The notes below the pieces were generated by a model, which was not told where the DNA came from, made no database searches, and saw nothing but the letters and a program-made list of their open reading frames with translations. DNA of 38,303 bases from a virus: the IMG/VR virus record IMGVR_UViG_3300030380_005852, positions 1 through 38,303 of that record. One strand, 5' to 3'. A program made the translations under genes and the position numbers. Each line of letters begins with the position of its first letter. Positions within the stretch are counted from its first letter, which is position 1. This document shows, piece after piece, positions 1 to 38,303 of the stretch.

Positions 1-1
1 T

Positions 2-487
2 ACTGCAGCTACAATTGCTGCTGCATATAACTTGGCTGCTAGAACTGCAACGCCGAGAACGCAGTTTAAAATACCGGCATTTCCAGTAAACTTAAAAGGG
101 CCTAAAATTATTGCAACCGGCTTAACGTCATCCTTTTTAGCCTCTCGTGCATTGCCTCTAGGCAAAATATCACAAGGGATTTGGTTAGCTGCTGCACGTC
201 AGGTAATTTTATATTGGACTGGAGTTGTATTCAACCCAGCAGTTCCACCATCAACTGGTGGGCCGCCACTTGGTCTTCCAGGAGGCGTAAACATTGTTAC
301 ATTTCCAGGTAACCAAGCAAAATTAGCTCTAGATTTACGAAACGCATTTTTAGAGGGAAGCGCAAGACAGAGTAGCCAATCATTAGGCAGGGCCTTTACG
401 AACCACCTAAGAAGTGTAAAAGGACAGTGGGTTGGAACTAGCACAGCTGGCACACCATTGACTGTTCCTTGGAATGGGCTTAAGTAG
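2..487 (+). CDS. Unknown phage protein, 5'-truncated
   Basis: The reading frame is open from base 2 to the TAG at 485-487, so this is the C-terminal part of a gene that starts before the window. A TTG at 32 could be read as a start, but the frame continues upstream with Ala/Thr-rich codons and nothing suggests initiation there. The visible part is about 162 residues, rich in Ala, Gly, Pro and Thr, with a Pro/Gly-rich centre (PSTGGPPLGLPGG) and no cysteine, membrane segment or catalytic motif. I do not recognise the family. It lies upstream of a structural gene block in the same direction, so a virion role is possible but not shown. Confidence 0.7.
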   Translation, partial: TAATIAAAYNLAARTATPRTQFKIPAFPVNLKGPKIIATGLTSSFLASRALPLGKISQGIWLAAARQVILYWTGVVFNPAVPPSTGGPPLGLPGGVNIVTFPGNQAKLALDLRNAFLEGSARQSSQSLGRAFTNHLRSVKGQWVGTSTAGTPLTVPWNGLK

Positions 488-501
488 CATAGCTAATATG
501 T

Positions 502-512
502 GATATATAATA
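502..512 (+). promoter_or_regulatory. Putative phage promoter -10-like element
   Basis: GATATATAATA lies in the 52-base gap between the truncated first gene and the S1-like gene, 28 bases before its ATG. The same core, GATATATAA, recurs at 28810 and 33956 in other gaps, and a variant occurs at 1673. It resembles the AT-only late promoter of T4-like phages (TATAAATA) without being identical. In an AT-rich genome chance occurrence is a real alternative. Confidence 0.35.
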
Positions 513-539
513 TAGTTTTTAACCTTGTAAAATAATAAA

Positions 540-1673
540 ATGCCAAAGCAGCAAATACTGATTCAACTCAGTGATGATCCATTTGATACTAAAAAAGTTG
601 AAGTAGATTTACCAAAAGACGTAAAACTTTTATGTAATAGGCCATATGCTTTAGAACACTTAGAAATGTATGGACTAACTATTGAACAGTCAGAGCCTGC
701 AATTTCTGATGATAATTCATATCTAACAGAAGGAACTGTCATAGGATTATCCGATGATACTGCGCTTGTTCAAATAGACAAAAAGAGAACAGCTGCTGTT
801 CAATTAAGTAGTGAAAGTAGATCTGTTATTGATCAACTAGAAGTCGACATGGCAATTGATATTCATGTTAGACATACTAACAAGGGAGATATTATTGGAT
901 CAATAACCGAGGCTATAAAGATAAAAACTAAACAAGAATTATTTGATTCCATAGGAGACAAGACTGTTGCATTCCCGGGTTATGTTAAAGAATTAATACA
1001 TGGCGGATATTGGGTAAATATTGCTGGTATTGATTGCTTCATGCCAGGATCAGTTGCAGGTCTGAATAAATTACATGACTTTGAATCTTTAGTAGGGCGA
1101 GAAATTTATGTAATGGCTATAAACTTTTCAAGAGAAAAGAATGTAGTCGTGGTTTCGCATAGAGAATACCTCAGAACATTAATACCTGATGCAATCGATA
1201 ACTTAAAAGGCAACATTGAAACAAAAGTTAAGGGATTCGTTACCGGAACTACTAAGTTCGGGGTATTTGCGCAGTTTAATGATTGTCTTACAGGTTTGAT
1301 TCCCGCTGAAGAGTTAGATGAAGAGACTAGAGAGTTATTTAATAATGGACAAATAAAACCTGGAGATTCTATAACATTTTGGGCACATGATATTGTTTCT
1401 GATAAAAAAATAATTTTAAGCCAAAAGGGAGTCAAAGAAAACCCATGGGAGGGTATTAGTGAAAAGTATCGAGCAGGTTTAATAACAAAGGGATTGGTTG
1501 TAAAGGTAGCAAAATACGGTAGTTTTATTCAGTTAGAAGAAGGTATTAGTGGATTGCTCCATATATCAAAACAAAAGGGTCAAAAGCTATCGAAAGGCGA
1601 TGAATTGATGGTTAGAATTAATTCAATTGATGAAGTTGAACAAAAAATAGATTTCTCTCTCGCAGCAAACTAA
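540..1673 (+). CDS. S1-like RNA-binding protein with four S1 repeats
   Basis: The 377-residue product resembles a shortened bacterial ribosomal protein S1. I see four OB-fold S1-type repeats at about residues 63-125, 141-208, 226-296 and 314-375. The last two are clearest: GFVTGTTKFGVFAQF...GLIPAEEL and GLVVKVAKYGSFIQLEEG...GLLHISK carry the usual G-x-V...GxF/Y...GLhH/P pattern. The first about 55 residues are unrelated to S1. S1 repeats bind single-stranded RNA; in bacteria S1 brings mRNA leaders to the 30S subunit, most importantly where Shine-Dalgarno sites are weak or absent. The start ATG follows an A-rich leader (AAAATAATAAA) with no Shine-Dalgarno. A translation or RNA-binding role is inferred from the fold; the protein could instead protect RNA or compete with host S1. 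Confidence 0.85.
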   Translation: MPKQQILIQLSDDPFDTKKVEVDLPKDVKLLCNRPYALEHLEMYGLTIEQSEPAISDDNSYLTEGTVIGLSDDTALVQIDKKRTAAVQLSSESRSVIDQLEVDMAIDIHVRHTNKGDIIGSITEAIKIKTKQELFDSIGDKTVAFPGYVKELIHGGYWVNIAGIDCFMPGSVAGLNKLHDFESLVGREIYVMAINFSREKNVVVVSHREYLRTLIPDAIDNLKGNIETKVKGFVTGTTKFGVFAQFNDCLTGLIPAEELDEETRELFNNGQIKPGDSITFWAHDIVSDKKIILSQKGVKENPWEGISEKYRAGLITKGLVVKVAKYGSFIQLEEGISGLLHISKQKGQKLSKGDELMVRINSIDEVEQKIDFSLAAN

Positions 1674-1695
1674 ATATATAATAAAAAATTTAGTT

Positions 1696-2997
1696 TTGTT
1701 AAGCAAAGTCGAAAAACAAAATGCATTACTAGCATCCAAGATAGGATTTGAGTTTGAGTTCTTTTCAAAGAAAGATCTTAAAGAAACTGCCAGTTCACTT
1801 TCAAGATTACTAGGAAAGAAAATACGCATCGAGGACAAAGCACACAGTGCATTTAATCCAACAGATAATGAGTTCAAATTAGAGCCTGATAATTCCGGTG
1901 GATCTGGAATGATCGAAATGGTCACAGGCGCACTTGAGTTTCCAGAAGCAAAGGTCTTGTTAGGCAAAATGTTAGGGTGGATTCAAAAGAATGGAAGTAC
2001 TAACGACAGATGCTCGATACATGTTAACATTTCTTTTTCCGGAGATAAATTAGGAACAGAACTAAATATTTCTAATTTAGACATCGGTAAGTTTGTACTT
2101 AACTTCGATGAGGATAAAGTTTACGATGCGTTTCCAAATAGAAAAGACTCGGTTTATGCTAAGTCAATAAAATTTGTTACACCGCTTAGCGGAATGGTTC
2201 AACGCACCCCTGATAAAATTAACTGGAAGGACTTTCAGTTTGTCAAAGAGAAGTACTATGGTGTAAATTTTAGTAAGGCTGCAAAGGGATATTTAGAATT
2301 TAGATATCTGGGCGGAGCGGATTACGAGAAAAAATATCCAAAGGTCTTGAGTATGATAGAGCATTTCATCATAAGCCTTTATGAAGTATTAGTTAACCCA
2401 GAGTACAATAAAAAAGATGTAGAAGCTCTTGATAAAATACTAAAATTACACTTGCCTATTATACAATCTTATAAGAGTTACGATGACTTTAAAAAGCATT
2501 TTAAAGATATTAAAATATTGGTAGATCTTAGTACTGCTAAAAACATAATAGATTCTTATTGGACTGTTATCAGAGACAGTATACTAAAGATACTAAACGA
2601 AACAGGCATGCAAAAAGGTATGATCAACTACGATTCTGACCAAGGCAGAATACAAATTAAAGATGCAGATTTACCAAAATGTTTTTTGCTAGAATCTGTT
2701 GACATTGTTGATTGTAAAATTTCAGGCAACGTTGTAAAATCCGATATATTCAACTCTGACATAAATTCATCTTCATTATTTGAGTGTAATTTATTTGGGT
2801 CTACTAAAGTGCAAGGGTCTAAACTAGAAGACTGCTATGTTAGTAGAAATGTAAATGTAAATGATTCATATGTATTTGGAGAACGCGGTGTATTTAGTGG
2901 TTCAATGAAAGGAGGTATATTCAGAAAGGGTCGCGCTACTAAGCATGCTGATCTTAATGACAAAGTTGAGATCATTGAGATAGAAAAAATAGATTAA
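1696..2997 (+). CDS. Amidoligase-family (COOH-NH2 ligase) protein with C-terminal repeat region
   Basis: The N-terminal about 230 residues carry the signature of the glutamine-synthetase-like amidoligase superfamily (amidoligase_2 type): GFEFEF at 17-22, LEPD...MIEMVTG at 62-78, SIHVNIS at 107-113 and LEFRYLGG at 200-207. The Glu pairs and His109 are the expected metal- and ATP-site positions. Known relatives are predicted to join a carboxylate to an amine on peptides or proteins, or in cell-wall metabolism. Residues about 330-412 form short repeats rich in Asp, Asn, Ser, Val and Ile (DIVDCKISGNVVKSDIFNSD), like a small beta-helix or pentapeptide-type stack that could bind a target. The only usable start in this frame is TTG at 1696; the ATG at 1721 is out of frame. 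Substrate unknown. The gene ends one base before the next ATG, so the two are probably co-translated. Confidence 0.75.
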   Translation: MLSKVEKQNALLASKIGFEFEFFSKKDLKETASSLSRLLGKKIRIEDKAHSAFNPTDNEFKLEPDNSGGSGMIEMVTGALEFPEAKVLLGKMLGWIQKNGSTNDRCSIHVNISFSGDKLGTELNISNLDIGKFVLNFDEDKVYDAFPNRKDSVYAKSIKFVTPLSGMVQRTPDKINWKDFQFVKEKYYGVNFSKAAKGYLEFRYLGGADYEKKYPKVLSMIEHFIISLYEVLVNPEYNKKDVEALDKILKLHLPIIQSYKSYDDFKKHFKDIKILVDLSTAKNIIDSYWTVIRDSILKILNETGMQKGMINYDSDQGRIQIKDADLPKCFLLESVDIVDCKISGNVVKSDIFNSDINSSSLFECNLFGSTKVQGSKLEDCYVSRNVNVNDSYVFGERGVFSGSMKGGIFRKGRATKHADLNDKVEIIEIEKID

Positions 2998-2998
2998 A

Positions 2999-3850
2999 AT
3001 GGCTATAATAAATTGTGATGATAATGCATCAAGAGACTGTCTTGATGAATTAGTAAAGATAATAAACGACGATCTAACTGTTGCCTGTCAAATACCATTT
3101 ACAGTTCCTAAAAAGGAACTAGCTAGAATCATAAACAGAGCTAAAGACTATTTCTATAAAATATATGAAGATAGCGTAGAAGAAACTTATCTTGCACTTC
3201 CGAGAGCTGTATTTGCAACTGATGCGTTTATGAATGGTAATTTTGGTAAGGATGATGTTTTGAACAGTTCTGATATAACTTCACCTAGAGGTGTTGTTCC
3301 AATGCCAGAACAGGTTTATTCTATCAATAACGTTTTTGAAGTAAATAGATTTGCTGGTGAAGATGGCGGATTTGGGTCTCAAACATTCTCAGCCGGGGAC
3401 CGGGATTTCGCCATTGACAAGTTTGTTTATTCTGATGCGTATCGCGGAGCTGGTGCTGGAATAGCAAGTGAGAATTTAATGTACTATGTTATAAACGAAA
3501 AATTTATTGATAATGCTAGACAGGCTCTCCAACAACAAATAAGCTATTCCTATAATAGGCTAACTCATAAATTTAGATTTCTCGGAGAACTTCCTAAAAA
3601 CGAAGTTATATTTCAAGCATATATCAAAGTGCCTGATTGTGCATTATTTGCAGATGAGGCATTCCAGAGATATGTAATTGCAAGAGCTAAACAGCAATTA
3701 TCTAGAATACTTGGTACTTTCCAATTTAATTTACCTGGTAATATAACAATAAATTACGATTTAATACAATCAGAGGCTACTGATGAGATTGATAAGCTAA
3801 TAGAAGAAATTAAGTTAGATGACGGAGCTGATTGGTTTTTCACTGCATAA
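2999..3850 (+). CDS. Probable virion structural protein (neck/connector or baseplate region)
   Basis: The 283-residue soluble protein has no signal peptide, membrane segment or catalytic motif. Its C-terminal half has the pattern RYVIARAKQQLSRILGTF followed by NLPGNITINYDLI. I associate this pattern with uncharacterised structural proteins next to baseplate or neck genes in large T4-like marine phages, but I cannot name the T4 counterpart. The Gly-rich segment at about 115-160 is probably a loop. It starts one base after the amidoligase stop and lies just upstream of gp25 and gp6, which supports a tail or neck role. Family identity is uncertain. Confidence 0.6.
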   Translation: MAIINCDDNASRDCLDELVKIINDDLTVACQIPFTVPKKELARIINRAKDYFYKIYEDSVEETYLALPRAVFATDAFMNGNFGKDDVLNSSDITSPRGVVPMPEQVYSINNVFEVNRFAGEDGGFGSQTFSAGDRDFAIDKFVYSDAYRGAGAGIASENLMYYVINEKFIDNARQALQQQISYSYNRLTHKFRFLGELPKNEVIFQAYIKVPDCALFADEAFQRYVIARAKQQLSRILGTFQFNLPGNITINYDLIQSEATDEIDKLIEEIKLDDGADWFFTA

Positions 3851-3885
3851 GGTCAAAATATAATATGTATGCCATTTCTTTTGAG

Positions 3886-3912
3886 CAGAATATATATAAA
3901 AACTGTATTCTG
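3886..3912 (+). promoter_or_regulatory. Inverted repeat with TATATAAA core before gp25
   Basis: The 67-base gap before the gp25 gene holds a perfect 7-bp inverted repeat, CAGAATA (3886-3892) and TATTCTG (3906-3912), around TATATAAAAACTG. The spacer contains a T4-late-promoter-like TATATAAA 15-25 bases before the ATG at 3918. It could be a promoter, an operator or an mRNA hairpin near the start codon. There is no following T-run, so it does not look like an intrinsic terminator. Confidence 0.35.
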
Positions 3913-3917
3913 TAAAA

Positions 3918-4280
3918 ATGATAAGAGACATTTATAATAGAGAGGCTGATTCCGCTAAGTTTGATCCTAACAGGCTAGAAGTAACGGATACGCTATCACA
4001 GTTTTTATTAAAAATAGAAAATACTCTATTTACTCGAAGACATGAAGTTTTAGGTGCATCTGGATTCGGGGCTAATCTCGATGATTTACTCTTTAGTCTA
4101 ATATCTAATGAGAGCCAAATAAGAAATAGGATAAATACCCAAATATCAAACTATTGCTTAAATGGTCCTAATATATTTGCATATGATACTAAGGTTCAGT
4201 TTTTCAAGACGGTAGAAAGAAGCGGAGCTTTGATAGAGATATTCATTAATGATCAACGGGCATTAGGAGTCGTCTTTTAA
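3918..4280 (+). CDS. 25: Baseplate wedge protein, T4 gp25-like
   Basis: The 120-residue protein has the length and pattern of the gp25 family, the lysozyme-related-fold wedge subunit found in contractile tails and type VI secretion sheath-baseplate complexes. The diagnostic segment is LKIENTLFTRRHEVLGASGFGANLDDLLF (residues 31-59, quoted only to mark extent), with the family's LxTxxGE/HxxG core followed by G-x-x-L-x-x-LLF. The C-terminal half ends in the beta-rich IEIFINDQRALGVVF. In T4 gp25 joins gp6 and gp53 in the wedge core; here gp6 follows directly, as expected. The start is an ATG after TTCTGTAAAA with no Shine-Dalgarno. Confidence 0.85.
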   Translation: MIRDIYNREADSAKFDPNRLEVTDTLSQFLLKIENTLFTRRHEVLGASGFGANLDDLLFSLISNESQIRNRINTQISNYCLNGPNIFAYDTKVQFFKTVERSGALIEIFINDQRALGVVF

Positions 4281-4296
4281 AAAATTAAAAATATAA

Positions 4297-6162
4297 ATGT
4301 CATTTTTTAGTAAAACTAGAATAAAAGCTACAGAGCTATTTCAAGATGCTTTTAGATTTTTGCAAGAAAAGTATGATCAGGCTGTAGAAACATTTACTCC
4401 TGCTTCTCCTTTTGGCCAGATCCTTACTGTAGTTGCTAACCTTGGTGAACTTATATTTTTCTATATAGAAGCCGTTGCAACTGAATCAAATATATCTAGA
4501 GCCAGAAATATCGAATCGATCTATGGACTATCAAGGCTGACAGGTCATGATCCTACTCGTGGCATATCTGCTAGAGGAATAATTGGTATTAGACTTAACC
4601 AAATGGCCTCAGAAATACCAGGGGACTATGTACAAATTAACAGGTTTGCTAAATGTAAAGTAGTAAACAATGATCAAAAATATTTTTTAAATTTTGACTC
4701 CGACTTTATAAGGCTAGAAAAATCAAATCCAGATTTTATAAATGTTGAACTAATTCAAGGAGAAAGGGATACGCAAAAGTTTACAGGAACTGGTAGAGAT
4801 ATTCAGGCATACAATTTAACAACTACCGATGCAACCGACCAACATCTTGTAACAGTGACAGTTGACGCTGAGAGATACGAGATAGTTGAATCTCTGTATG
4901 ACATGGATAAAGGTGCAAAGGCAGTGCTAGTGAAAACTTCAGTAAATGGTGGTCTTAGCATATTCTTTGGAAATCAACAATTTGGGTTTCCGCCGCCTCT
5001 TGGTTCTATTATTGAAGTAGATTATGTGAAAACGCGTGGATCTAGCGGTAATGTTGGTGGAAGTGGCATAACGTTAGAGTTTGAGGATCCTGCTACAGAT
5101 CAGCAAGGAGAAGATGTCGATCTTAATAAGTTCTTGCAAATAAAGATTGTACGCAATCCAAGCTTAGGCAGTAATTCCGAGGATCCGGATCTAACTAGGC
5201 TCATTGCGCCAAGTGCAAGCAGATCGTTTGTTTTAGCAAATCCAGACAACTACATATATTTTTTAAGAAAGTATGATTTCTTTAGCTTTATTAATGCATA
5301 TAATACAAAGGATGATCAGTATTTAGATGATGATAATATCATTTATTTGTTTTTGATACCTGATATTCAAAAAAAGCTAACAACTAATTTAGACTATTTT
5401 ACAGTTCCCGAAGATGAATTCTCGTTAACAGCAGATGAAAAGGAACAGGTCAAAGAAATACTCAACGAAAGCGGTAGACAGGTCGTAACAGCTGAAGTTA
5501 GGATTGTAGATCCAAAAATTAAAAGATATGCTGTAAATATAATTCTTAGATATTTTGAAAATTTTGATAAAGCTGAAATTAGAAATAGTATCAGAAAAAC
5601 CCTAAATGATTATTTCTTATCGGTCAAGCGTCGTGATAGAATACCAAGATCCGACTTAGTCGCATTGATAGAGCAGACTCCAGGTGTTGATTCAGTAAGT
5701 GTATTCTTTGTATCGCAAGAGAACGAAGATGCAATTAGAAATGGATATTATTTTGTGCCAGTCTTTGGTACTGATCCTGCAACAGACCAGCAAGTTCTAA
5801 TAGAGAATAAAAAAATAGTGCTAGAACAGGGAGAAGACCCAGGTCTTGGCTTAGATAGTTTTGGTGATATAGTGATTGGTGAACAAGAATTAGCAATTAT
5901 AAGAGGTGGCTGGGAAGATCGACAAGGAAACTATTATAACGATGTGCCAGAAGGAAATAAAATTGGGCCATTAAATGTTTTCTTCAAGGACACAGTACCG
6001 AATGATCTATACTCAAACTTACAACAGAATGCATTTAATAATTTAAGAAGAAATAGGGGTACTACGCCAGCAATCAGCTCAAATGCGCCGACAACAAGTA
6101 CTAGAACTACTGGTCAACTTGGAGGGCCTAATACACTGACTGATTCTAATTACGGTACTTAA
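4297..6162 (+). CDS. 6: Baseplate wedge protein, T4 gp6-like (baseplate J family)
   Basis: At 621 residues this is close to T4 gp6 (660). The N-terminus has the family pattern: a helical FQDAFRFLQEKY, then TPASPFGQILTVVANLGELIFFYIEA, and after it ARNIESIYGLSRLTGHDPTR, typical of gp6/baseplate-J proteins. The C-terminal half contains AEVRIVDPKIKRYAVNIIL and a helix-turn stretch DRIPRSDLVALIEQTPGVDSVSV, also characteristic. gp6 forms the ring that links baseplate wedges and responds during contraction. The last about 50 residues are Thr/Ser/Asn-rich and probably disordered. DPATDQQ occurs twice (about residues 265 and 493). Position after gp25 agrees with T4-like order. Confidence 0.85.
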   Translation: MSFFSKTRIKATELFQDAFRFLQEKYDQAVETFTPASPFGQILTVVANLGELIFFYIEAVATESNISRARNIESIYGLSRLTGHDPTRGISARGIIGIRLNQMASEIPGDYVQINRFAKCKVVNNDQKYFLNFDSDFIRLEKSNPDFINVELIQGERDTQKFTGTGRDIQAYNLTTTDATDQHLVTVTVDAERYEIVESLYDMDKGAKAVLVKTSVNGGLSIFFGNQQFGFPPPLGSIIEVDYVKTRGSSGNVGGSGITLEFEDPATDQQGEDVDLNKFLQIKIVRNPSLGSNSEDPDLTRLIAPSASRSFVLANPDNYIYFLRKYDFFSFINAYNTKDDQYLDDDNIIYLFLIPDIQKKLTTNLDYFTVPEDEFSLTADEKEQVKEILNESGRQVVTAEVRIVDPKIKRYAVNIILRYFENFDKAEIRNSIRKTLNDYFLSVKRRDRIPRSDLVALIEQTPGVDSVSVFFVSQENEDAIRNGYYFVPVFGTDPATDQQVLIENKKIVLEQGEDPGLGLDSFGDIVIGEQELAIIRGGWEDRQGNYYNDVPEGNKIGPLNVFFKDTVPNDLYSNLQQNAFNNLRRNRGTTPAISSNAPTTSTRTTGQLGGPNTLTDSNYGT

Positions 6163-6174
6163 ATATAATTTGAC

Positions 6175-6432
6175 ATGGATAGAAGAGTAGGATTTGATAG
6201 TAGATTTAAAGCGACTTATGAAGAAGGATGGGAATTAAAGGGCCTGGGTTATGACTATTCTAAAACGTTAATGAATAGAACTTTGTCTAATTACATGTTT
6301 AGAAACCAAAATCTGAGGGAATTTTTAGAAAACCACCTTACACCTATCATGGTTAAATACATTAACTCTGTTAAATTTTTGAGAATATACAATAATTTTG
6401 CAGTGCCAAAAGATTATGACAAAATCAACTAA
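6175..6432 (+). CDS. Small unknown protein in baseplate cluster
   Basis: The 85-residue, basic, mostly helical protein is rich in Tyr, Asn, Arg and Phe and has no membrane segment or recognised motif. It lies between gp6 and the giant gp7-position gene, and its stop codon overlaps the next ATG (TAATG), so the two are probably translationally coupled and made in related amounts. A small baseplate-wedge accessory subunit is the simplest guess. It is much shorter than T4 gp53 (196 residues), and I see no gp53 signature. Confidence 0.65.
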   Translation: MDRRVGFDSRFKATYEEGWELKGLGYDYSKTLMNRTLSNYMFRNQNLREFLENHLTPIMVKYINSVKFLRIYNNFAVPKDYDKIN

Positions 6433-9400
6433 TGGGACTCTGGAGTAAATTACAATTTTTTGATAAGAATGGTAAAAACCTAAACTTTAAGTATGATCAG
6501 ACTAATGACAAATGGACTGGTGATATTTACATGTCGGAGGTTTCTATAAATCTATTTGAAACTGCACAGCTCTTCATAGTACAAGAATTTGTAAATGCAA
6601 GCACGAATACGTTTGAGTTTGGATACCCACACACAACTGCCGAAAGTATTCCTAACACAGACCAGTCTGGTCCTTGGGCAGTTTATGGCACAGACGAAAG
6701 TGTTTTTAGTAATGGCACAGGATATTATTATCCACTTTACACTAATGAGCAAGATGCAATTGATGCGAATGATGGACCACCGATGGGAGGCCTACCAAAC
6801 GGTTTAGCTCATGTTCATAGATTTACCCAATATCCCGGTATAGATTTTTACATGCCAAATAGTGCGATGAATCATGGTGCGTCCACTAATGGCGGCTTCT
6901 CAGTATATGGAGGCGAGGGGTGGAATGTGGATTGGAAGGATACTGATCCAACACAGATATTTCTATTTTCTTTCGACAAAACATTTCAGTCGGGCACGCA
7001 GTCTGCGTTGTTAAGAGAGCCTGATGGTCCACCTTTAGAAGAGCACGACGAGATCTTTTACAAATTAGATTACGATGCGAATCAAGTACAACTTACAAAC
7101 GATTTCCTTGAAACATCTATAATTACATCTGCGGCATTAGAAATTAATGTAGCTTTTAGTTCTAGTACAGGAAATACTTACAGGAGAACACTTGTAATAA
7201 CTGATACTGTTACAAACACGGTTTTGGCAGAAATAACTTTTTACGGAGAGTCAGTTGAAGAAGATGAAAGGCTAAAGGTTATAACTCAAAACTTAGGTTA
7301 CAATATAATTGATACCGATAGTACAATATTCAGAAACACTGACATAAACGAGATCCTACCTAACTTTGAGGAAATAAACAGAAAGCGTAGGGAGATAATA
7401 ATGGAGGGCCATAACATTTACCCATTCATAGGCTCGTACAAAGGACTCGTAAATGCTCTTAAGTATTTCGGCTATGATAATATGTCAATAAGAGAATATT
7501 GGAAGAACATCGATAAGGCTTCTCCCAAATATGGTAAGTATATTCAAACTACACCTGTAGTACTTGACATGAAGACAAGCGACTTTAACGATCAAAGTAT
7601 AACTTTACCAAATAAGAAGTTTAGAAAAACAAGCTTATTCTCTTTAGTTTATAAATTAAACGACATAAAACCTGGTGAATTCACAGATGAAGATCTTCCA
7701 ATAACAGAAGAGACAAGTGAATTTACAACCGAAGAGGTGATCATAAAATTGTTCGGACTAAAAAGAAAACTTGAAAAAGACTTTTTGCCGCTCAATGCAA
7801 GAATTAAGGATATAATCGGTGAGGCTGACTTTTTTGGTTTGAACGAAGTTACTAATTCTATAAGTAGAAACCTTACTAATTCTATAACCGCGGGTGTAAA
7901 TGTAGATTTTAAGATCACTCCTGACGGATGTGGTAATATAAAAGATCTTAGAGACCTTTTAAAATTAGCTCCACCATGTACAAAGGTAGACAATGCTATA
8001 ATTGGGCAAACCTTTATATGCCCAATACCAGGTTATCCTGGTCAGAATTTAGTACTAGGCCCATATGACACAGGTGAAGAAATTGAAGCTACTCTATTTG
8101 GGCCTGATCTAAATAGTGTTCTTGGAGAACCGGTTGATGGTAATGATTTTACTATTTCTGATATAGCAGATTTTTATTTAGCATATTTCAGTAGATATGC
8201 TCCTAATATTAATACGCTTGACCACATACCAGGCAGATCAAGTAATCGGCTACCAGACAAGCCAGATATAGAAATAGGATATCCAGTAGTTTTAACTAAT
8301 GATTCGTTCAACAGCTTAACTTACGATGATATTAATTCAACATATAATGAGCTAGGGAGTGGTGTTATTTATAGATTTGAATTTATACCTGAAAATGTAT
8401 CAGTAAATGATGTGTTTATAATTACAGATCCTATAACAGGAACAGATGTCAGATATACTGCAGTCTTAGGAGACAATTCATCTGACGTTGTGGATGGTCT
8501 TTTTGATGCAGTCCAAGTGGAAATAGATGCACGTAACAGACCATGGTTTCTTTATGAGATATCTAAAGAAACAAATGATAATGGCATAGCACTAGTAATA
8601 TCTGGTAGTGACTCTAACAGGTTAGTCCCTAGTGTGATACTAGATTCTAGTTTAAATAGTGCAACATTGACTAAAAACCAACTCCCAGGAAATTTATTAT
8701 ATACATGGGATAATATCCTTCGAGGTAATTTCATCGAAATGGAATGGACTGTATTTAAAGACGCTGACGCAGATAGCGGATCTTTTTTCTATACCATAAG
8801 AGGAAGCATAGACGAGCTAGATTCTATACCAGTAATTTTACCAGGGCTGGGTAAATATAATGTAGAATTAAAATTATTTGATCTATATAATAATATTTCA
8901 TCAACTATAAAGTCTGACTTTATCTGCGTTGAACCACTTGAGGTTGAATTCAGTGGATGGTATCAGGCTAGGCAACTGGAATATAAATGGCAAGATAGCA
9001 AATATACATGGGGAGATTATGGTGCTTTTTGGGATCTTCCTATACCACCAAAGGTGTTAGTGAATGATGAAACTCCTGCTCTTTATGATTCCTTAGACAG
9101 CGTGAACGCAATATTAAACACGTTTGGAATAAATGCAACACCCAGCTTCCAAATGATGAACTTTCAAAGCAATGGAAAGGTAAGTTTTGCTGGACCATAC
9201 TACTGGGACAACATGGATACGGGGAGTTGGAATGATACTTACCATTTATGGTGGGACATGACAAGGGTAACTGGAGACACTCCTGCCTATTTTGAATTTG
9301 ATCAAGTAGAGCCTGGGTCATTTTTGCAAATTATAGATGTTAATAATGAAGTTGGAACACATTTCTTTCCAACAAGCACATCAACGTTATTGGAAGCAAA

Positions 9401-9938
9401 GCGCCAGCTAAACGAATCAACAGACCCTATTATAAGCAAATATATTTACAATGCTGTTTTAAAAAGCACAGCAACTGGTGATTCTGTCGTTTATATACAA
9501 GCAACTGCTAGATATGCTGGTAAGTATGGTGACTTTACAAGTATTGACATGATAGATCAAAATGGTAACAGGATTTGTAGAGAATCAACCTCAGCAGATA
9601 TTGTAGCCACTGGATGTGAAAGTATCATATTTGACTCAGGACAAAGCCGAACTAATAATCCAACATATAATACAGTTAAGTTTTTAAATGATGGGAAGGT
9701 GCTACCTCGATATACTTGGGCTATGTTTGTCTACGATAAATGTAAAATAGCTGGAAAGAAAAATCCCAAGTGGAGAATTAAAGAAACTACAGGTAAAACC
9801 GGCATAGATATATATTTTGAAAGTAAACATTTGACATATATGTTTAAGGAAAAAGGTAAATATGAAATATCTTTAGAACTAGAAGATTCTAATGGAAATA
9901 AATACTCAACTACCAGAAACATGGTTGTAATTAAATAA
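6432..9938 (+). CDS. Very large baseplate/tail structural protein (gp7 position)
   Basis: The product is 1168 residues, without signal peptide or membrane segment. The region at about 290-480 is helical and charged (INRKRREIIMEGHNIYPF, then KLFGLKRKLEKDFLPLNARIK) and looks like a packing core. Residues about 758-840 and the last about 100 resemble Ig/PKD-type beta-sandwiches (the latter ending GKYEISLELEDSNGNKYSTT). Tyr, Trp and Asp are frequent near 840-960. By order (gp25, gp6, small protein, giant protein) it fills the place of T4 gp7, a 1032-residue wedge protein, but I see no sequence signature that proves homology. It overlaps the upstream gene by one base. Confidence 0.6.
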   Translation: MGLWSKLQFFDKNGKNLNFKYDQTNDKWTGDIYMSEVSINLFETAQLFIVQEFVNASTNTFEFGYPHTTAESIPNTDQSGPWAVYGTDESVFSNGTGYYYPLYTNEQDAIDANDGPPMGGLPNGLAHVHRFTQYPGIDFYMPNSAMNHGASTNGGFSVYGGEGWNVDWKDTDPTQIFLFSFDKTFQSGTQSALLREPDGPPLEEHDEIFYKLDYDANQVQLTNDFLETSIITSAALEINVAFSSSTGNTYRRTLVITDTVTNTVLAEITFYGESVEEDERLKVITQNLGYNIIDTDSTIFRNTDINEILPNFEEINRKRREIIMEGHNIYPFIGSYKGLVNALKYFGYDNMSIREYWKNIDKASPKYGKYIQTTPVVLDMKTSDFNDQSITLPNKKFRKTSLFSLVYKLNDIKPGEFTDEDLPITEETSEFTTEEVIIKLFGLKRKLEKDFLPLNARIKDIIGEADFFGLNEVTNSISRNLTNSITAGVNVDFKITPDGCGNIKDLRDLLKLAPPCTKVDNAIIGQTFICPIPGYPGQNLVLGPYDTGEEIEATLFGPDLNSVLGEPVDGNDFTISDIADFYLAYFSRYAPNINTLDHIPGRSSNRLPDKPDIEIGYPVVLTNDSFNSLTYDDINSTYNELGSGVIYRFEFIPENVSVNDVFIITDPITGTDVRYTAVLGDNSSDVVDGLFDAVQVEIDARNRPWFLYEISKETNDNGIALVISGSDSNRLVPSVILDSSLNSATLTKNQLPGNLLYTWDNILRGNFIEMEWTVFKDADADSGSFFYTIRGSIDELDSIPVILPGLGKYNVELKLFDLYNNISSTIKSDFICVEPLEVEFSGWYQARQLEYKWQDSKYTWGDYGAFWDLPIPPKVLVNDETPALYDSLDSVNAILNTFGINATPSFQMMNFQSNGKVSFAGPYYWDNMDTGSWNDTYHLWWDMTRVTGDTPAYFEFDQVEPGSFLQIIDVNNEVGTHFFPTSTSTLLEAKRQLNESTDPIISKYIYNAVLKSTATGDSVVYIQATARYAGKYGDFTSIDMIDQNGNRICRESTSADIVATGCESIIFDSGQSRTNNPTYNTVKFLNDGKVLPRYTWAMFVYDKCKIAGKKNPKWRIKETTGKTGIDIYFESKHLTYMFKEKGKYEISLELEDSNGNKYSTTRNMVVIK

Positions 9939-9964
9939 ATAAACAATAATAAAATAATAAAAAC

Positions 9965-10618
9965 ATGGCAATTAGCGTTACGGAAATCCTCGGAACAGAT
10001 TCAATATCAGGCTCTAGATTAGTTATTAACGATAACTTTAACATTCTAGCAGCTGAAATAAACTCAATTGAAAATTACATAAACCCAAGTGCTGGTACTA
10101 TTACCAACCTAAACGATCTTAGAACAGAGGCATTGCGCGTAGGCTTAAGCACTGTCCTGCTTGATATAAATGCTAGTACCTTTGATATACTAACTGACGT
10201 TGATATTAACAATGGTGATCTTACTCTAACAGGCGGTGGATTGGTAAGAAATGACATTGACCCACAGGTCTTAAACGATACATTTGCTGGAGCATCACTA
10301 ACGATTAATGTTGGAACGAGCACTGCAGTTCCTCCTTACACAATCGAAAGAGTAGGAAATGCAGATACTGGATCACTTAATATCTTGCTTAACGATGGTG
10401 CAATTGGACAAGAGATTTTCTTTGTTTATTCTGAGGCAAACACAGGTGCTGTTGAAATTACAGGTGCTGTAAACGCATTAGTCCTACCTGGGGCTGGATC
10501 TACTCCGACATTGACACTAAGCGAAAAGGGTGACAGCGTTCATCTTTTGTGTATTGATGATGGAACAGGAAATGGTGACTGGTATCTCGTCGGAGGTAAC
10601 GGTTACGTAATATCATAA
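9965..10618 (+). CDS. Short fibre-like virion protein with shared attachment motif
   Basis: The 217-residue protein starts MAISVTEILGTDSISGSR and contains INDNFNIL. This matches the start of the collagen-like fibre at 21238 (MAITIRELLASDTISQAT...INFNFDQLL), so both probably use the same N-terminal docking segment. Residues 40-100 are repetitive and beta-prone (DINNGDLTLTGGG). The rest is a beta-rich domain ending GDWYLVGGNGYVIS. This is typical of short tail fibres or baseplate decorations. The leader is A/T only (AATAATAAAAAC). No enzymatic motif is seen. Confidence 0.55.
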   Translation: MAISVTEILGTDSISGSRLVINDNFNILAAEINSIENYINPSAGTITNLNDLRTEALRVGLSTVLLDINASTFDILTDVDINNGDLTLTGGGLVRNDIDPQVLNDTFAGASLTINVGTSTAVPPYTIERVGNADTGSLNILLNDGAIGQEIFFVYSEANTGAVEITGAVNALVLPGAGSTPTLTLSEKGDSVHLLCIDDGTGNGDWYLVGGNGYVIS

Positions 10619-10634
10619 AAATTAAAAAGTATAA

Positions 10635-12746
10635 ATGGCAACAACGCCTCTAATTAAAACACCTCAAGCGCAGGGTGGGACATTCTATACATTTTCATCC
10701 GCTGCAAGGGACTTGTCTAGAACGCTTAACAACGATAATTTACGTTTGGTGTTTTCTAAATTTGTTCTTTTGAACTTGCCTGATTTTGATAGACTCAATT
10801 TTAATAGTTTTAGCAGTAAGCAAAACTTTATGCAATTTGATACTATTGATGGCATGATCAATAATGGAGGTCTTAAAGCAGATCCAAATGTAAACTTTAC
10901 AGAAAGTTTTCAAAACTATGCTTTAAATATAGAGGAGCTAATTATTAGCGACACTAATTACGACAATACAACAAATAAATCAGTTTCTGAGCGTGTATTT
11001 TTTAAATGGCTTAAGGAGACAGGAGCTATTCGCTTTCGTAATGCCACATCTCTTGAGCAATCCGGTACGGCTACAGGACAACTATTCACTGAAGAAGATG
11101 AAATAACTACTGGTACTCAGCAGTACAGAAGAGTTGTAAAATATATCGGGGACATTGATGTTGTTAACAACGTTGAACTAGCTGGAGAATCATATACTGA
11201 GGTTTATATAAATGTGCCCACTGAAGTTGGGGGTACACCAACTATACTATTCGAATCTTTGAGTGATGAAAATTACTCTGCCAATCTAAAGATTCAGGGT
11301 AGCAGTGAATTCATAGCAGGTAGAAACGCCTCATCGTCACATCCACAGGGACTGTCTATGAATGCTTTCTATGATTATGATGAAGCATTACAAGGACCAG
11401 GTCCAGCAGGATATACTGATCCGAATGCAAATTGGATGAACGAACAAACTCCTCCAACTGTAACTGATGCATACTTCACTGAGCCTTTTGCCTTAAATGA
11501 CCCGACAACTGTTGAAATAAGAAAATATCCTGCAGACTATGGAAGCCCAGCTGGATTCACTGGTGTTGCTTATCTCAGATCTAGATTAGATGGTATTTCT
11601 GTTGACTTCAAAAGTAATGACTATCAGCAGATCACAAGTGATCCAACAATTAGTACAATATCTCAATTTAATGGTACAGATCTATCTAGCAACTTTGAGT
11701 TTAATTCTGTGCTAGTCTATTATGATATGGTCGATGTAAATGATTCGTCAAACAATACGACTAACCTATATGGACTTTTACTGCTAGATAATATCACTCC
11801 CACAACAGATGGTGGTTTCATCGAAAGATCTCCAAAATTTAAACCTAACGCAGCTACTGGCCAGAATGGTAATTCATTTGGATTCAAGCTAAACCTTAGG
11901 TTTGATGCCGCTCCAGGGACATCTGGCGTTGACACGATCATAAATGATTACAATACGTTCTCAATGCAACTGTTTAGTGAAGCCACTGCACAATTGCAAG
12001 AATCTGCTAGAATATTCCAAGACCAACAAGTTACATTAAATGGGTTGGAAACTAGGGTCACTGGATTAGAGAACACCCTTGATGGTATTTCAGATGCAAC
12101 TTCGCTGCAATCACAGATCAATAGTTTGCAAAACCAGTTTAACCAAACTGGCATAGCTTTACAAAATAGTAGCACACTGCTTGATCTGATTGCTAAAAAT
12201 GCTGATGAGATTCAAAATCTTGCAAACGGAACTGTTTCTACAACATTACAATATAATACATCAGTTCTAAGACAGGGTTCAGGTATAACATTAGATAAAA
12301 CAGTTCCTAACCAAATTACGTTTAGCTCTAATGTACAACAATATAAATTTATGTCCCCTGTTGACGAAAATGGCACTGAAATAACTGCAAGTGCTCCTTT
12401 AAATATAAATGTTGCAATACCAAAGGTATTTGTAGAGTTGGCCACATATACTAATATGTTAAGATTGCCTGTTGAAAATACTGCAGGTGGTGATCTTTTA
12501 ATTTATATTGACGACCTAGCAACACAGTTTAAAACTGGTCAGGTTGTAAGATTAGTATTCACAACTGATCTAGACACATCTAGAAATATAAGAGTATTTA
12601 CTGATTCATCTAACAGATTAGGAACTGGTGTTTACGGTAAGGAGATTGCTAATATAACAAGTAGTGATTTAAGCACAAGACCCATAATTGAATTTATTTG
12701 TCTAGAACAAGGAGTGCTTAATTTCACCTTTGACATTATTAAATAA
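10635..12746 (+). CDS. Large virion structural protein with coiled coil
   Basis: The product is 703 residues. The first about 430 are beta-rich and Asn/Thr/Asp-rich, without a recognised domain. Residues about 441-532 form a probable coiled coil with heptad-like Leu/Ile spacing (VTLNGLETRVTGLENTL, LQSQINSLQNQFNQTG), suggesting trimerisation as in fibres. The final about 150 residues are a beta-rich domain ending FICLEQGVLNFTFDIIK. Order within the tail block suggests a fibre or peripheral baseplate component. I cannot link it to a named T4 gene. Confidence 0.55.
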   Translation: MATTPLIKTPQAQGGTFYTFSSAARDLSRTLNNDNLRLVFSKFVLLNLPDFDRLNFNSFSSKQNFMQFDTIDGMINNGGLKADPNVNFTESFQNYALNIEELIISDTNYDNTTNKSVSERVFFKWLKETGAIRFRNATSLEQSGTATGQLFTEEDEITTGTQQYRRVVKYIGDIDVVNNVELAGESYTEVYINVPTEVGGTPTILFESLSDENYSANLKIQGSSEFIAGRNASSSHPQGLSMNAFYDYDEALQGPGPAGYTDPNANWMNEQTPPTVTDAYFTEPFALNDPTTVEIRKYPADYGSPAGFTGVAYLRSRLDGISVDFKSNDYQQITSDPTISTISQFNGTDLSSNFEFNSVLVYYDMVDVNDSSNNTTNLYGLLLLDNITPTTDGGFIERSPKFKPNAATGQNGNSFGFKLNLRFDAAPGTSGVDTIINDYNTFSMQLFSEATAQLQESARIFQDQQVTLNGLETRVTGLENTLDGISDATSLQSQINSLQNQFNQTGIALQNSSTLLDLIAKNADEIQNLANGTVSTTLQYNTSVLRQGSGITLDKTVPNQITFSSNVQQYKFMSPVDENGTEITASAPLNINVAIPKVFVELATYTNMLRLPVENTAGGDLLIYIDDLATQFKTGQVVRLVFTTDLDTSRNIRVFTDSSNRLGTGVYGKEIANITSSDLSTRPIIEFICLEQGVLNFTFDIIK

Positions 12747-12762
12747 ATAAGTAAAGAAAAGG

Positions 12763-15700
12763 ATGGCAGAACAAAATTCATTATCAACTCTCTTACCTGA
12801 ACTACTTAGACTTTTTAATAACTCTTTGCAGAGTTTCGAGAAGGTTAACCAGGCTATTACATCAAATAGAGAGTCTGTCACTATTGATTTACAAAACCAA
12901 GATGGTAGAATACAAAAGGTAACTATACCAAGCTTTGGCTTTTTGAAAAACTCAATCGAAAGGCTTGATTCTAACATTGATACAATAACAAATTTAACAG
13001 GAGCAGGAAGTTCGCTGAGACTACCTGATGGTACTTTTAGAAAGCTAGCACTTTCAAAGCTTCCAACAGAAGCACAAGATTTAACTAGCATAAACTCAGT
13101 TAACCAGTTTGAATTTAAATCTAATTTCTTTTTTGAGAGTCTTATAAACCCTCTTTTATTTGTAACATTTGATATAACTGGACAGGCTCCTATCGATACA
13201 GAAAGAGCTGTTGTTAAACGATATATTTTAGACACAAACACTCAAGCAAAGATTAACTTCTTTGATGAAACTTACAAAGGTAAGTCCGATGTCGACTATA
13301 ACGAATTTCTTGAAGAACTTGTAACTAGAAACATCTCTTATATTTTAGATGAGGATGTTATTGATTTGCCACCTAGAGATAAAAGATTCTTTGGTAAGTT
13401 TAGTGTTATTAGAATCAATGAAGTTGATGTAACAGAAGAAATCAACGGTGTATCTATTACAACAACTAAAAAGCTATATAAGCTAAATAAATTATCTTAT
13501 TCAAGCGTAGATGCTGATTTCCAAGATACAGTACAACTTAAGGTTGGTGACAGCCTAGAAGTTGTGTCAAATCCTGTTGATACTAGATACACTGTATCTC
13601 AGGTTGATTCAACAACCAATTCAGTAGTGCTAGAGCTAGTTGAAGGATCTAAGGCTATTAGTATTGGATCTGATGTTCTGAAAATATCTTCAGCCGCCGA
13701 CGAAACATTGAGTGTAGAAGTTGCAGTTGGATTTGATGAAAGGTCGGTTGTGTTCTTAAAGCCAATTGATCCTGATTCAAAAATACCAGCAACTAACTGG
13801 TCACCAGGTTCTGCATTCTACACTAACGATCTTACTACATTCAATATCGATGGCACTGAGCAGACATTAGCTGAATTTTATCAGAGCCAGGCAGTTGACT
13901 TCGGTAAATTTTTATTATCTTTTGCTAATGATAAAATACCAACATCAGGCGAAGGGCTAAAACCTAATGCACCAACTTTAGATTCAACTAACTTTGAAGT
14001 AAAACTGATAAATGGCCAGATTACAGACTCTGCAACATCTGTGCAAATAGTTGATCTAAATAATCAGAAAAATACACTTTCTGCAGAGTTACGGCAATTA
14101 GACCAGGCTATAGATCAAAAGCGTACTCGAATACAAACCACAGCATATGCAACTGAAGTCGAACGTGATGCTGATAAGAGTGAGCTTAGAGGACTCATCA
14201 CAGAGAGGTCATCTAAAAGTGACCTGTTTGCATCAGTTGTTACAGAAATACTTTCATTTGCAGAAGATAACTCAATAGAAAGCGCAGCGCCTAAATTCAG
14301 AGTACGAGGATTTTGGCAAATGCCTACCGAAAGAACTGCGCCTGAGACTGGAGTACAAGAAATTGTTAAATTTCAAATTAGATATCGTTATCTTTCAGCA
14401 GACGGCGCAGCAAATCCTGTTGATCAAATTACCTTCACAGATGGAGATAGTACAAGCCAGGGCGCATTTTCTAACTATGTATTAGTAGATAGTGTAATTA
14501 GGCCTAGAACATTAGACTCACTAACTGGCAAATACGAATGGGCAAATATCGATAACGAGAATGCAGAGGAAATAAACATTAACCAGCTCGATATTCCTAT
14601 TAGAAAGGGTGAGATTGTAGAAATATCAGTTAGATCGGTGTCAGAAGCCGGTTGGCCGAGCAATCCTTTAATAAGCGATTATTCTGAGCCTATAAGAGTG
14701 GAATTCCCAGCAGACCTGAGTTCAGATAACGCCGTCGTTCAAATTTTAGAACAAAATAGAGAGGACCAAGCCAGAATAGCATTAGAAGAAGACTTAGAAA
14801 CTAAAGGGATTGATGAGCACTTAAGCAGTTCATTCACAGCAAATGAAAATTATTTTGCACACACTTCTAACGTTATCGCGTCTGGATTTTTATCTTCTGA
14901 GCAGACACCTATAGATCTATTCTCTAAACTAACAGAATTCCAAAATAGTATCAACCAATTTGCTGAAATACTAAACCAAGGAATTGGTGAGCTTAAAATA
15001 CAACTTGTCGATGAATCTGGTACTACAATTCCTATTGCTCGAGACACTGTAAATAGAGTTTTTGCAGGATTTTATTCAGATGAGGTTGCAAACCTTGATG
15101 ATCCAAAGGGTGCTATTGTAAATAAGACATTCTTTATCAACATATCGAATGCTGTACAAACTCCATTGCAACTTATAGCTAGAATTGCCGGGTCTAGGCT
15201 TAAGATGGCTTTCCAGTCTGAAAACCCAGGATTTACTTTAGCAGAAGCACAGAATGGAACTGTAGTACTTCCTGCTGTTTACCCATATCTAGATAATGCA
15301 GCTGCACAACAAAGCGATTCTAGACCTACTTATGATTCTGCTGACATAGATTATAACAGACAAAGAAAGTATGATCTTACGCCAATCGTATTGACCAATC
15401 CAACAGTTGACGCAAATAACCAATTTGGTCAAATCAAATCATTGGCTCCGTACCAATCAGATCAAAATAAAAATCAGTTCATTTATTCAAGGTTTAAAGA
15501 TGTCTCCTCTGAAGATTCATTCTACAGTTACATAAACCCTGATGATAGGTTTGTAATTAACTTGGACACTGCTGAAAACTTTTATGCTAGAACTACGCAA
15601 TCGACTGGTGGAACTGATTTTTATTGGGGCGGTGGATTTGACGCTAGCGGAGCCCCCACAGTGGCTAATAACTTCTTTGGATCTAACGATAATACTATTG

Positions 15701-16548
15701 ATGTACATGTTGATCATCCATTAGTTGCTAGTTATGCCGCATTTAAGGCAGAGTACGAAAGAATCACTGGTGATACAACTACACTGCCTGCTACTATACC
15801 ACAGCCTCAAGTAGGTCCTCCTGCAACTGTAGGTGGTATAGATTGTGCCAGCAATGGAACAGCGGCTGTTGTTTTTAGACATTCTAAGTTTGCCCCATTA
15901 CAGTCGGACCAAACAAAAGGAAAACAACAAAATATCTTTTTACACGAAGATGTTGTTGACTTCCCTACATCTGCAACAGCTGGATTTAACTTTCCATCAT
16001 CTCTAACATCTCCTGCTGGAGCCCAAACGTTTGAATCTAGTCCATCGCTTGCGATAATCGATAGCGGTGCAGATTACTCTAGAAATGTAAAAACTAGTTT
16101 TGATACATTTGATCAATACCTATTAGGTAAACAATCTTGTGGATCATATTTGTTTATAAGCTCAGATGATCATGAAAATATACAGGTTTCAGGAGACGCA
16201 ACTACTTCTAAAAAGACAGTGGAGTTTGGCAGCCAAAATTCACTAAATGTTCCATTGGTTTTCCAATATAGAATGACTGACTATAGTGGAGTTGGAACTG
16301 GAGGTTCTGGTAATATCGCAGGTGATAGCACCGGTGCAACTACAAACCTGACTTATGCTAAGAAAATAGGATTTGATGTTTATCCTTCATTGAATGATGT
16401 ATATCAGTTTGATATCGAGGTTTTTGCTAAGTTCAGATCTGATAACCTAAACACTGATAGCTTCCCATCTGCTACTATTAATAATAGTTTAAATGATCTT
16501 GGTTCTACACTAAACTCTTTAGGTGCGGGGTCTTTAAATGATGGTTAA
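12763..16548 (+). CDS. Giant virion protein with coiled coil and FnIII-like domain
   Basis: The product is 1261 residues. A helical N-terminus (LSTLLPELLRLFNNSLQSFEK) is followed by beta-rich sequence. A coiled coil at about 430-500 contains QKNTLSAELRQLDQAIDQK. A fibronectin-type-III-like domain follows at about 513-650, from the GFWQMP strand through IVKFQIRYRYLS to EIVEISVRSVSEAGWPS. The last about 600 residues are Asn/Thr/Ser/Asp-rich without known motifs. FnIII-like domains are common in tail tips and fibres and often bind carbohydrate or other proteins. A baseplate-peripheral or host-contact role is inferred from this and from context. The start has a weak AAAAGG directly before ATG, otherwise no Shine-Dalgarno. 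Confidence 0.55.
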   Translation: MAEQNSLSTLLPELLRLFNNSLQSFEKVNQAITSNRESVTIDLQNQDGRIQKVTIPSFGFLKNSIERLDSNIDTITNLTGAGSSLRLPDGTFRKLALSKLPTEAQDLTSINSVNQFEFKSNFFFESLINPLLFVTFDITGQAPIDTERAVVKRYILDTNTQAKINFFDETYKGKSDVDYNEFLEELVTRNISYILDEDVIDLPPRDKRFFGKFSVIRINEVDVTEEINGVSITTTKKLYKLNKLSYSSVDADFQDTVQLKVGDSLEVVSNPVDTRYTVSQVDSTTNSVVLELVEGSKAISIGSDVLKISSAADETLSVEVAVGFDERSVVFLKPIDPDSKIPATNWSPGSAFYTNDLTTFNIDGTEQTLAEFYQSQAVDFGKFLLSFANDKIPTSGEGLKPNAPTLDSTNFEVKLINGQITDSATSVQIVDLNNQKNTLSAELRQLDQAIDQKRTRIQTTAYATEVERDADKSELRGLITERSSKSDLFASVVTEILSFAEDNSIESAAPKFRVRGFWQMPTERTAPETGVQEIVKFQIRYRYLSADGAANPVDQITFTDGDSTSQGAFSNYVLVDSVIRPRTLDSLTGKYEWANIDNENAEEININQLDIPIRKGEIVEISVRSVSEAGWPSNPLISDYSEPIRVEFPADLSSDNAVVQILEQNREDQARIALEEDLETKGIDEHLSSSFTANENYFAHTSNVIASGFLSSEQTPIDLFSKLTEFQNSINQFAEILNQGIGELKIQLVDESGTTIPIARDTVNRVFAGFYSDEVANLDDPKGAIVNKTFFINISNAVQTPLQLIARIAGSRLKMAFQSENPGFTLAEAQNGTVVLPAVYPYLDNAAAQQSDSRPTYDSADIDYNRQRKYDLTPIVLTNPTVDANNQFGQIKSLAPYQSDQNKNQFIYSRFKDVSSEDSFYSYINPDDRFVINLDTAENFYARTTQSTGGTDFYWGGGFDASGAPTVANNFFGSNDNTIDVHVDHPLVASYAAFKAEYERITGDTTTLPATIPQPQVGPPATVGGIDCASNGTAAVVFRHSKFAPLQSDQTKGKQQNIFLHEDVVDFPTSATAGFNFPSSLTSPAGAQTFESSPSLAIIDSGADYSRNVKTSFDTFDQYLLGKQSCGSYLFISSDDHENIQVSGDATTSKKTVEFGSQNSLNVPLVFQYRMTDYSGVGTGGSGNIAGDSTGATTNLTYAKKIGFDVYPSLNDVYQFDIEVFAKFRSDNLNTDSFPSATINNSLNDLGSTLNSLGAGSLNDG

Positions 16549-16588
16549 ACTCAGTAGCACTGTCGATAAATAAAAAAAATGTGCTTAC

Positions 16589-19500
16589 ATGGCGGTGCGT
16601 CTTCTAGATAAGACATCTTATAATATACTAAGGACAAATCCTAAGTTAACAACTAATATCAAGATTGTTACTGATCAGGAAAATGTATACTTAGAATCTT
16701 TTGATGCTAATGAACAACTTAGCAAAAAGCGGTTTAAGTCATTCAAGGTTGATCCAGACCTTTCGACCTACGACAAGGATTTATATAGATTTTATGCAGA
16801 TGGAGCGTTTCCATCAAATTTAGCATACCAAGTAAAAACCATTTTTTCTAGAACTTCAGTACTAGCTAATTACGGAGAACAATACGAGATGTTTTATGCA
16901 TCTGGAACAAGATCTATAGGGTCTGAAGTTTACACCCAGGATTTGGGAATGTTAGCTCCTCTTTGGCTAGATGAGCAAATACCAGATTATTTCGTCATAT
17001 TTAGACTAGACGACCCGGCTGCTGTCAATAATCTAGATGCAGCAAATGCACTAGATGGCAAAGACGATGCACAAACTTCAGAAGATTTTACTAAAAATGT
17101 TTTAGAGAATTGCACAGCCATAAAAACATTTGATCTAACAGTAAATTCACCAATTGGCAGGTATATTAGGAATTACAGATTTCAGAATGGTTTTCCAGAG
17201 GCTCCACTTACAGTATCATGGAGAAAGGATGAGCCGATATTGTGGAATGGGATATCTCTTAAGAATGGAGGTTTTACAAGCGCCGGTGAATTTTCATACC
17301 AAGATTTGGTGACCAAAGACTCTACAATACTAGAGGAAGAGTTTTTTTACACTAAAGGATTTGAGAGAAATAAGGTTGTGTGCGCAAACCTGCTAAACCT
17401 AGAGTTCTTATTCTCAGATGACAATGCAGAAGATTATAGTTTAAACAGATATTTCGGGCTATATGTAAACAGTGAAGAGGAGGGATCTTTTGAATTAGAT
17501 GGTGAAGCCTTCTATAAAGGAACAGAATCATTACAAACACCTAAGATCAAATCTGTAAACGAGGTATCAGACAAATTAAATACAAAACTAGATCTACAAA
17601 ACCCTAATGGCATTCTTTTATATGTAGATCCCACAAGTGTAACAACCACAACAGGACTACCTACTAAAGACAGAGTTGACAGTGTAGATTCTATTTTCTA
17701 TGTCAAGGACAAAGCGCATAACTTTCATACGATAAAAAAGGGATCTCTATACAAAAAGAATACTCTTAGGCTATTTGATAAAAAAGTAGATATCTCGCAG
17801 TTTACTGGCTATAAGATACCTGATACCTTTGCGGCTGCAAAACTTTTAAAAAACGAAGGAAAGTCTATATTTGAATTTTCTATTGATGGGGATATACCAA
17901 TTGGATTGACAATAAAGTTCTTTGATGGAACTGATTTTGTTGGACAGGTATCTGCAGATGATTCAAAAACTAATGGTCCTGGAACTAATTTTGAAAATTT
18001 ATTTAATCCTGATGGAGAACTTGCTGATAAGGCAAGGGCTATCGTTAAGGCTATAAATCTAGGCATATCTAGAAATGAAAGGTTTTTTGAGGCATCATCT
18101 TCTGGAAATAAGGTTTATGTCAAGATGCTATTTTCAGGTGATAGATTTAATAGACACAAAGCCAGCATAAACTTTGACGCATATCCAGATGCTGATATAT
18201 CTACAATACCAAGTTTAAATGAAGACAATTCCTTTACTGCAAATTTCGTAGGCGGAAATAACTTTGAAAATGCAAGGTTAAGAGTAGAAGCTGGAGATCA
18301 AGATAGATTTACTCCAGGTAATTATGTACAGTCCAAGGGCGGATTTGTTCAAATACAAGACTCAACTGCATATTTAGAGGATCCTATTTTAGATTCTGAT
18401 AAAAACATAATTGGATATACAGGAAATGACAGGTATCGTGTCATAACCCTGAAAGAGCCTGGTGCTAAAGTTTCAACATCAGGACAGGTTGCACTTTATC
18501 AAGATTTTAAACCTACATTTGGTAGGTTCTCGTTCTTTCCAGTAAAAGACTTTGATTTTGACTACTATGCTGAAGAATACAGCGACTTAGGAGAGCTTGA
18601 TTTTGAACAGTTGCATTACAATGAAGAAAAGCCTGGTGTGTTACCTGTTCAATATGAAGGAATATCTACAAATCCTGATATACGAGACTTCTATAATAAT
18701 GGTGGATTTTCAAATCTGTATGGATTATTAGGCGAACCGAGCCCAGATGAAAACCTAGATACTAATATAGATTCAGAATATGATCGCCTCCAAGAAAACT
18801 TTTTAAAGCAGCAAGCTATAGCTTCAAGAATTGCACCATTCATAAATAAGTGGGCTTATTATCAAGATGGCCGAAATGTTAGAAACCAACCTTATAGACT
18901 TTCTTTGAGCTTGGCATTTGGCTTACACGATTTTGCGCCTGGTAAAAGAGAGTTTGGACAAAAGCCAGTGGCATTTTCTCATGAATGGTATTACCTTTCT
19001 AAATTTCCATACTATTTTGGAGACAACGCAATACAAGAATCTTGGAGTTATTTTGATAAAGTACCGACAGATTCTATTGAAATAAACCCACTCCTGAATA
19101 CTGATTACATACCTGGAACCTTTCAGGATATAACACGTAATTATTTTGACGAATACTTTATTGCAGACAAATTTGTTGTTGATAACAAGATTCATATAAT
19201 TGATAGACAGCTAAGATATGGTAGATTTAGAGGTGGAGATGCTAATAATTTTGCAGAAACATTTCTTAGGGGTATTAAGATAACTGCAAAACAAAAAGCA
19301 TCAATAGAAGAGGAAGTAAACTTTAATGCTAATAAAATAGCTTACGTTAGAGATGGTAGTTTTAATGACTACAAGTTTTCGGCTATGATGGCTGTAAATG
19401 TTGCAGATAAAAGCAAGACTCAAATAAAGTTTATAAAAAATGAAAAATGGAAAACCATAGTGATGGTTGTTTTCCTATCATTTAAAGATTTTTGCCTTAA

Positions 19501-21232
19501 TGCCAATGACCAATCTATTGACAGAACAACTCTATATTCTGCAGAAAATAGGTTTGTGTACAATGAAGATACATGTGAACTTGATTTTAATACATCAAGC
19601 GACCTTCAGTTTAAAGATAACACAATGCAAGGTGCCATAAGTTTCCGTAAATCTGGAACAGGCCAAAACCCAGATCCTAGCAGAATACTAATAGTAGGAC
19701 AAGAAGATATAAATGGGGTTCCAACGAAGTTTACAAGAGACATACGAGTTGGTTTAGATGGAAAGTTTACACCTATAAGGTTTACAGTTGATGGTGACAT
19801 ATATGAAATATCTGAGATAACTAGAGTTTTAACAGATGATAAATTGATATGTGATAAGGTAACTAAAAATGGTAATCCATACTTTGTACCAACGTTCGAG
19901 CCTAATAATATAGAACTTCGTAATGCAGAGTATACAATTATTGGTGGAGGATACAGAGAATATATTAGTTTACTAAGAGAAGTATCGTTTGCTGAAATAT
20001 TTAGACTAGTCAACGCGGGATCGCCAGACATTGAATACGAGACTATCGATGTTAATGGAAATCCTATTAGAAAAGCTAATGGAGAACGGGCACAGACGTT
20101 TACAATACAGTTTAGAGCACCTGACGATATTTTAAAATCAAATTACTTATCTGTAGTTCCAGATCCTGACAAGCCTACAATATTTAATTTAGTAGATGTC
20201 ATTGGATTTAACTTAAGTTTACAACAATCCCCTAATGTCACTCCTATAGCTAGGCATTCTGGTAAATATGAGCCTCTTGCAAGACCTGTGATATTTTATC
20301 AGGATCCATACATTGATATAGATTTTGAACAGCCTACCACTGGAAGTGATACCGGGTCAACTGGTGGTAAAGTAGTGCCTGATGAAGCATATAAGCTAGC
20401 AGTGCTTAGCCAAATGCGTTACAAAAATACACAATTTAACCCAGATATTGCATTCTTCGGACAGCTTAGCAGATTCTTTTATCACAAAGTTAATGTAGAA
20501 GATCCATCATCAATACTAGAATTGTCTGATAATGGAGCATTTCAAAGCCTTTATCCACTCGTGAATGAGGTAGCTATTAACTACAGAGACTTTTACATAT
20601 TTTCTTCTAACTGGGAACCTGCTTATTTTAGAAAGAGCATTGATAAGAGTTCAACTGCGTCAATTATTGGAACTAGATCAATGGTAGAGAAGCCTTCATT
20701 CTTTGGATCGAAATATTTAAAAATACCACAGCAAATAACTCTAGAAACATTTACACCAAGCGTTTTTGATCAAAATGCAATAGCTGATACCGGTCTAGTG
20801 AGTGGCACTTATATGTTCAACGAAAACGAAACGAGCATTGAGTTTTACCTTTTGATACAAAAGAGACTTATTGATGCTTTATTTGAACCGGTTAAAACTA
20901 CATTTATAAAATACATCAAGCCTGGATTTAGTTTTGGAGACGAATCAACAATTGATGATGACGTTAGAGCATATATCACTAACAATTTGTTAAAGCTTTA
21001 CAAGGTAGACGACATTGTATTATACGTAAAATCAGAAAGGACACAAGTGCCTAATAACTATACTACTGCTGAACTGTCAAATACAGATAAATCACTAGCT
21101 AATTTATCACCAACTGGTAATTTTGCATCAAAAATACTTAATAATAACCCGTTTGATACAAGGCTAATATATAACAAAAGACTTGGCTTTAGTGAATCAT
21201 TTGGATTCAGTGTCAGGATAATCAAAAAATAA
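16589..21232 (+). CDS. Giant virion structural protein, 1547 aa
   Basis: This is the largest gene in the window. It begins MAVRLLDKTSYNILRTNPKL and is rich in Phe, Tyr, Asp and Asn along its length, with many short beta-prone segments and no membrane segment. A linker-like Gly/Ser/Thr stretch (TTGSDTGSTGG) occurs at about residues 1250-1260. I see no enzyme motif. It lies between other giant structural genes and the collagen-like fibre, with six bases to the latter, so the two are probably co-expressed and may bind each other. Aromatic-rich long beta proteins here are plausible baseplate-rim or fibre-shaft proteins, but this is inference. Confidence 0.55.
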   Translation: MAVRLLDKTSYNILRTNPKLTTNIKIVTDQENVYLESFDANEQLSKKRFKSFKVDPDLSTYDKDLYRFYADGAFPSNLAYQVKTIFSRTSVLANYGEQYEMFYASGTRSIGSEVYTQDLGMLAPLWLDEQIPDYFVIFRLDDPAAVNNLDAANALDGKDDAQTSEDFTKNVLENCTAIKTFDLTVNSPIGRYIRNYRFQNGFPEAPLTVSWRKDEPILWNGISLKNGGFTSAGEFSYQDLVTKDSTILEEEFFYTKGFERNKVVCANLLNLEFLFSDDNAEDYSLNRYFGLYVNSEEEGSFELDGEAFYKGTESLQTPKIKSVNEVSDKLNTKLDLQNPNGILLYVDPTSVTTTTGLPTKDRVDSVDSIFYVKDKAHNFHTIKKGSLYKKNTLRLFDKKVDISQFTGYKIPDTFAAAKLLKNEGKSIFEFSIDGDIPIGLTIKFFDGTDFVGQVSADDSKTNGPGTNFENLFNPDGELADKARAIVKAINLGISRNERFFEASSSGNKVYVKMLFSGDRFNRHKASINFDAYPDADISTIPSLNEDNSFTANFVGGNNFENARLRVEAGDQDRFTPGNYVQSKGGFVQIQDSTAYLEDPILDSDKNIIGYTGNDRYRVITLKEPGAKVSTSGQVALYQDFKPTFGRFSFFPVKDFDFDYYAEEYSDLGELDFEQLHYNEEKPGVLPVQYEGISTNPDIRDFYNNGGFSNLYGLLGEPSPDENLDTNIDSEYDRLQENFLKQQAIASRIAPFINKWAYYQDGRNVRNQPYRLSLSLAFGLHDFAPGKREFGQKPVAFSHEWYYLSKFPYYFGDNAIQESWSYFDKVPTDSIEINPLLNTDYIPGTFQDITRNYFDEYFIADKFVVDNKIHIIDRQLRYGRFRGGDANNFAETFLRGIKITAKQKASIEEEVNFNANKIAYVRDGSFNDYKFSAMMAVNVADKSKTQIKFIKNEKWKTIVMVVFLSFKDFCLNANDQSIDRTTLYSAENRFVYNEDTCELDFNTSSDLQFKDNTMQGAISFRKSGTGQNPDPSRILIVGQEDINGVPTKFTRDIRVGLDGKFTPIRFTVDGDIYEISEITRVLTDDKLICDKVTKNGNPYFVPTFEPNNIELRNAEYTIIGGGYREYISLLREVSFAEIFRLVNAGSPDIEYETIDVNGNPIRKANGERAQTFTIQFRAPDDILKSNYLSVVPDPDKPTIFNLVDVIGFNLSLQQSPNVTPIARHSGKYEPLARPVIFYQDPYIDIDFEQPTTGSDTGSTGGKVVPDEAYKLAVLSQMRYKNTQFNPDIAFFGQLSRFFYHKVNVEDPSSILELSDNGAFQSLYPLVNEVAINYRDFYIFSSNWEPAYFRKSIDKSSTASIIGTRSMVEKPSFFGSKYLKIPQQITLETFTPSVFDQNAIADTGLVSGTYMFNENETSIEFYLLIQKRLIDALFEPVKTTFIKYIKPGFSFGDESTIDDDVRAYITNNLLKLYKVDDIVLYVKSERTQVPNNYTTAELSNTDKSLANLSPTGNFASKILNNNPFDTRLIYNKRLGFSESFGFSVRIIKK

Positions 21233-21237
21233 AAGTA

Positions 21238-23595
21238 ATGGCGATTACAATAAGAGAACTTTTAGCATCGGACACTATCTCCCAGGCTACGGATAAGATT
21301 AATTTTAATTTTGACCAATTACTTTTAAATGGTGGAGGACCCGTTGGTCCTAGAGGAGTACAAGGACCTGTTGGTCCTATCGGAGGGCGTGGCGTCAGAG
21401 GTTCTCAATTCTTTGAAGATCCTGCCGGATCTCCTGGCACGAACCCAAATACTTTAATATTTCCAGATGTTTTAGAAGGTGACAATTATTTGCAAGCAAA
21501 TGGAACTGTTTGGAACTATAATGGCACACAATGGATTGCAACTTCAGTAAATTTAACTGGACCGACCGGTCCACAAGGACCTGGTGGTGGATTCCTAAGA
21601 TTTGGTGGGGCAACACCGGCTAATACTGGTAGTATAAACGACCAAAACGTAATTTATCCAGAGCCAATGCCTGAAGGTGCAGGCGGGTTAATTCCACCTG
21701 GAGCTAGTGCTGCAAATGAAGCAGTGCCTACACTAATGGTAGGTGGTGTAGTCTCTACAAGTCCTACACGAACAGGTGTCACTTATACAAATAGCCTTAT
21801 TGGTGATAACATGGCAATGCGAATAGATTCTTCTGTTACTTCTATGTTTGTTCACCAGATGGATTCTGCGGCAACATCTATAACTTTTATGGGTGGAAAT
21901 TCAGGTGATGATTTTGAGCAAACTGATATTAGCAGATTAGTTAATATGGGGCTTGAAGCTGACGACAAATTTTTCTTATTAGTTCCAAAAACTCCGACTA
22001 CAAGAGCAACGCTGAACGATCTGACTGGATTAACAATGGCTACAACCGACACAGGTCAAAGATTTAATTCAGGAAAGGACATTATTTTTGATACAGGAAC
22101 TATTGCAACTAATTATGGAATAGCCGGAGAGAATAATTTCACAGTAAATGCTAATAGTACAAGTGGCAGTAATCAGCCCCAAATTGTTTTAAATGCATTC
22201 TTGCCAGCCAGTCAAGACCTTAGTTCTAGAATAATACTTGGATCTACTGGATCTGCACTTCCTGATTTTTCTGTACTAGGAGGCAATGCGCAAATAGCCG
22301 GATCGTTTATTTTTATGACTGCTAATGTTTCTAATTTTATAAGAAGCCAGCAAGCAACTACTATAGAGAGTACAAATACAAATGTAAATATAACTGCAAG
22401 CAATGGTGCAGCTGACATAGATGCACAAACTGTAACTGTAGATTCTACACAAGGCACTACAATAACAAACACTGGGTCTGGTAGCATAACTATTGACAAC
22501 AATAACGGAAATATTGTACTAGATAGCTCAGCCATACTTGATTTTAATGGAACTACTTTAGATGTAGATACGACAGCTGGTGCAAATATAACCAACAACG
22601 GCAGTGGTGATATAGTATTACAAAATAATACTGGTGATATTCTTTTAACAAATAATGGAGCAAGTGGTGATATTACGTTAGATTCAAGAGACTTAAACGT
22701 TACCGCATCTAATATTGTTGACATAGATGCCGATGCAGTGCAAATTGATTCACAAGCGGATATCGATATAACAACCAATTCTTCAGGAGACATAATCTTA
22801 ACAAGTGCTAGTGACATTAAATTAGATGCAACTGCTATTTTAGATTTAGATGCTGCAACAATAGACATAGACTCGTCTGGAACCATAGCTATGAATTCTG
22901 TAACTAGTACTATTATCGGAGCTGCAACGACTCTTGGCATTACAACAGGTGGTGCCATGACTGCTACGTCTAGCACCACTATTGGATTAACTTCTGGAGA
23001 TGACTTTACAATAACTAGTACATCTGGCAATCTGACTACAACATCTGATGAAGACACTACAATAAACGCCGGCCAGGATCTGACTTTATTCTCTGGAAGA
23101 TATTTTGCTTTAAATTCATCTGGTGCAACAACATCAGATTCCAACAATTTAAGGCACGACATATTAACAGCATACAACGCAATTGGTCAGTTAGGTAGTA
23201 CGTCATCAAATCTATTACAACATGGTAGGCACGAATTTACCAGTGCACCGATTCTTGCCCAACCGCGTTTTGTAGGCTATAAGGCTTTATATAATAGAGT
23301 AGGTAATTGTATTACTGTTCATGGATTTTTTCAGATACCTGATGGTCAAGCTTCGGGAGTTTTAACAAATGACTTAGCTGTTCCCATAAGATCTTTATTC
23401 AACCCAATAACTAAAGCATATGGAACAGGCACTATTACAAATTCGGCCCAAAACTTTCTAGGGTCTGTTAGGATAGGCCAAACGAATGATACAGACTACG
23501 TACAATTTACATTTTGTCCAATTATTAATGATGACTTCACAGGAGGCGGACCATTCAATGTAGAATTTTCATACCAATATATTATGGAAGGGTAA
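21238..23595 (+). CDS. Tail fibre/adhesin with collagen-like and beta-helical regions
   Basis: The 785-residue product has a clear fibre layout. Residues 1-30 are a docking segment shared with the protein at 9965. Residues about 33-56 are collagen-like G-x-y triplets (GPVGPRGVQGPVGPIGGRG), with a second short run (GPTGPQGPGG) near 107-116. Residues about 365-624 are repeated short beta strands (GDITLDS, DIDADAVQIDS, GDIILTSASDIKLDA), typical of a trimeric beta-helix shaft. Residues about 625-785 form a globular tip with NRVGNCITVHGFFQIP, probably the receptor-binding head. I see no intramolecular chaperone or autocleavage motif. Role as host-binding fibre is inferred from architecture. Confidence 0.75.
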   Translation: MAITIRELLASDTISQATDKINFNFDQLLLNGGGPVGPRGVQGPVGPIGGRGVRGSQFFEDPAGSPGTNPNTLIFPDVLEGDNYLQANGTVWNYNGTQWIATSVNLTGPTGPQGPGGGFLRFGGATPANTGSINDQNVIYPEPMPEGAGGLIPPGASAANEAVPTLMVGGVVSTSPTRTGVTYTNSLIGDNMAMRIDSSVTSMFVHQMDSAATSITFMGGNSGDDFEQTDISRLVNMGLEADDKFFLLVPKTPTTRATLNDLTGLTMATTDTGQRFNSGKDIIFDTGTIATNYGIAGENNFTVNANSTSGSNQPQIVLNAFLPASQDLSSRIILGSTGSALPDFSVLGGNAQIAGSFIFMTANVSNFIRSQQATTIESTNTNVNITASNGAADIDAQTVTVDSTQGTTITNTGSGSITIDNNNGNIVLDSSAILDFNGTTLDVDTTAGANITNNGSGDIVLQNNTGDILLTNNGASGDITLDSRDLNVTASNIVDIDADAVQIDSQADIDITTNSSGDIILTSASDIKLDATAILDLDAATIDIDSSGTIAMNSVTSTIIGAATTLGITTGGAMTATSSTTIGLTSGDDFTITSTSGNLTTTSDEDTTINAGQDLTLFSGRYFALNSSGATTSDSNNLRHDILTAYNAIGQLGSTSSNLLQHGRHEFTSAPILAQPRFVGYKALYNRVGNCITVHGFFQIPDGQASGVLTNDLAVPIRSLFNPITKAYGTGTITNSAQNFLGSVRIGQTNDTDYVQFTFCPIINDDFTGGGPFNVEFSYQYIMEG
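22380..23110 (+). repeat. Degenerate repeats encoding the fibre beta-helix
   Basis: Codons for short strands such as (G)DI-x-LDS and D-x-D-x-x-x-V/I-x-ID recur irregularly, giving low-complexity DNA rich in GATATT, ACTATA and GATTCA words. The repeat is at protein level with variable spacing, so it is neither a tandem satellite nor a CRISPR array. Such regions can recombine and change fibre length. Confidence 0.6.
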
Positions 23596-23604
23596 AAATA
23601 AATT

Positions 23605-23838
23605 ATGAATCAACAAGAAATAGAATTATTAAAAAGTATGCTTGCAGTGTATAACACACTAAATGCAGAGTTTGATAAGATAGAAATGCAACTAAAAGAT
23701 CTACAAGAAAAAAGAGATAGTTTATTTTCAAACCTAGAAGAGCTAAGAGTAAATGAAAATAACTTTCTAGCTCAGCTATCTGAAAAATACGGCTCTGATG
23801 CAGTTTCTGTAGATAGTCTAGCAAAATTATTAACATGA
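23605..23838 (+). CDS. Small coiled-coil protein
   Basis: The 77-residue, highly helical protein has regular Leu spacing (IEMQLKDLQEKRDSLFSNLEEL) over about residues 20-60 and is almost certainly a coiled coil. It has no membrane segment. Its stop overlaps the start of the membrane-anchored coiled-coil gene at 23835 (ATGA), so the two are probably translated together and may interact. The function is unknown; a chaperone for the adjacent fibre or a partner of the envelope protein are possibilities. Confidence 0.65.
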   Translation: MNQQEIELLKSMLAVYNTLNAEFDKIEMQLKDLQEKRDSLFSNLEELRVNENNFLAQLSEKYGSDAVSVDSLAKLLT

Positions 23839-24629
23839 AAAAGATATTTGAAAACTTAACACATCCCAGGGTTTTAACTTCAACTATGCTTTTAGTTGTT
23901 GTTGTTTTAATCATGATGAATCTGCAACAATGTTATTCATCAAATGATTTAAAGAAGCAACACAAGAAAGAAGTTACTAGGCTTAAAAATAACCAACTAG
24001 CATTACAGGATACTATTGTAAACTATAAGGATGAGAATGGTATGATGAAAGCTTCTATTAGAGGCTACGAACTTAACTTAGATGAATTAGCAGAAGATCT
24101 AGAATTTGAAAAGTCTAAGCCGCCTAAGACTGTAGTAGAATACAGAACAATAGTACAAGAGAAAATAGTCGAAGTGCCGACGACAATTGTTAAAAATGAT
24201 ACTGTTAAAATTATAGATGGTGTGCAATATGATTCATCAATAGTTATAAATGCAGATACTGCATTCGAATCAAGCTCAAGATCTGTAACTGTAACCACGC
24301 CGTTTAGACTCGATTCTAATGGAATAGACTTTGCATCAAGCACAATTGATTTAGAACAAAATATTTGGCTAAAGGCATCTGTATTGCAAGATCGCAAAAC
24401 TAGAGAAGTTTGGGTTGATTTAGAAACTGATTATCCAGGAATCACATTTAATGATGCTAAGGGTGTTTTAGTTATGGAGGATGAAAACCTTAGAAAGTTT
24501 AGAATGCAGAATAGAAAAAACTTAGGATTTGGTGTTAATGTCGGAGCGTTCTATGATCCATTTAGTAATAAATTTGTGCCAGGCATTGGTATTGGATTAA
24601 ATTTCAGCCCAAGATGGCTACAATTTTAA
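23835..24629 (+). CDS. Envelope-anchored coiled-coil protein, spanin-like candidate
   Basis: Of 264 residues, the N-terminus has basic residues followed by one hydrophobic helix at about 13-30 (VLTSTMLLVVVVLIMMNL), a signal anchor or signal peptide. A Cys follows at 33, but the residues before it (LQQ) do not make a good lipobox. Residues about 36-95 are a charged coiled coil. The middle (100-220) is beta-prone with Asp/Thr/Val. The C-terminus, GFGVNVGAFYDP...GIGIGLNFSPRWLQF, looks like outer-membrane beta strands and ends in Phe, as in many outer-membrane proteins. A layout of inner-membrane anchor, periplasmic coil and outer-membrane-like end fits a spanin or another envelope-spanning lysis or adsorption factor. 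This is inference from architecture only. Confidence 0.6.
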   Translation: MKKIFENLTHPRVLTSTMLLVVVVLIMMNLQQCYSSNDLKKQHKKEVTRLKNNQLALQDTIVNYKDENGMMKASIRGYELNLDELAEDLEFEKSKPPKTVVEYRTIVQEKIVEVPTTIVKNDTVKIIDGVQYDSSIVINADTAFESSSRSVTVTTPFRLDSNGIDFASSTIDLEQNIWLKASVLQDRKTREVWVDLETDYPGITFNDAKGVLVMEDENLRKFRMQNRKNLGFGVNVGAFYDPFSNKFVPGIGIGLNFSPRWLQF

Positions 24630-24644
24630 AAGATAAATAACCTA

Positions 24645-26054
24645 ATGGAGTCGTCTAGATTTTTTCAATTAACAAATGATATATTAGTAGAATACGTTTA
24701 TGCTGATCAAAGCAATCCTACAACGTTTAATACTGCTGATTTTCCCATTGAGATAATGAGGGACTTGCATACTAATGGCTCTTATTTCTTCAATACTGAT
24801 ACTGTTGCTGCAACTATGGGCAACCACACAGATATCTCTGCTGTATCAATAAACGCAGCAAGAACCGAATATGTTTCACTCAATACAAGTGTTGGTGTTC
24901 CATATAATGATGTTGATCCTAAGCTTACTAATAGTAATCAATTACCACAGACTTTTTCACCAGATTTAGATATAGTTTACGAAAGGGTCAAAATACACTT
25001 TGCTTCTGGATTTAATTTTGACAATTTTGATGGAATAGTTTTTGAAATACTTGCTAACAGAAGAGACCAGGTTGTAATTAATCTTGCATCAATAAATTTT
25101 TATAGAACAGATACTCCAGGATTTAATCCAGATCCATTTCTTTTAACAGGTAGGCTCTATACAACATTTATTGAATTTAGAGTTCCAGCTCTATTCAATA
25201 TGATTAATAACTTCAGATCAAATAATCCAAATTTGCTTAGTTATAAATTGACGGATGGTAAGGGCTTTGATTCAACTTCACCTATAACTATTAGAGCTGC
25301 TGGAATAAACACTACAACTACAGACAATAGTTTTGATTTCTATGAAATGCGTGAAATCAATGCATACCCATTTTTGAATAGAGACGTCTTTGATAACTTA
25401 AGTGCAAGTGTAGTTGAATCTTCAGCTGGTGATTATTTTGAACTTACTGGACTAGTAACTAATTCATCTCTTTCTAATTTCATAGCACAGCTGAATACTA
25501 CCGGTGGAGATTATATTGCAATACATGAAATAGAAGTAAGTGAGCAAATAGGAACTAGCTTTGTGAAGACTTCAGCTCAGATGTTTACACAACTTTCTGA
25601 TTTTGATGATCCACAGTTATTTAGACCGATCATATTAAATAGTGCAATAGCTGTTTCGTTTGCTATAAATTACACACTTCGTCTTTTTAACAGGGCAGAC
25701 AGCACACAAATTATTAAGAAGGCACGCTTAACTTCATTTGATCCTAAGAAATATGGTAGAAGGCTTAATAAGATAAACCTCGGAACTGTTCCGACTGTAG
25801 CTAAAGTATACAATCAAATCGAACCCGATAATGGCAAACAAATAGTGCTTGGTGGATCTGGTTCAACTGGATTAGCTTCAGACGTATTTGCTGGTAATGT
25901 AGTCATAAGAAATAGATACGTAACTACGTTTAGAGATCGTATTAATGTCGTGGCTTCAATGGCACCTACACAAGTAGAAACTATTACTGAAGAGGACCAA
26001 GGCGTTGTACAAAACTCGTTATCAGAAACAAATACAAATAATACAACTACTTAA
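24645..26054 (+). CDS. Unknown virion-block protein, 469 aa
   Basis: The 469-residue, Asn/Thr/Phe/Asp-rich protein has beta-prone segments and no signal peptide, membrane helix or recognised catalytic motif. The last about 30 residues are low-complexity (TEEDQGVVQNSLSETNTNNTTT). Its stop codon is immediately followed by the next ATG (TAA-ATG, no gap), indicating coupled expression with the coiled-coil protein at 26055. Composition matches the other structural proteins of this block. I do not recognise the family. Confidence 0.55.
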   Translation: MESSRFFQLTNDILVEYVYADQSNPTTFNTADFPIEIMRDLHTNGSYFFNTDTVAATMGNHTDISAVSINAARTEYVSLNTSVGVPYNDVDPKLTNSNQLPQTFSPDLDIVYERVKIHFASGFNFDNFDGIVFEILANRRDQVVINLASINFYRTDTPGFNPDPFLLTGRLYTTFIEFRVPALFNMINNFRSNNPNLLSYKLTDGKGFDSTSPITIRAAGINTTTTDNSFDFYEMREINAYPFLNRDVFDNLSASVVESSAGDYFELTGLVTNSSLSNFIAQLNTTGGDYIAIHEIEVSEQIGTSFVKTSAQMFTQLSDFDDPQLFRPIILNSAIAVSFAINYTLRLFNRADSTQIIKKARLTSFDPKKYGRRLNKINLGTVPTVAKVYNQIEPDNGKQIVLGGSGSTGLASDVFAGNVVIRNRYVTTFRDRINVVASMAPTQVETITEEDQGVVQNSLSETNTNNTTT

Positions 26055-26876
26055 ATGGCTGAGATTAGAACTAACATACCATTGACTCCTAGACAAGCTG
26101 TTACTTATAAAAAGTTAAAAAATTTGTCAACAGATTCTGAGCCATTGCCACAAGGTGATGGTATTATACGCATTTCTCCTTTTGATGATTACGTTTCTTT
26201 CACATTATACGAAAAAAGAGATGGCGAGAATGTTCCAATTGATTTGTCTAATGTAGGATCTTTATACATTAGCTTTATTGGTGAGAATGATGAAATAAGG
26301 ATTAAGAACTTTACTAATGCACAGGAGATAGACTATGCAGGTGGTCAGGTTGTATTTAGAATTGATACGGAATCAAGCAAACGAATACTAGAATTAGATA
26401 ACGATAACTTTTATATTTCTTCTGTTTATGAAGATCCAAATGGAGATTCAGACGAAAGTGTTCTATATACCGGTAAATTCCTATCAATTACAGATGCGGC
26501 AGAGCGATCTCTCACATCTCAAATCAATGAATTGAATTTACAATACACAAAAGAGATCGACACTTTACAGACAGAGAATGCTGCGTTGAGAAAGAAGGTA
26601 GAAGAGCTATCGCAAACTGTATCACAGCTAGAATCATCGCTTGGAAATTTAACTTCAGATAATAACCAGTTAGCTAACGAACTTAATGAGTTTGCAAAAA
26701 ATAGTCCAAACTTCAGGGCTGCTAAGTTACAAAAACAGGCTGCACAAAACGTGGCTATAGCTGATCAAAATAGAAAGCAAGCACAAACTGCCGGATTGTT
26801 GCAAGAACAGACTAAGGGTAAACCTACGAAGAAAAGAGCAGAAATTTTATCTAAAGGTCTAGAAAAATATTCATAA
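26055..26876 (+). CDS. Structural protein with beta N-domain and C-terminal coiled coil
   Basis: The 273-residue product has two parts. Residues about 40-140 form a beta-sandwich-like domain (DYVSFTLYEKRDG...VGSLYISFIGENDEIRIKNF) reminiscent of the Ig-like N-terminal domain of phage BppU-type upper baseplate proteins. Residues about 150-216 are a strong coiled coil (TLQTENAALRKKVEELSQTV), followed by a basic, Gln/Lys/Ala-rich tail. It follows the 469-aa gene with no gap and precedes the tail-tube-fold gene by three bases. A baseplate or fibre-connector role is plausible but unproved. Confidence 0.55.
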   Translation: MAEIRTNIPLTPRQAVTYKKLKNLSTDSEPLPQGDGIIRISPFDDYVSFTLYEKRDGENVPIDLSNVGSLYISFIGENDEIRIKNFTNAQEIDYAGGQVVFRIDTESSKRILELDNDNFYISSVYEDPNGDSDESVLYTGKFLSITDAAERSLTSQINELNLQYTKEIDTLQTENAALRKKVEELSQTVSQLESSLGNLTSDNNQLANELNEFAKNSPNFRAAKLQKQAAQNVAIADQNRKQAQTAGLLQEQTKGKPTKKRAEILSKGLEKYS

Positions 26877-26879
26877 TAG

Positions 26880-27437
26880 ATGTTTTTAAGTGCAAGAAAT
26901 AATCAATTTAAGTTTGATTTGCCAAGAAACTTTGTGCCACCAGATCTAGTTAAGAAGTATAAGCCATTTCTGAACAAGATTCCCGGCAGTTTAATTACTG
27001 AACCTATTGATGCAATAAATTATGGTATTCAGTCTATAAATTTGCCTGGACCTGCCTTTGATCCAGTTTCACAAATAGATTATCCAGGCTTTACTAGAAA
27101 ATTTAGAAGTGCAGCACCGACACAAGAGCTGTTTGACAAAACGATGACAATAACAATGCAATCGTTTGATGGCTTTTTAAATTATTGGTTAATGCTTGAG
27201 ATATTTCAGCATTACTATGGTCTTGGTGGTAATAGAAATCAATTCTTGCCAGAAGGTACTGGATTACAGATATATGATGGTGAGGGTAACATTTTTGTAA
27301 CTATTAAACTCAAGGAGATGATCATGTCAGGTATGTCAGCGCTTGACCTAAACTTTTCATCAAATACTATTGAGTTCCAGACCTTTGACGTAAACTTCTC
27401 ATATAACATATTTGAAGTTGAAGTTAATATCGCGTAA
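26880..27437 (+). CDS. Tail-tube-fold protein (gp19/gp54-like)
   Basis: The 185-residue protein fits the T4 tail-tube fold in length (T4 gp19 is 163) and pattern: an early strand with SINLPGPAF, a central TMTITMQSFDGFLNYWLMLE, then IKLKEMIMSGMSALDLNFSSNTIEFQTFDVNFSYNIFEVE at the C-terminus (marking extent). The final signature, N-x-I-x-x-F-x-V-x-F-x-Y-x-x-F, is what gp19-like proteins show. It could be the tube itself or a related tube-initiating cap (gp48/gp54). Being alone at the end of the baseplate block, without a sheath gene beside it in this window, it may be the initiator. Fold call fairly confident, exact role not. Confidence 0.55.
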   Translation: MFLSARNNQFKFDLPRNFVPPDLVKKYKPFLNKIPGSLITEPIDAINYGIQSINLPGPAFDPVSQIDYPGFTRKFRSAAPTQELFDKTMTITMQSFDGFLNYWLMLEIFQHYYGLGGNRNQFLPEGTGLQIYDGEGNIFVTIKLKEMIMSGMSALDLNFSSNTIEFQTFDVNFSYNIFEVEVNIA

Positions 27438-27448
27438 ATATATAAACT

Positions 27449-27793
27449 ATGAAAACATTTAAAGATTTTAAACAAGAAGGAACAGATAATCTCTTCGAAT
27501 CAGCTATGGAAGAGCAACTAACACCAGAACAAGAAAAAGCTATTGACGAAGTAGTTGATAGAATCTTAGAGGGTGATGCTAACGGTGAAGATTTAGAAAA
27601 GATAATGCAAGAAATAGTTAATGAAGGTATTATTGGATCTATATTTGGTGGCCTTACTGGTTTTGCACTTGGAAAAACAATTGGGAAAACAATTGCTAAA
27701 GTGCTTGGGATTAATAAGGGGATTTTATATGATATGCTAACAAGTAGACTAGTGGGTGCGGCCTTAGGTTCTGCTATTGGCAAAAAGATATAA
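27449..27793 (+). CDS. Glycine-zipper protein with capsid-targeting-like N-terminus
   Basis: The 114-residue product begins MKTFKDFKQE, which matches the T4 internal-protein capsid-targeting sequence MKTYQEFIAE at five of ten positions, with conservative changes at two more. Residues about 15-60 are acidic and helical. Residues about 65-114 are small-residue helices with repeated Gly/Ala spacing (GLTGFALGKTIGKTIAK, LVGAALGSAIGKKI), a glycine-zipper pattern found in membrane-associating proteins. No signal peptide is present. An internal head protein released at prohead maturation and ejected with the DNA would fit; a simple membrane protein is the alternative. It stands at the junction of the structural and replication blocks, after the leader TAAATATATAAACT. 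Confidence 0.6.
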   Translation: MKTFKDFKQEGTDNLFESAMEEQLTPEQEKAIDEVVDRILEGDANGEDLEKIMQEIVNEGIIGSIFGGLTGFALGKTIGKTIAKVLGINKGILYDMLTSRLVGAALGSAIGKKI

Positions 27794-27794
27794 T

Positions 27795-28442
27795 ATGCCA
27801 CAAACGATAGTCGGAATCGACTTTAGTTTAAATAGTCCAGGAATCTGTATAAAAGAAGAAGACTATTATACTTTTGTTTCCTTTTTCAATTTTGAGGGTA
27901 GATCCTTTGATGACAAACGAATACCAAAGAGATTTAATAATCATCTTGAATTGCAAAATATAGAAGGTGTGATCACAGTGCCTTATAATAGAGTAGTAAA
28001 ATCAAAAGATTACATTGAAAGAGAACGGCAGAAGATAGAAGATGCCCAGTCTATAGCTAATCATATAACATCATTTATTTGGAATTGGACGGGATCATCA
28101 GAAATAAAAATCTGTATAGAGGGATTCTCTTATGGTTCTAAAGGAAACTCTTTTATAGATATGGTCGGCTATAATTGGTTGCTTAGATCAGAAATAGTAA
28201 AAAGATTTGGATCAGAGAGTCTTCATATTTACACTCCTTCATTAGTTAAAAAAACTGCTGGAAAGGGGAACGCTAATAAAGAGTTTATGTTCGAGTCTTT
28301 TAAAAGCAACATATTAGAAGACGATCTTTTAGCGGACAATAATTTCTTTAAATATACATGTTCTAAGGAGAAATTAGAAAAGCCTTTGGATGACCTAATT
28401 GATTCTTATTTTATAGTAAAAACCCACGAGTTGAGCTCTTAG
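27795..28442 (+). CDS. RuvC-like Holliday junction resolvase
   Basis: I chose ATG 27795 (215 aa), one base after the previous stop, rather than the in-frame ATG at 27777 inside the upstream gene, because the RNase-H-fold strand starts immediately after it (MPQTIVGIDFSLNSPG). The catalytic acidic set of the RuvC family is visible: Asp9 in GIDFS, Glu109 in CIEGFSYG, and Asp199/Asp200 with Asp203 in PLDDLIDSY. The segment KKTAGKGNANKE at 152-163 is also typical. RuvC-type enzymes cut four-way junctions by a two-metal mechanism. T4 instead uses gp49 (endonuclease VII), so this lineage appears to use a different resolvase. It would act on recombination intermediates made by UvsY/UvsW-type pathways and before packaging. 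Confidence 0.8.
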   Translation: MPQTIVGIDFSLNSPGICIKEEDYYTFVSFFNFEGRSFDDKRIPKRFNNHLELQNIEGVITVPYNRVVKSKDYIERERQKIEDAQSIANHITSFIWNWTGSSEIKICIEGFSYGSKGNSFIDMVGYNWLLRSEIVKRFGSESLHIYTPSLVKKTAGKGNANKEFMFESFKSNILEDDLLADNNFFKYTCSKEKLEKPLDDLIDSYFIVKTHELSS

Positions 28443-28494
28443 TACTTAAAGATCTTATCTCAACGGAGAATCAGGTAATAGTTATAATGCACTT

Positions 28495-28794
28495 ATGGAA
28501 AAAAGTTTCAAAATAAATGCAATTTGTAGTAATATTTTTTTAAAAAAAGACAGATTGCCAGCACTTTCTAATTATGTTTATGCATACCAGAAAGAAGCAC
28601 ACCTTTATCCACCATACTCTGGAGAGGTTCTTTCATTAGGAGAAGATATAGATGATGAAGACCTAGAAGTTGGATGCAGAGTTACATTTAATGATATGGC
28701 TGGTGAAGAAATTCAATATGAAGGTGAGACATATCTGTTGATAAGATATCATAATGTTACGTCAGTGATTGGTAAAGATGTAAAAATTGCGTAA
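28495..28794 (+). CDS. GroES-like co-chaperonin (T4 gp31 analogue)
   Basis: The 99-residue protein follows the GroES pattern along its length: an N-terminal strand (AICSNIFLKKD), a disordered stretch at about 21-38 in the position of the GroEL-binding mobile loop, then SGEVLSLGEDI, LEVGCRVTFND, EIQYEGETYLLIRYHNVTSVI. These match GroES's GEVLAVG, VKVGDIVIFND and the C-terminal EEVLIMxExDILAIV. T4 gp31 replaces GroES so that host GroEL can fold the major capsid protein gp23; a similar need is likely here. The mobile loop lacks the usual GGIVL-type hydrophobic tripeptide and has NYVYAYQ instead, so GroEL contacts may differ. It sits between the resolvase and gene 32. Confidence 0.8.
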   Translation: MEKSFKINAICSNIFLKKDRLPALSNYVYAYQKEAHLYPPYSGEVLSLGEDIDDEDLEVGCRVTFNDMAGEEIQYEGETYLLIRYHNVTSVIGKDVKIA

Positions 28795-28798
28795 ACAT

Positions 28799-28870
28799 TT
28801 GCCAAACTAGATATATAATATGTGATATTAATTATCACGGAAGGCATTAAACAGGCAAGTATTTTGGCAA
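28799..28870 (+). promoter_or_regulatory. Structured leader and promoter-like site upstream of gene 32
   Basis: The 141-base gap before gene 32 contains a perfect 8-bp inverted repeat, TTGCCAAA (28799-28806) with TTTGGCAA (28863-28870), enclosing a second perfect hairpin, GTGATA (28822-28827) with TATCAC (28833-28838). A promoter-like GATATATAATA lies at 28810-28820. T4 gp32 represses its own translation by binding a leader pseudoknot and the unstructured A-rich region next to the start; an A-rich single-stranded stretch (AATTTAAAAAAGGCAATAAA) also lies directly before ATG 28936. The role is inferred. If transcription starts at 28820 or later, the left arm of the outer stem would not be in the message. 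Confidence 0.45.
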
Positions 28871-28935
28871 TTCCCGGGCAACCAGAAGGCAGGTTTGTTT
28901 ATGTCTATTTTTAACAATTTAAAAAAGGCAATAAA

Positions 28936-29856
28936 ATGGCAAACGAATTTGATATTTTTAATCTGTCTGCAAAGGATTTAAAAGCAGACGAAGGGACCAA
29001 GAAATCAGGGTCCGATCTCTATACTCCAAAAGCCGATCAAGGCAAGGATGGAGTTTATCGTGCATTGATACGATTTTTACCAAACTTAAAGAATCCACGC
29101 AAACCAATGGTGCGAAAGTACATTTATTGGTTAGACGATCCTACTACTGGAAAGGGATTCTTCGCAGATTCTCCTTCAACTGTCGGAGAACGATGCCCAG
29201 TTCAAGACATGTTTTTTAAACTACGTAACTCTGAGTCTGCTGTAGATAAGAAAATGTCTGAAGCACTCAAGCGTCGCGAAGTACATTACGGTTTAGTACA
29301 AATTGTAAAGGATCCACAGAATCCTGATCTAGAAGGGCAAATCAAGATCTTCAAGTTTGGTTACAAAATCAAAACTAAGATTGACGAGGAGTTAAATCCA
29401 CAGTTTGACGAACCTACACAAATTTTTGATCCATTTGAAGGTAAGAACTTTGAGTTAGTTATTTCTAAGAAAGGCGGATATCCTAGCTATGATAGCTGTA
29501 AGTTTCAAGGAACTAAATCAGCAATGACTCTTAACGGTGAAACTGTTACCGATACCGATGAATCTAGAAAGGCTATTGTAGATTATCTACAAGCTGGACC
29601 AGACCTATCTAATTTCGAATATCAACCATGGGACGAAGACTTGAGAGGGCGTGTTATGAATGTTCTATCACAATTCTCATCACCTGGCGAGTCTATTGGT
29701 ACTCTTACCACACAGACCGCACCTACTACAGCTTCCCCAGTTGCAGGCTCAGCCGCCACAAATTCAGCTCCCGAACCGGCACCTGCTGCTGAAGCAAAGC
29801 CTGAAGTTAAGGCTAACGATGATTTAGATGACTTCTTGAATGGTCTAGACCTCTAA
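28936..29856 (+). CDS. 32: Single-stranded DNA-binding protein, T4 gp32-like
   Basis: The 306-residue product (T4 gp32 is 301) has the gp32 layout: a short N-terminal segment, a core OB region about 35-235 (VYRALIRFLPN, KKMSEALKRREVHYGLVQIVKDPQNPDLEGQIKIFKFG, FEGKNFELVISKKGGYPSYDSCKF; ranges marked), then a Pro/Ala/Thr linker from about 250 and an acidic tail, NDDLDDFLNGLDL. The tail is where gp32 binds other replication proteins. The T4 zinc site (His, Cys, CPVC) is missing: here only CPVQ remains at 87-90. It protects ssDNA and organises replication and recombination with the primase, UvsY and UvsW genes downstream. The stop overlaps the primase start (TAATG). Confidence 0.9.
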   Translation: MANEFDIFNLSAKDLKADEGTKKSGSDLYTPKADQGKDGVYRALIRFLPNLKNPRKPMVRKYIYWLDDPTTGKGFFADSPSTVGERCPVQDMFFKLRNSESAVDKKMSEALKRREVHYGLVQIVKDPQNPDLEGQIKIFKFGYKIKTKIDEELNPQFDEPTQIFDPFEGKNFELVISKKGGYPSYDSCKFQGTKSAMTLNGETVTDTDESRKAIVDYLQAGPDLSNFEYQPWDEDLRGRVMNVLSQFSSPGESIGTLTTQTAPTTASPVAGSAATNSAPEPAPAAEAKPEVKANDDLDDFLNGLDL

Positions 29857-30914
29857 TGTCAGCTGATTCTAAAATACGAGCCCGGGTAATCGAAAAGGTT
29901 ACCCGGGTTATTCGTATGAATCATACTGAATATGAAAAGAAGCAAGCAGTACAAGGTCGGGATAGACTAAATTTTGCTTGTCCATATTGTGGAGATTCTA
30001 CGAATGATCCTCGAAAGAAAAGAGGAAACATATATTGGGCAGATCTATTTTTTCATTGTTACAACTGCAATCAGCATAAGAATGTAGATGAGTTTCTTCG
30101 TGATTTCAACGAAAGTCTTGAAGGTGAAGAACGTGTTACCCTTATAAATTCAATAAAAGAATCAAGAAAGAAGTTTAGTAAGATTGAAAACCTAGACTTT
30201 TATCTCTTTGAAAAGCTAGATGAACTAGCACTTGATTTTAATATAATATCAGATTTCTTTGGTTGCAATCCTATAAACGAAGTCTCTGCTAGGGCATATC
30301 CTTACCTAAAATCAAGATTGTTGCATCACAAGCTAAACAATTTTGGATATAACCCTAGAACACAAGACTTGTATGTTTTTAATTTCAACAGATCTGGTAA
30401 AATTATAGGATTTCAAGTAAGGTCTTTATCAGGAAGGGGCCCTAAATATAGGACATATAACATAGAAAAGATTTACGACAGAATCTCTAAGCCACTAAAT
30501 CTAGATGAAGAAGAGATAGCTGCACTAAATAAAATATCTATGATATTTGGCTCAATGGTTTCTAACTTTTCAGATACTCTAACTATCTTTGAAGGACCGA
30601 TTGATGCAATGTTTATGCGCAACTCCATAGGTCTGACTGGTGTTAAGAAAAAGGTCATGGATTTTGGAGAGATACAGAATGTAAGATATTTCTTTGATAG
30701 TGATATTGAAGGAAAGCGAAAGATGCTTGAAAAACTCAGAGAAGGAAAGACTGTCTTCATGTGGAAAAAGTTCTTTGATGATCATAGAATCAATCCAAAG
30801 ATTGTTAAGGATTTAAACGATTTAGTCAAATACGAATATAAGTATAAGAAAGGTTGTCTCAAAAACTTAGACGACTATTTTACAAACAACTCATTAGATG
30901 CAATATACATATGA
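29856..30914 (+). CDS. 61: DNA primase, T4 gp61-like
   Basis: The 352-residue protein has an N-terminal zinc ribbon with CPYC at 42-45 and HCYNC at 67-71, followed by a TOPRIM-type catalytic domain: Glu246 in IFEGPIDAMF and Asp281/Asp283 in FFDSDIEGKRK, plus DLNDLVKY near 319-326. T4 gp61 is 342 residues with the same order. It makes RNA primers for lagging-strand synthesis together with a replicative helicase (not in this window). The start ATG overlaps the gene 32 stop, so primase output is tied to gp32 translation. A strong hairpin lies inside codons 9-18. Confidence 0.88.
   Translation: MSADSKIRARVIEKVTRVIRMNHTEYEKKQAVQGRDRLNFACPYCGDSTNDPRKKRGNIYWADLFFHCYNCNQHKNVDEFLRDFNESLEGEERVTLINSIKESRKKFSKIENLDFYLFEKLDELALDFNIISDFFGCNPINEVSARAYPYLKSRLLHHKLNNFGYNPRTQDLYVFNFNRSGKIIGFQVRSLSGRGPKYRTYNIEKIYDRISKPLNLDEEEIAALNKISMIFGSMVSNFSDTLTIFEGPIDAMFMRNSIGLTGVKKKVMDFGEIQNVRYFFDSDIEGKRKMLEKLREGKTVFMWKKFFDDHRINPKIVKDLNDLVKYEYKYKKGCLKNLDDYFTNNSLDAIYI
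29881..29907 (+). promoter_or_regulatory. Strong hairpin inside the start of the primase gene
   Basis: CCCGGGTAATC at 29881-29891 pairs with GGTTACCCGGG at 29897-29907 (one G-U pair), leaving the loop GAAAA. Such an 11-bp, GC-rich stem is exceptional in this AT-rich genome. It begins 25 bases after the primase ATG, is translated in frame (residues 9-18), and is not followed by a T-run. It could slow ribosomes, lower primase output relative to gp32, or be an mRNA-processing site. Confidence 0.55.
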
Positions 30915-31117
30915 AAAAGTTTAGTGAATTTTTGTTAGAGACTAACGATTTTTATAATGAGTTTGAAGCCAGATCTAAAAGGCTTAAATTGTTTGTAGAC
31001 TTCAAACCATCTGAATACGATCACTCAAAAAAGAGTATTGAAATAGAGAAGCCAAAAAAGAAATTTAAGCCAACAACCTCAACATTTACAAAAAAATCTG
31101 ATAAAAGCATATTTTAA
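30911..31117 (+). CDS. Small basic protein with capsid-targeting-like N-terminus
   Basis: I use ATG 30911 (68 aa), which overlaps the primase stop (ATGA), not the earlier in-frame ATG at 30854 that would lie within the primase. The product starts MKKFSEFLLE, a close match to the T4 capsid-targeting sequence MKTYQEFIAE and ending in the L-x-E type of site cut by T4 prohead protease gp21. The rest is rich in Lys, Phe and Ser (KKKFKPTTSTFTKKSDKSIF), as expected for a small DNA-associated internal protein. Its place between primase and UvsY is where T4-like phages also carry small transcription or replication accessory proteins, so such a role is the alternative. Confidence 0.6.
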   Translation: MKKFSEFLLETNDFYNEFEARSKRLKLFVDFKPSEYDHSKKSIEIEKPKKKFKPTTSTFTKKSDKSIF

Positions 31118-31566
31118 TGGCATACGATGATCAACAGATAGCAAATGATAACCAACAGTTATCTCAACGTTTAGAAGAAGACCGAGCCCTTTGGGCAGAT
31201 AGAATAAAAGGAATAGTCAGAGACACTAAGCAAATGAATAAACTCGCTGATGTCCAGGTTAGCATGCTATCGTTTAGACAGATGCTGATAGACAAAACCG
31301 TAGAATTCAAAAATATTTTATATAGAAGAAAGTCTTCATGGGACAAATACTTCAAGGTAAAATATAGAGAATATTCGATAAATTATGATGTAAAACTTAA
31401 TTCATCGGAGAAGGCTTCATTTATAAAAGCAGATCTTAGTGCTTTAAAGACACAGATAAATATGATTGAAACCCATATTGAATATTATGGCGAATGCATA
31501 AGGACTTTAGACAATATGGCCTTTGCAATACGCAATAGAATAAAACTTAACGAAGACGATTTTTAA
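31117..31566 (+). CDS. uvsY: UvsY-like recombination mediator
   Basis: The 149-residue helical protein (T4 UvsY is 137) shows UvsY-like order: a charged N-terminal helix, a central K-rich region with SSWDKYFKVKYREYS, then SSEKASFIKADLSALKTQI, comparable to UvsY KSEMKTVLAADKDVL, and a final helix ending MAFAIRNRIKL, comparable to GFAIKHI. UvsY loads the UvsX recombinase onto gp32-covered ssDNA. In T4 uvsY is next to uvsW, and here only the endonuclease insertion separates them. Both ends overlap neighbours by one base (TAATG), first with the 68-aa gene and then with the truncated uvsW copy, which preserves the ancestral junction. Similarity is moderate, so the call rests on sequence and synteny together. 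Confidence 0.7.
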   Translation: MAYDDQQIANDNQQLSQRLEEDRALWADRIKGIVRDTKQMNKLADVQVSMLSFRQMLIDKTVEFKNILYRRKSSWDKYFKVKYREYSINYDVKLNSSEKASFIKADLSALKTQINMIETHIEYYGECIRTLDNMAFAIRNRIKLNEDDF

Positions 31567-31670
31567 TGCATCTGGAGTTAACTCAAGATAAGAGATTTTT
31601 ACAAATAAAGGCCTGTACTGAACTGGAATACGATCAGTTAAAGTCGAGTCTCACTAAAAGGATCTATTAA
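31566..31670 (+). pseudogene. Truncated duplicate of the uvsW 5' end (34 codons)
   Basis: Starting at the ATG that overlaps the uvsY stop, this 34-codon frame encodes MHLELTQDKRFLQIKACTEL and onward. It matches the first 33 residues of the full UvsW at 32447 except Q7 versus A7, then stops (TAT-TAA). At DNA level codons 1-32 differ at 10 of 96 bases; apart from codon 7 all changes are synonymous, and 29 consecutive bases near the break are identical. It is the original uvsW start, separated from its gene by the endonuclease insertion. It may still be translated as a short peptide through coupling to uvsY. Confidence 0.88.
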
Positions 31671-31688
31671 TTTACTAGAGGGTGGAAA

Positions 31689-31699
31689 GATATATAAAA
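31689..31699 (+). promoter_or_regulatory. GATATATAAAA directly before the endonuclease start
   Basis: The promoter-like core GATATATAAAA ends two bases before ATG 31701. If it were a -10 element the transcript would begin inside the coding region, so a standard promoter here is unlikely. The motif may instead act as an A/T-rich leader, or be chance. Confidence 0.15.
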
Positions 31700-31700
31700 C

Positions 31701-32462
31701 ATGTATATCTACAAAGTAACAAATAAAGCAACAGGTAAAATATATGTTGGTCAATCAAGAAGAAAGGATCCTTCGTATTTAGGAAGCGGAGTCCATATTA
31801 AACTGGCAGTTGAAAAATATGGTAACCACGAATTTTCTAAGGAATATATTGATGAAGCAACAAATCAGGACGAACTAGATGAAAAGGAGAGGTATTGGAT
31901 AAAGAAATTAAAAGCCCAAGATAAAAGTATTGGTTACAATATAGCTGATGGTGGTTGGAATCACTTTACAATTAACGAAGAGATTAAGCAAAAAATATCT
32001 AATACTTTAAAGAAGAAATATAAGAATGGTAATAATAGAACTGGTACAACTTTAACAGATGCACACAAAAAGGCGATAGGTAAAGCTAGTAGGGGTAGAT
32101 TACATTCTGAAGAATCTAAAAGGAGAATGAGCGAAGCACACACTGGTAAAAAACATTCTGAAGAATCTAAAAGTAAGATGAGTGAAGCACATACTGGTAA
32201 AAAACTCAGTGAATCCCATAAAGCTAAAATTTCAAAAGGATTAGTTGGTAGACCAGTTTCTGAAGAAACCAAAAAACTATTAAGCAAAAAGAACTTAAAT
32301 AAAACTCAAAAAAACTCAAAGAGAGTGAAGGCGAAAAACAAAATAACTGGCGAAGAATTTCTTTTTAATAACATTAGTCAGGCTGCACGTGAACTTAACA
32401 CGTATAGGCATTATATCAAAAATAACTGCGTTAAAAATTACGACATATGCATCTTGAACTAA
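31701..32462 (+). CDS. GIY-YIG homing endonuclease
   Basis: The 253-residue product has a GIY-YIG nuclease domain at about 1-85: YIY at 2-4, YVG at 15-17, YLGSG at 26-30, and Glu in EKERYWI near 61-67. Residues about 130-200 are NUMOD3-type DNA-binding repeats (HSEESKRRMSEAHTGKK and variants), and the C-terminus (EFLFNNISQAARELNTY) looks like a NUMOD1-type helix-turn-helix. Free-standing enzymes of this kind (the T4 Seg family) cut related phage genomes and spread their own gene. It lies between a truncated and an intact copy of uvsW. Its last codons (ICILN-stop) are formed by the uvsW start region, overlapping by 16 bases. Unlike other genes here, its leader has a purine-rich GAGGGTGGAAAG about 10-20 bases before ATG. 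Confidence 0.9.
   Translation: MYIYKVTNKATGKIYVGQSRRKDPSYLGSGVHIKLAVEKYGNHEFSKEYIDEATNQDELDEKERYWIKKLKAQDKSIGYNIADGGWNHFTINEEIKQKISNTLKKKYKNGNNRTGTTLTDAHKKAIGKASRGRLHSEESKRRMSEAHTGKKHSEESKSKMSEAHTGKKLSESHKAKISKGLVGRPVSEETKKLLSKKNLNKTQKNSKRVKAKNKITGEEFLFNNISQAARELNTYRHYIKNNCVKNYDICILN
32103..32204 (+). repeat. Two 51-bp tandem repeats in the endonuclease gene
   Basis: The units 32103-32153 and 32154-32204 differ at 5 of 51 bases and each encode HSEESK-x-x-MSEAHTGKK. Two more divergent units follow. They correspond to repeated NUMOD3-type DNA-contacting modules and show recent duplication within the gene. Confidence 0.8.
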
Positions 32463-33952
32463 CTGCAGATAAAAGATTTTTACAAATAAAGGCCTGCACT
32501 GAACTAGAATATGATCAGTTAAAGTCGAGTCTCACTAAAAGAATTGATGGTTGGAGATTTCATCCGTTAGTTAAAAGACGTGTGTGGGATGGAACTATAA
32601 CATACGTAAAGGGAAATAAGATACCGGCCGGACTTTGGAAAGAGGTAATCGATATTTGCCGAGAATATTCATTTGAAGTGAAGCTTGACGGTGTTACAAG
32701 AATATTTGATACAGATATAAATGAAACCGACTTTGTCGCATGGGTTGATGAATTCTTTGAAGGGCACGAACTTAGTCCTAGAGACTATCAAATAGATGCT
32801 GCATATAAGATATTAAAATACAGAAGATGTTTAGCCGAACTTGCAACATCAGCAGGTAAGACGCTAATATCATTTATGGTCATTGGATATCTTATGGAGG
32901 TGCTAAATAAACAACGCATTCTGATGGTAGTGCCAAATGTCAGTTTAGTAGTACAAGCAACTGGCGATTTTGAAGAATATAACAATGACAAGCTATCGCT
33001 AAGAATCCAACAAATTTATTCAGGAGCAAAGCTAAGGAAGAGTTCAAACATAGTTGTAGGAACTTACCAATCTTTGGCAAAAAAGGACAAGGCTTATTTT
33101 GAACAGTTTGATGTAATACTAATCGATGAGACACACAAAGCCAAAGCTGCGTCTATTCAGAAAATTATGGATAAATGTTGGCATTGTGACTATAGGTTTG
33201 GCTTAACAGGAACTGTTCCAAAGAGGGGCACTGTAGACAGATTGACTCTTATGTCGGCAATGGGACCATTAGTATGTCAGGTTAAGGCAAATTACTTGCA
33301 GGACGAAGGCTACATAGCAAATTGTAATGTTGTTCAATATCATTTAGATTATGCATCAGAAGAACAAAAGGAATCTTTTTCCTTCTTATCAAAAAGACCT
33401 GAAGACAGAAAAAACCTTTTTGAGCTTGAGAAAAACTTTATAAACCAAAATGATCTGAGGCTTGATTTCGTTTGCAATAAAATAGCAGAGTGTGAAAATA
33501 ACTCCTTAGTGTTATTCCATAGAATTGCATATGGCGAAAAAATATACAAACGCTTAAGAGAAACTACAGATAAAATGGTTTATTATGTAGATGGATCTAT
33601 TAATGCTGAGTTAAGAGAAGAATTTAAGTCTAGAATGGAACGAGGAGATGGTGTTATAATTGTAGCCAGTTATGGAACTTTCTCAACAGGTATTTCTATT
33701 AAAAAGATTCACAACATATATTTCACAGAGAGTTTTAAAAGCGAAGTTATCATTAGACAATCTATCGGAAGAGGCTTAAGAAAACACTCAAGTAAGGATA
33801 CAGTTTACATTCATGACTTTATAGATGACTTTAGATATAAAAATGCATCAGACGATTGGATTAACTATATCTTTAGACATGGGATTGAAAGAAGAAAAAT
33901 ATATAAAGAGGAGAAATTCCCATTTGAAATCAAAAATGTTAGATTATTTTAA
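32447..33952 (+). CDS. uvsW: UvsW-like SF2 DNA helicase
   Basis: The product is 501 residues (T4 UvsW is 503). An N-terminal domain (MHLELTADKRFLQIKACTEL, RFHPLVKRRVWDGTITYV) typical of UvsW precedes the helicase core: Q-motif region LSPRDYQIDAAY near 109-120, Walker A ATSAGKTL at 133-140, DETH at 227-230, GLTGTVPKRG near 252-261, and motif VI IIRQSIGRGLRKH. T4 UvsW unwinds branched DNA, R-loops and D-loops, controls the switch from origin to recombination-dependent replication, and works with UvsY. All key residues are intact, so this is the functional copy. The start lies within the last 16 bases of the endonuclease gene, so it is probably coupled to it, or uses its own leader. Confidence 0.92.
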   Translation: MHLELTADKRFLQIKACTELEYDQLKSSLTKRIDGWRFHPLVKRRVWDGTITYVKGNKIPAGLWKEVIDICREYSFEVKLDGVTRIFDTDINETDFVAWVDEFFEGHELSPRDYQIDAAYKILKYRRCLAELATSAGKTLISFMVIGYLMEVLNKQRILMVVPNVSLVVQATGDFEEYNNDKLSLRIQQIYSGAKLRKSSNIVVGTYQSLAKKDKAYFEQFDVILIDETHKAKAASIQKIMDKCWHCDYRFGLTGTVPKRGTVDRLTLMSAMGPLVCQVKANYLQDEGYIANCNVVQYHLDYASEEQKESFSFLSKRPEDRKNLFELEKNFINQNDLRLDFVCNKIAECENNSLVLFHRIAYGEKIYKRLRETTDKMVYYVDGSINAELREEFKSRMERGDGVIIVASYGTFSTGISIKKIHNIYFTESFKSEVIIRQSIGRGLRKHSSKDTVYIHDFIDDFRYKNASDDWINYIFRHGIERRKIYKEEKFPFEIKNVRLF

Positions 33953-33955
33953 TCT

Positions 33956-33966
33956 GATATATAAAA
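33956..33966 (+). promoter_or_regulatory. Putative promoter element before the acidic-protein gene
   Basis: GATATATAAAA lies four bases after the uvsW stop and 33 bases before ATG 33999, with the same core as the sites at 502 and 28810. This is the point where the replication block gives way to the putative internal-head block, so a separate (perhaps late) promoter makes sense. The region is AT-only, which weakens the case. Confidence 0.4.
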
Positions 33967-33998
33967 ATATATTACGAAACTCTAAAAAATAAAGTAAA

Positions 33999-35219
33999 AT
34001 GCCACGTATTAAGAAATTTTCAGAACTTCTAACAGAGTCTAGATCTACAGACGTACAGGAAGTTGTTAAAAAATTAGGATTTAGTTCTTTAGAAGAAATC
34101 AAAAAAGAAAGAGCAATGCTAGCCAAGCTAGAAGCTTTGCTAAAATCTATTCCCCAGTCAAATCAAATAGCAGAGGATGATGCCGATGAAATTGAAGACG
34201 AAGTTGTAAAAATGGGTACTCCAAAATCTTTAGAAGGTGCTGATGGAGAAAAAGAAGAAGATGGTGAAACAGGTGTCGAGGGTGACGTTGAAGAGGCAGA
34301 GGAATCAGAAGAGGTTGAAGCTGAAGTATCAGTAGAAGAACCTGCTGAGGAAGAAGTTGAAGAAGCTGCCGAAGAAGATGAGGCTGAAGATGAGGCTTCT
34401 AAAATTGCCGATGAGGTTGTAGCTAAAGGCGAACCTAAAGAACAACCAGAAGGTGAGGGTGATGAAGTAGTAACTAAAGATCAGGAAATCGAGACAGAAG
34501 TCGAAGAAGAACCTGCTGATGCTGAAGCTGGCACTGATGTTCCTAAGAAAAGAATTAAGTCGTTTGCAGAATTCGTGGCTGAAAAAGAGGTTACAGTTAA
34601 TAAGAATGTAAACTATCACGACGACGAAGAAGAGAAGGAAGATTACGGAATGCCAGTGGCTGCATCCGCTGATCCAATGTCTGAAGGAATGTATGAGGAT
34701 GATGACGATGATGACGATGATGATCACGACGATGATGATCATGAAGATCGCGAAGAGCATGAGGGCAAAGAGGATGAGAAGAAAGGTGAAGAACTAGAAG
34801 ACGAAGGAGATGAGGATGTTGATTCAGAAGATGATGCCGAAAAAGAAGTTCATTACAAAGACGCTGTAAAGGATGACGAAAAGGAAAAAGAAGATCTTGA
34901 AAAGGATATAGAATACGACGAAGAAGAGGAGGACGATGCTAAAGAGGATGAAGAAAAGAAAAATGAATCTCTAACAGTATCATTTGCTAAATTTGTCGCT
35001 GAAGCTTATGAAGCAGAAGAAACTGAAGAAGAAGAAGTTGAAGAGGAAGAAGTTGAAGAGGAAGATGCTAAAAACGAAAAATATGACAGAGTCGTATTAG
35101 GTGGAAACAAAGGAGACAAATCTAAAACTCATTCAGGTGAAGATTACGAGGACGAGGATGACAAGAAAGAAGAAGGCGAAGAGCCTTTAGCAGATGAGTC
35201 TGAAGTAAATGAAAAATAA
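33999..35219 (+). CDS. Highly acidic protein with three capsid-targeting-like motifs
   Basis: Glu and Asp dominate this 406-residue protein, including a Asp/His tract at about 233-250. Three segments break the acidic pattern and resemble one another and the T4 capsid-targeting sequence: KKFSELLTE at residues 5-13, IKSFAEFVAE at 186-195 and TVSFAKFVAE at 326-335. Each ends in an x-x-E site of the T4 prohead-protease type, so the protein could be cut into three acidic peptides. T4 prohead core proteins (gp67, gp68, scaffold gp22) are also acidic and cleaved. No globular domain is evident, so most of the chain is probably disordered. A prohead core/scaffold or packaged DNA-mimic role is inferred. 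Confidence 0.75.
   Translation: MPRIKKFSELLTESRSTDVQEVVKKLGFSSLEEIKKERAMLAKLEALLKSIPQSNQIAEDDADEIEDEVVKMGTPKSLEGADGEKEEDGETGVEGDVEEAEESEEVEAEVSVEEPAEEEVEEAAEEDEAEDEASKIADEVVAKGEPKEQPEGEGDEVVTKDQEIETEVEEEPADAEAGTDVPKKRIKSFAEFVAEKEVTVNKNVNYHDDEEEKEDYGMPVAASADPMSEGMYEDDDDDDDDDHDDDDHEDREEHEGKEDEKKGEELEDEGDEDVDSEDDAEKEVHYKDAVKDDEKEKEDLEKDIEYDEEEEDDAKEDEEKKNESLTVSFAKFVAEAYEAEETEEEEVEEEEVEEEDAKNEKYDRVVLGGNKGDKSKTHSGEDYEDEDDKKEEGEEPLADESEVNEK
34690..34760 (+). repeat. GAT/GAC/GAA low-complexity tract
   Basis: A run of GAT and GAC codons with interspersed CAC/CAT encodes the Asp/His-rich part of the acidic protein. Such tracts are prone to length change by slippage and produce long spurious open frames on the other strand. 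Confidence 0.7.
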
Positions 35220-35228
35220 AATCTAAAA

Positions 35229-35873
35229 ATGAAAAACCTCAAATCATTTGGTCAATTTTTAAACGAGCAAACATCAACTGAAGGTTTGTCAGAAAGAGCA
35301 AAGCCAGTTAAGAAAAGAGACTGGGACAAAGCTGATGATGAGCAAAGAGAAGAATGGCTGCTTCAGGCATTTTCTGATCCAGATGATGCTACGGAATTTA
35401 TTGAAGTAGATTGGAAAGACCTGCCACCGACCGCAACTCAGAATATGGTGATGGAAGGCACTAGAGCCCAGGTTGGATTAATCGATCCTACTGGCCGAAT
35501 CAGAAGTGTATATTTGCATAGTGACGGTGGCCCGGATTCTGCTGGTAAAGTTTTGAAAAACAACTATTCTGATACTACTAAAGTCATCAAGTTATTAGAT
35601 TTAGGAACTATGGGGATTTCAAGCCTTGCACCTTCTATGAGGGGCGGTAAAGGCCATGATTTTTATAATAGAAAGCCTGGAGAGACTGTTTTTTATGGAA
35701 GAGATCGGGGCGAGACAGGAAGACCTATGATGACTCTAGGAAACGAAAAAAAGATGAAACAATTCATGGGCGATGCTCTAGGTGACTCAGATTTTCTTTA
35801 TCTTTGGGATTCTAGAGACGGGCAATGGTTAGTTGCAGATGCAAGAACCAAAAAATTACAACCACTTAAATAA
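35229..35873 (+). CDS. Unknown protein with capsid-targeting-like N-terminus
   Basis: The 214-residue product starts MKNLKSFGQFLNE, which again has the F-x-x-F/L-L-x-E pattern seen in the neighbouring genes. After it comes an acidic, Trp-containing helical region (RDWDKADDEQREEWLLQAF), then a Gly-rich globular domain (MRGGKGHDFYNRKPGETVFYG...LYLWDSRDGQWLVADART) without a known catalytic motif. If the N-terminus is a capsid-targeting sequence, the rest would be an internal head protein released by cleavage at residue 13. It lies 9 bases after the acidic gene and 9 bases before the next small gene. Confidence 0.65.
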   Translation: MKNLKSFGQFLNEQTSTEGLSERAKPVKKRDWDKADDEQREEWLLQAFSDPDDATEFIEVDWKDLPPTATQNMVMEGTRAQVGLIDPTGRIRSVYLHSDGGPDSAGKVLKNNYSDTTKVIKLLDLGTMGISSLAPSMRGGKGHDFYNRKPGETVFYGRDRGETGRPMMTLGNEKKMKQFMGDALGDSDFLYLWDSRDGQWLVADARTKKLQPLK

Positions 35874-35882
35874 TTTATAAAA

Positions 35883-36101
35883 ATGGCAAGACTATTAGGA
35901 TTTAACGATTTTCTTAATGAAAATGAGAAAATAGAGTCAGAAGCTGATTTTAAAGCATATGCTGAAGAAGTTTTAAAGGCAGCACATCCTGATGATTACG
36001 ATCAGGAAATTGCTGATAAAACAATTGCAGATTTGACACAAAAATACAATGGCGATTACGGTGCAATGATCGGAGCACTTACAAGTGGCCTAGGTAAGTA
36101 A
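35883..36101 (+). CDS. Small acidic protein with capsid-targeting-like N-terminus
   Basis: The 72-residue product begins MARLLGFNDFLNE, ending in the same L-N-E as its neighbour. The remainder is a compact helical sequence (EADFKAYAEEVLKAAHPDDY...IADLTQKYNGDYGAMIGAL) with no known motif. Size and charge suit a small internal head protein such as T4 IPI-IPIII or gp67/gp68. It is six bases upstream of the ligase-like gene. Confidence 0.65.
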   Translation: MARLLGFNDFLNENEKIESEADFKAYAEEVLKAAHPDDYDQEIADKTIADLTQKYNGDYGAMIGALTSGLGK

Positions 36102-36106
36102 TACTT

Positions 36107-37378
36107 ATGAAATACATCCAATTATTTGAAAATTGGCTGGCCTCAAAAAGCCAGCCTTTTTTGTTTGAGGGCGGAGCAGCTGGGCATATGATGCATCCGT
36201 TTGACGACAAGGAATTGACATTTGGCGATTTTAAAAACATGATAGACTATGGTCTACAGGGTCGTCTTGACTTTGAAGAAGAGCCGACAGAAAAAACAGA
36301 TGGCCAAAACGTTTTTGCTACAATCCAAGATGGCAAAGTAAAATTTGCTAGAAATAAGGGAGATCTAAAAAGACCGATGTCTTTAGGTCAATTTACTCAA
36401 AAATTTGCAAACCATCCATCAGAGCAAGTTAGAGACACGTTTACATTTGCCGCAAACGATTTAGCAAGCATGTTAACAAGATTGCCTAAAGATGTGCAAG
36501 ATAAAGTTTTTAACAACGGTAAGGATTTTATGAATATGGAGTTAATATATTCACTAAATCCAAATGTTATTAATTACGATAAGGACGTAATAGAATTTCA
36601 CGGCATTAAGAAGACTGATGGAAATGGAAATATAATTGGTGAAGATACTAAGGCAGCTAGTGAAATAGCACAAATACTAAAAAGACTAGAAGCCAATGTA
36701 GGTAAAACATTTTCTGTGATTCCACCAACTAGAATTAAGTTGATGAAAGATGTAAATTATGCAGCTAACAAAGCTGACTTGGTAAACAGAGTTGAATCAT
36801 TAAGAAAAAAATATAACCTAAAAGACACAGATCCTGTTTCTAAATACCATGAGCAATGGTGGATGGATCTAATAAATAAAGACTTTCCAGATTTAGACGA
36901 TGATGTTAAATTAGGTTTAATGCAAAGGTGGGCATATGGTGACAAGAAATCTTTGGACATGAGATCCCTGAAATCTAGGGTATCTCCTGTAGACTTTGAA
37001 GCAATTAAAAATTTAGATAAAACTGATTTGCGAAGAAAGCAAAAAGAAAACATCGGCCCGTTTGAAGACATTTTTCTAAACCTAGGTGCTCGAATAATCT
37101 CTAATGCTGAAGATTTCTTAACAGCGAATCCAACTGAAGAAGCAAAAAGGCTCAGATCATCTATTAGTGCTGCCGCTAAAAATCTCAGAAAGGGTGGCAG
37201 TGAGCAGCAAATTGCAAGATTAGAAGATGAGCTAGCTAGGTTAGAAAAGTTAGGAGGCATAGAAATGGTTTATCCTACAGAAGGAATTGTTTTTAAATAC
37301 AAAGGTAAAACATATAAGCTTACTGGAAGCTTTGCGGCTATAAACCAATTATTAGGAATACTAAGATACGGAAGGTAA
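36107..37378 (+). CDS. Nucleotidyltransferase/polynucleotide-ligase-like protein
   Basis: The 423-residue protein shows the ordered motifs of the covalent nucleotidyltransferase superfamily (RNA and DNA ligases, capping enzymes): motif I Lys63 in EKTDGQ, Arg82 in KFARNKG, motif III Glu145 in MNMELIYSL, motif IV EGIVFKY at 392-398, and motif V YKLTG at 403-407. All key residues are present. About 240 residues, partly helical and charged, lie between motifs III and IV, and the chain ends 16 residues after motif V, so no OB domain follows. The N-terminus (MKYIQLFENWLAS, then FLFEGGAAGHMMHPFD) resembles the capsid-targeting motif, but the first F-x-x-W-L segment lacks the Glu; LFE follows at 19-21. 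Substrate unknown. A terminator-like hairpin lies in codons 10-20. Confidence 0.75.
   Translation: MKYIQLFENWLASKSQPFLFEGGAAGHMMHPFDDKELTFGDFKNMIDYGLQGRLDFEEEPTEKTDGQNVFATIQDGKVKFARNKGDLKRPMSLGQFTQKFANHPSEQVRDTFTFAANDLASMLTRLPKDVQDKVFNNGKDFMNMELIYSLNPNVINYDKDVIEFHGIKKTDGNGNIIGEDTKAASEIAQILKRLEANVGKTFSVIPPTRIKLMKDVNYAANKADLVNRVESLRKKYNLKDTDPVSKYHEQWWMDLINKDFPDLDDDVKLGLMQRWAYGDKKSLDMRSLKSRVSPVDFEAIKNLDKTDLRRKQKENIGPFEDIFLNLGARIISNAEDFLTANPTEEAKRLRSSISAAAKNLRKGGSEQQIARLEDELARLEKLGGIEMVYPTEGIVFKYKGKTYKLTGSFAAINQLLGILRYGR
36135..36166 (+). terminator. Intrinsic-terminator-like hairpin within the ligase-like gene
   Basis: GGCTGGC (36135-36141) pairs perfectly with GCCAGCC (36150-36156) around an 8-base loop CTCAAAAA, followed at once by TTTTTTGTTT. 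This is the standard layout of an intrinsic terminator and the only clear one in the window. It falls 28 bases after the ligase-like ATG, in frame, and about 35 bases after the stop of the preceding small gene, so it may end or attenuate the 33999-36101 transcript. Confidence 0.7.
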
Positions 37379-37390
37379 ATAAATAAAGTA

Positions 37391-38303
37391 ATGAAAGAAT
37401 TAAATCAAGTTTATAAGGATAAAGGTCGTGAATTTGTTAATAATCTTTTAGATGATTATCTTATCGTTACCGAAAAATTGTCAGGATCTAGTTTCTCTTT
37501 TGAAAGAGATGGTTTTGACTTAGTATTCTATAAGGGCAATGGTGCAAGACGAATCAATCAGGTCGATAGAACTATGATGATGTACTACGAAGGCCCTATT
37601 AATTATTTAGAAAGGGCAACTGCTGATATCCTTGTAACATTACCTGAAAACTGGATTTTCTGCTTTCAGTATTTTGTGCATAATGAACCAGGAGTTGTAA
37701 AATACGACGAACTACCAAAAAATAATTTAGTACTAACACATATTTTAGTCAAGGGGCTTGGTGGCAAAATTGCTAAAGTTATAGATGACCCTAGAGTAAT
37801 AAACGATTGGGCTAATGTTTTAGATGTAACTGCAATTAGGCCATTTTTCATGGGGAGACTAAGTGAAGAACAAAAGAAAAAGGTAAGAGAGTTTGTAGCT
37901 TTGCCAGTAGATGATCAGGAGGCTGCGTTTGGAACTGATTCATTTGTACAATACTTATTAAGCATTTTAGACAACGATGTAAATAGAACTACATTACAGA
38001 CAAGTCTAAGAAAACCAATTGATTCATTAGTATTCAAATTCGTTAAGCCAGGAGGAGAGACTGCGTTCTCTGCAAAGGTTGTAGATCCATACACTAGGCA
38101 CATAATGAAGAGCAAAGCTCCTGTTGATCTAAAAAGAATGCCAAAGGATATAAATGAAATATTATTATTAGATTTCTTAGCGTTTGTAGAAGAGCGAGGC
38201 ATAAAGTCTGCAGATGTAATGAGCTCAGAGCCTGATAAGAGATATGTTGAGCTTATCTCCTCATTATTCAATGATTATGTAAAAAATCGTGGTGAATCTA
38301 TCA
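37391..38303 (+). CDS. Second nucleotidyltransferase/ligase-like protein, 3'-truncated
   Basis: The frame is open from ATG 37391 to the window end (304 codons visible, no stop). It has an RNA-ligase-like arrangement: motif I Lys29 in TEKLSGSS, basic FYKGNGARR at about 46-54, a motif-III-like NWIFCFQYF at 87-95, motif-IV-like IDSLVFKF at 210-217, and a motif V Lys229 in FSAKVVDP. Motif IV has Asp-Ser where Glu-Gly is usual and motif III has Gln where Glu is usual, so metal binding or activity may be altered. It follows the first ligase-like gene by 12 bases, suggesting a tandem pair. Lack of the C-terminus prevents naming it; T4-like RNA ligases and phage ligase-fold proteins of unknown role are the candidates. 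Confidence 0.65.
   Translation, partial: MKELNQVYKDKGREFVNNLLDDYLIVTEKLSGSSFSFERDGFDLVFYKGNGARRINQVDRTMMMYYEGPINYLERATADILVTLPENWIFCFQYFVHNEPGVVKYDELPKNNLVLTHILVKGLGGKIAKVIDDPRVINDWANVLDVTAIRPFFMGRLSEEQKKKVREFVALPVDDQEAAFGTDSFVQYLLSILDNDVNRTTLQTSLRKPIDSLVFKFVKPGGETAFSAKVVDPYTRHIMKSKAPVDLKRMPKDINEILLLDFLAFVEERGIKSADVMSSEPDKRYVELISSLFNDYVKNRGESI

Follow-up and report, generated by a model that had tools for sequence, protein, structure and literature searches.

A compact bS1-like protein encoded by a T4-like phage of Bacteroidota, and its proposed action together with phage bS21 on host ribosomes

Why should a virus carry a gene resembling that of ribosomal protein bS1, and can its product act on the ribosomes of the host? 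This question was raised by an orf near the beginning of a 38,303-base stretch of viral DNA (hereafter the window), with which an IMG/VR virus record of 54,010 bases begins. An earlier note on this DNA had described the protein as a compact S1 with four repeats, in a genome whose leaders are nearly all devoid of Shine-Dalgarno (SD) sequences, and had suggested that it could steer host ribosomes to phage mRNAs or away from host mRNAs. We analyzed the gene, its relatives, its neighbourhood and the leaders of the phage and host genes.

The S1-like protein and its viral relatives

The gene and the regions of its product are located in the window as follows.

540–1673, plus strand: phage bS1-like protein, ATG start, 377 aa, four S1/OB domains (D1-D4 of bS1)
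540–716, plus strand: N-terminal 59 residues, predicted beta hairpin with LSDDPFDTKK, short helix 37-43 and Y44; low model confidence
717–911, plus strand: domain D1 (residues 60-124), equivalent of the uS2-docking OB1 of bS1; K82 codon at 783–785
957–1169, plus strand: domain D2 (residues 140-210), about 30% identity to D2 of cellular bS1
1215–1433, plus strand: domain D3 (residues 226-298), with a phage-specific VTGTT signature
1470–1661, plus strand: domain D4 (residues 311-374)

The Pfam S1 model matched the protein in two stretches (E=1e-19), and curated bS1 models covered nearly the full chain, positions 3-342 of the 516 in TIGR00717 being aligned (E=1e-42). The TIGR00717 score of 146 bits is below the 577-bit cut-off for the rpsA equivalog, partly because D5-D6 are absent. 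AlphaFold2, run with 42 relatives as input, gave a model (mean pLDDT 79.6, pTM 0.54) with four OB folds at about residues 60-121, 145-206, 229-294 and 315-374, as well as an N-terminal hairpin and a short helix that are less certain than the OB folds. The best Foldseek matches of this model were bS1 in the 30S mRNA-delivery complex (9gut, E=5e-25); since the whole-chain TM was about 0.36 and the relative placement of the domains is unreliable, only the folds of single domains and their order were used. A profile of the 42 relatives compared with PDB sequences had ribosome-bound bS1 as its top match, residues 52-378 being aligned to residues 11-346 of E. coli bS1 (E=4e-44). Thus, the four repeats read in the earlier note were confirmed by Pfam, by the TIGR00717 alignment and by the predicted OB folds. 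They form a collinear D1-D4 array, within the range of four to six S1/OB domains that defines bS1 arrays, without D5-D6 and without any other enzymatic domain. No family was found for the protein in PHROGs, structural ones included, or in PADLOC.

A pattern scan of IMG/VR revealed 112 related stretches. All 47 aligned homologues matched Pfam S1, and the median pairwise dN/dS among 37 phage S1 genes was 0.17; therefore the orf is not a chance one, and the gene is under purifying selection. In tblastn comparisons the identity of the window protein to its relatives was 27-41% overall: 41% to LR756500, and 27-34% to the Mahaphages (LR745206, LR756502-504) and to Lak, where the match spans D2-D3. 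Matches annotated as 'Acinetobacter phage', 'Listeria phage' and human-faecal 'Bacteriophage sp.' resemble chromosomal S1 genes of bacteria and were used as outgroups only.

In the maximum-likelihood tree all sampled phage S1s formed one group (100/100) with long branches, outside the S1 proteins of Bacteroidota, Proteobacteria and Firmicutes. Sequence comparison thus places the window protein in a virus-only S1 clade of more than 100 contigs, including LR756500, the Mahaphages and Lak. Residues G174, N176-K177-L178, T235-G236 and T251 are virus-specific: no less than 94% of the 51 non-redundant phage S1s share them, the 12 cellular bS1s compared have other residues there, and the N-terminal LSDDPFDTKK is near-invariant among close relatives. 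A recent theft of the gene from a Bacteroidota host was considered and found unsupported, as the phage proteins make up a single long-branched clade outside cellular bS1.

Ribosome-docking and RNA-face residues

E. coli bS1 is held on uS2 by Phe5 and Phe9 of its N-terminal helix and by Lys43, which occupies a uS2 pocket (PMC10123108). K82 is the alignment equivalent of Lys43: it was kept in 49 of 51 phage S1s, both exceptions being Lak, and was invariant across the 47 aligned proteins, down to 28% identity. Y44 lies at the position of Phe9, with Tyr in 50 of 51 phage S1s. The contacts made by Phe5 and Phe79 in E. coli are absent, as is the Ser44-Glu45 pair located beside Lys43 in cellular bS1, and the N-terminal 59 residues of the window protein are unlike bS1. 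With Ser44-Glu45 missing and an identity of only 17-24% to bS1 over the whole of D1, K82 stands out. The earlier note had asked whether the N-terminal docking domains might be missing. This was not the case, since both D1 and D2 were found, together with the docking Lys and one N-terminal aromatic residue; as far as these residues indicate, the docking part of bS1 appears to be retained in the phage protein, although some of its contacts are not.

The S1 of two Lak phages has a different appearance. Its docking Lys is lost and D4 is not recognisable, while its N-terminus has the sequence F[DN]W[ST]PY[DE], in agreement with the motif F[DN]W..Y[DE] at the N-terminus of Bacteroidota bS1 (68 of 76 host proteins).

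The RNA-binding face keeps the aromatic pair F240/F243 in D3, where Pro255 replaces His, and Y326, F329 and H341 in D4. In E. coli, bS1 reduced to D1-D3 retains every 30S- and mRNA-related activity, with a further contribution from D4 and no requirement for D5-D6 (PMC3858243); by that standard a D1-D4 protein would represent a complete functional set. In Flavobacterium johnsoniae, added bS1 doubles initiation on SD-less mRNA (PMC9976891), and D4 is thought to be positioned near mRNA positions -12 to -15 (PMC6847099).

The same RNA-face residues in D3 and D4 could serve an RNA chaperone or mRNA-protecting protein, which would bind A/U-rich transcripts of the phage and protect them against decay while staying off the 30S subunit. 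Many non-ribosomal RNA-binding proteins contain S1 domains, single-S1 regulators such as CvfD/GSP13 also match the window protein, and action 'on or off the ribosome' was left open in previous work (PMC7162821). We nevertheless consider such a function unlikely: D1-D2, which in bS1 serve docking and not RNA binding, are kept in order together with the docking Lys, the whole-chain matches are to bS1 and not to RNase or PNPase, and the gene is linked to bS21 (see below).

Late gene cluster and linkage to phage bS21

The gene content of the window (gp32, UvsW, a RuvC-like resolvase) is that of a T4-like myovirus of Bacteroidota. Relatives of its baseplate wedge gene were found in LR756500 (51%), in Mahaphages and Lak, in cultured phages of Tenacibaculum, Chryseobacterium and Flavobacterium, and in phage PAU; the Bacteroidota host is inferred from the hosts of these relatives. 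The surroundings of the S1 gene are the following.

501–514, plus strand: promoter-like element TGATATATAATATA, at a distance of 26-39 nt from the ATG of S1
1696–2997, plus strand: amidoligase-2-like gene (weak match, E=0.004), the conserved downstream neighbour of S1, in an order kept in nearly all relatives
2999–3850, plus strand: head-tail adaptor (neck) protein, in the same late cluster as S1
3918–6162, plus strand: gp25-like gene (by gene order) and baseplate wedge gp6-like gene (by PHROG match), in the late cluster of S1

The S1 gene is thus placed between tail-hub genes and the amidoligase-like, neck, gp25-like and gp6-like genes. This order was kept in nearly all sufficiently long loci among the 98 that were fetched, the exceptions being mainly short loci and huge phages. 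In the Mahaphages and Lak, S1 is distant from the gp6-like baseplate gene (316 kb and 550 kb, respectively, in LR745206).

A motif, [TG][AG]ATATATAA, was revealed at a distance of 37-42 nt upstream of the ATG in close relatives, where 36 of 43 S1 leaders have it and about 0.6 would be expected; in the window it is located at 501. In a 181-kb relative it preceded 17 of 195 plus-strand genes, compared with 2.2 in shuffled leaders, and 26 of its sites were on the plus strand and 2 on the minus strand. The genes preceded by it in a relative include those for the portal, prohead protease, tail tube and a gp25-like protein; in relative G011 the portal, protease, tail tube, S1 and other genes have it at an upstream distance of about 25-40 nt (for example 13034, 16460, 18152, 36318, 139641). 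It looks like a candidate late promoter of this phage group. Since S1 lies in the baseplate/neck operon under an element common to portal, protease and tail-tube genes, it is probably a late gene. A narrower candidate, an S1-only operator TATATAATCTATA, was present in 43 of 44 S1 leaders and in none of 420 other genes of the same loci, but a relaxed search found AATATATAA before other late genes, and it was downgraded to a promoter-like element.

The invariant position between tail-hub and neck/baseplate genes and the late promoter-like element might suggest a virion or tail-assembly protein with incidental OB folds. We regard this as very improbable, as the protein matches no structural PHROG, its gene lies far from the baseplate gene in Mahaphages and Lak, and its RNA-face and docking residues are conserved. 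Hardly more credible is a cofactor for a phage RNase, similar to host S1 activating RegB of T4. This precedent, as cited in PMC13157829, and the related T4-like replication genes agree with it; no RegB-like gene was identified, however, and a 30S-docking Lys would be needless in such a cofactor.

The window record starts 539 bases before S1, whereas a second contig from this phage, which overlaps it (99.8% identity across 16 kb), reaches 37 kb further upstream. On this contig bS21 is encoded 18 kb upstream of S1 and on the same strand. Altogether, 12 contigs include 22 kb or more of sequence upstream of S1, and in 11 of them bS21 is encoded in this upstream part, 18-26 kb from S1 and on its strand (the exception is G010; one of the 11 matches is just under the Pfam cut-off), the independent cases being fewer because some contigs are near-duplicates. 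All 11 contigs with less than 22 kb upstream were devoid of bS21, as expected. Both genes were also present in four Mahaphage records, while bS21 was not detected in the S1-bearing LR756500, the nearest huge phage, and Lak-B2; thus, the pair is not obligatory.

The aromatic residue equivalent to Tyr54 was kept in seven of seven phage bS21s, as it is in other phage bS21s (PMC9723584), and bS21 has been described structurally as a bridge that strengthens bS1 binding on 30S (PMC10123108). An extended SD leader, found at five of six host rpsU genes, was absent from six of seven phage bS21 genes; phage bS21 might therefore also escape the autoregulation of host bS21. The bS21 gene of the 735-kb phage LR756503 has such a leader (AAAGGAGGATAA-ATG), like host rpsU, while most nearby genes that were fetched do not, and this phage may have captured the host autoregulation leader. 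Two of the six Bacteroidota genomes examined (G014 and G015) contain more than one bS21-like gene; the extra copies that were read (G014b, G015b) have SD-less leaders and are possibly prophage-derived or an alternative bS21.

Several other genes of this phage deserve mention. The C-terminal part of the amidoligase-like protein looks repeat-like. A GIY-YIG/NUMOD3 homing endonuclease gene (31701–32462) is inserted before uvsW, and a GroES-like co-chaperonin (Cpn10) gene is located at 28495–28794; judged from its sequence, this phage also has apparent genes for a DnaJ-like protein and for glyA-like and cysteine-synthase-like enzymes. Many of its proteins have N-termini of the type MKHITKFSNFIFEK or MKTFKDFKQE, akin to the capsid-targeting N-terminus of T4; among the 58 genes of the upstream part of contig G001, 9 begin in this way, compared with about 1% at internal Met. 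Proteins bearing them, among them five tandem paralogues and a kinase-like protein, are encoded at 8027–12814 of the G001 reverse complement and at 27449, 30911, 35229 and 35883 of the window. In view of their number, the phage may package numerous internal proteins in its head.

Leaders, proposed role and known systems

The earlier note had also argued from the leaders.

520–539, plus strand: A/T-rich leader of the S1 gene, AAAATAATAAA, without SD

Its description of the leaders held: the 4-nt SD core was found at one of 47 gene starts of the window, where shuffling gave an expectation of 2.3, and the region from about -9 to -14 is enriched in A. The conclusion drawn from it was not supported. 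Four cultured Bacteroidota phages sharing the baseplate gene (PTm1, pT24, MaF61 and MA9V-1), in which a whole-record search found neither S1 nor bS21, are also without SD and equally A-rich at -14 to -11, as are the host chromosomes; some SD occurs in PAU (2 of 17) and crAss001 (25%). Because S1-less, bS21-less phages of Bacteroidota mostly share the missing SD, it is not evidence for dependence on phage S1. The absence of SD follows the host phylum and is not diagnostic of phage S1, and neither it nor the A-content of leaders was retained as a mark of such dependence. By the same reasoning, the published correlation between S1 and SD in huge phages (PMC7162821) would be confounded by host phylum.

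The likeness of phage and host leaders also bears on the opposite possibility, a decoy or inhibitor that, by occupying uS2 or host mRNAs, would shut down translation of the host instead of promoting that of the phage. The docking residues are kept in a protein shorter than host bS1 (no D5-D6), and translation by E. coli ribosomes fell to about 5% when bS21 of a Pelagibacter phage was incorporated into them (PMC6375957). Still, we find it quite improbable, as the inferred late expression is a poor fit to shut-off and, with phage and host leaders alike A-rich and SD-less, a general inhibitor would also strike phage mRNAs.

What stands of the earlier proposal is a compact bS1-like protein that could act on host ribosomes; its SD-based part found no support. 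The sequence is equally compatible with steering towards phage mRNAs and with steering away from host mRNAs. We believe that the protein is probably a late, minimal, virus-specific surrogate of bS1 acting with phage bS21 on host 30S subunits. D1, with the docking helix and Lys, would anchor it on uS2 of the Bacteroidota 30S subunit, leaving D2-D4 to retain the A-rich, SD-less 5' leader at the mRNA exit site. Phage bS21 would be located next to it on the 30S platform and would work together with it. During virion production a share of host ribosomes would thus carry phage-supplied mRNA-recruiting parts and would favour the abundant late phage mRNAs. Ribosome binding, displacement of host bS1 and mRNA preference are all predicted features of this proposal, and the success of close virion-module relatives without S1 or bS21 counts against it. 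As a more tentative extension, it is possible, though we would not rely on it, that bS1 and bS21, both mobile mRNA-recruiting proteins of the 30S platform, are replaced late as a co-inherited phage pair, which would yield a ribosome specialised for the virus in hosts that dispense with SD pairing.

How start codons are chosen without SD pairing in Bacteroidota is an open question, in which bS1 is a standing suspect. A phage family with only D1-D4, the docking Lys, selection and a bS21 link offers a compact natural tool for studying it, with residue-level predictions (K82, Y44, the D4 face) for in vitro F. johnsoniae ribosomes.

The steering of SD-less initiation by phage S1 was proposed in 2020 (Al-Shayeb et al., 2020, PMC7162821), and by its sequence relationships the window protein is a further member of the phage rpS1-like family already known. 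The huge-phage proteins of that work are homologous, with Bacteroidota hosts, SD-less genomes and the same proposed role in initiation. They have up to six S1 domains, and the main text of the paper contains no S1 tree or docking analysis, whereas the family described here has exactly D1-D4, the LSDDPFDTKK N-terminus, a fixed late-operon place in about 90 IMG/VR loci and a linked bS21. To our knowledge, the S1-bS21 pairing and the docking and late-operon details have not been laid out before.

Cellular bS1 (rpsA of Flavobacterium and E. coli) shares with the phage protein the collinear D1-D4, the docking Lys, the aromatic RNA-face residues and the whole-chain profile match; the phage protein differs in the lack of D5-D6, in its N-terminal 59 residues, in its long 100/100 branch and in an identity of 17-34% per domain. 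The bS21 of Bacteroidetes phages (Chen et al., 2022, PMC9723584; Mizuno et al., 2019, PMC6375957) is similar in its Tyr54 stacking on the anti-SD, its late stage and its Bacteroidota hosts. These two papers describe no S1 partner for it, and the bS21 of Chen et al. is near terminase/capsid genes, while here it lies 18-26 kb upstream of S1. Finally, the jumbo cyanophage PhiMa05 (PMC13157829) also encodes a bS1, but that protein was obtained along with five more ribosomal proteins, and its origin was traced to a Vampirovibrio-like host, whereas the S1 described here belongs to a long-branched clade of viruses only.

Follow-up and report, generated by a model that had tools for sequence, protein, structure and literature searches.

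Several proteins of an uncultured, T4-type phage begin with short segments that are, with high probability, capsid-targeting motifs (CTS) of the T4 kind: they would dock proteins on the scaffold core of the prohead and be cut by the prohead protease, and part of the cargo would enter the next host. The window analyzed is 38,303 nucleotides long (positions 1 to 38,303 of IMG/VR virus record IMGVR_UViG_3300030380_005852; the whole record is 54 kb). This T4-like reading, first proposed in a first-pass annotation of the sequence, is supported by agreement at individual residues, by an unseeded motif that finds the T4 internal proteins and by a gp21-type protease in the near-identical contig G001.

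Tagged N-termini in the window

Five window proteins carry [FY]xx[FL]xxE at the N-terminus, and each was found again with an ATG start and an open frame. A weaker copy, degenerate in that it lacks the Glu, was confirmed at 36107, as were two extra copies inside an acidic protein; the other 25 of the 31 called genes are without the motif, as claimed. Proteins are named below by their start positions.

27449..27793, + strand: 114-aa protein, MKTFKDFKQE; CTS motif at 27458-27478; C-terminal stretch glycine-rich and hydrophobic
30911..31117, + strand: 68-aa protein, MKKFSEFLLE; CTS motif at 30920-30940; gene between primase and uvsY
33999..35219, + strand: 406-aa acidic protein, MPRIKKFSELLTE; N-terminal CTS and two internal copies
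34563..34583, + strand: internal motif FAEFVAE of the 33999 protein, residues 189-195
34983..35003, + strand: internal motif FAKFVAE of the 33999 protein, residues 329-335
35229..35873, + strand: 214-aa protein, MKNLKSFGQFLNE; CTS motif at 35247-35267; PHROG 1987, function unassigned
35883..36101, + strand: 72-aa protein, MARLLGFNDFLNE; CTS motif at 35901-35921
36107..37378, + strand: 423-aa protein, MKYIQLFENWLAS; degenerate CTS; KxDG at residues 63-66

The motifs start at residue 4 or 7. As in T4 IPI, IPII and IPIII (Mullaney and Black 1996, as cited in the available text of PMC9026906 and PMC5694885), the N-terminal segment spans 10-13 residues with two aromatics three apart, an aliphatic and a P1 Glu, the bodies are mutually unrelated and a gp21-type protease is present. 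By mutation, residues 4 and 7 of the T4 CTS matter for targeting and residues 8 and 10 for processing (PMC9026906, available text), and the clade motif agrees with T4 at these residues. The fit to the residue pattern is full in 30911, 35229 and 35883. A Leu stands in place of the second aromatic in 33999; in 27449 the aliphatic slot, for which the T4 protease calls for Leu or Ile, is filled by Lys; and in 36107 Trp occupies the second aromatic position and Ser replaces the Glu. A nucleotide search with window positions 25000-38303 against named phages gave no match.

Of the 49 genes in the 54-kb record, five matched the plain regular expression; internal windows predict 0.84 and shuffled sequences 1.09. 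It did not separate from chance in T4 (6/257, about 4 expected) or in Microcystis phage Mel-JY01 (3/210, 3 expected), and one match, FSFDDLNKE at the start of a RecA-like protein, is likely false. Because the expression is weak, we relied on profiles. A profile seeded by it, built from other phages with duplicate N-termini merged, scored 6/49 genes at ≥10 bits against 0.10 expected: five in the window and a sixth at 40264. An unseeded EM motif was derived from 1103 N-termini of seven related contigs, with duplicate first-14 segments merged. Its log-likelihood was 954; four shuffled sets gave 161-188, and internal segments gave 317. Of the motif sites, 72% of the weight begins at the third residue past Met, an extreme N-terminal location, and the columns include F/Y (0.85), F/Y (0.93), I/V/L (0.69) and E (0.68). 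With this motif, six of the 49 genes reached at least 6 bits (0.15 expected), every one in the window and 36107 among them, and the next-best gene of the record scored 1.7 bits. The tag set of the window exceeds chance. Outside the window, carriers come to the single start at 40264 by the seeded profile and to none by the unseeded motif. In the window's own species the tags score modestly, 1/49 reaching ≥15 bits.

Note that the training contigs hold orthologues of some window carriers, so that the T4 test alone avoids the effect of shared ancestry. When the 257 ORFs of T4 were scanned with the unseeded motif, allowing it to overlap the Met (scored zero), the top four were gp61.1, IPIII, IPII and IPI; the motif therefore matches the T4 CTS. 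An earlier scan with the 10-column motif, excluding Met, had no internal protein among the nine ORFs listed, because the T4 tags begin one residue early for it. In orthologues of seven neighboring genes from related loci, the regular expression did not once match at the N-terminus of RuvC-like (0/80), GroES-like (0/52), gp32 (0/81), primase (0/82), UvsY (0/82), UvsW (0/82) and tail tube (0/79) proteins.

Protease and repeat scaffold

Absence of a gp21-type protease had been named as grounds for rejecting the CTS reading. The 54-kb record itself contains no S77 match. G001, an 88.7-kb contig that overlaps the record with 99.8% identity, contains one (E 2e-15), in which the His, Ser and Asp columns of T4 align; these residues we take to be the catalytic triad of T4 gp21. 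That check therefore favors the CTS reading. Just 9 of 23 related contigs, many of them fragments, gave an S77 match; so did 12 of 15 long contigs, all 12 in long open frames of 578-747 residues. Fourteen of the long contigs were chosen via a tagged gene and one, G049, via an Acb1-like gene scoring as untagged.

Protease and scaffold are a single ORF in this clade, and the scaffold holds 8-12 motif copies, compared with a background rate of 0.073 per 100 aa. The fusion ORFs of the best 80 of 194 loci (one short, 347 aa; others 557-637) contain 585 neighboring motif pairs exactly 14 apart, and the scaffold consists of 14-residue repeats, most with an [FY]xx[FYH][LIV]xE unit. Since the scaffold is filled with a like motif at this spacing, the tag looks like a scaffold repeat, which suggests that it would act as one repeat, docking the cargo and then being cut. 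A profile made from the scaffold only placed IPIII and then IPII at the top of the 257 T4 ORFs, and these were the two above the 99% null, where 2.6 were expected. This profile is a weak detector: matches above that null were not above expectation in G022 (1/150) or G019 (1/200), and the top match in G017 and G015 is not a tag carrier. An AlphaFold model of the fusion was unusable (mean pLDDT 50, repeats <50) and gave no support to repeat mimicry. The capsid protein retains LINE and NLNE in 30/30 distinct N-termini among those listed.

An S77 domain followed by scaffold in one ORF is also the arrangement of the 'prohead core scaffolding protein and protease' of Tenacibaculum phage PTm1, which, unlike the clade, lacks scaffold motif copies and a clear tagged-protein set. 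T4 gp67 is acidic. Like the T4 prohead core proteins gp22, gp67 and gp68, the clade has an acidic protein with several cleavage-type motifs (33999) and a scaffold with many P1 Glu residues; unlike them, protease and scaffold share one ORF, 33999 gave no PHROG or Pfam match, and its gene lies directly after that for a UvsW-type helicase, whereas the genes for gp67 and gp68 lie between portal and protease. T4 internal proteins co-purify with gp22, and the tag's contact is unnamed in the available text of PMC3012670, PMC5694885, PMC12373910, PMC9026906 and PMC9391042.

Tagged proteins of related phages

At ≥15 bits, 28 of 245 genes are tagged in G017, with 0.08 expected. The counts are 13/215 in G021, 12/150 in G022, 11/127 in G015, 11/200 in G019, 10/141 in G016 and 10/156 in G023; expected counts in these contigs are 0.00-0.19. 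The 28 tagged genes of one contig differ from T4, with its three known internal proteins, as do the commonest tag form, MKxIKLFEEFxNE, the enzyme-like families in the cargo and the fusion of protease to repeat scaffold. Strong tags occur on about 140 body families that are mutually unlinked by BLAST. These include, from loci L219-L298, ATG ORFs of ≥50 aa at ≥15 bits rather than called genes, and proteins of <50 aa were left out at one step. For 142 tagged representatives (67 new-family references, 74 of 81 earlier ones and L105:2558-3637), only 17 Pfam and 18 PHROG families were matched at E ≤0.001; Acb1, GNAT, HD and PAP2 were each matched once and ATP-grasp twice. A tail-tube PHROG among them is probably G023 52148 (EM 14.5), a false tag match, and one tagged protein matched KptA/Tpt1 too weakly (E 0.023) for the match to be used. 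The tagged proteins of these phages are probably cargo that reaches the bacterium together with the DNA.

The protein at G017 2478-3020 matches Pfam Acb1 (PF23474; PHROG 755, named 'RNA ligase') at 31.5 bits, with a cut-off of 27. T4 gene 57B, presumably T4 Acb1, is likewise annotated 'RNA ligase'. HxT..HxT is present, as in Acb1, in 80/80 loci examined; unlike Acb1, 38/80 carry a head tag at ≥9 bits. From its sequence the tagged protein resembles an anti-CBASS homologue. Every in-frame start was inspected for the 42 untagged proteins. Twelve have an ATG giving M[SN][DE]KQTYDYGC, which in nine is the most upstream in-frame start, and some untagged proteins start at the predicted cut of their tagged relatives. 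Fifteen have an L-type start such as MIKLLDLLKE, and the rest begin with MQ[EK]LAG-type (6), MG[IL]NENK-type (4), MKLSKLAK-type (2), MKFIEKF-type (1) or, in L333 and L337, degenerate MKHIKDY/MKLIKDY sequences (2). MIKLxDLLKE is absent from the relatives of an L-type cargo protein in the cultured phages HTVC008M and Melnitz. The tag idea is already known from T-even phages; its scale, the link to the scaffold and the tagged Acb1 did not turn up in the open-access literature searched. The available text of PMC3012670, PMC5694885, PMC12373910, PMC9026906 and PMC9391042, and the other papers as listed, describe neither this clade nor an Acb1 with a tag nor scaffold repeats bearing a CTS.

Core, cargo and alternative readings

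The first-pass annotation had taken the carriers together as a cargo set. That view suits 35229, 35883 and 36107, which are more likely cargo than core; prohead core is the better fit for 33999 and perhaps also for 27449 and 30911. With 169 D+E and 48 K+R in 406 aa and three motifs, the first FSELLTE at residue 7, 33999 is most likely a prohead-core polyprotein that is cut into pieces. Most relatives listed retain internal FEDFIKE- or FSNFVTE-type copies, and the strict N-terminal motif is kept in only 2/58 orthologues, a count made without acidic matches above E 1e-6. Neither a protein search against named phages nor PHROG or Pfam gave a match for 33999. The motif is present in 78/79 orthologues of 27449 (41/42 distinct N-termini) and in 51/81 of 30911 (19/34). 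The KQE of 27449 is off the L/I-x-E cleavage rule and its relatives are mostly on it; homologues also occur in Lak phages, and the sole one inspected, in Lak-C1, has no F-type tag. The gene for T4 gp61.1, the best-scoring T4 carrier, adjoins the primase gene, as does that for 30911. Both window proteins are perhaps closer to conserved prohead-core proteins than to injected cargo.

Among 16 distant homologues of 35229 (25-29% identity), eight have the motif in register, seven keep two aromatics without Glu in register and one match is to an internal start. In relatives the body of 35883 mostly occurs as the C-terminal domain of a larger and often acidic protein; none of its 85 homologous ORFs has the N-terminal motif, and 56 are also matched by 33999. 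The regular expression matches 34/87 orthologues of 36107 (one, in G015, on a doubtful start). The P1 Glu is missing from 36107, as it is from most of its closer relatives, and such proteins may be targeted but uncut. The KTDG of 36107 at residues 63-66 is invariant in 30 sequences, and by title each of the top 17 VIA-align rows is a ligase (Z 4.8-6.0, the tool's middling range; 89-114 residues aligned, rmsd 3.2-4.8 Å). Foldseek gave no match at E ≤0.001, and two chains from a PDB sequence search (E 0.014) were judged chance. From the fold comparison, 36107 possibly has an ATP-dependent nucleic-acid ligase fold.

It is unlikely that every carrier is a prohead-core or assembly protein, the motif just a protease cleavage site and nothing delivered to the host. 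Conservation of 27449, 30911 and 33999 over related loci is expected of core proteins, and the motif also lies in the scaffold and twice inside 33999, but the bodies vary between phages (140 families), enzyme-like proteins such as those matching Acb1, GNAT, HD, PAP2 and ATP-grasp would hardly be needed in an assembly core, and T4 proteins bearing the CTS are injected into the host (PMC12373910, available text). That the tag sends proteins elsewhere in the infected cell, to the membrane or replication site, with only a likeness to the CTS, is improbable: the unseeded motif retrieves the T4 internal proteins, a like motif with P1 Glu fills the scaffold, and the strict tag pattern, present in 92 stretches of IMG/VR, is nowhere matched exactly in genome_contigs, which covers bacterial and archaeal genomes (257 Gb). 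Sequence alone does not, however, reveal location, and two phages with S77 have no clear tags at ≥9 bits (PTm1, 1/292 versus 0.42 expected; Mel-JY01, 0/210), so gp21 phages do not all use the tag. Despite the tandem runs of many tagged genes (e.g., G017 66248-69808), an incidentally translated promoter, start-site, leader or copied gene 5' end is very improbable, as what diverged phages and T4 conserve is the hydrophobic and Glu positions, and 16 KLFEEF-type tags of G017 vary synonymously near the codon-usage prediction (identity 0.62 vs 0.56) with upstream DNA not conserved by eye.

In the CTS mechanism that we favor, the tag, probably a short amphipathic helix whose two aromatics are spaced by three residues, would dock a protein on a prohead core made of gp21 protease fused to the 14-residue-repeat scaffold, one repeat serving as adaptor. 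During head maturation the protease would cut behind Glu in both repeats and tags, the scaffold would fall apart, and cargo would be released inside the head. By analogy with T4, some of the mature tagged proteins would be injected with the DNA into the next host. Here 33999 would be a core protein, 27449 and 30911 conserved core or cargo, and 35229, 35883 and 36107 the likelier cargo.

We also suggest, tentatively and with slightly less than even confidence, that the tag is a single 14-residue scaffold repeat used for modular loading of effectors, with dozens of exchangeable cargos per virion, including an anti-CBASS enzyme. Any protein gaining the tag would co-assemble into the prohead core and be freed by the same protease; cargo, possibly including a nucleic-acid ligase, would be rapidly exchanged and delivered at time zero. 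Tags would be lineage-specific, MKxIKLFEEFxNE going with the fused protease-scaffold and MIKLxDLLKE, which is like the T4 gp24 propeptide, with a stand-alone protease, and some related cargo bodies appear to bear different tag forms in different lineages.

A scaffold built of a like unit is a concrete candidate for what a T4-type tag contacts, and T4 gp61.1 is predicted to be an internal head protein. The tag provides a sequence label for predicted virion cargo in uncultured phages, by which more than 100 protein families, most of them without a family match, become candidates for injected proteins of host takeover or counter-defence.

Head-assembly genes of the phage

The 54,010-base virus record contains the window as bases 1-38303, in which T4-type genes encode a baseplate wedge, a tail tube, a gp32-type single-strand binding protein, primase, UvsY and a UvsW-type helicase. 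A GroES-like co-chaperonin gene (28495-28794; PF00166, E 8e-7) adjoins gp32. A second IMG/VR contig, G001 (88.7 kb), is 99.8% identical to the record in the overlap and then continues for 51 kb. Between uvsY and uvsW, window 31701-32462 holds a GIY-YIG/NUMOD3 homing endonuclease gene that the 99.8% identical G001 lacks, a recent gain or loss.

The first-pass annotation had called for a search for a gp21-like protease. G001 contains a match to the gp21-type family S77 (E 2e-15) that aligns at His, Ser and Asp, the catalytic triad of the T4 protease. Portal, a 556-residue protease-scaffold ORF and major capsid protein are consecutive in G001, the portal and capsid names being our own reading. 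S77 was found in 9 of 23 related contigs searched, many of them fragments. Three tag-bearing contigs of 234-236 kb (G035, G036 and G037) each have a second, short S77-like match in an open frame of 132 aa.

Of 194 loci found with a fused query, the best 80 have protease and scaffold as one ORF, 557-637 residues long in 79. Related locus L092 has this arrangement at 10544-12214, a single ORF with the 14-residue repeats that occur clade-wide. The scaffold part carries 8-12 copies (median 10) of [FY]xx[FYHLI][LIVAM]xE, against a background of 0.073 per 100 residues in other proteins; 585 neighboring pairs are spaced by exactly 14 residues, the next commonest spacing being 28 (28 pairs). Note that this pattern requires Glu by construction. 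Independently of it, alignment A5 (21 sequences) has Glu invariant or nearly so in nine successive repeats (243-355). In the capsid protein, LINE and NLNE are kept in all 30 distinct N-termini shown.

The N-terminal motif in the window and in T4

The sequence agrees with the earlier description of five N-terminal segments like the T4 capsid-targeting motif and two internal copies; gene 36107 (genes are named by start) begins with a degenerate version. A profile trained on other phages gave at least 10 bits for 5 of the 31 window genes called and for 6 of 49 in the whole 54-kb record, versus 0.10 expected. Expectation maximization without a seed, performed on 1103 N-termini from seven relatives, yielded [IV]-K-[LTS]-[FY]-E-[EDQ]-[FY]-[ILV]-[NS]-E with a log-likelihood of 954 (161-188 for four shuffled sets, 317 for internal segments). 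At 6 bits or more this motif recovered the five carriers and 36107, with 0.15 expected.

In T4, with the initial Met scored as neutral, the unseeded motif ranked gp61.1, IPIII, IPII and IPI as the top four of 257 ORFs; with Met excluded, the placement of the scoring window caused the internal proteins and gp61.1 to be missed. Only IPI-III, gp61.1 and scaffold gp22 among T4 ORFs reached 10 bits with a second profile, seeded by the regex. T4 gp61.1 (NC_000866, 18966-19130; 54 aa, MKTFKEFIKE) scored above IPI-III with the unseeded motif and is predicted to be an internal head protein.

A profile built from the scaffold repeats alone placed IPIII first, IPII second and gp61.1 third of 257 in T4, and genes 30911 first and 33999 second of 49 in the 54-kb record. 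In related contig G017, 11 of 245 genes exceeded the 99% null (2.5 expected); G022 and G019 showed no excess above it. The profile detects the KLFEEF form poorly, and some of its best hits have no tag.

Orthologues were drawn from up to 87 related loci. The motif is kept in 78 of 79 members of the 27449 family, 51 of 81 of the 30911 family and 34 of 87 of the 36107 family, one of these on a doubtful start. Among 16 distant homologues of 35229, eight have it in register, seven have both aromatics without Glu in register and one has an internal start. Only 2 of 58 relatives of the acidic protein, 33999, carry the strict motif, IKKFS being mostly retained. For the 72-residue protein 35883 the N-terminal motif occurs in 0 of 85 homologues, because in most of them the body forms the C-terminal domain of a longer protein. 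Seven control genes had the motif in 0/80, 0/52, 0/81, 0/82, 0/82, 0/82 and 0/79 relatives.

Closer relatives of 36107 mostly begin MKHIKLFEQWLADK or similar, with Asp replacing the P1 Glu. PMC9026906 describes T4 IPIII with Asp at this place as targeted, with processing blocked; that effect predicts that proteins of the Asp-bearing branch would be packaged and remain uncut.

Scale of tagging and cargo bodies

Genes tagged at 15 bits or more (tagged/total) in related contigs and comparison phages
G017: 28/245 (0.08 expected)
G021: 13/215
G022: 12/150
G015: 11/127
G019: 11/200
G016: 10/141
G023: 10/156
G013: 3/207
G001: 2/89
G000 (54-kb record): 1/49
T4: 3/257
PTm1: 0/292
Mel-JY01: 0/210
MA9V-2: 0/260 (at least 12 bits: 2, 0.09 expected)

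Single linkage (E 1e-4, 35 aligned residues) sorted the tagged proteins into 154 body families, 140 with a strong tag (629 proteins). The strict tag DNA pattern matched 92 stretches in IMG/VR, and a scan of 257 Gb of cellular genome sequence gave no exact match. For 16 tags of G017, the synonymous codons and the DNA upstream point to selection on the tag at the protein level.

A second form, MIKLxDLLKE (L-type), resembles the propeptide of T4 gp24, a gp21 substrate that starts MAKINELLRE. Its DNA pattern occurs in at least 120 IMG/VR stretches; 81 such proteins in 80 loci (L391-L470) fall into 32 body families unlinked by BLAST. Nine of 11 long contigs with this form gave an S77 match, always as a stand-alone open frame (202-229 residues), as did 12 of 15 long contigs of the KLFEEF-like (F-type) set, there always in a frame of 578-747 residues. 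Tag form and protease architecture are not strictly tied, because T4 combines stand-alone gp21 with F-type internal proteins. For nineteen of the 81, a homologue of the body occurs on the F-type side (best pair, 51% identity over 137 residues). Fifteen of these belong to one family, 24-38% identical to an F-type member without the P1 Glu; we read it as P-loop, kinase-like.

The majority of tagged bodies gave no family match; ATP-grasp, GNAT, HD, PAP2, DUF5661, DUF5824 and Acb1 are among the families matched at E ≤ 0.001. The Acb1-like (anti-CBASS) 2H phosphoesterase (E 1.7e-7, above the Pfam cut-off) occurs tagged and untagged in related phages (L096 2478-3020, L161 16071-16625, L311-L390). 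HxT..HxT is present in all of the best 80 of 120 loci; 38 of these are tagged at 9 bits or more and 42 untagged, a ratio that is not a natural frequency, one of the two locus-finding peptide patterns having come from the tag. In 12 of the 42, an ATG lies where the body begins, giving starts such as MSDKQTYDYGC; nine of these have no other start upstream, and in the 12 the first residue aligns with the tag Glu. Fifteen begin with a different, L-type segment; the remainder have varied starts, two resembling degenerate tags.

The predicted fold of 36107 has pLDDT 75 (below 50 in the tag region). In structure comparison, every one of its 17 best rows has a title naming an RNA, tRNA or DNA ligase (Z 4.8-6.0, a middling grade for the tool). 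By our arithmetic, counting from the lower bound of each listed range, lysines named in titles fall at residue 63 (T4 Rnl1 K99; K92A in one Palaeococcus entry) and residue 61 (Naegleria K170M); an invariant KTDG lies at 63-66, at the beginning of the aligned range. A ligase-type fold is a plausible candidate.

A proposed route into the head

In the reading we favor, cargo would join the prohead core by displaying one scaffold-like repeat, and the protease would release it during scaffold breakdown. Our inference of docking, cleavage, packaging and injection rests on T4. The acidic protein 33999 has three motifs and looks like a core protein that would be cleaved into fragments, in kind like T4 gp67/gp68; membership of those families is not claimed, because the gene is placed differently and a search for a relationship gave none. 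The T4 targeting mechanism is already known, and this uncultured clade apparently uses it on an extraordinary scale. The proposed link between tag and scaffold is new and open to testing.
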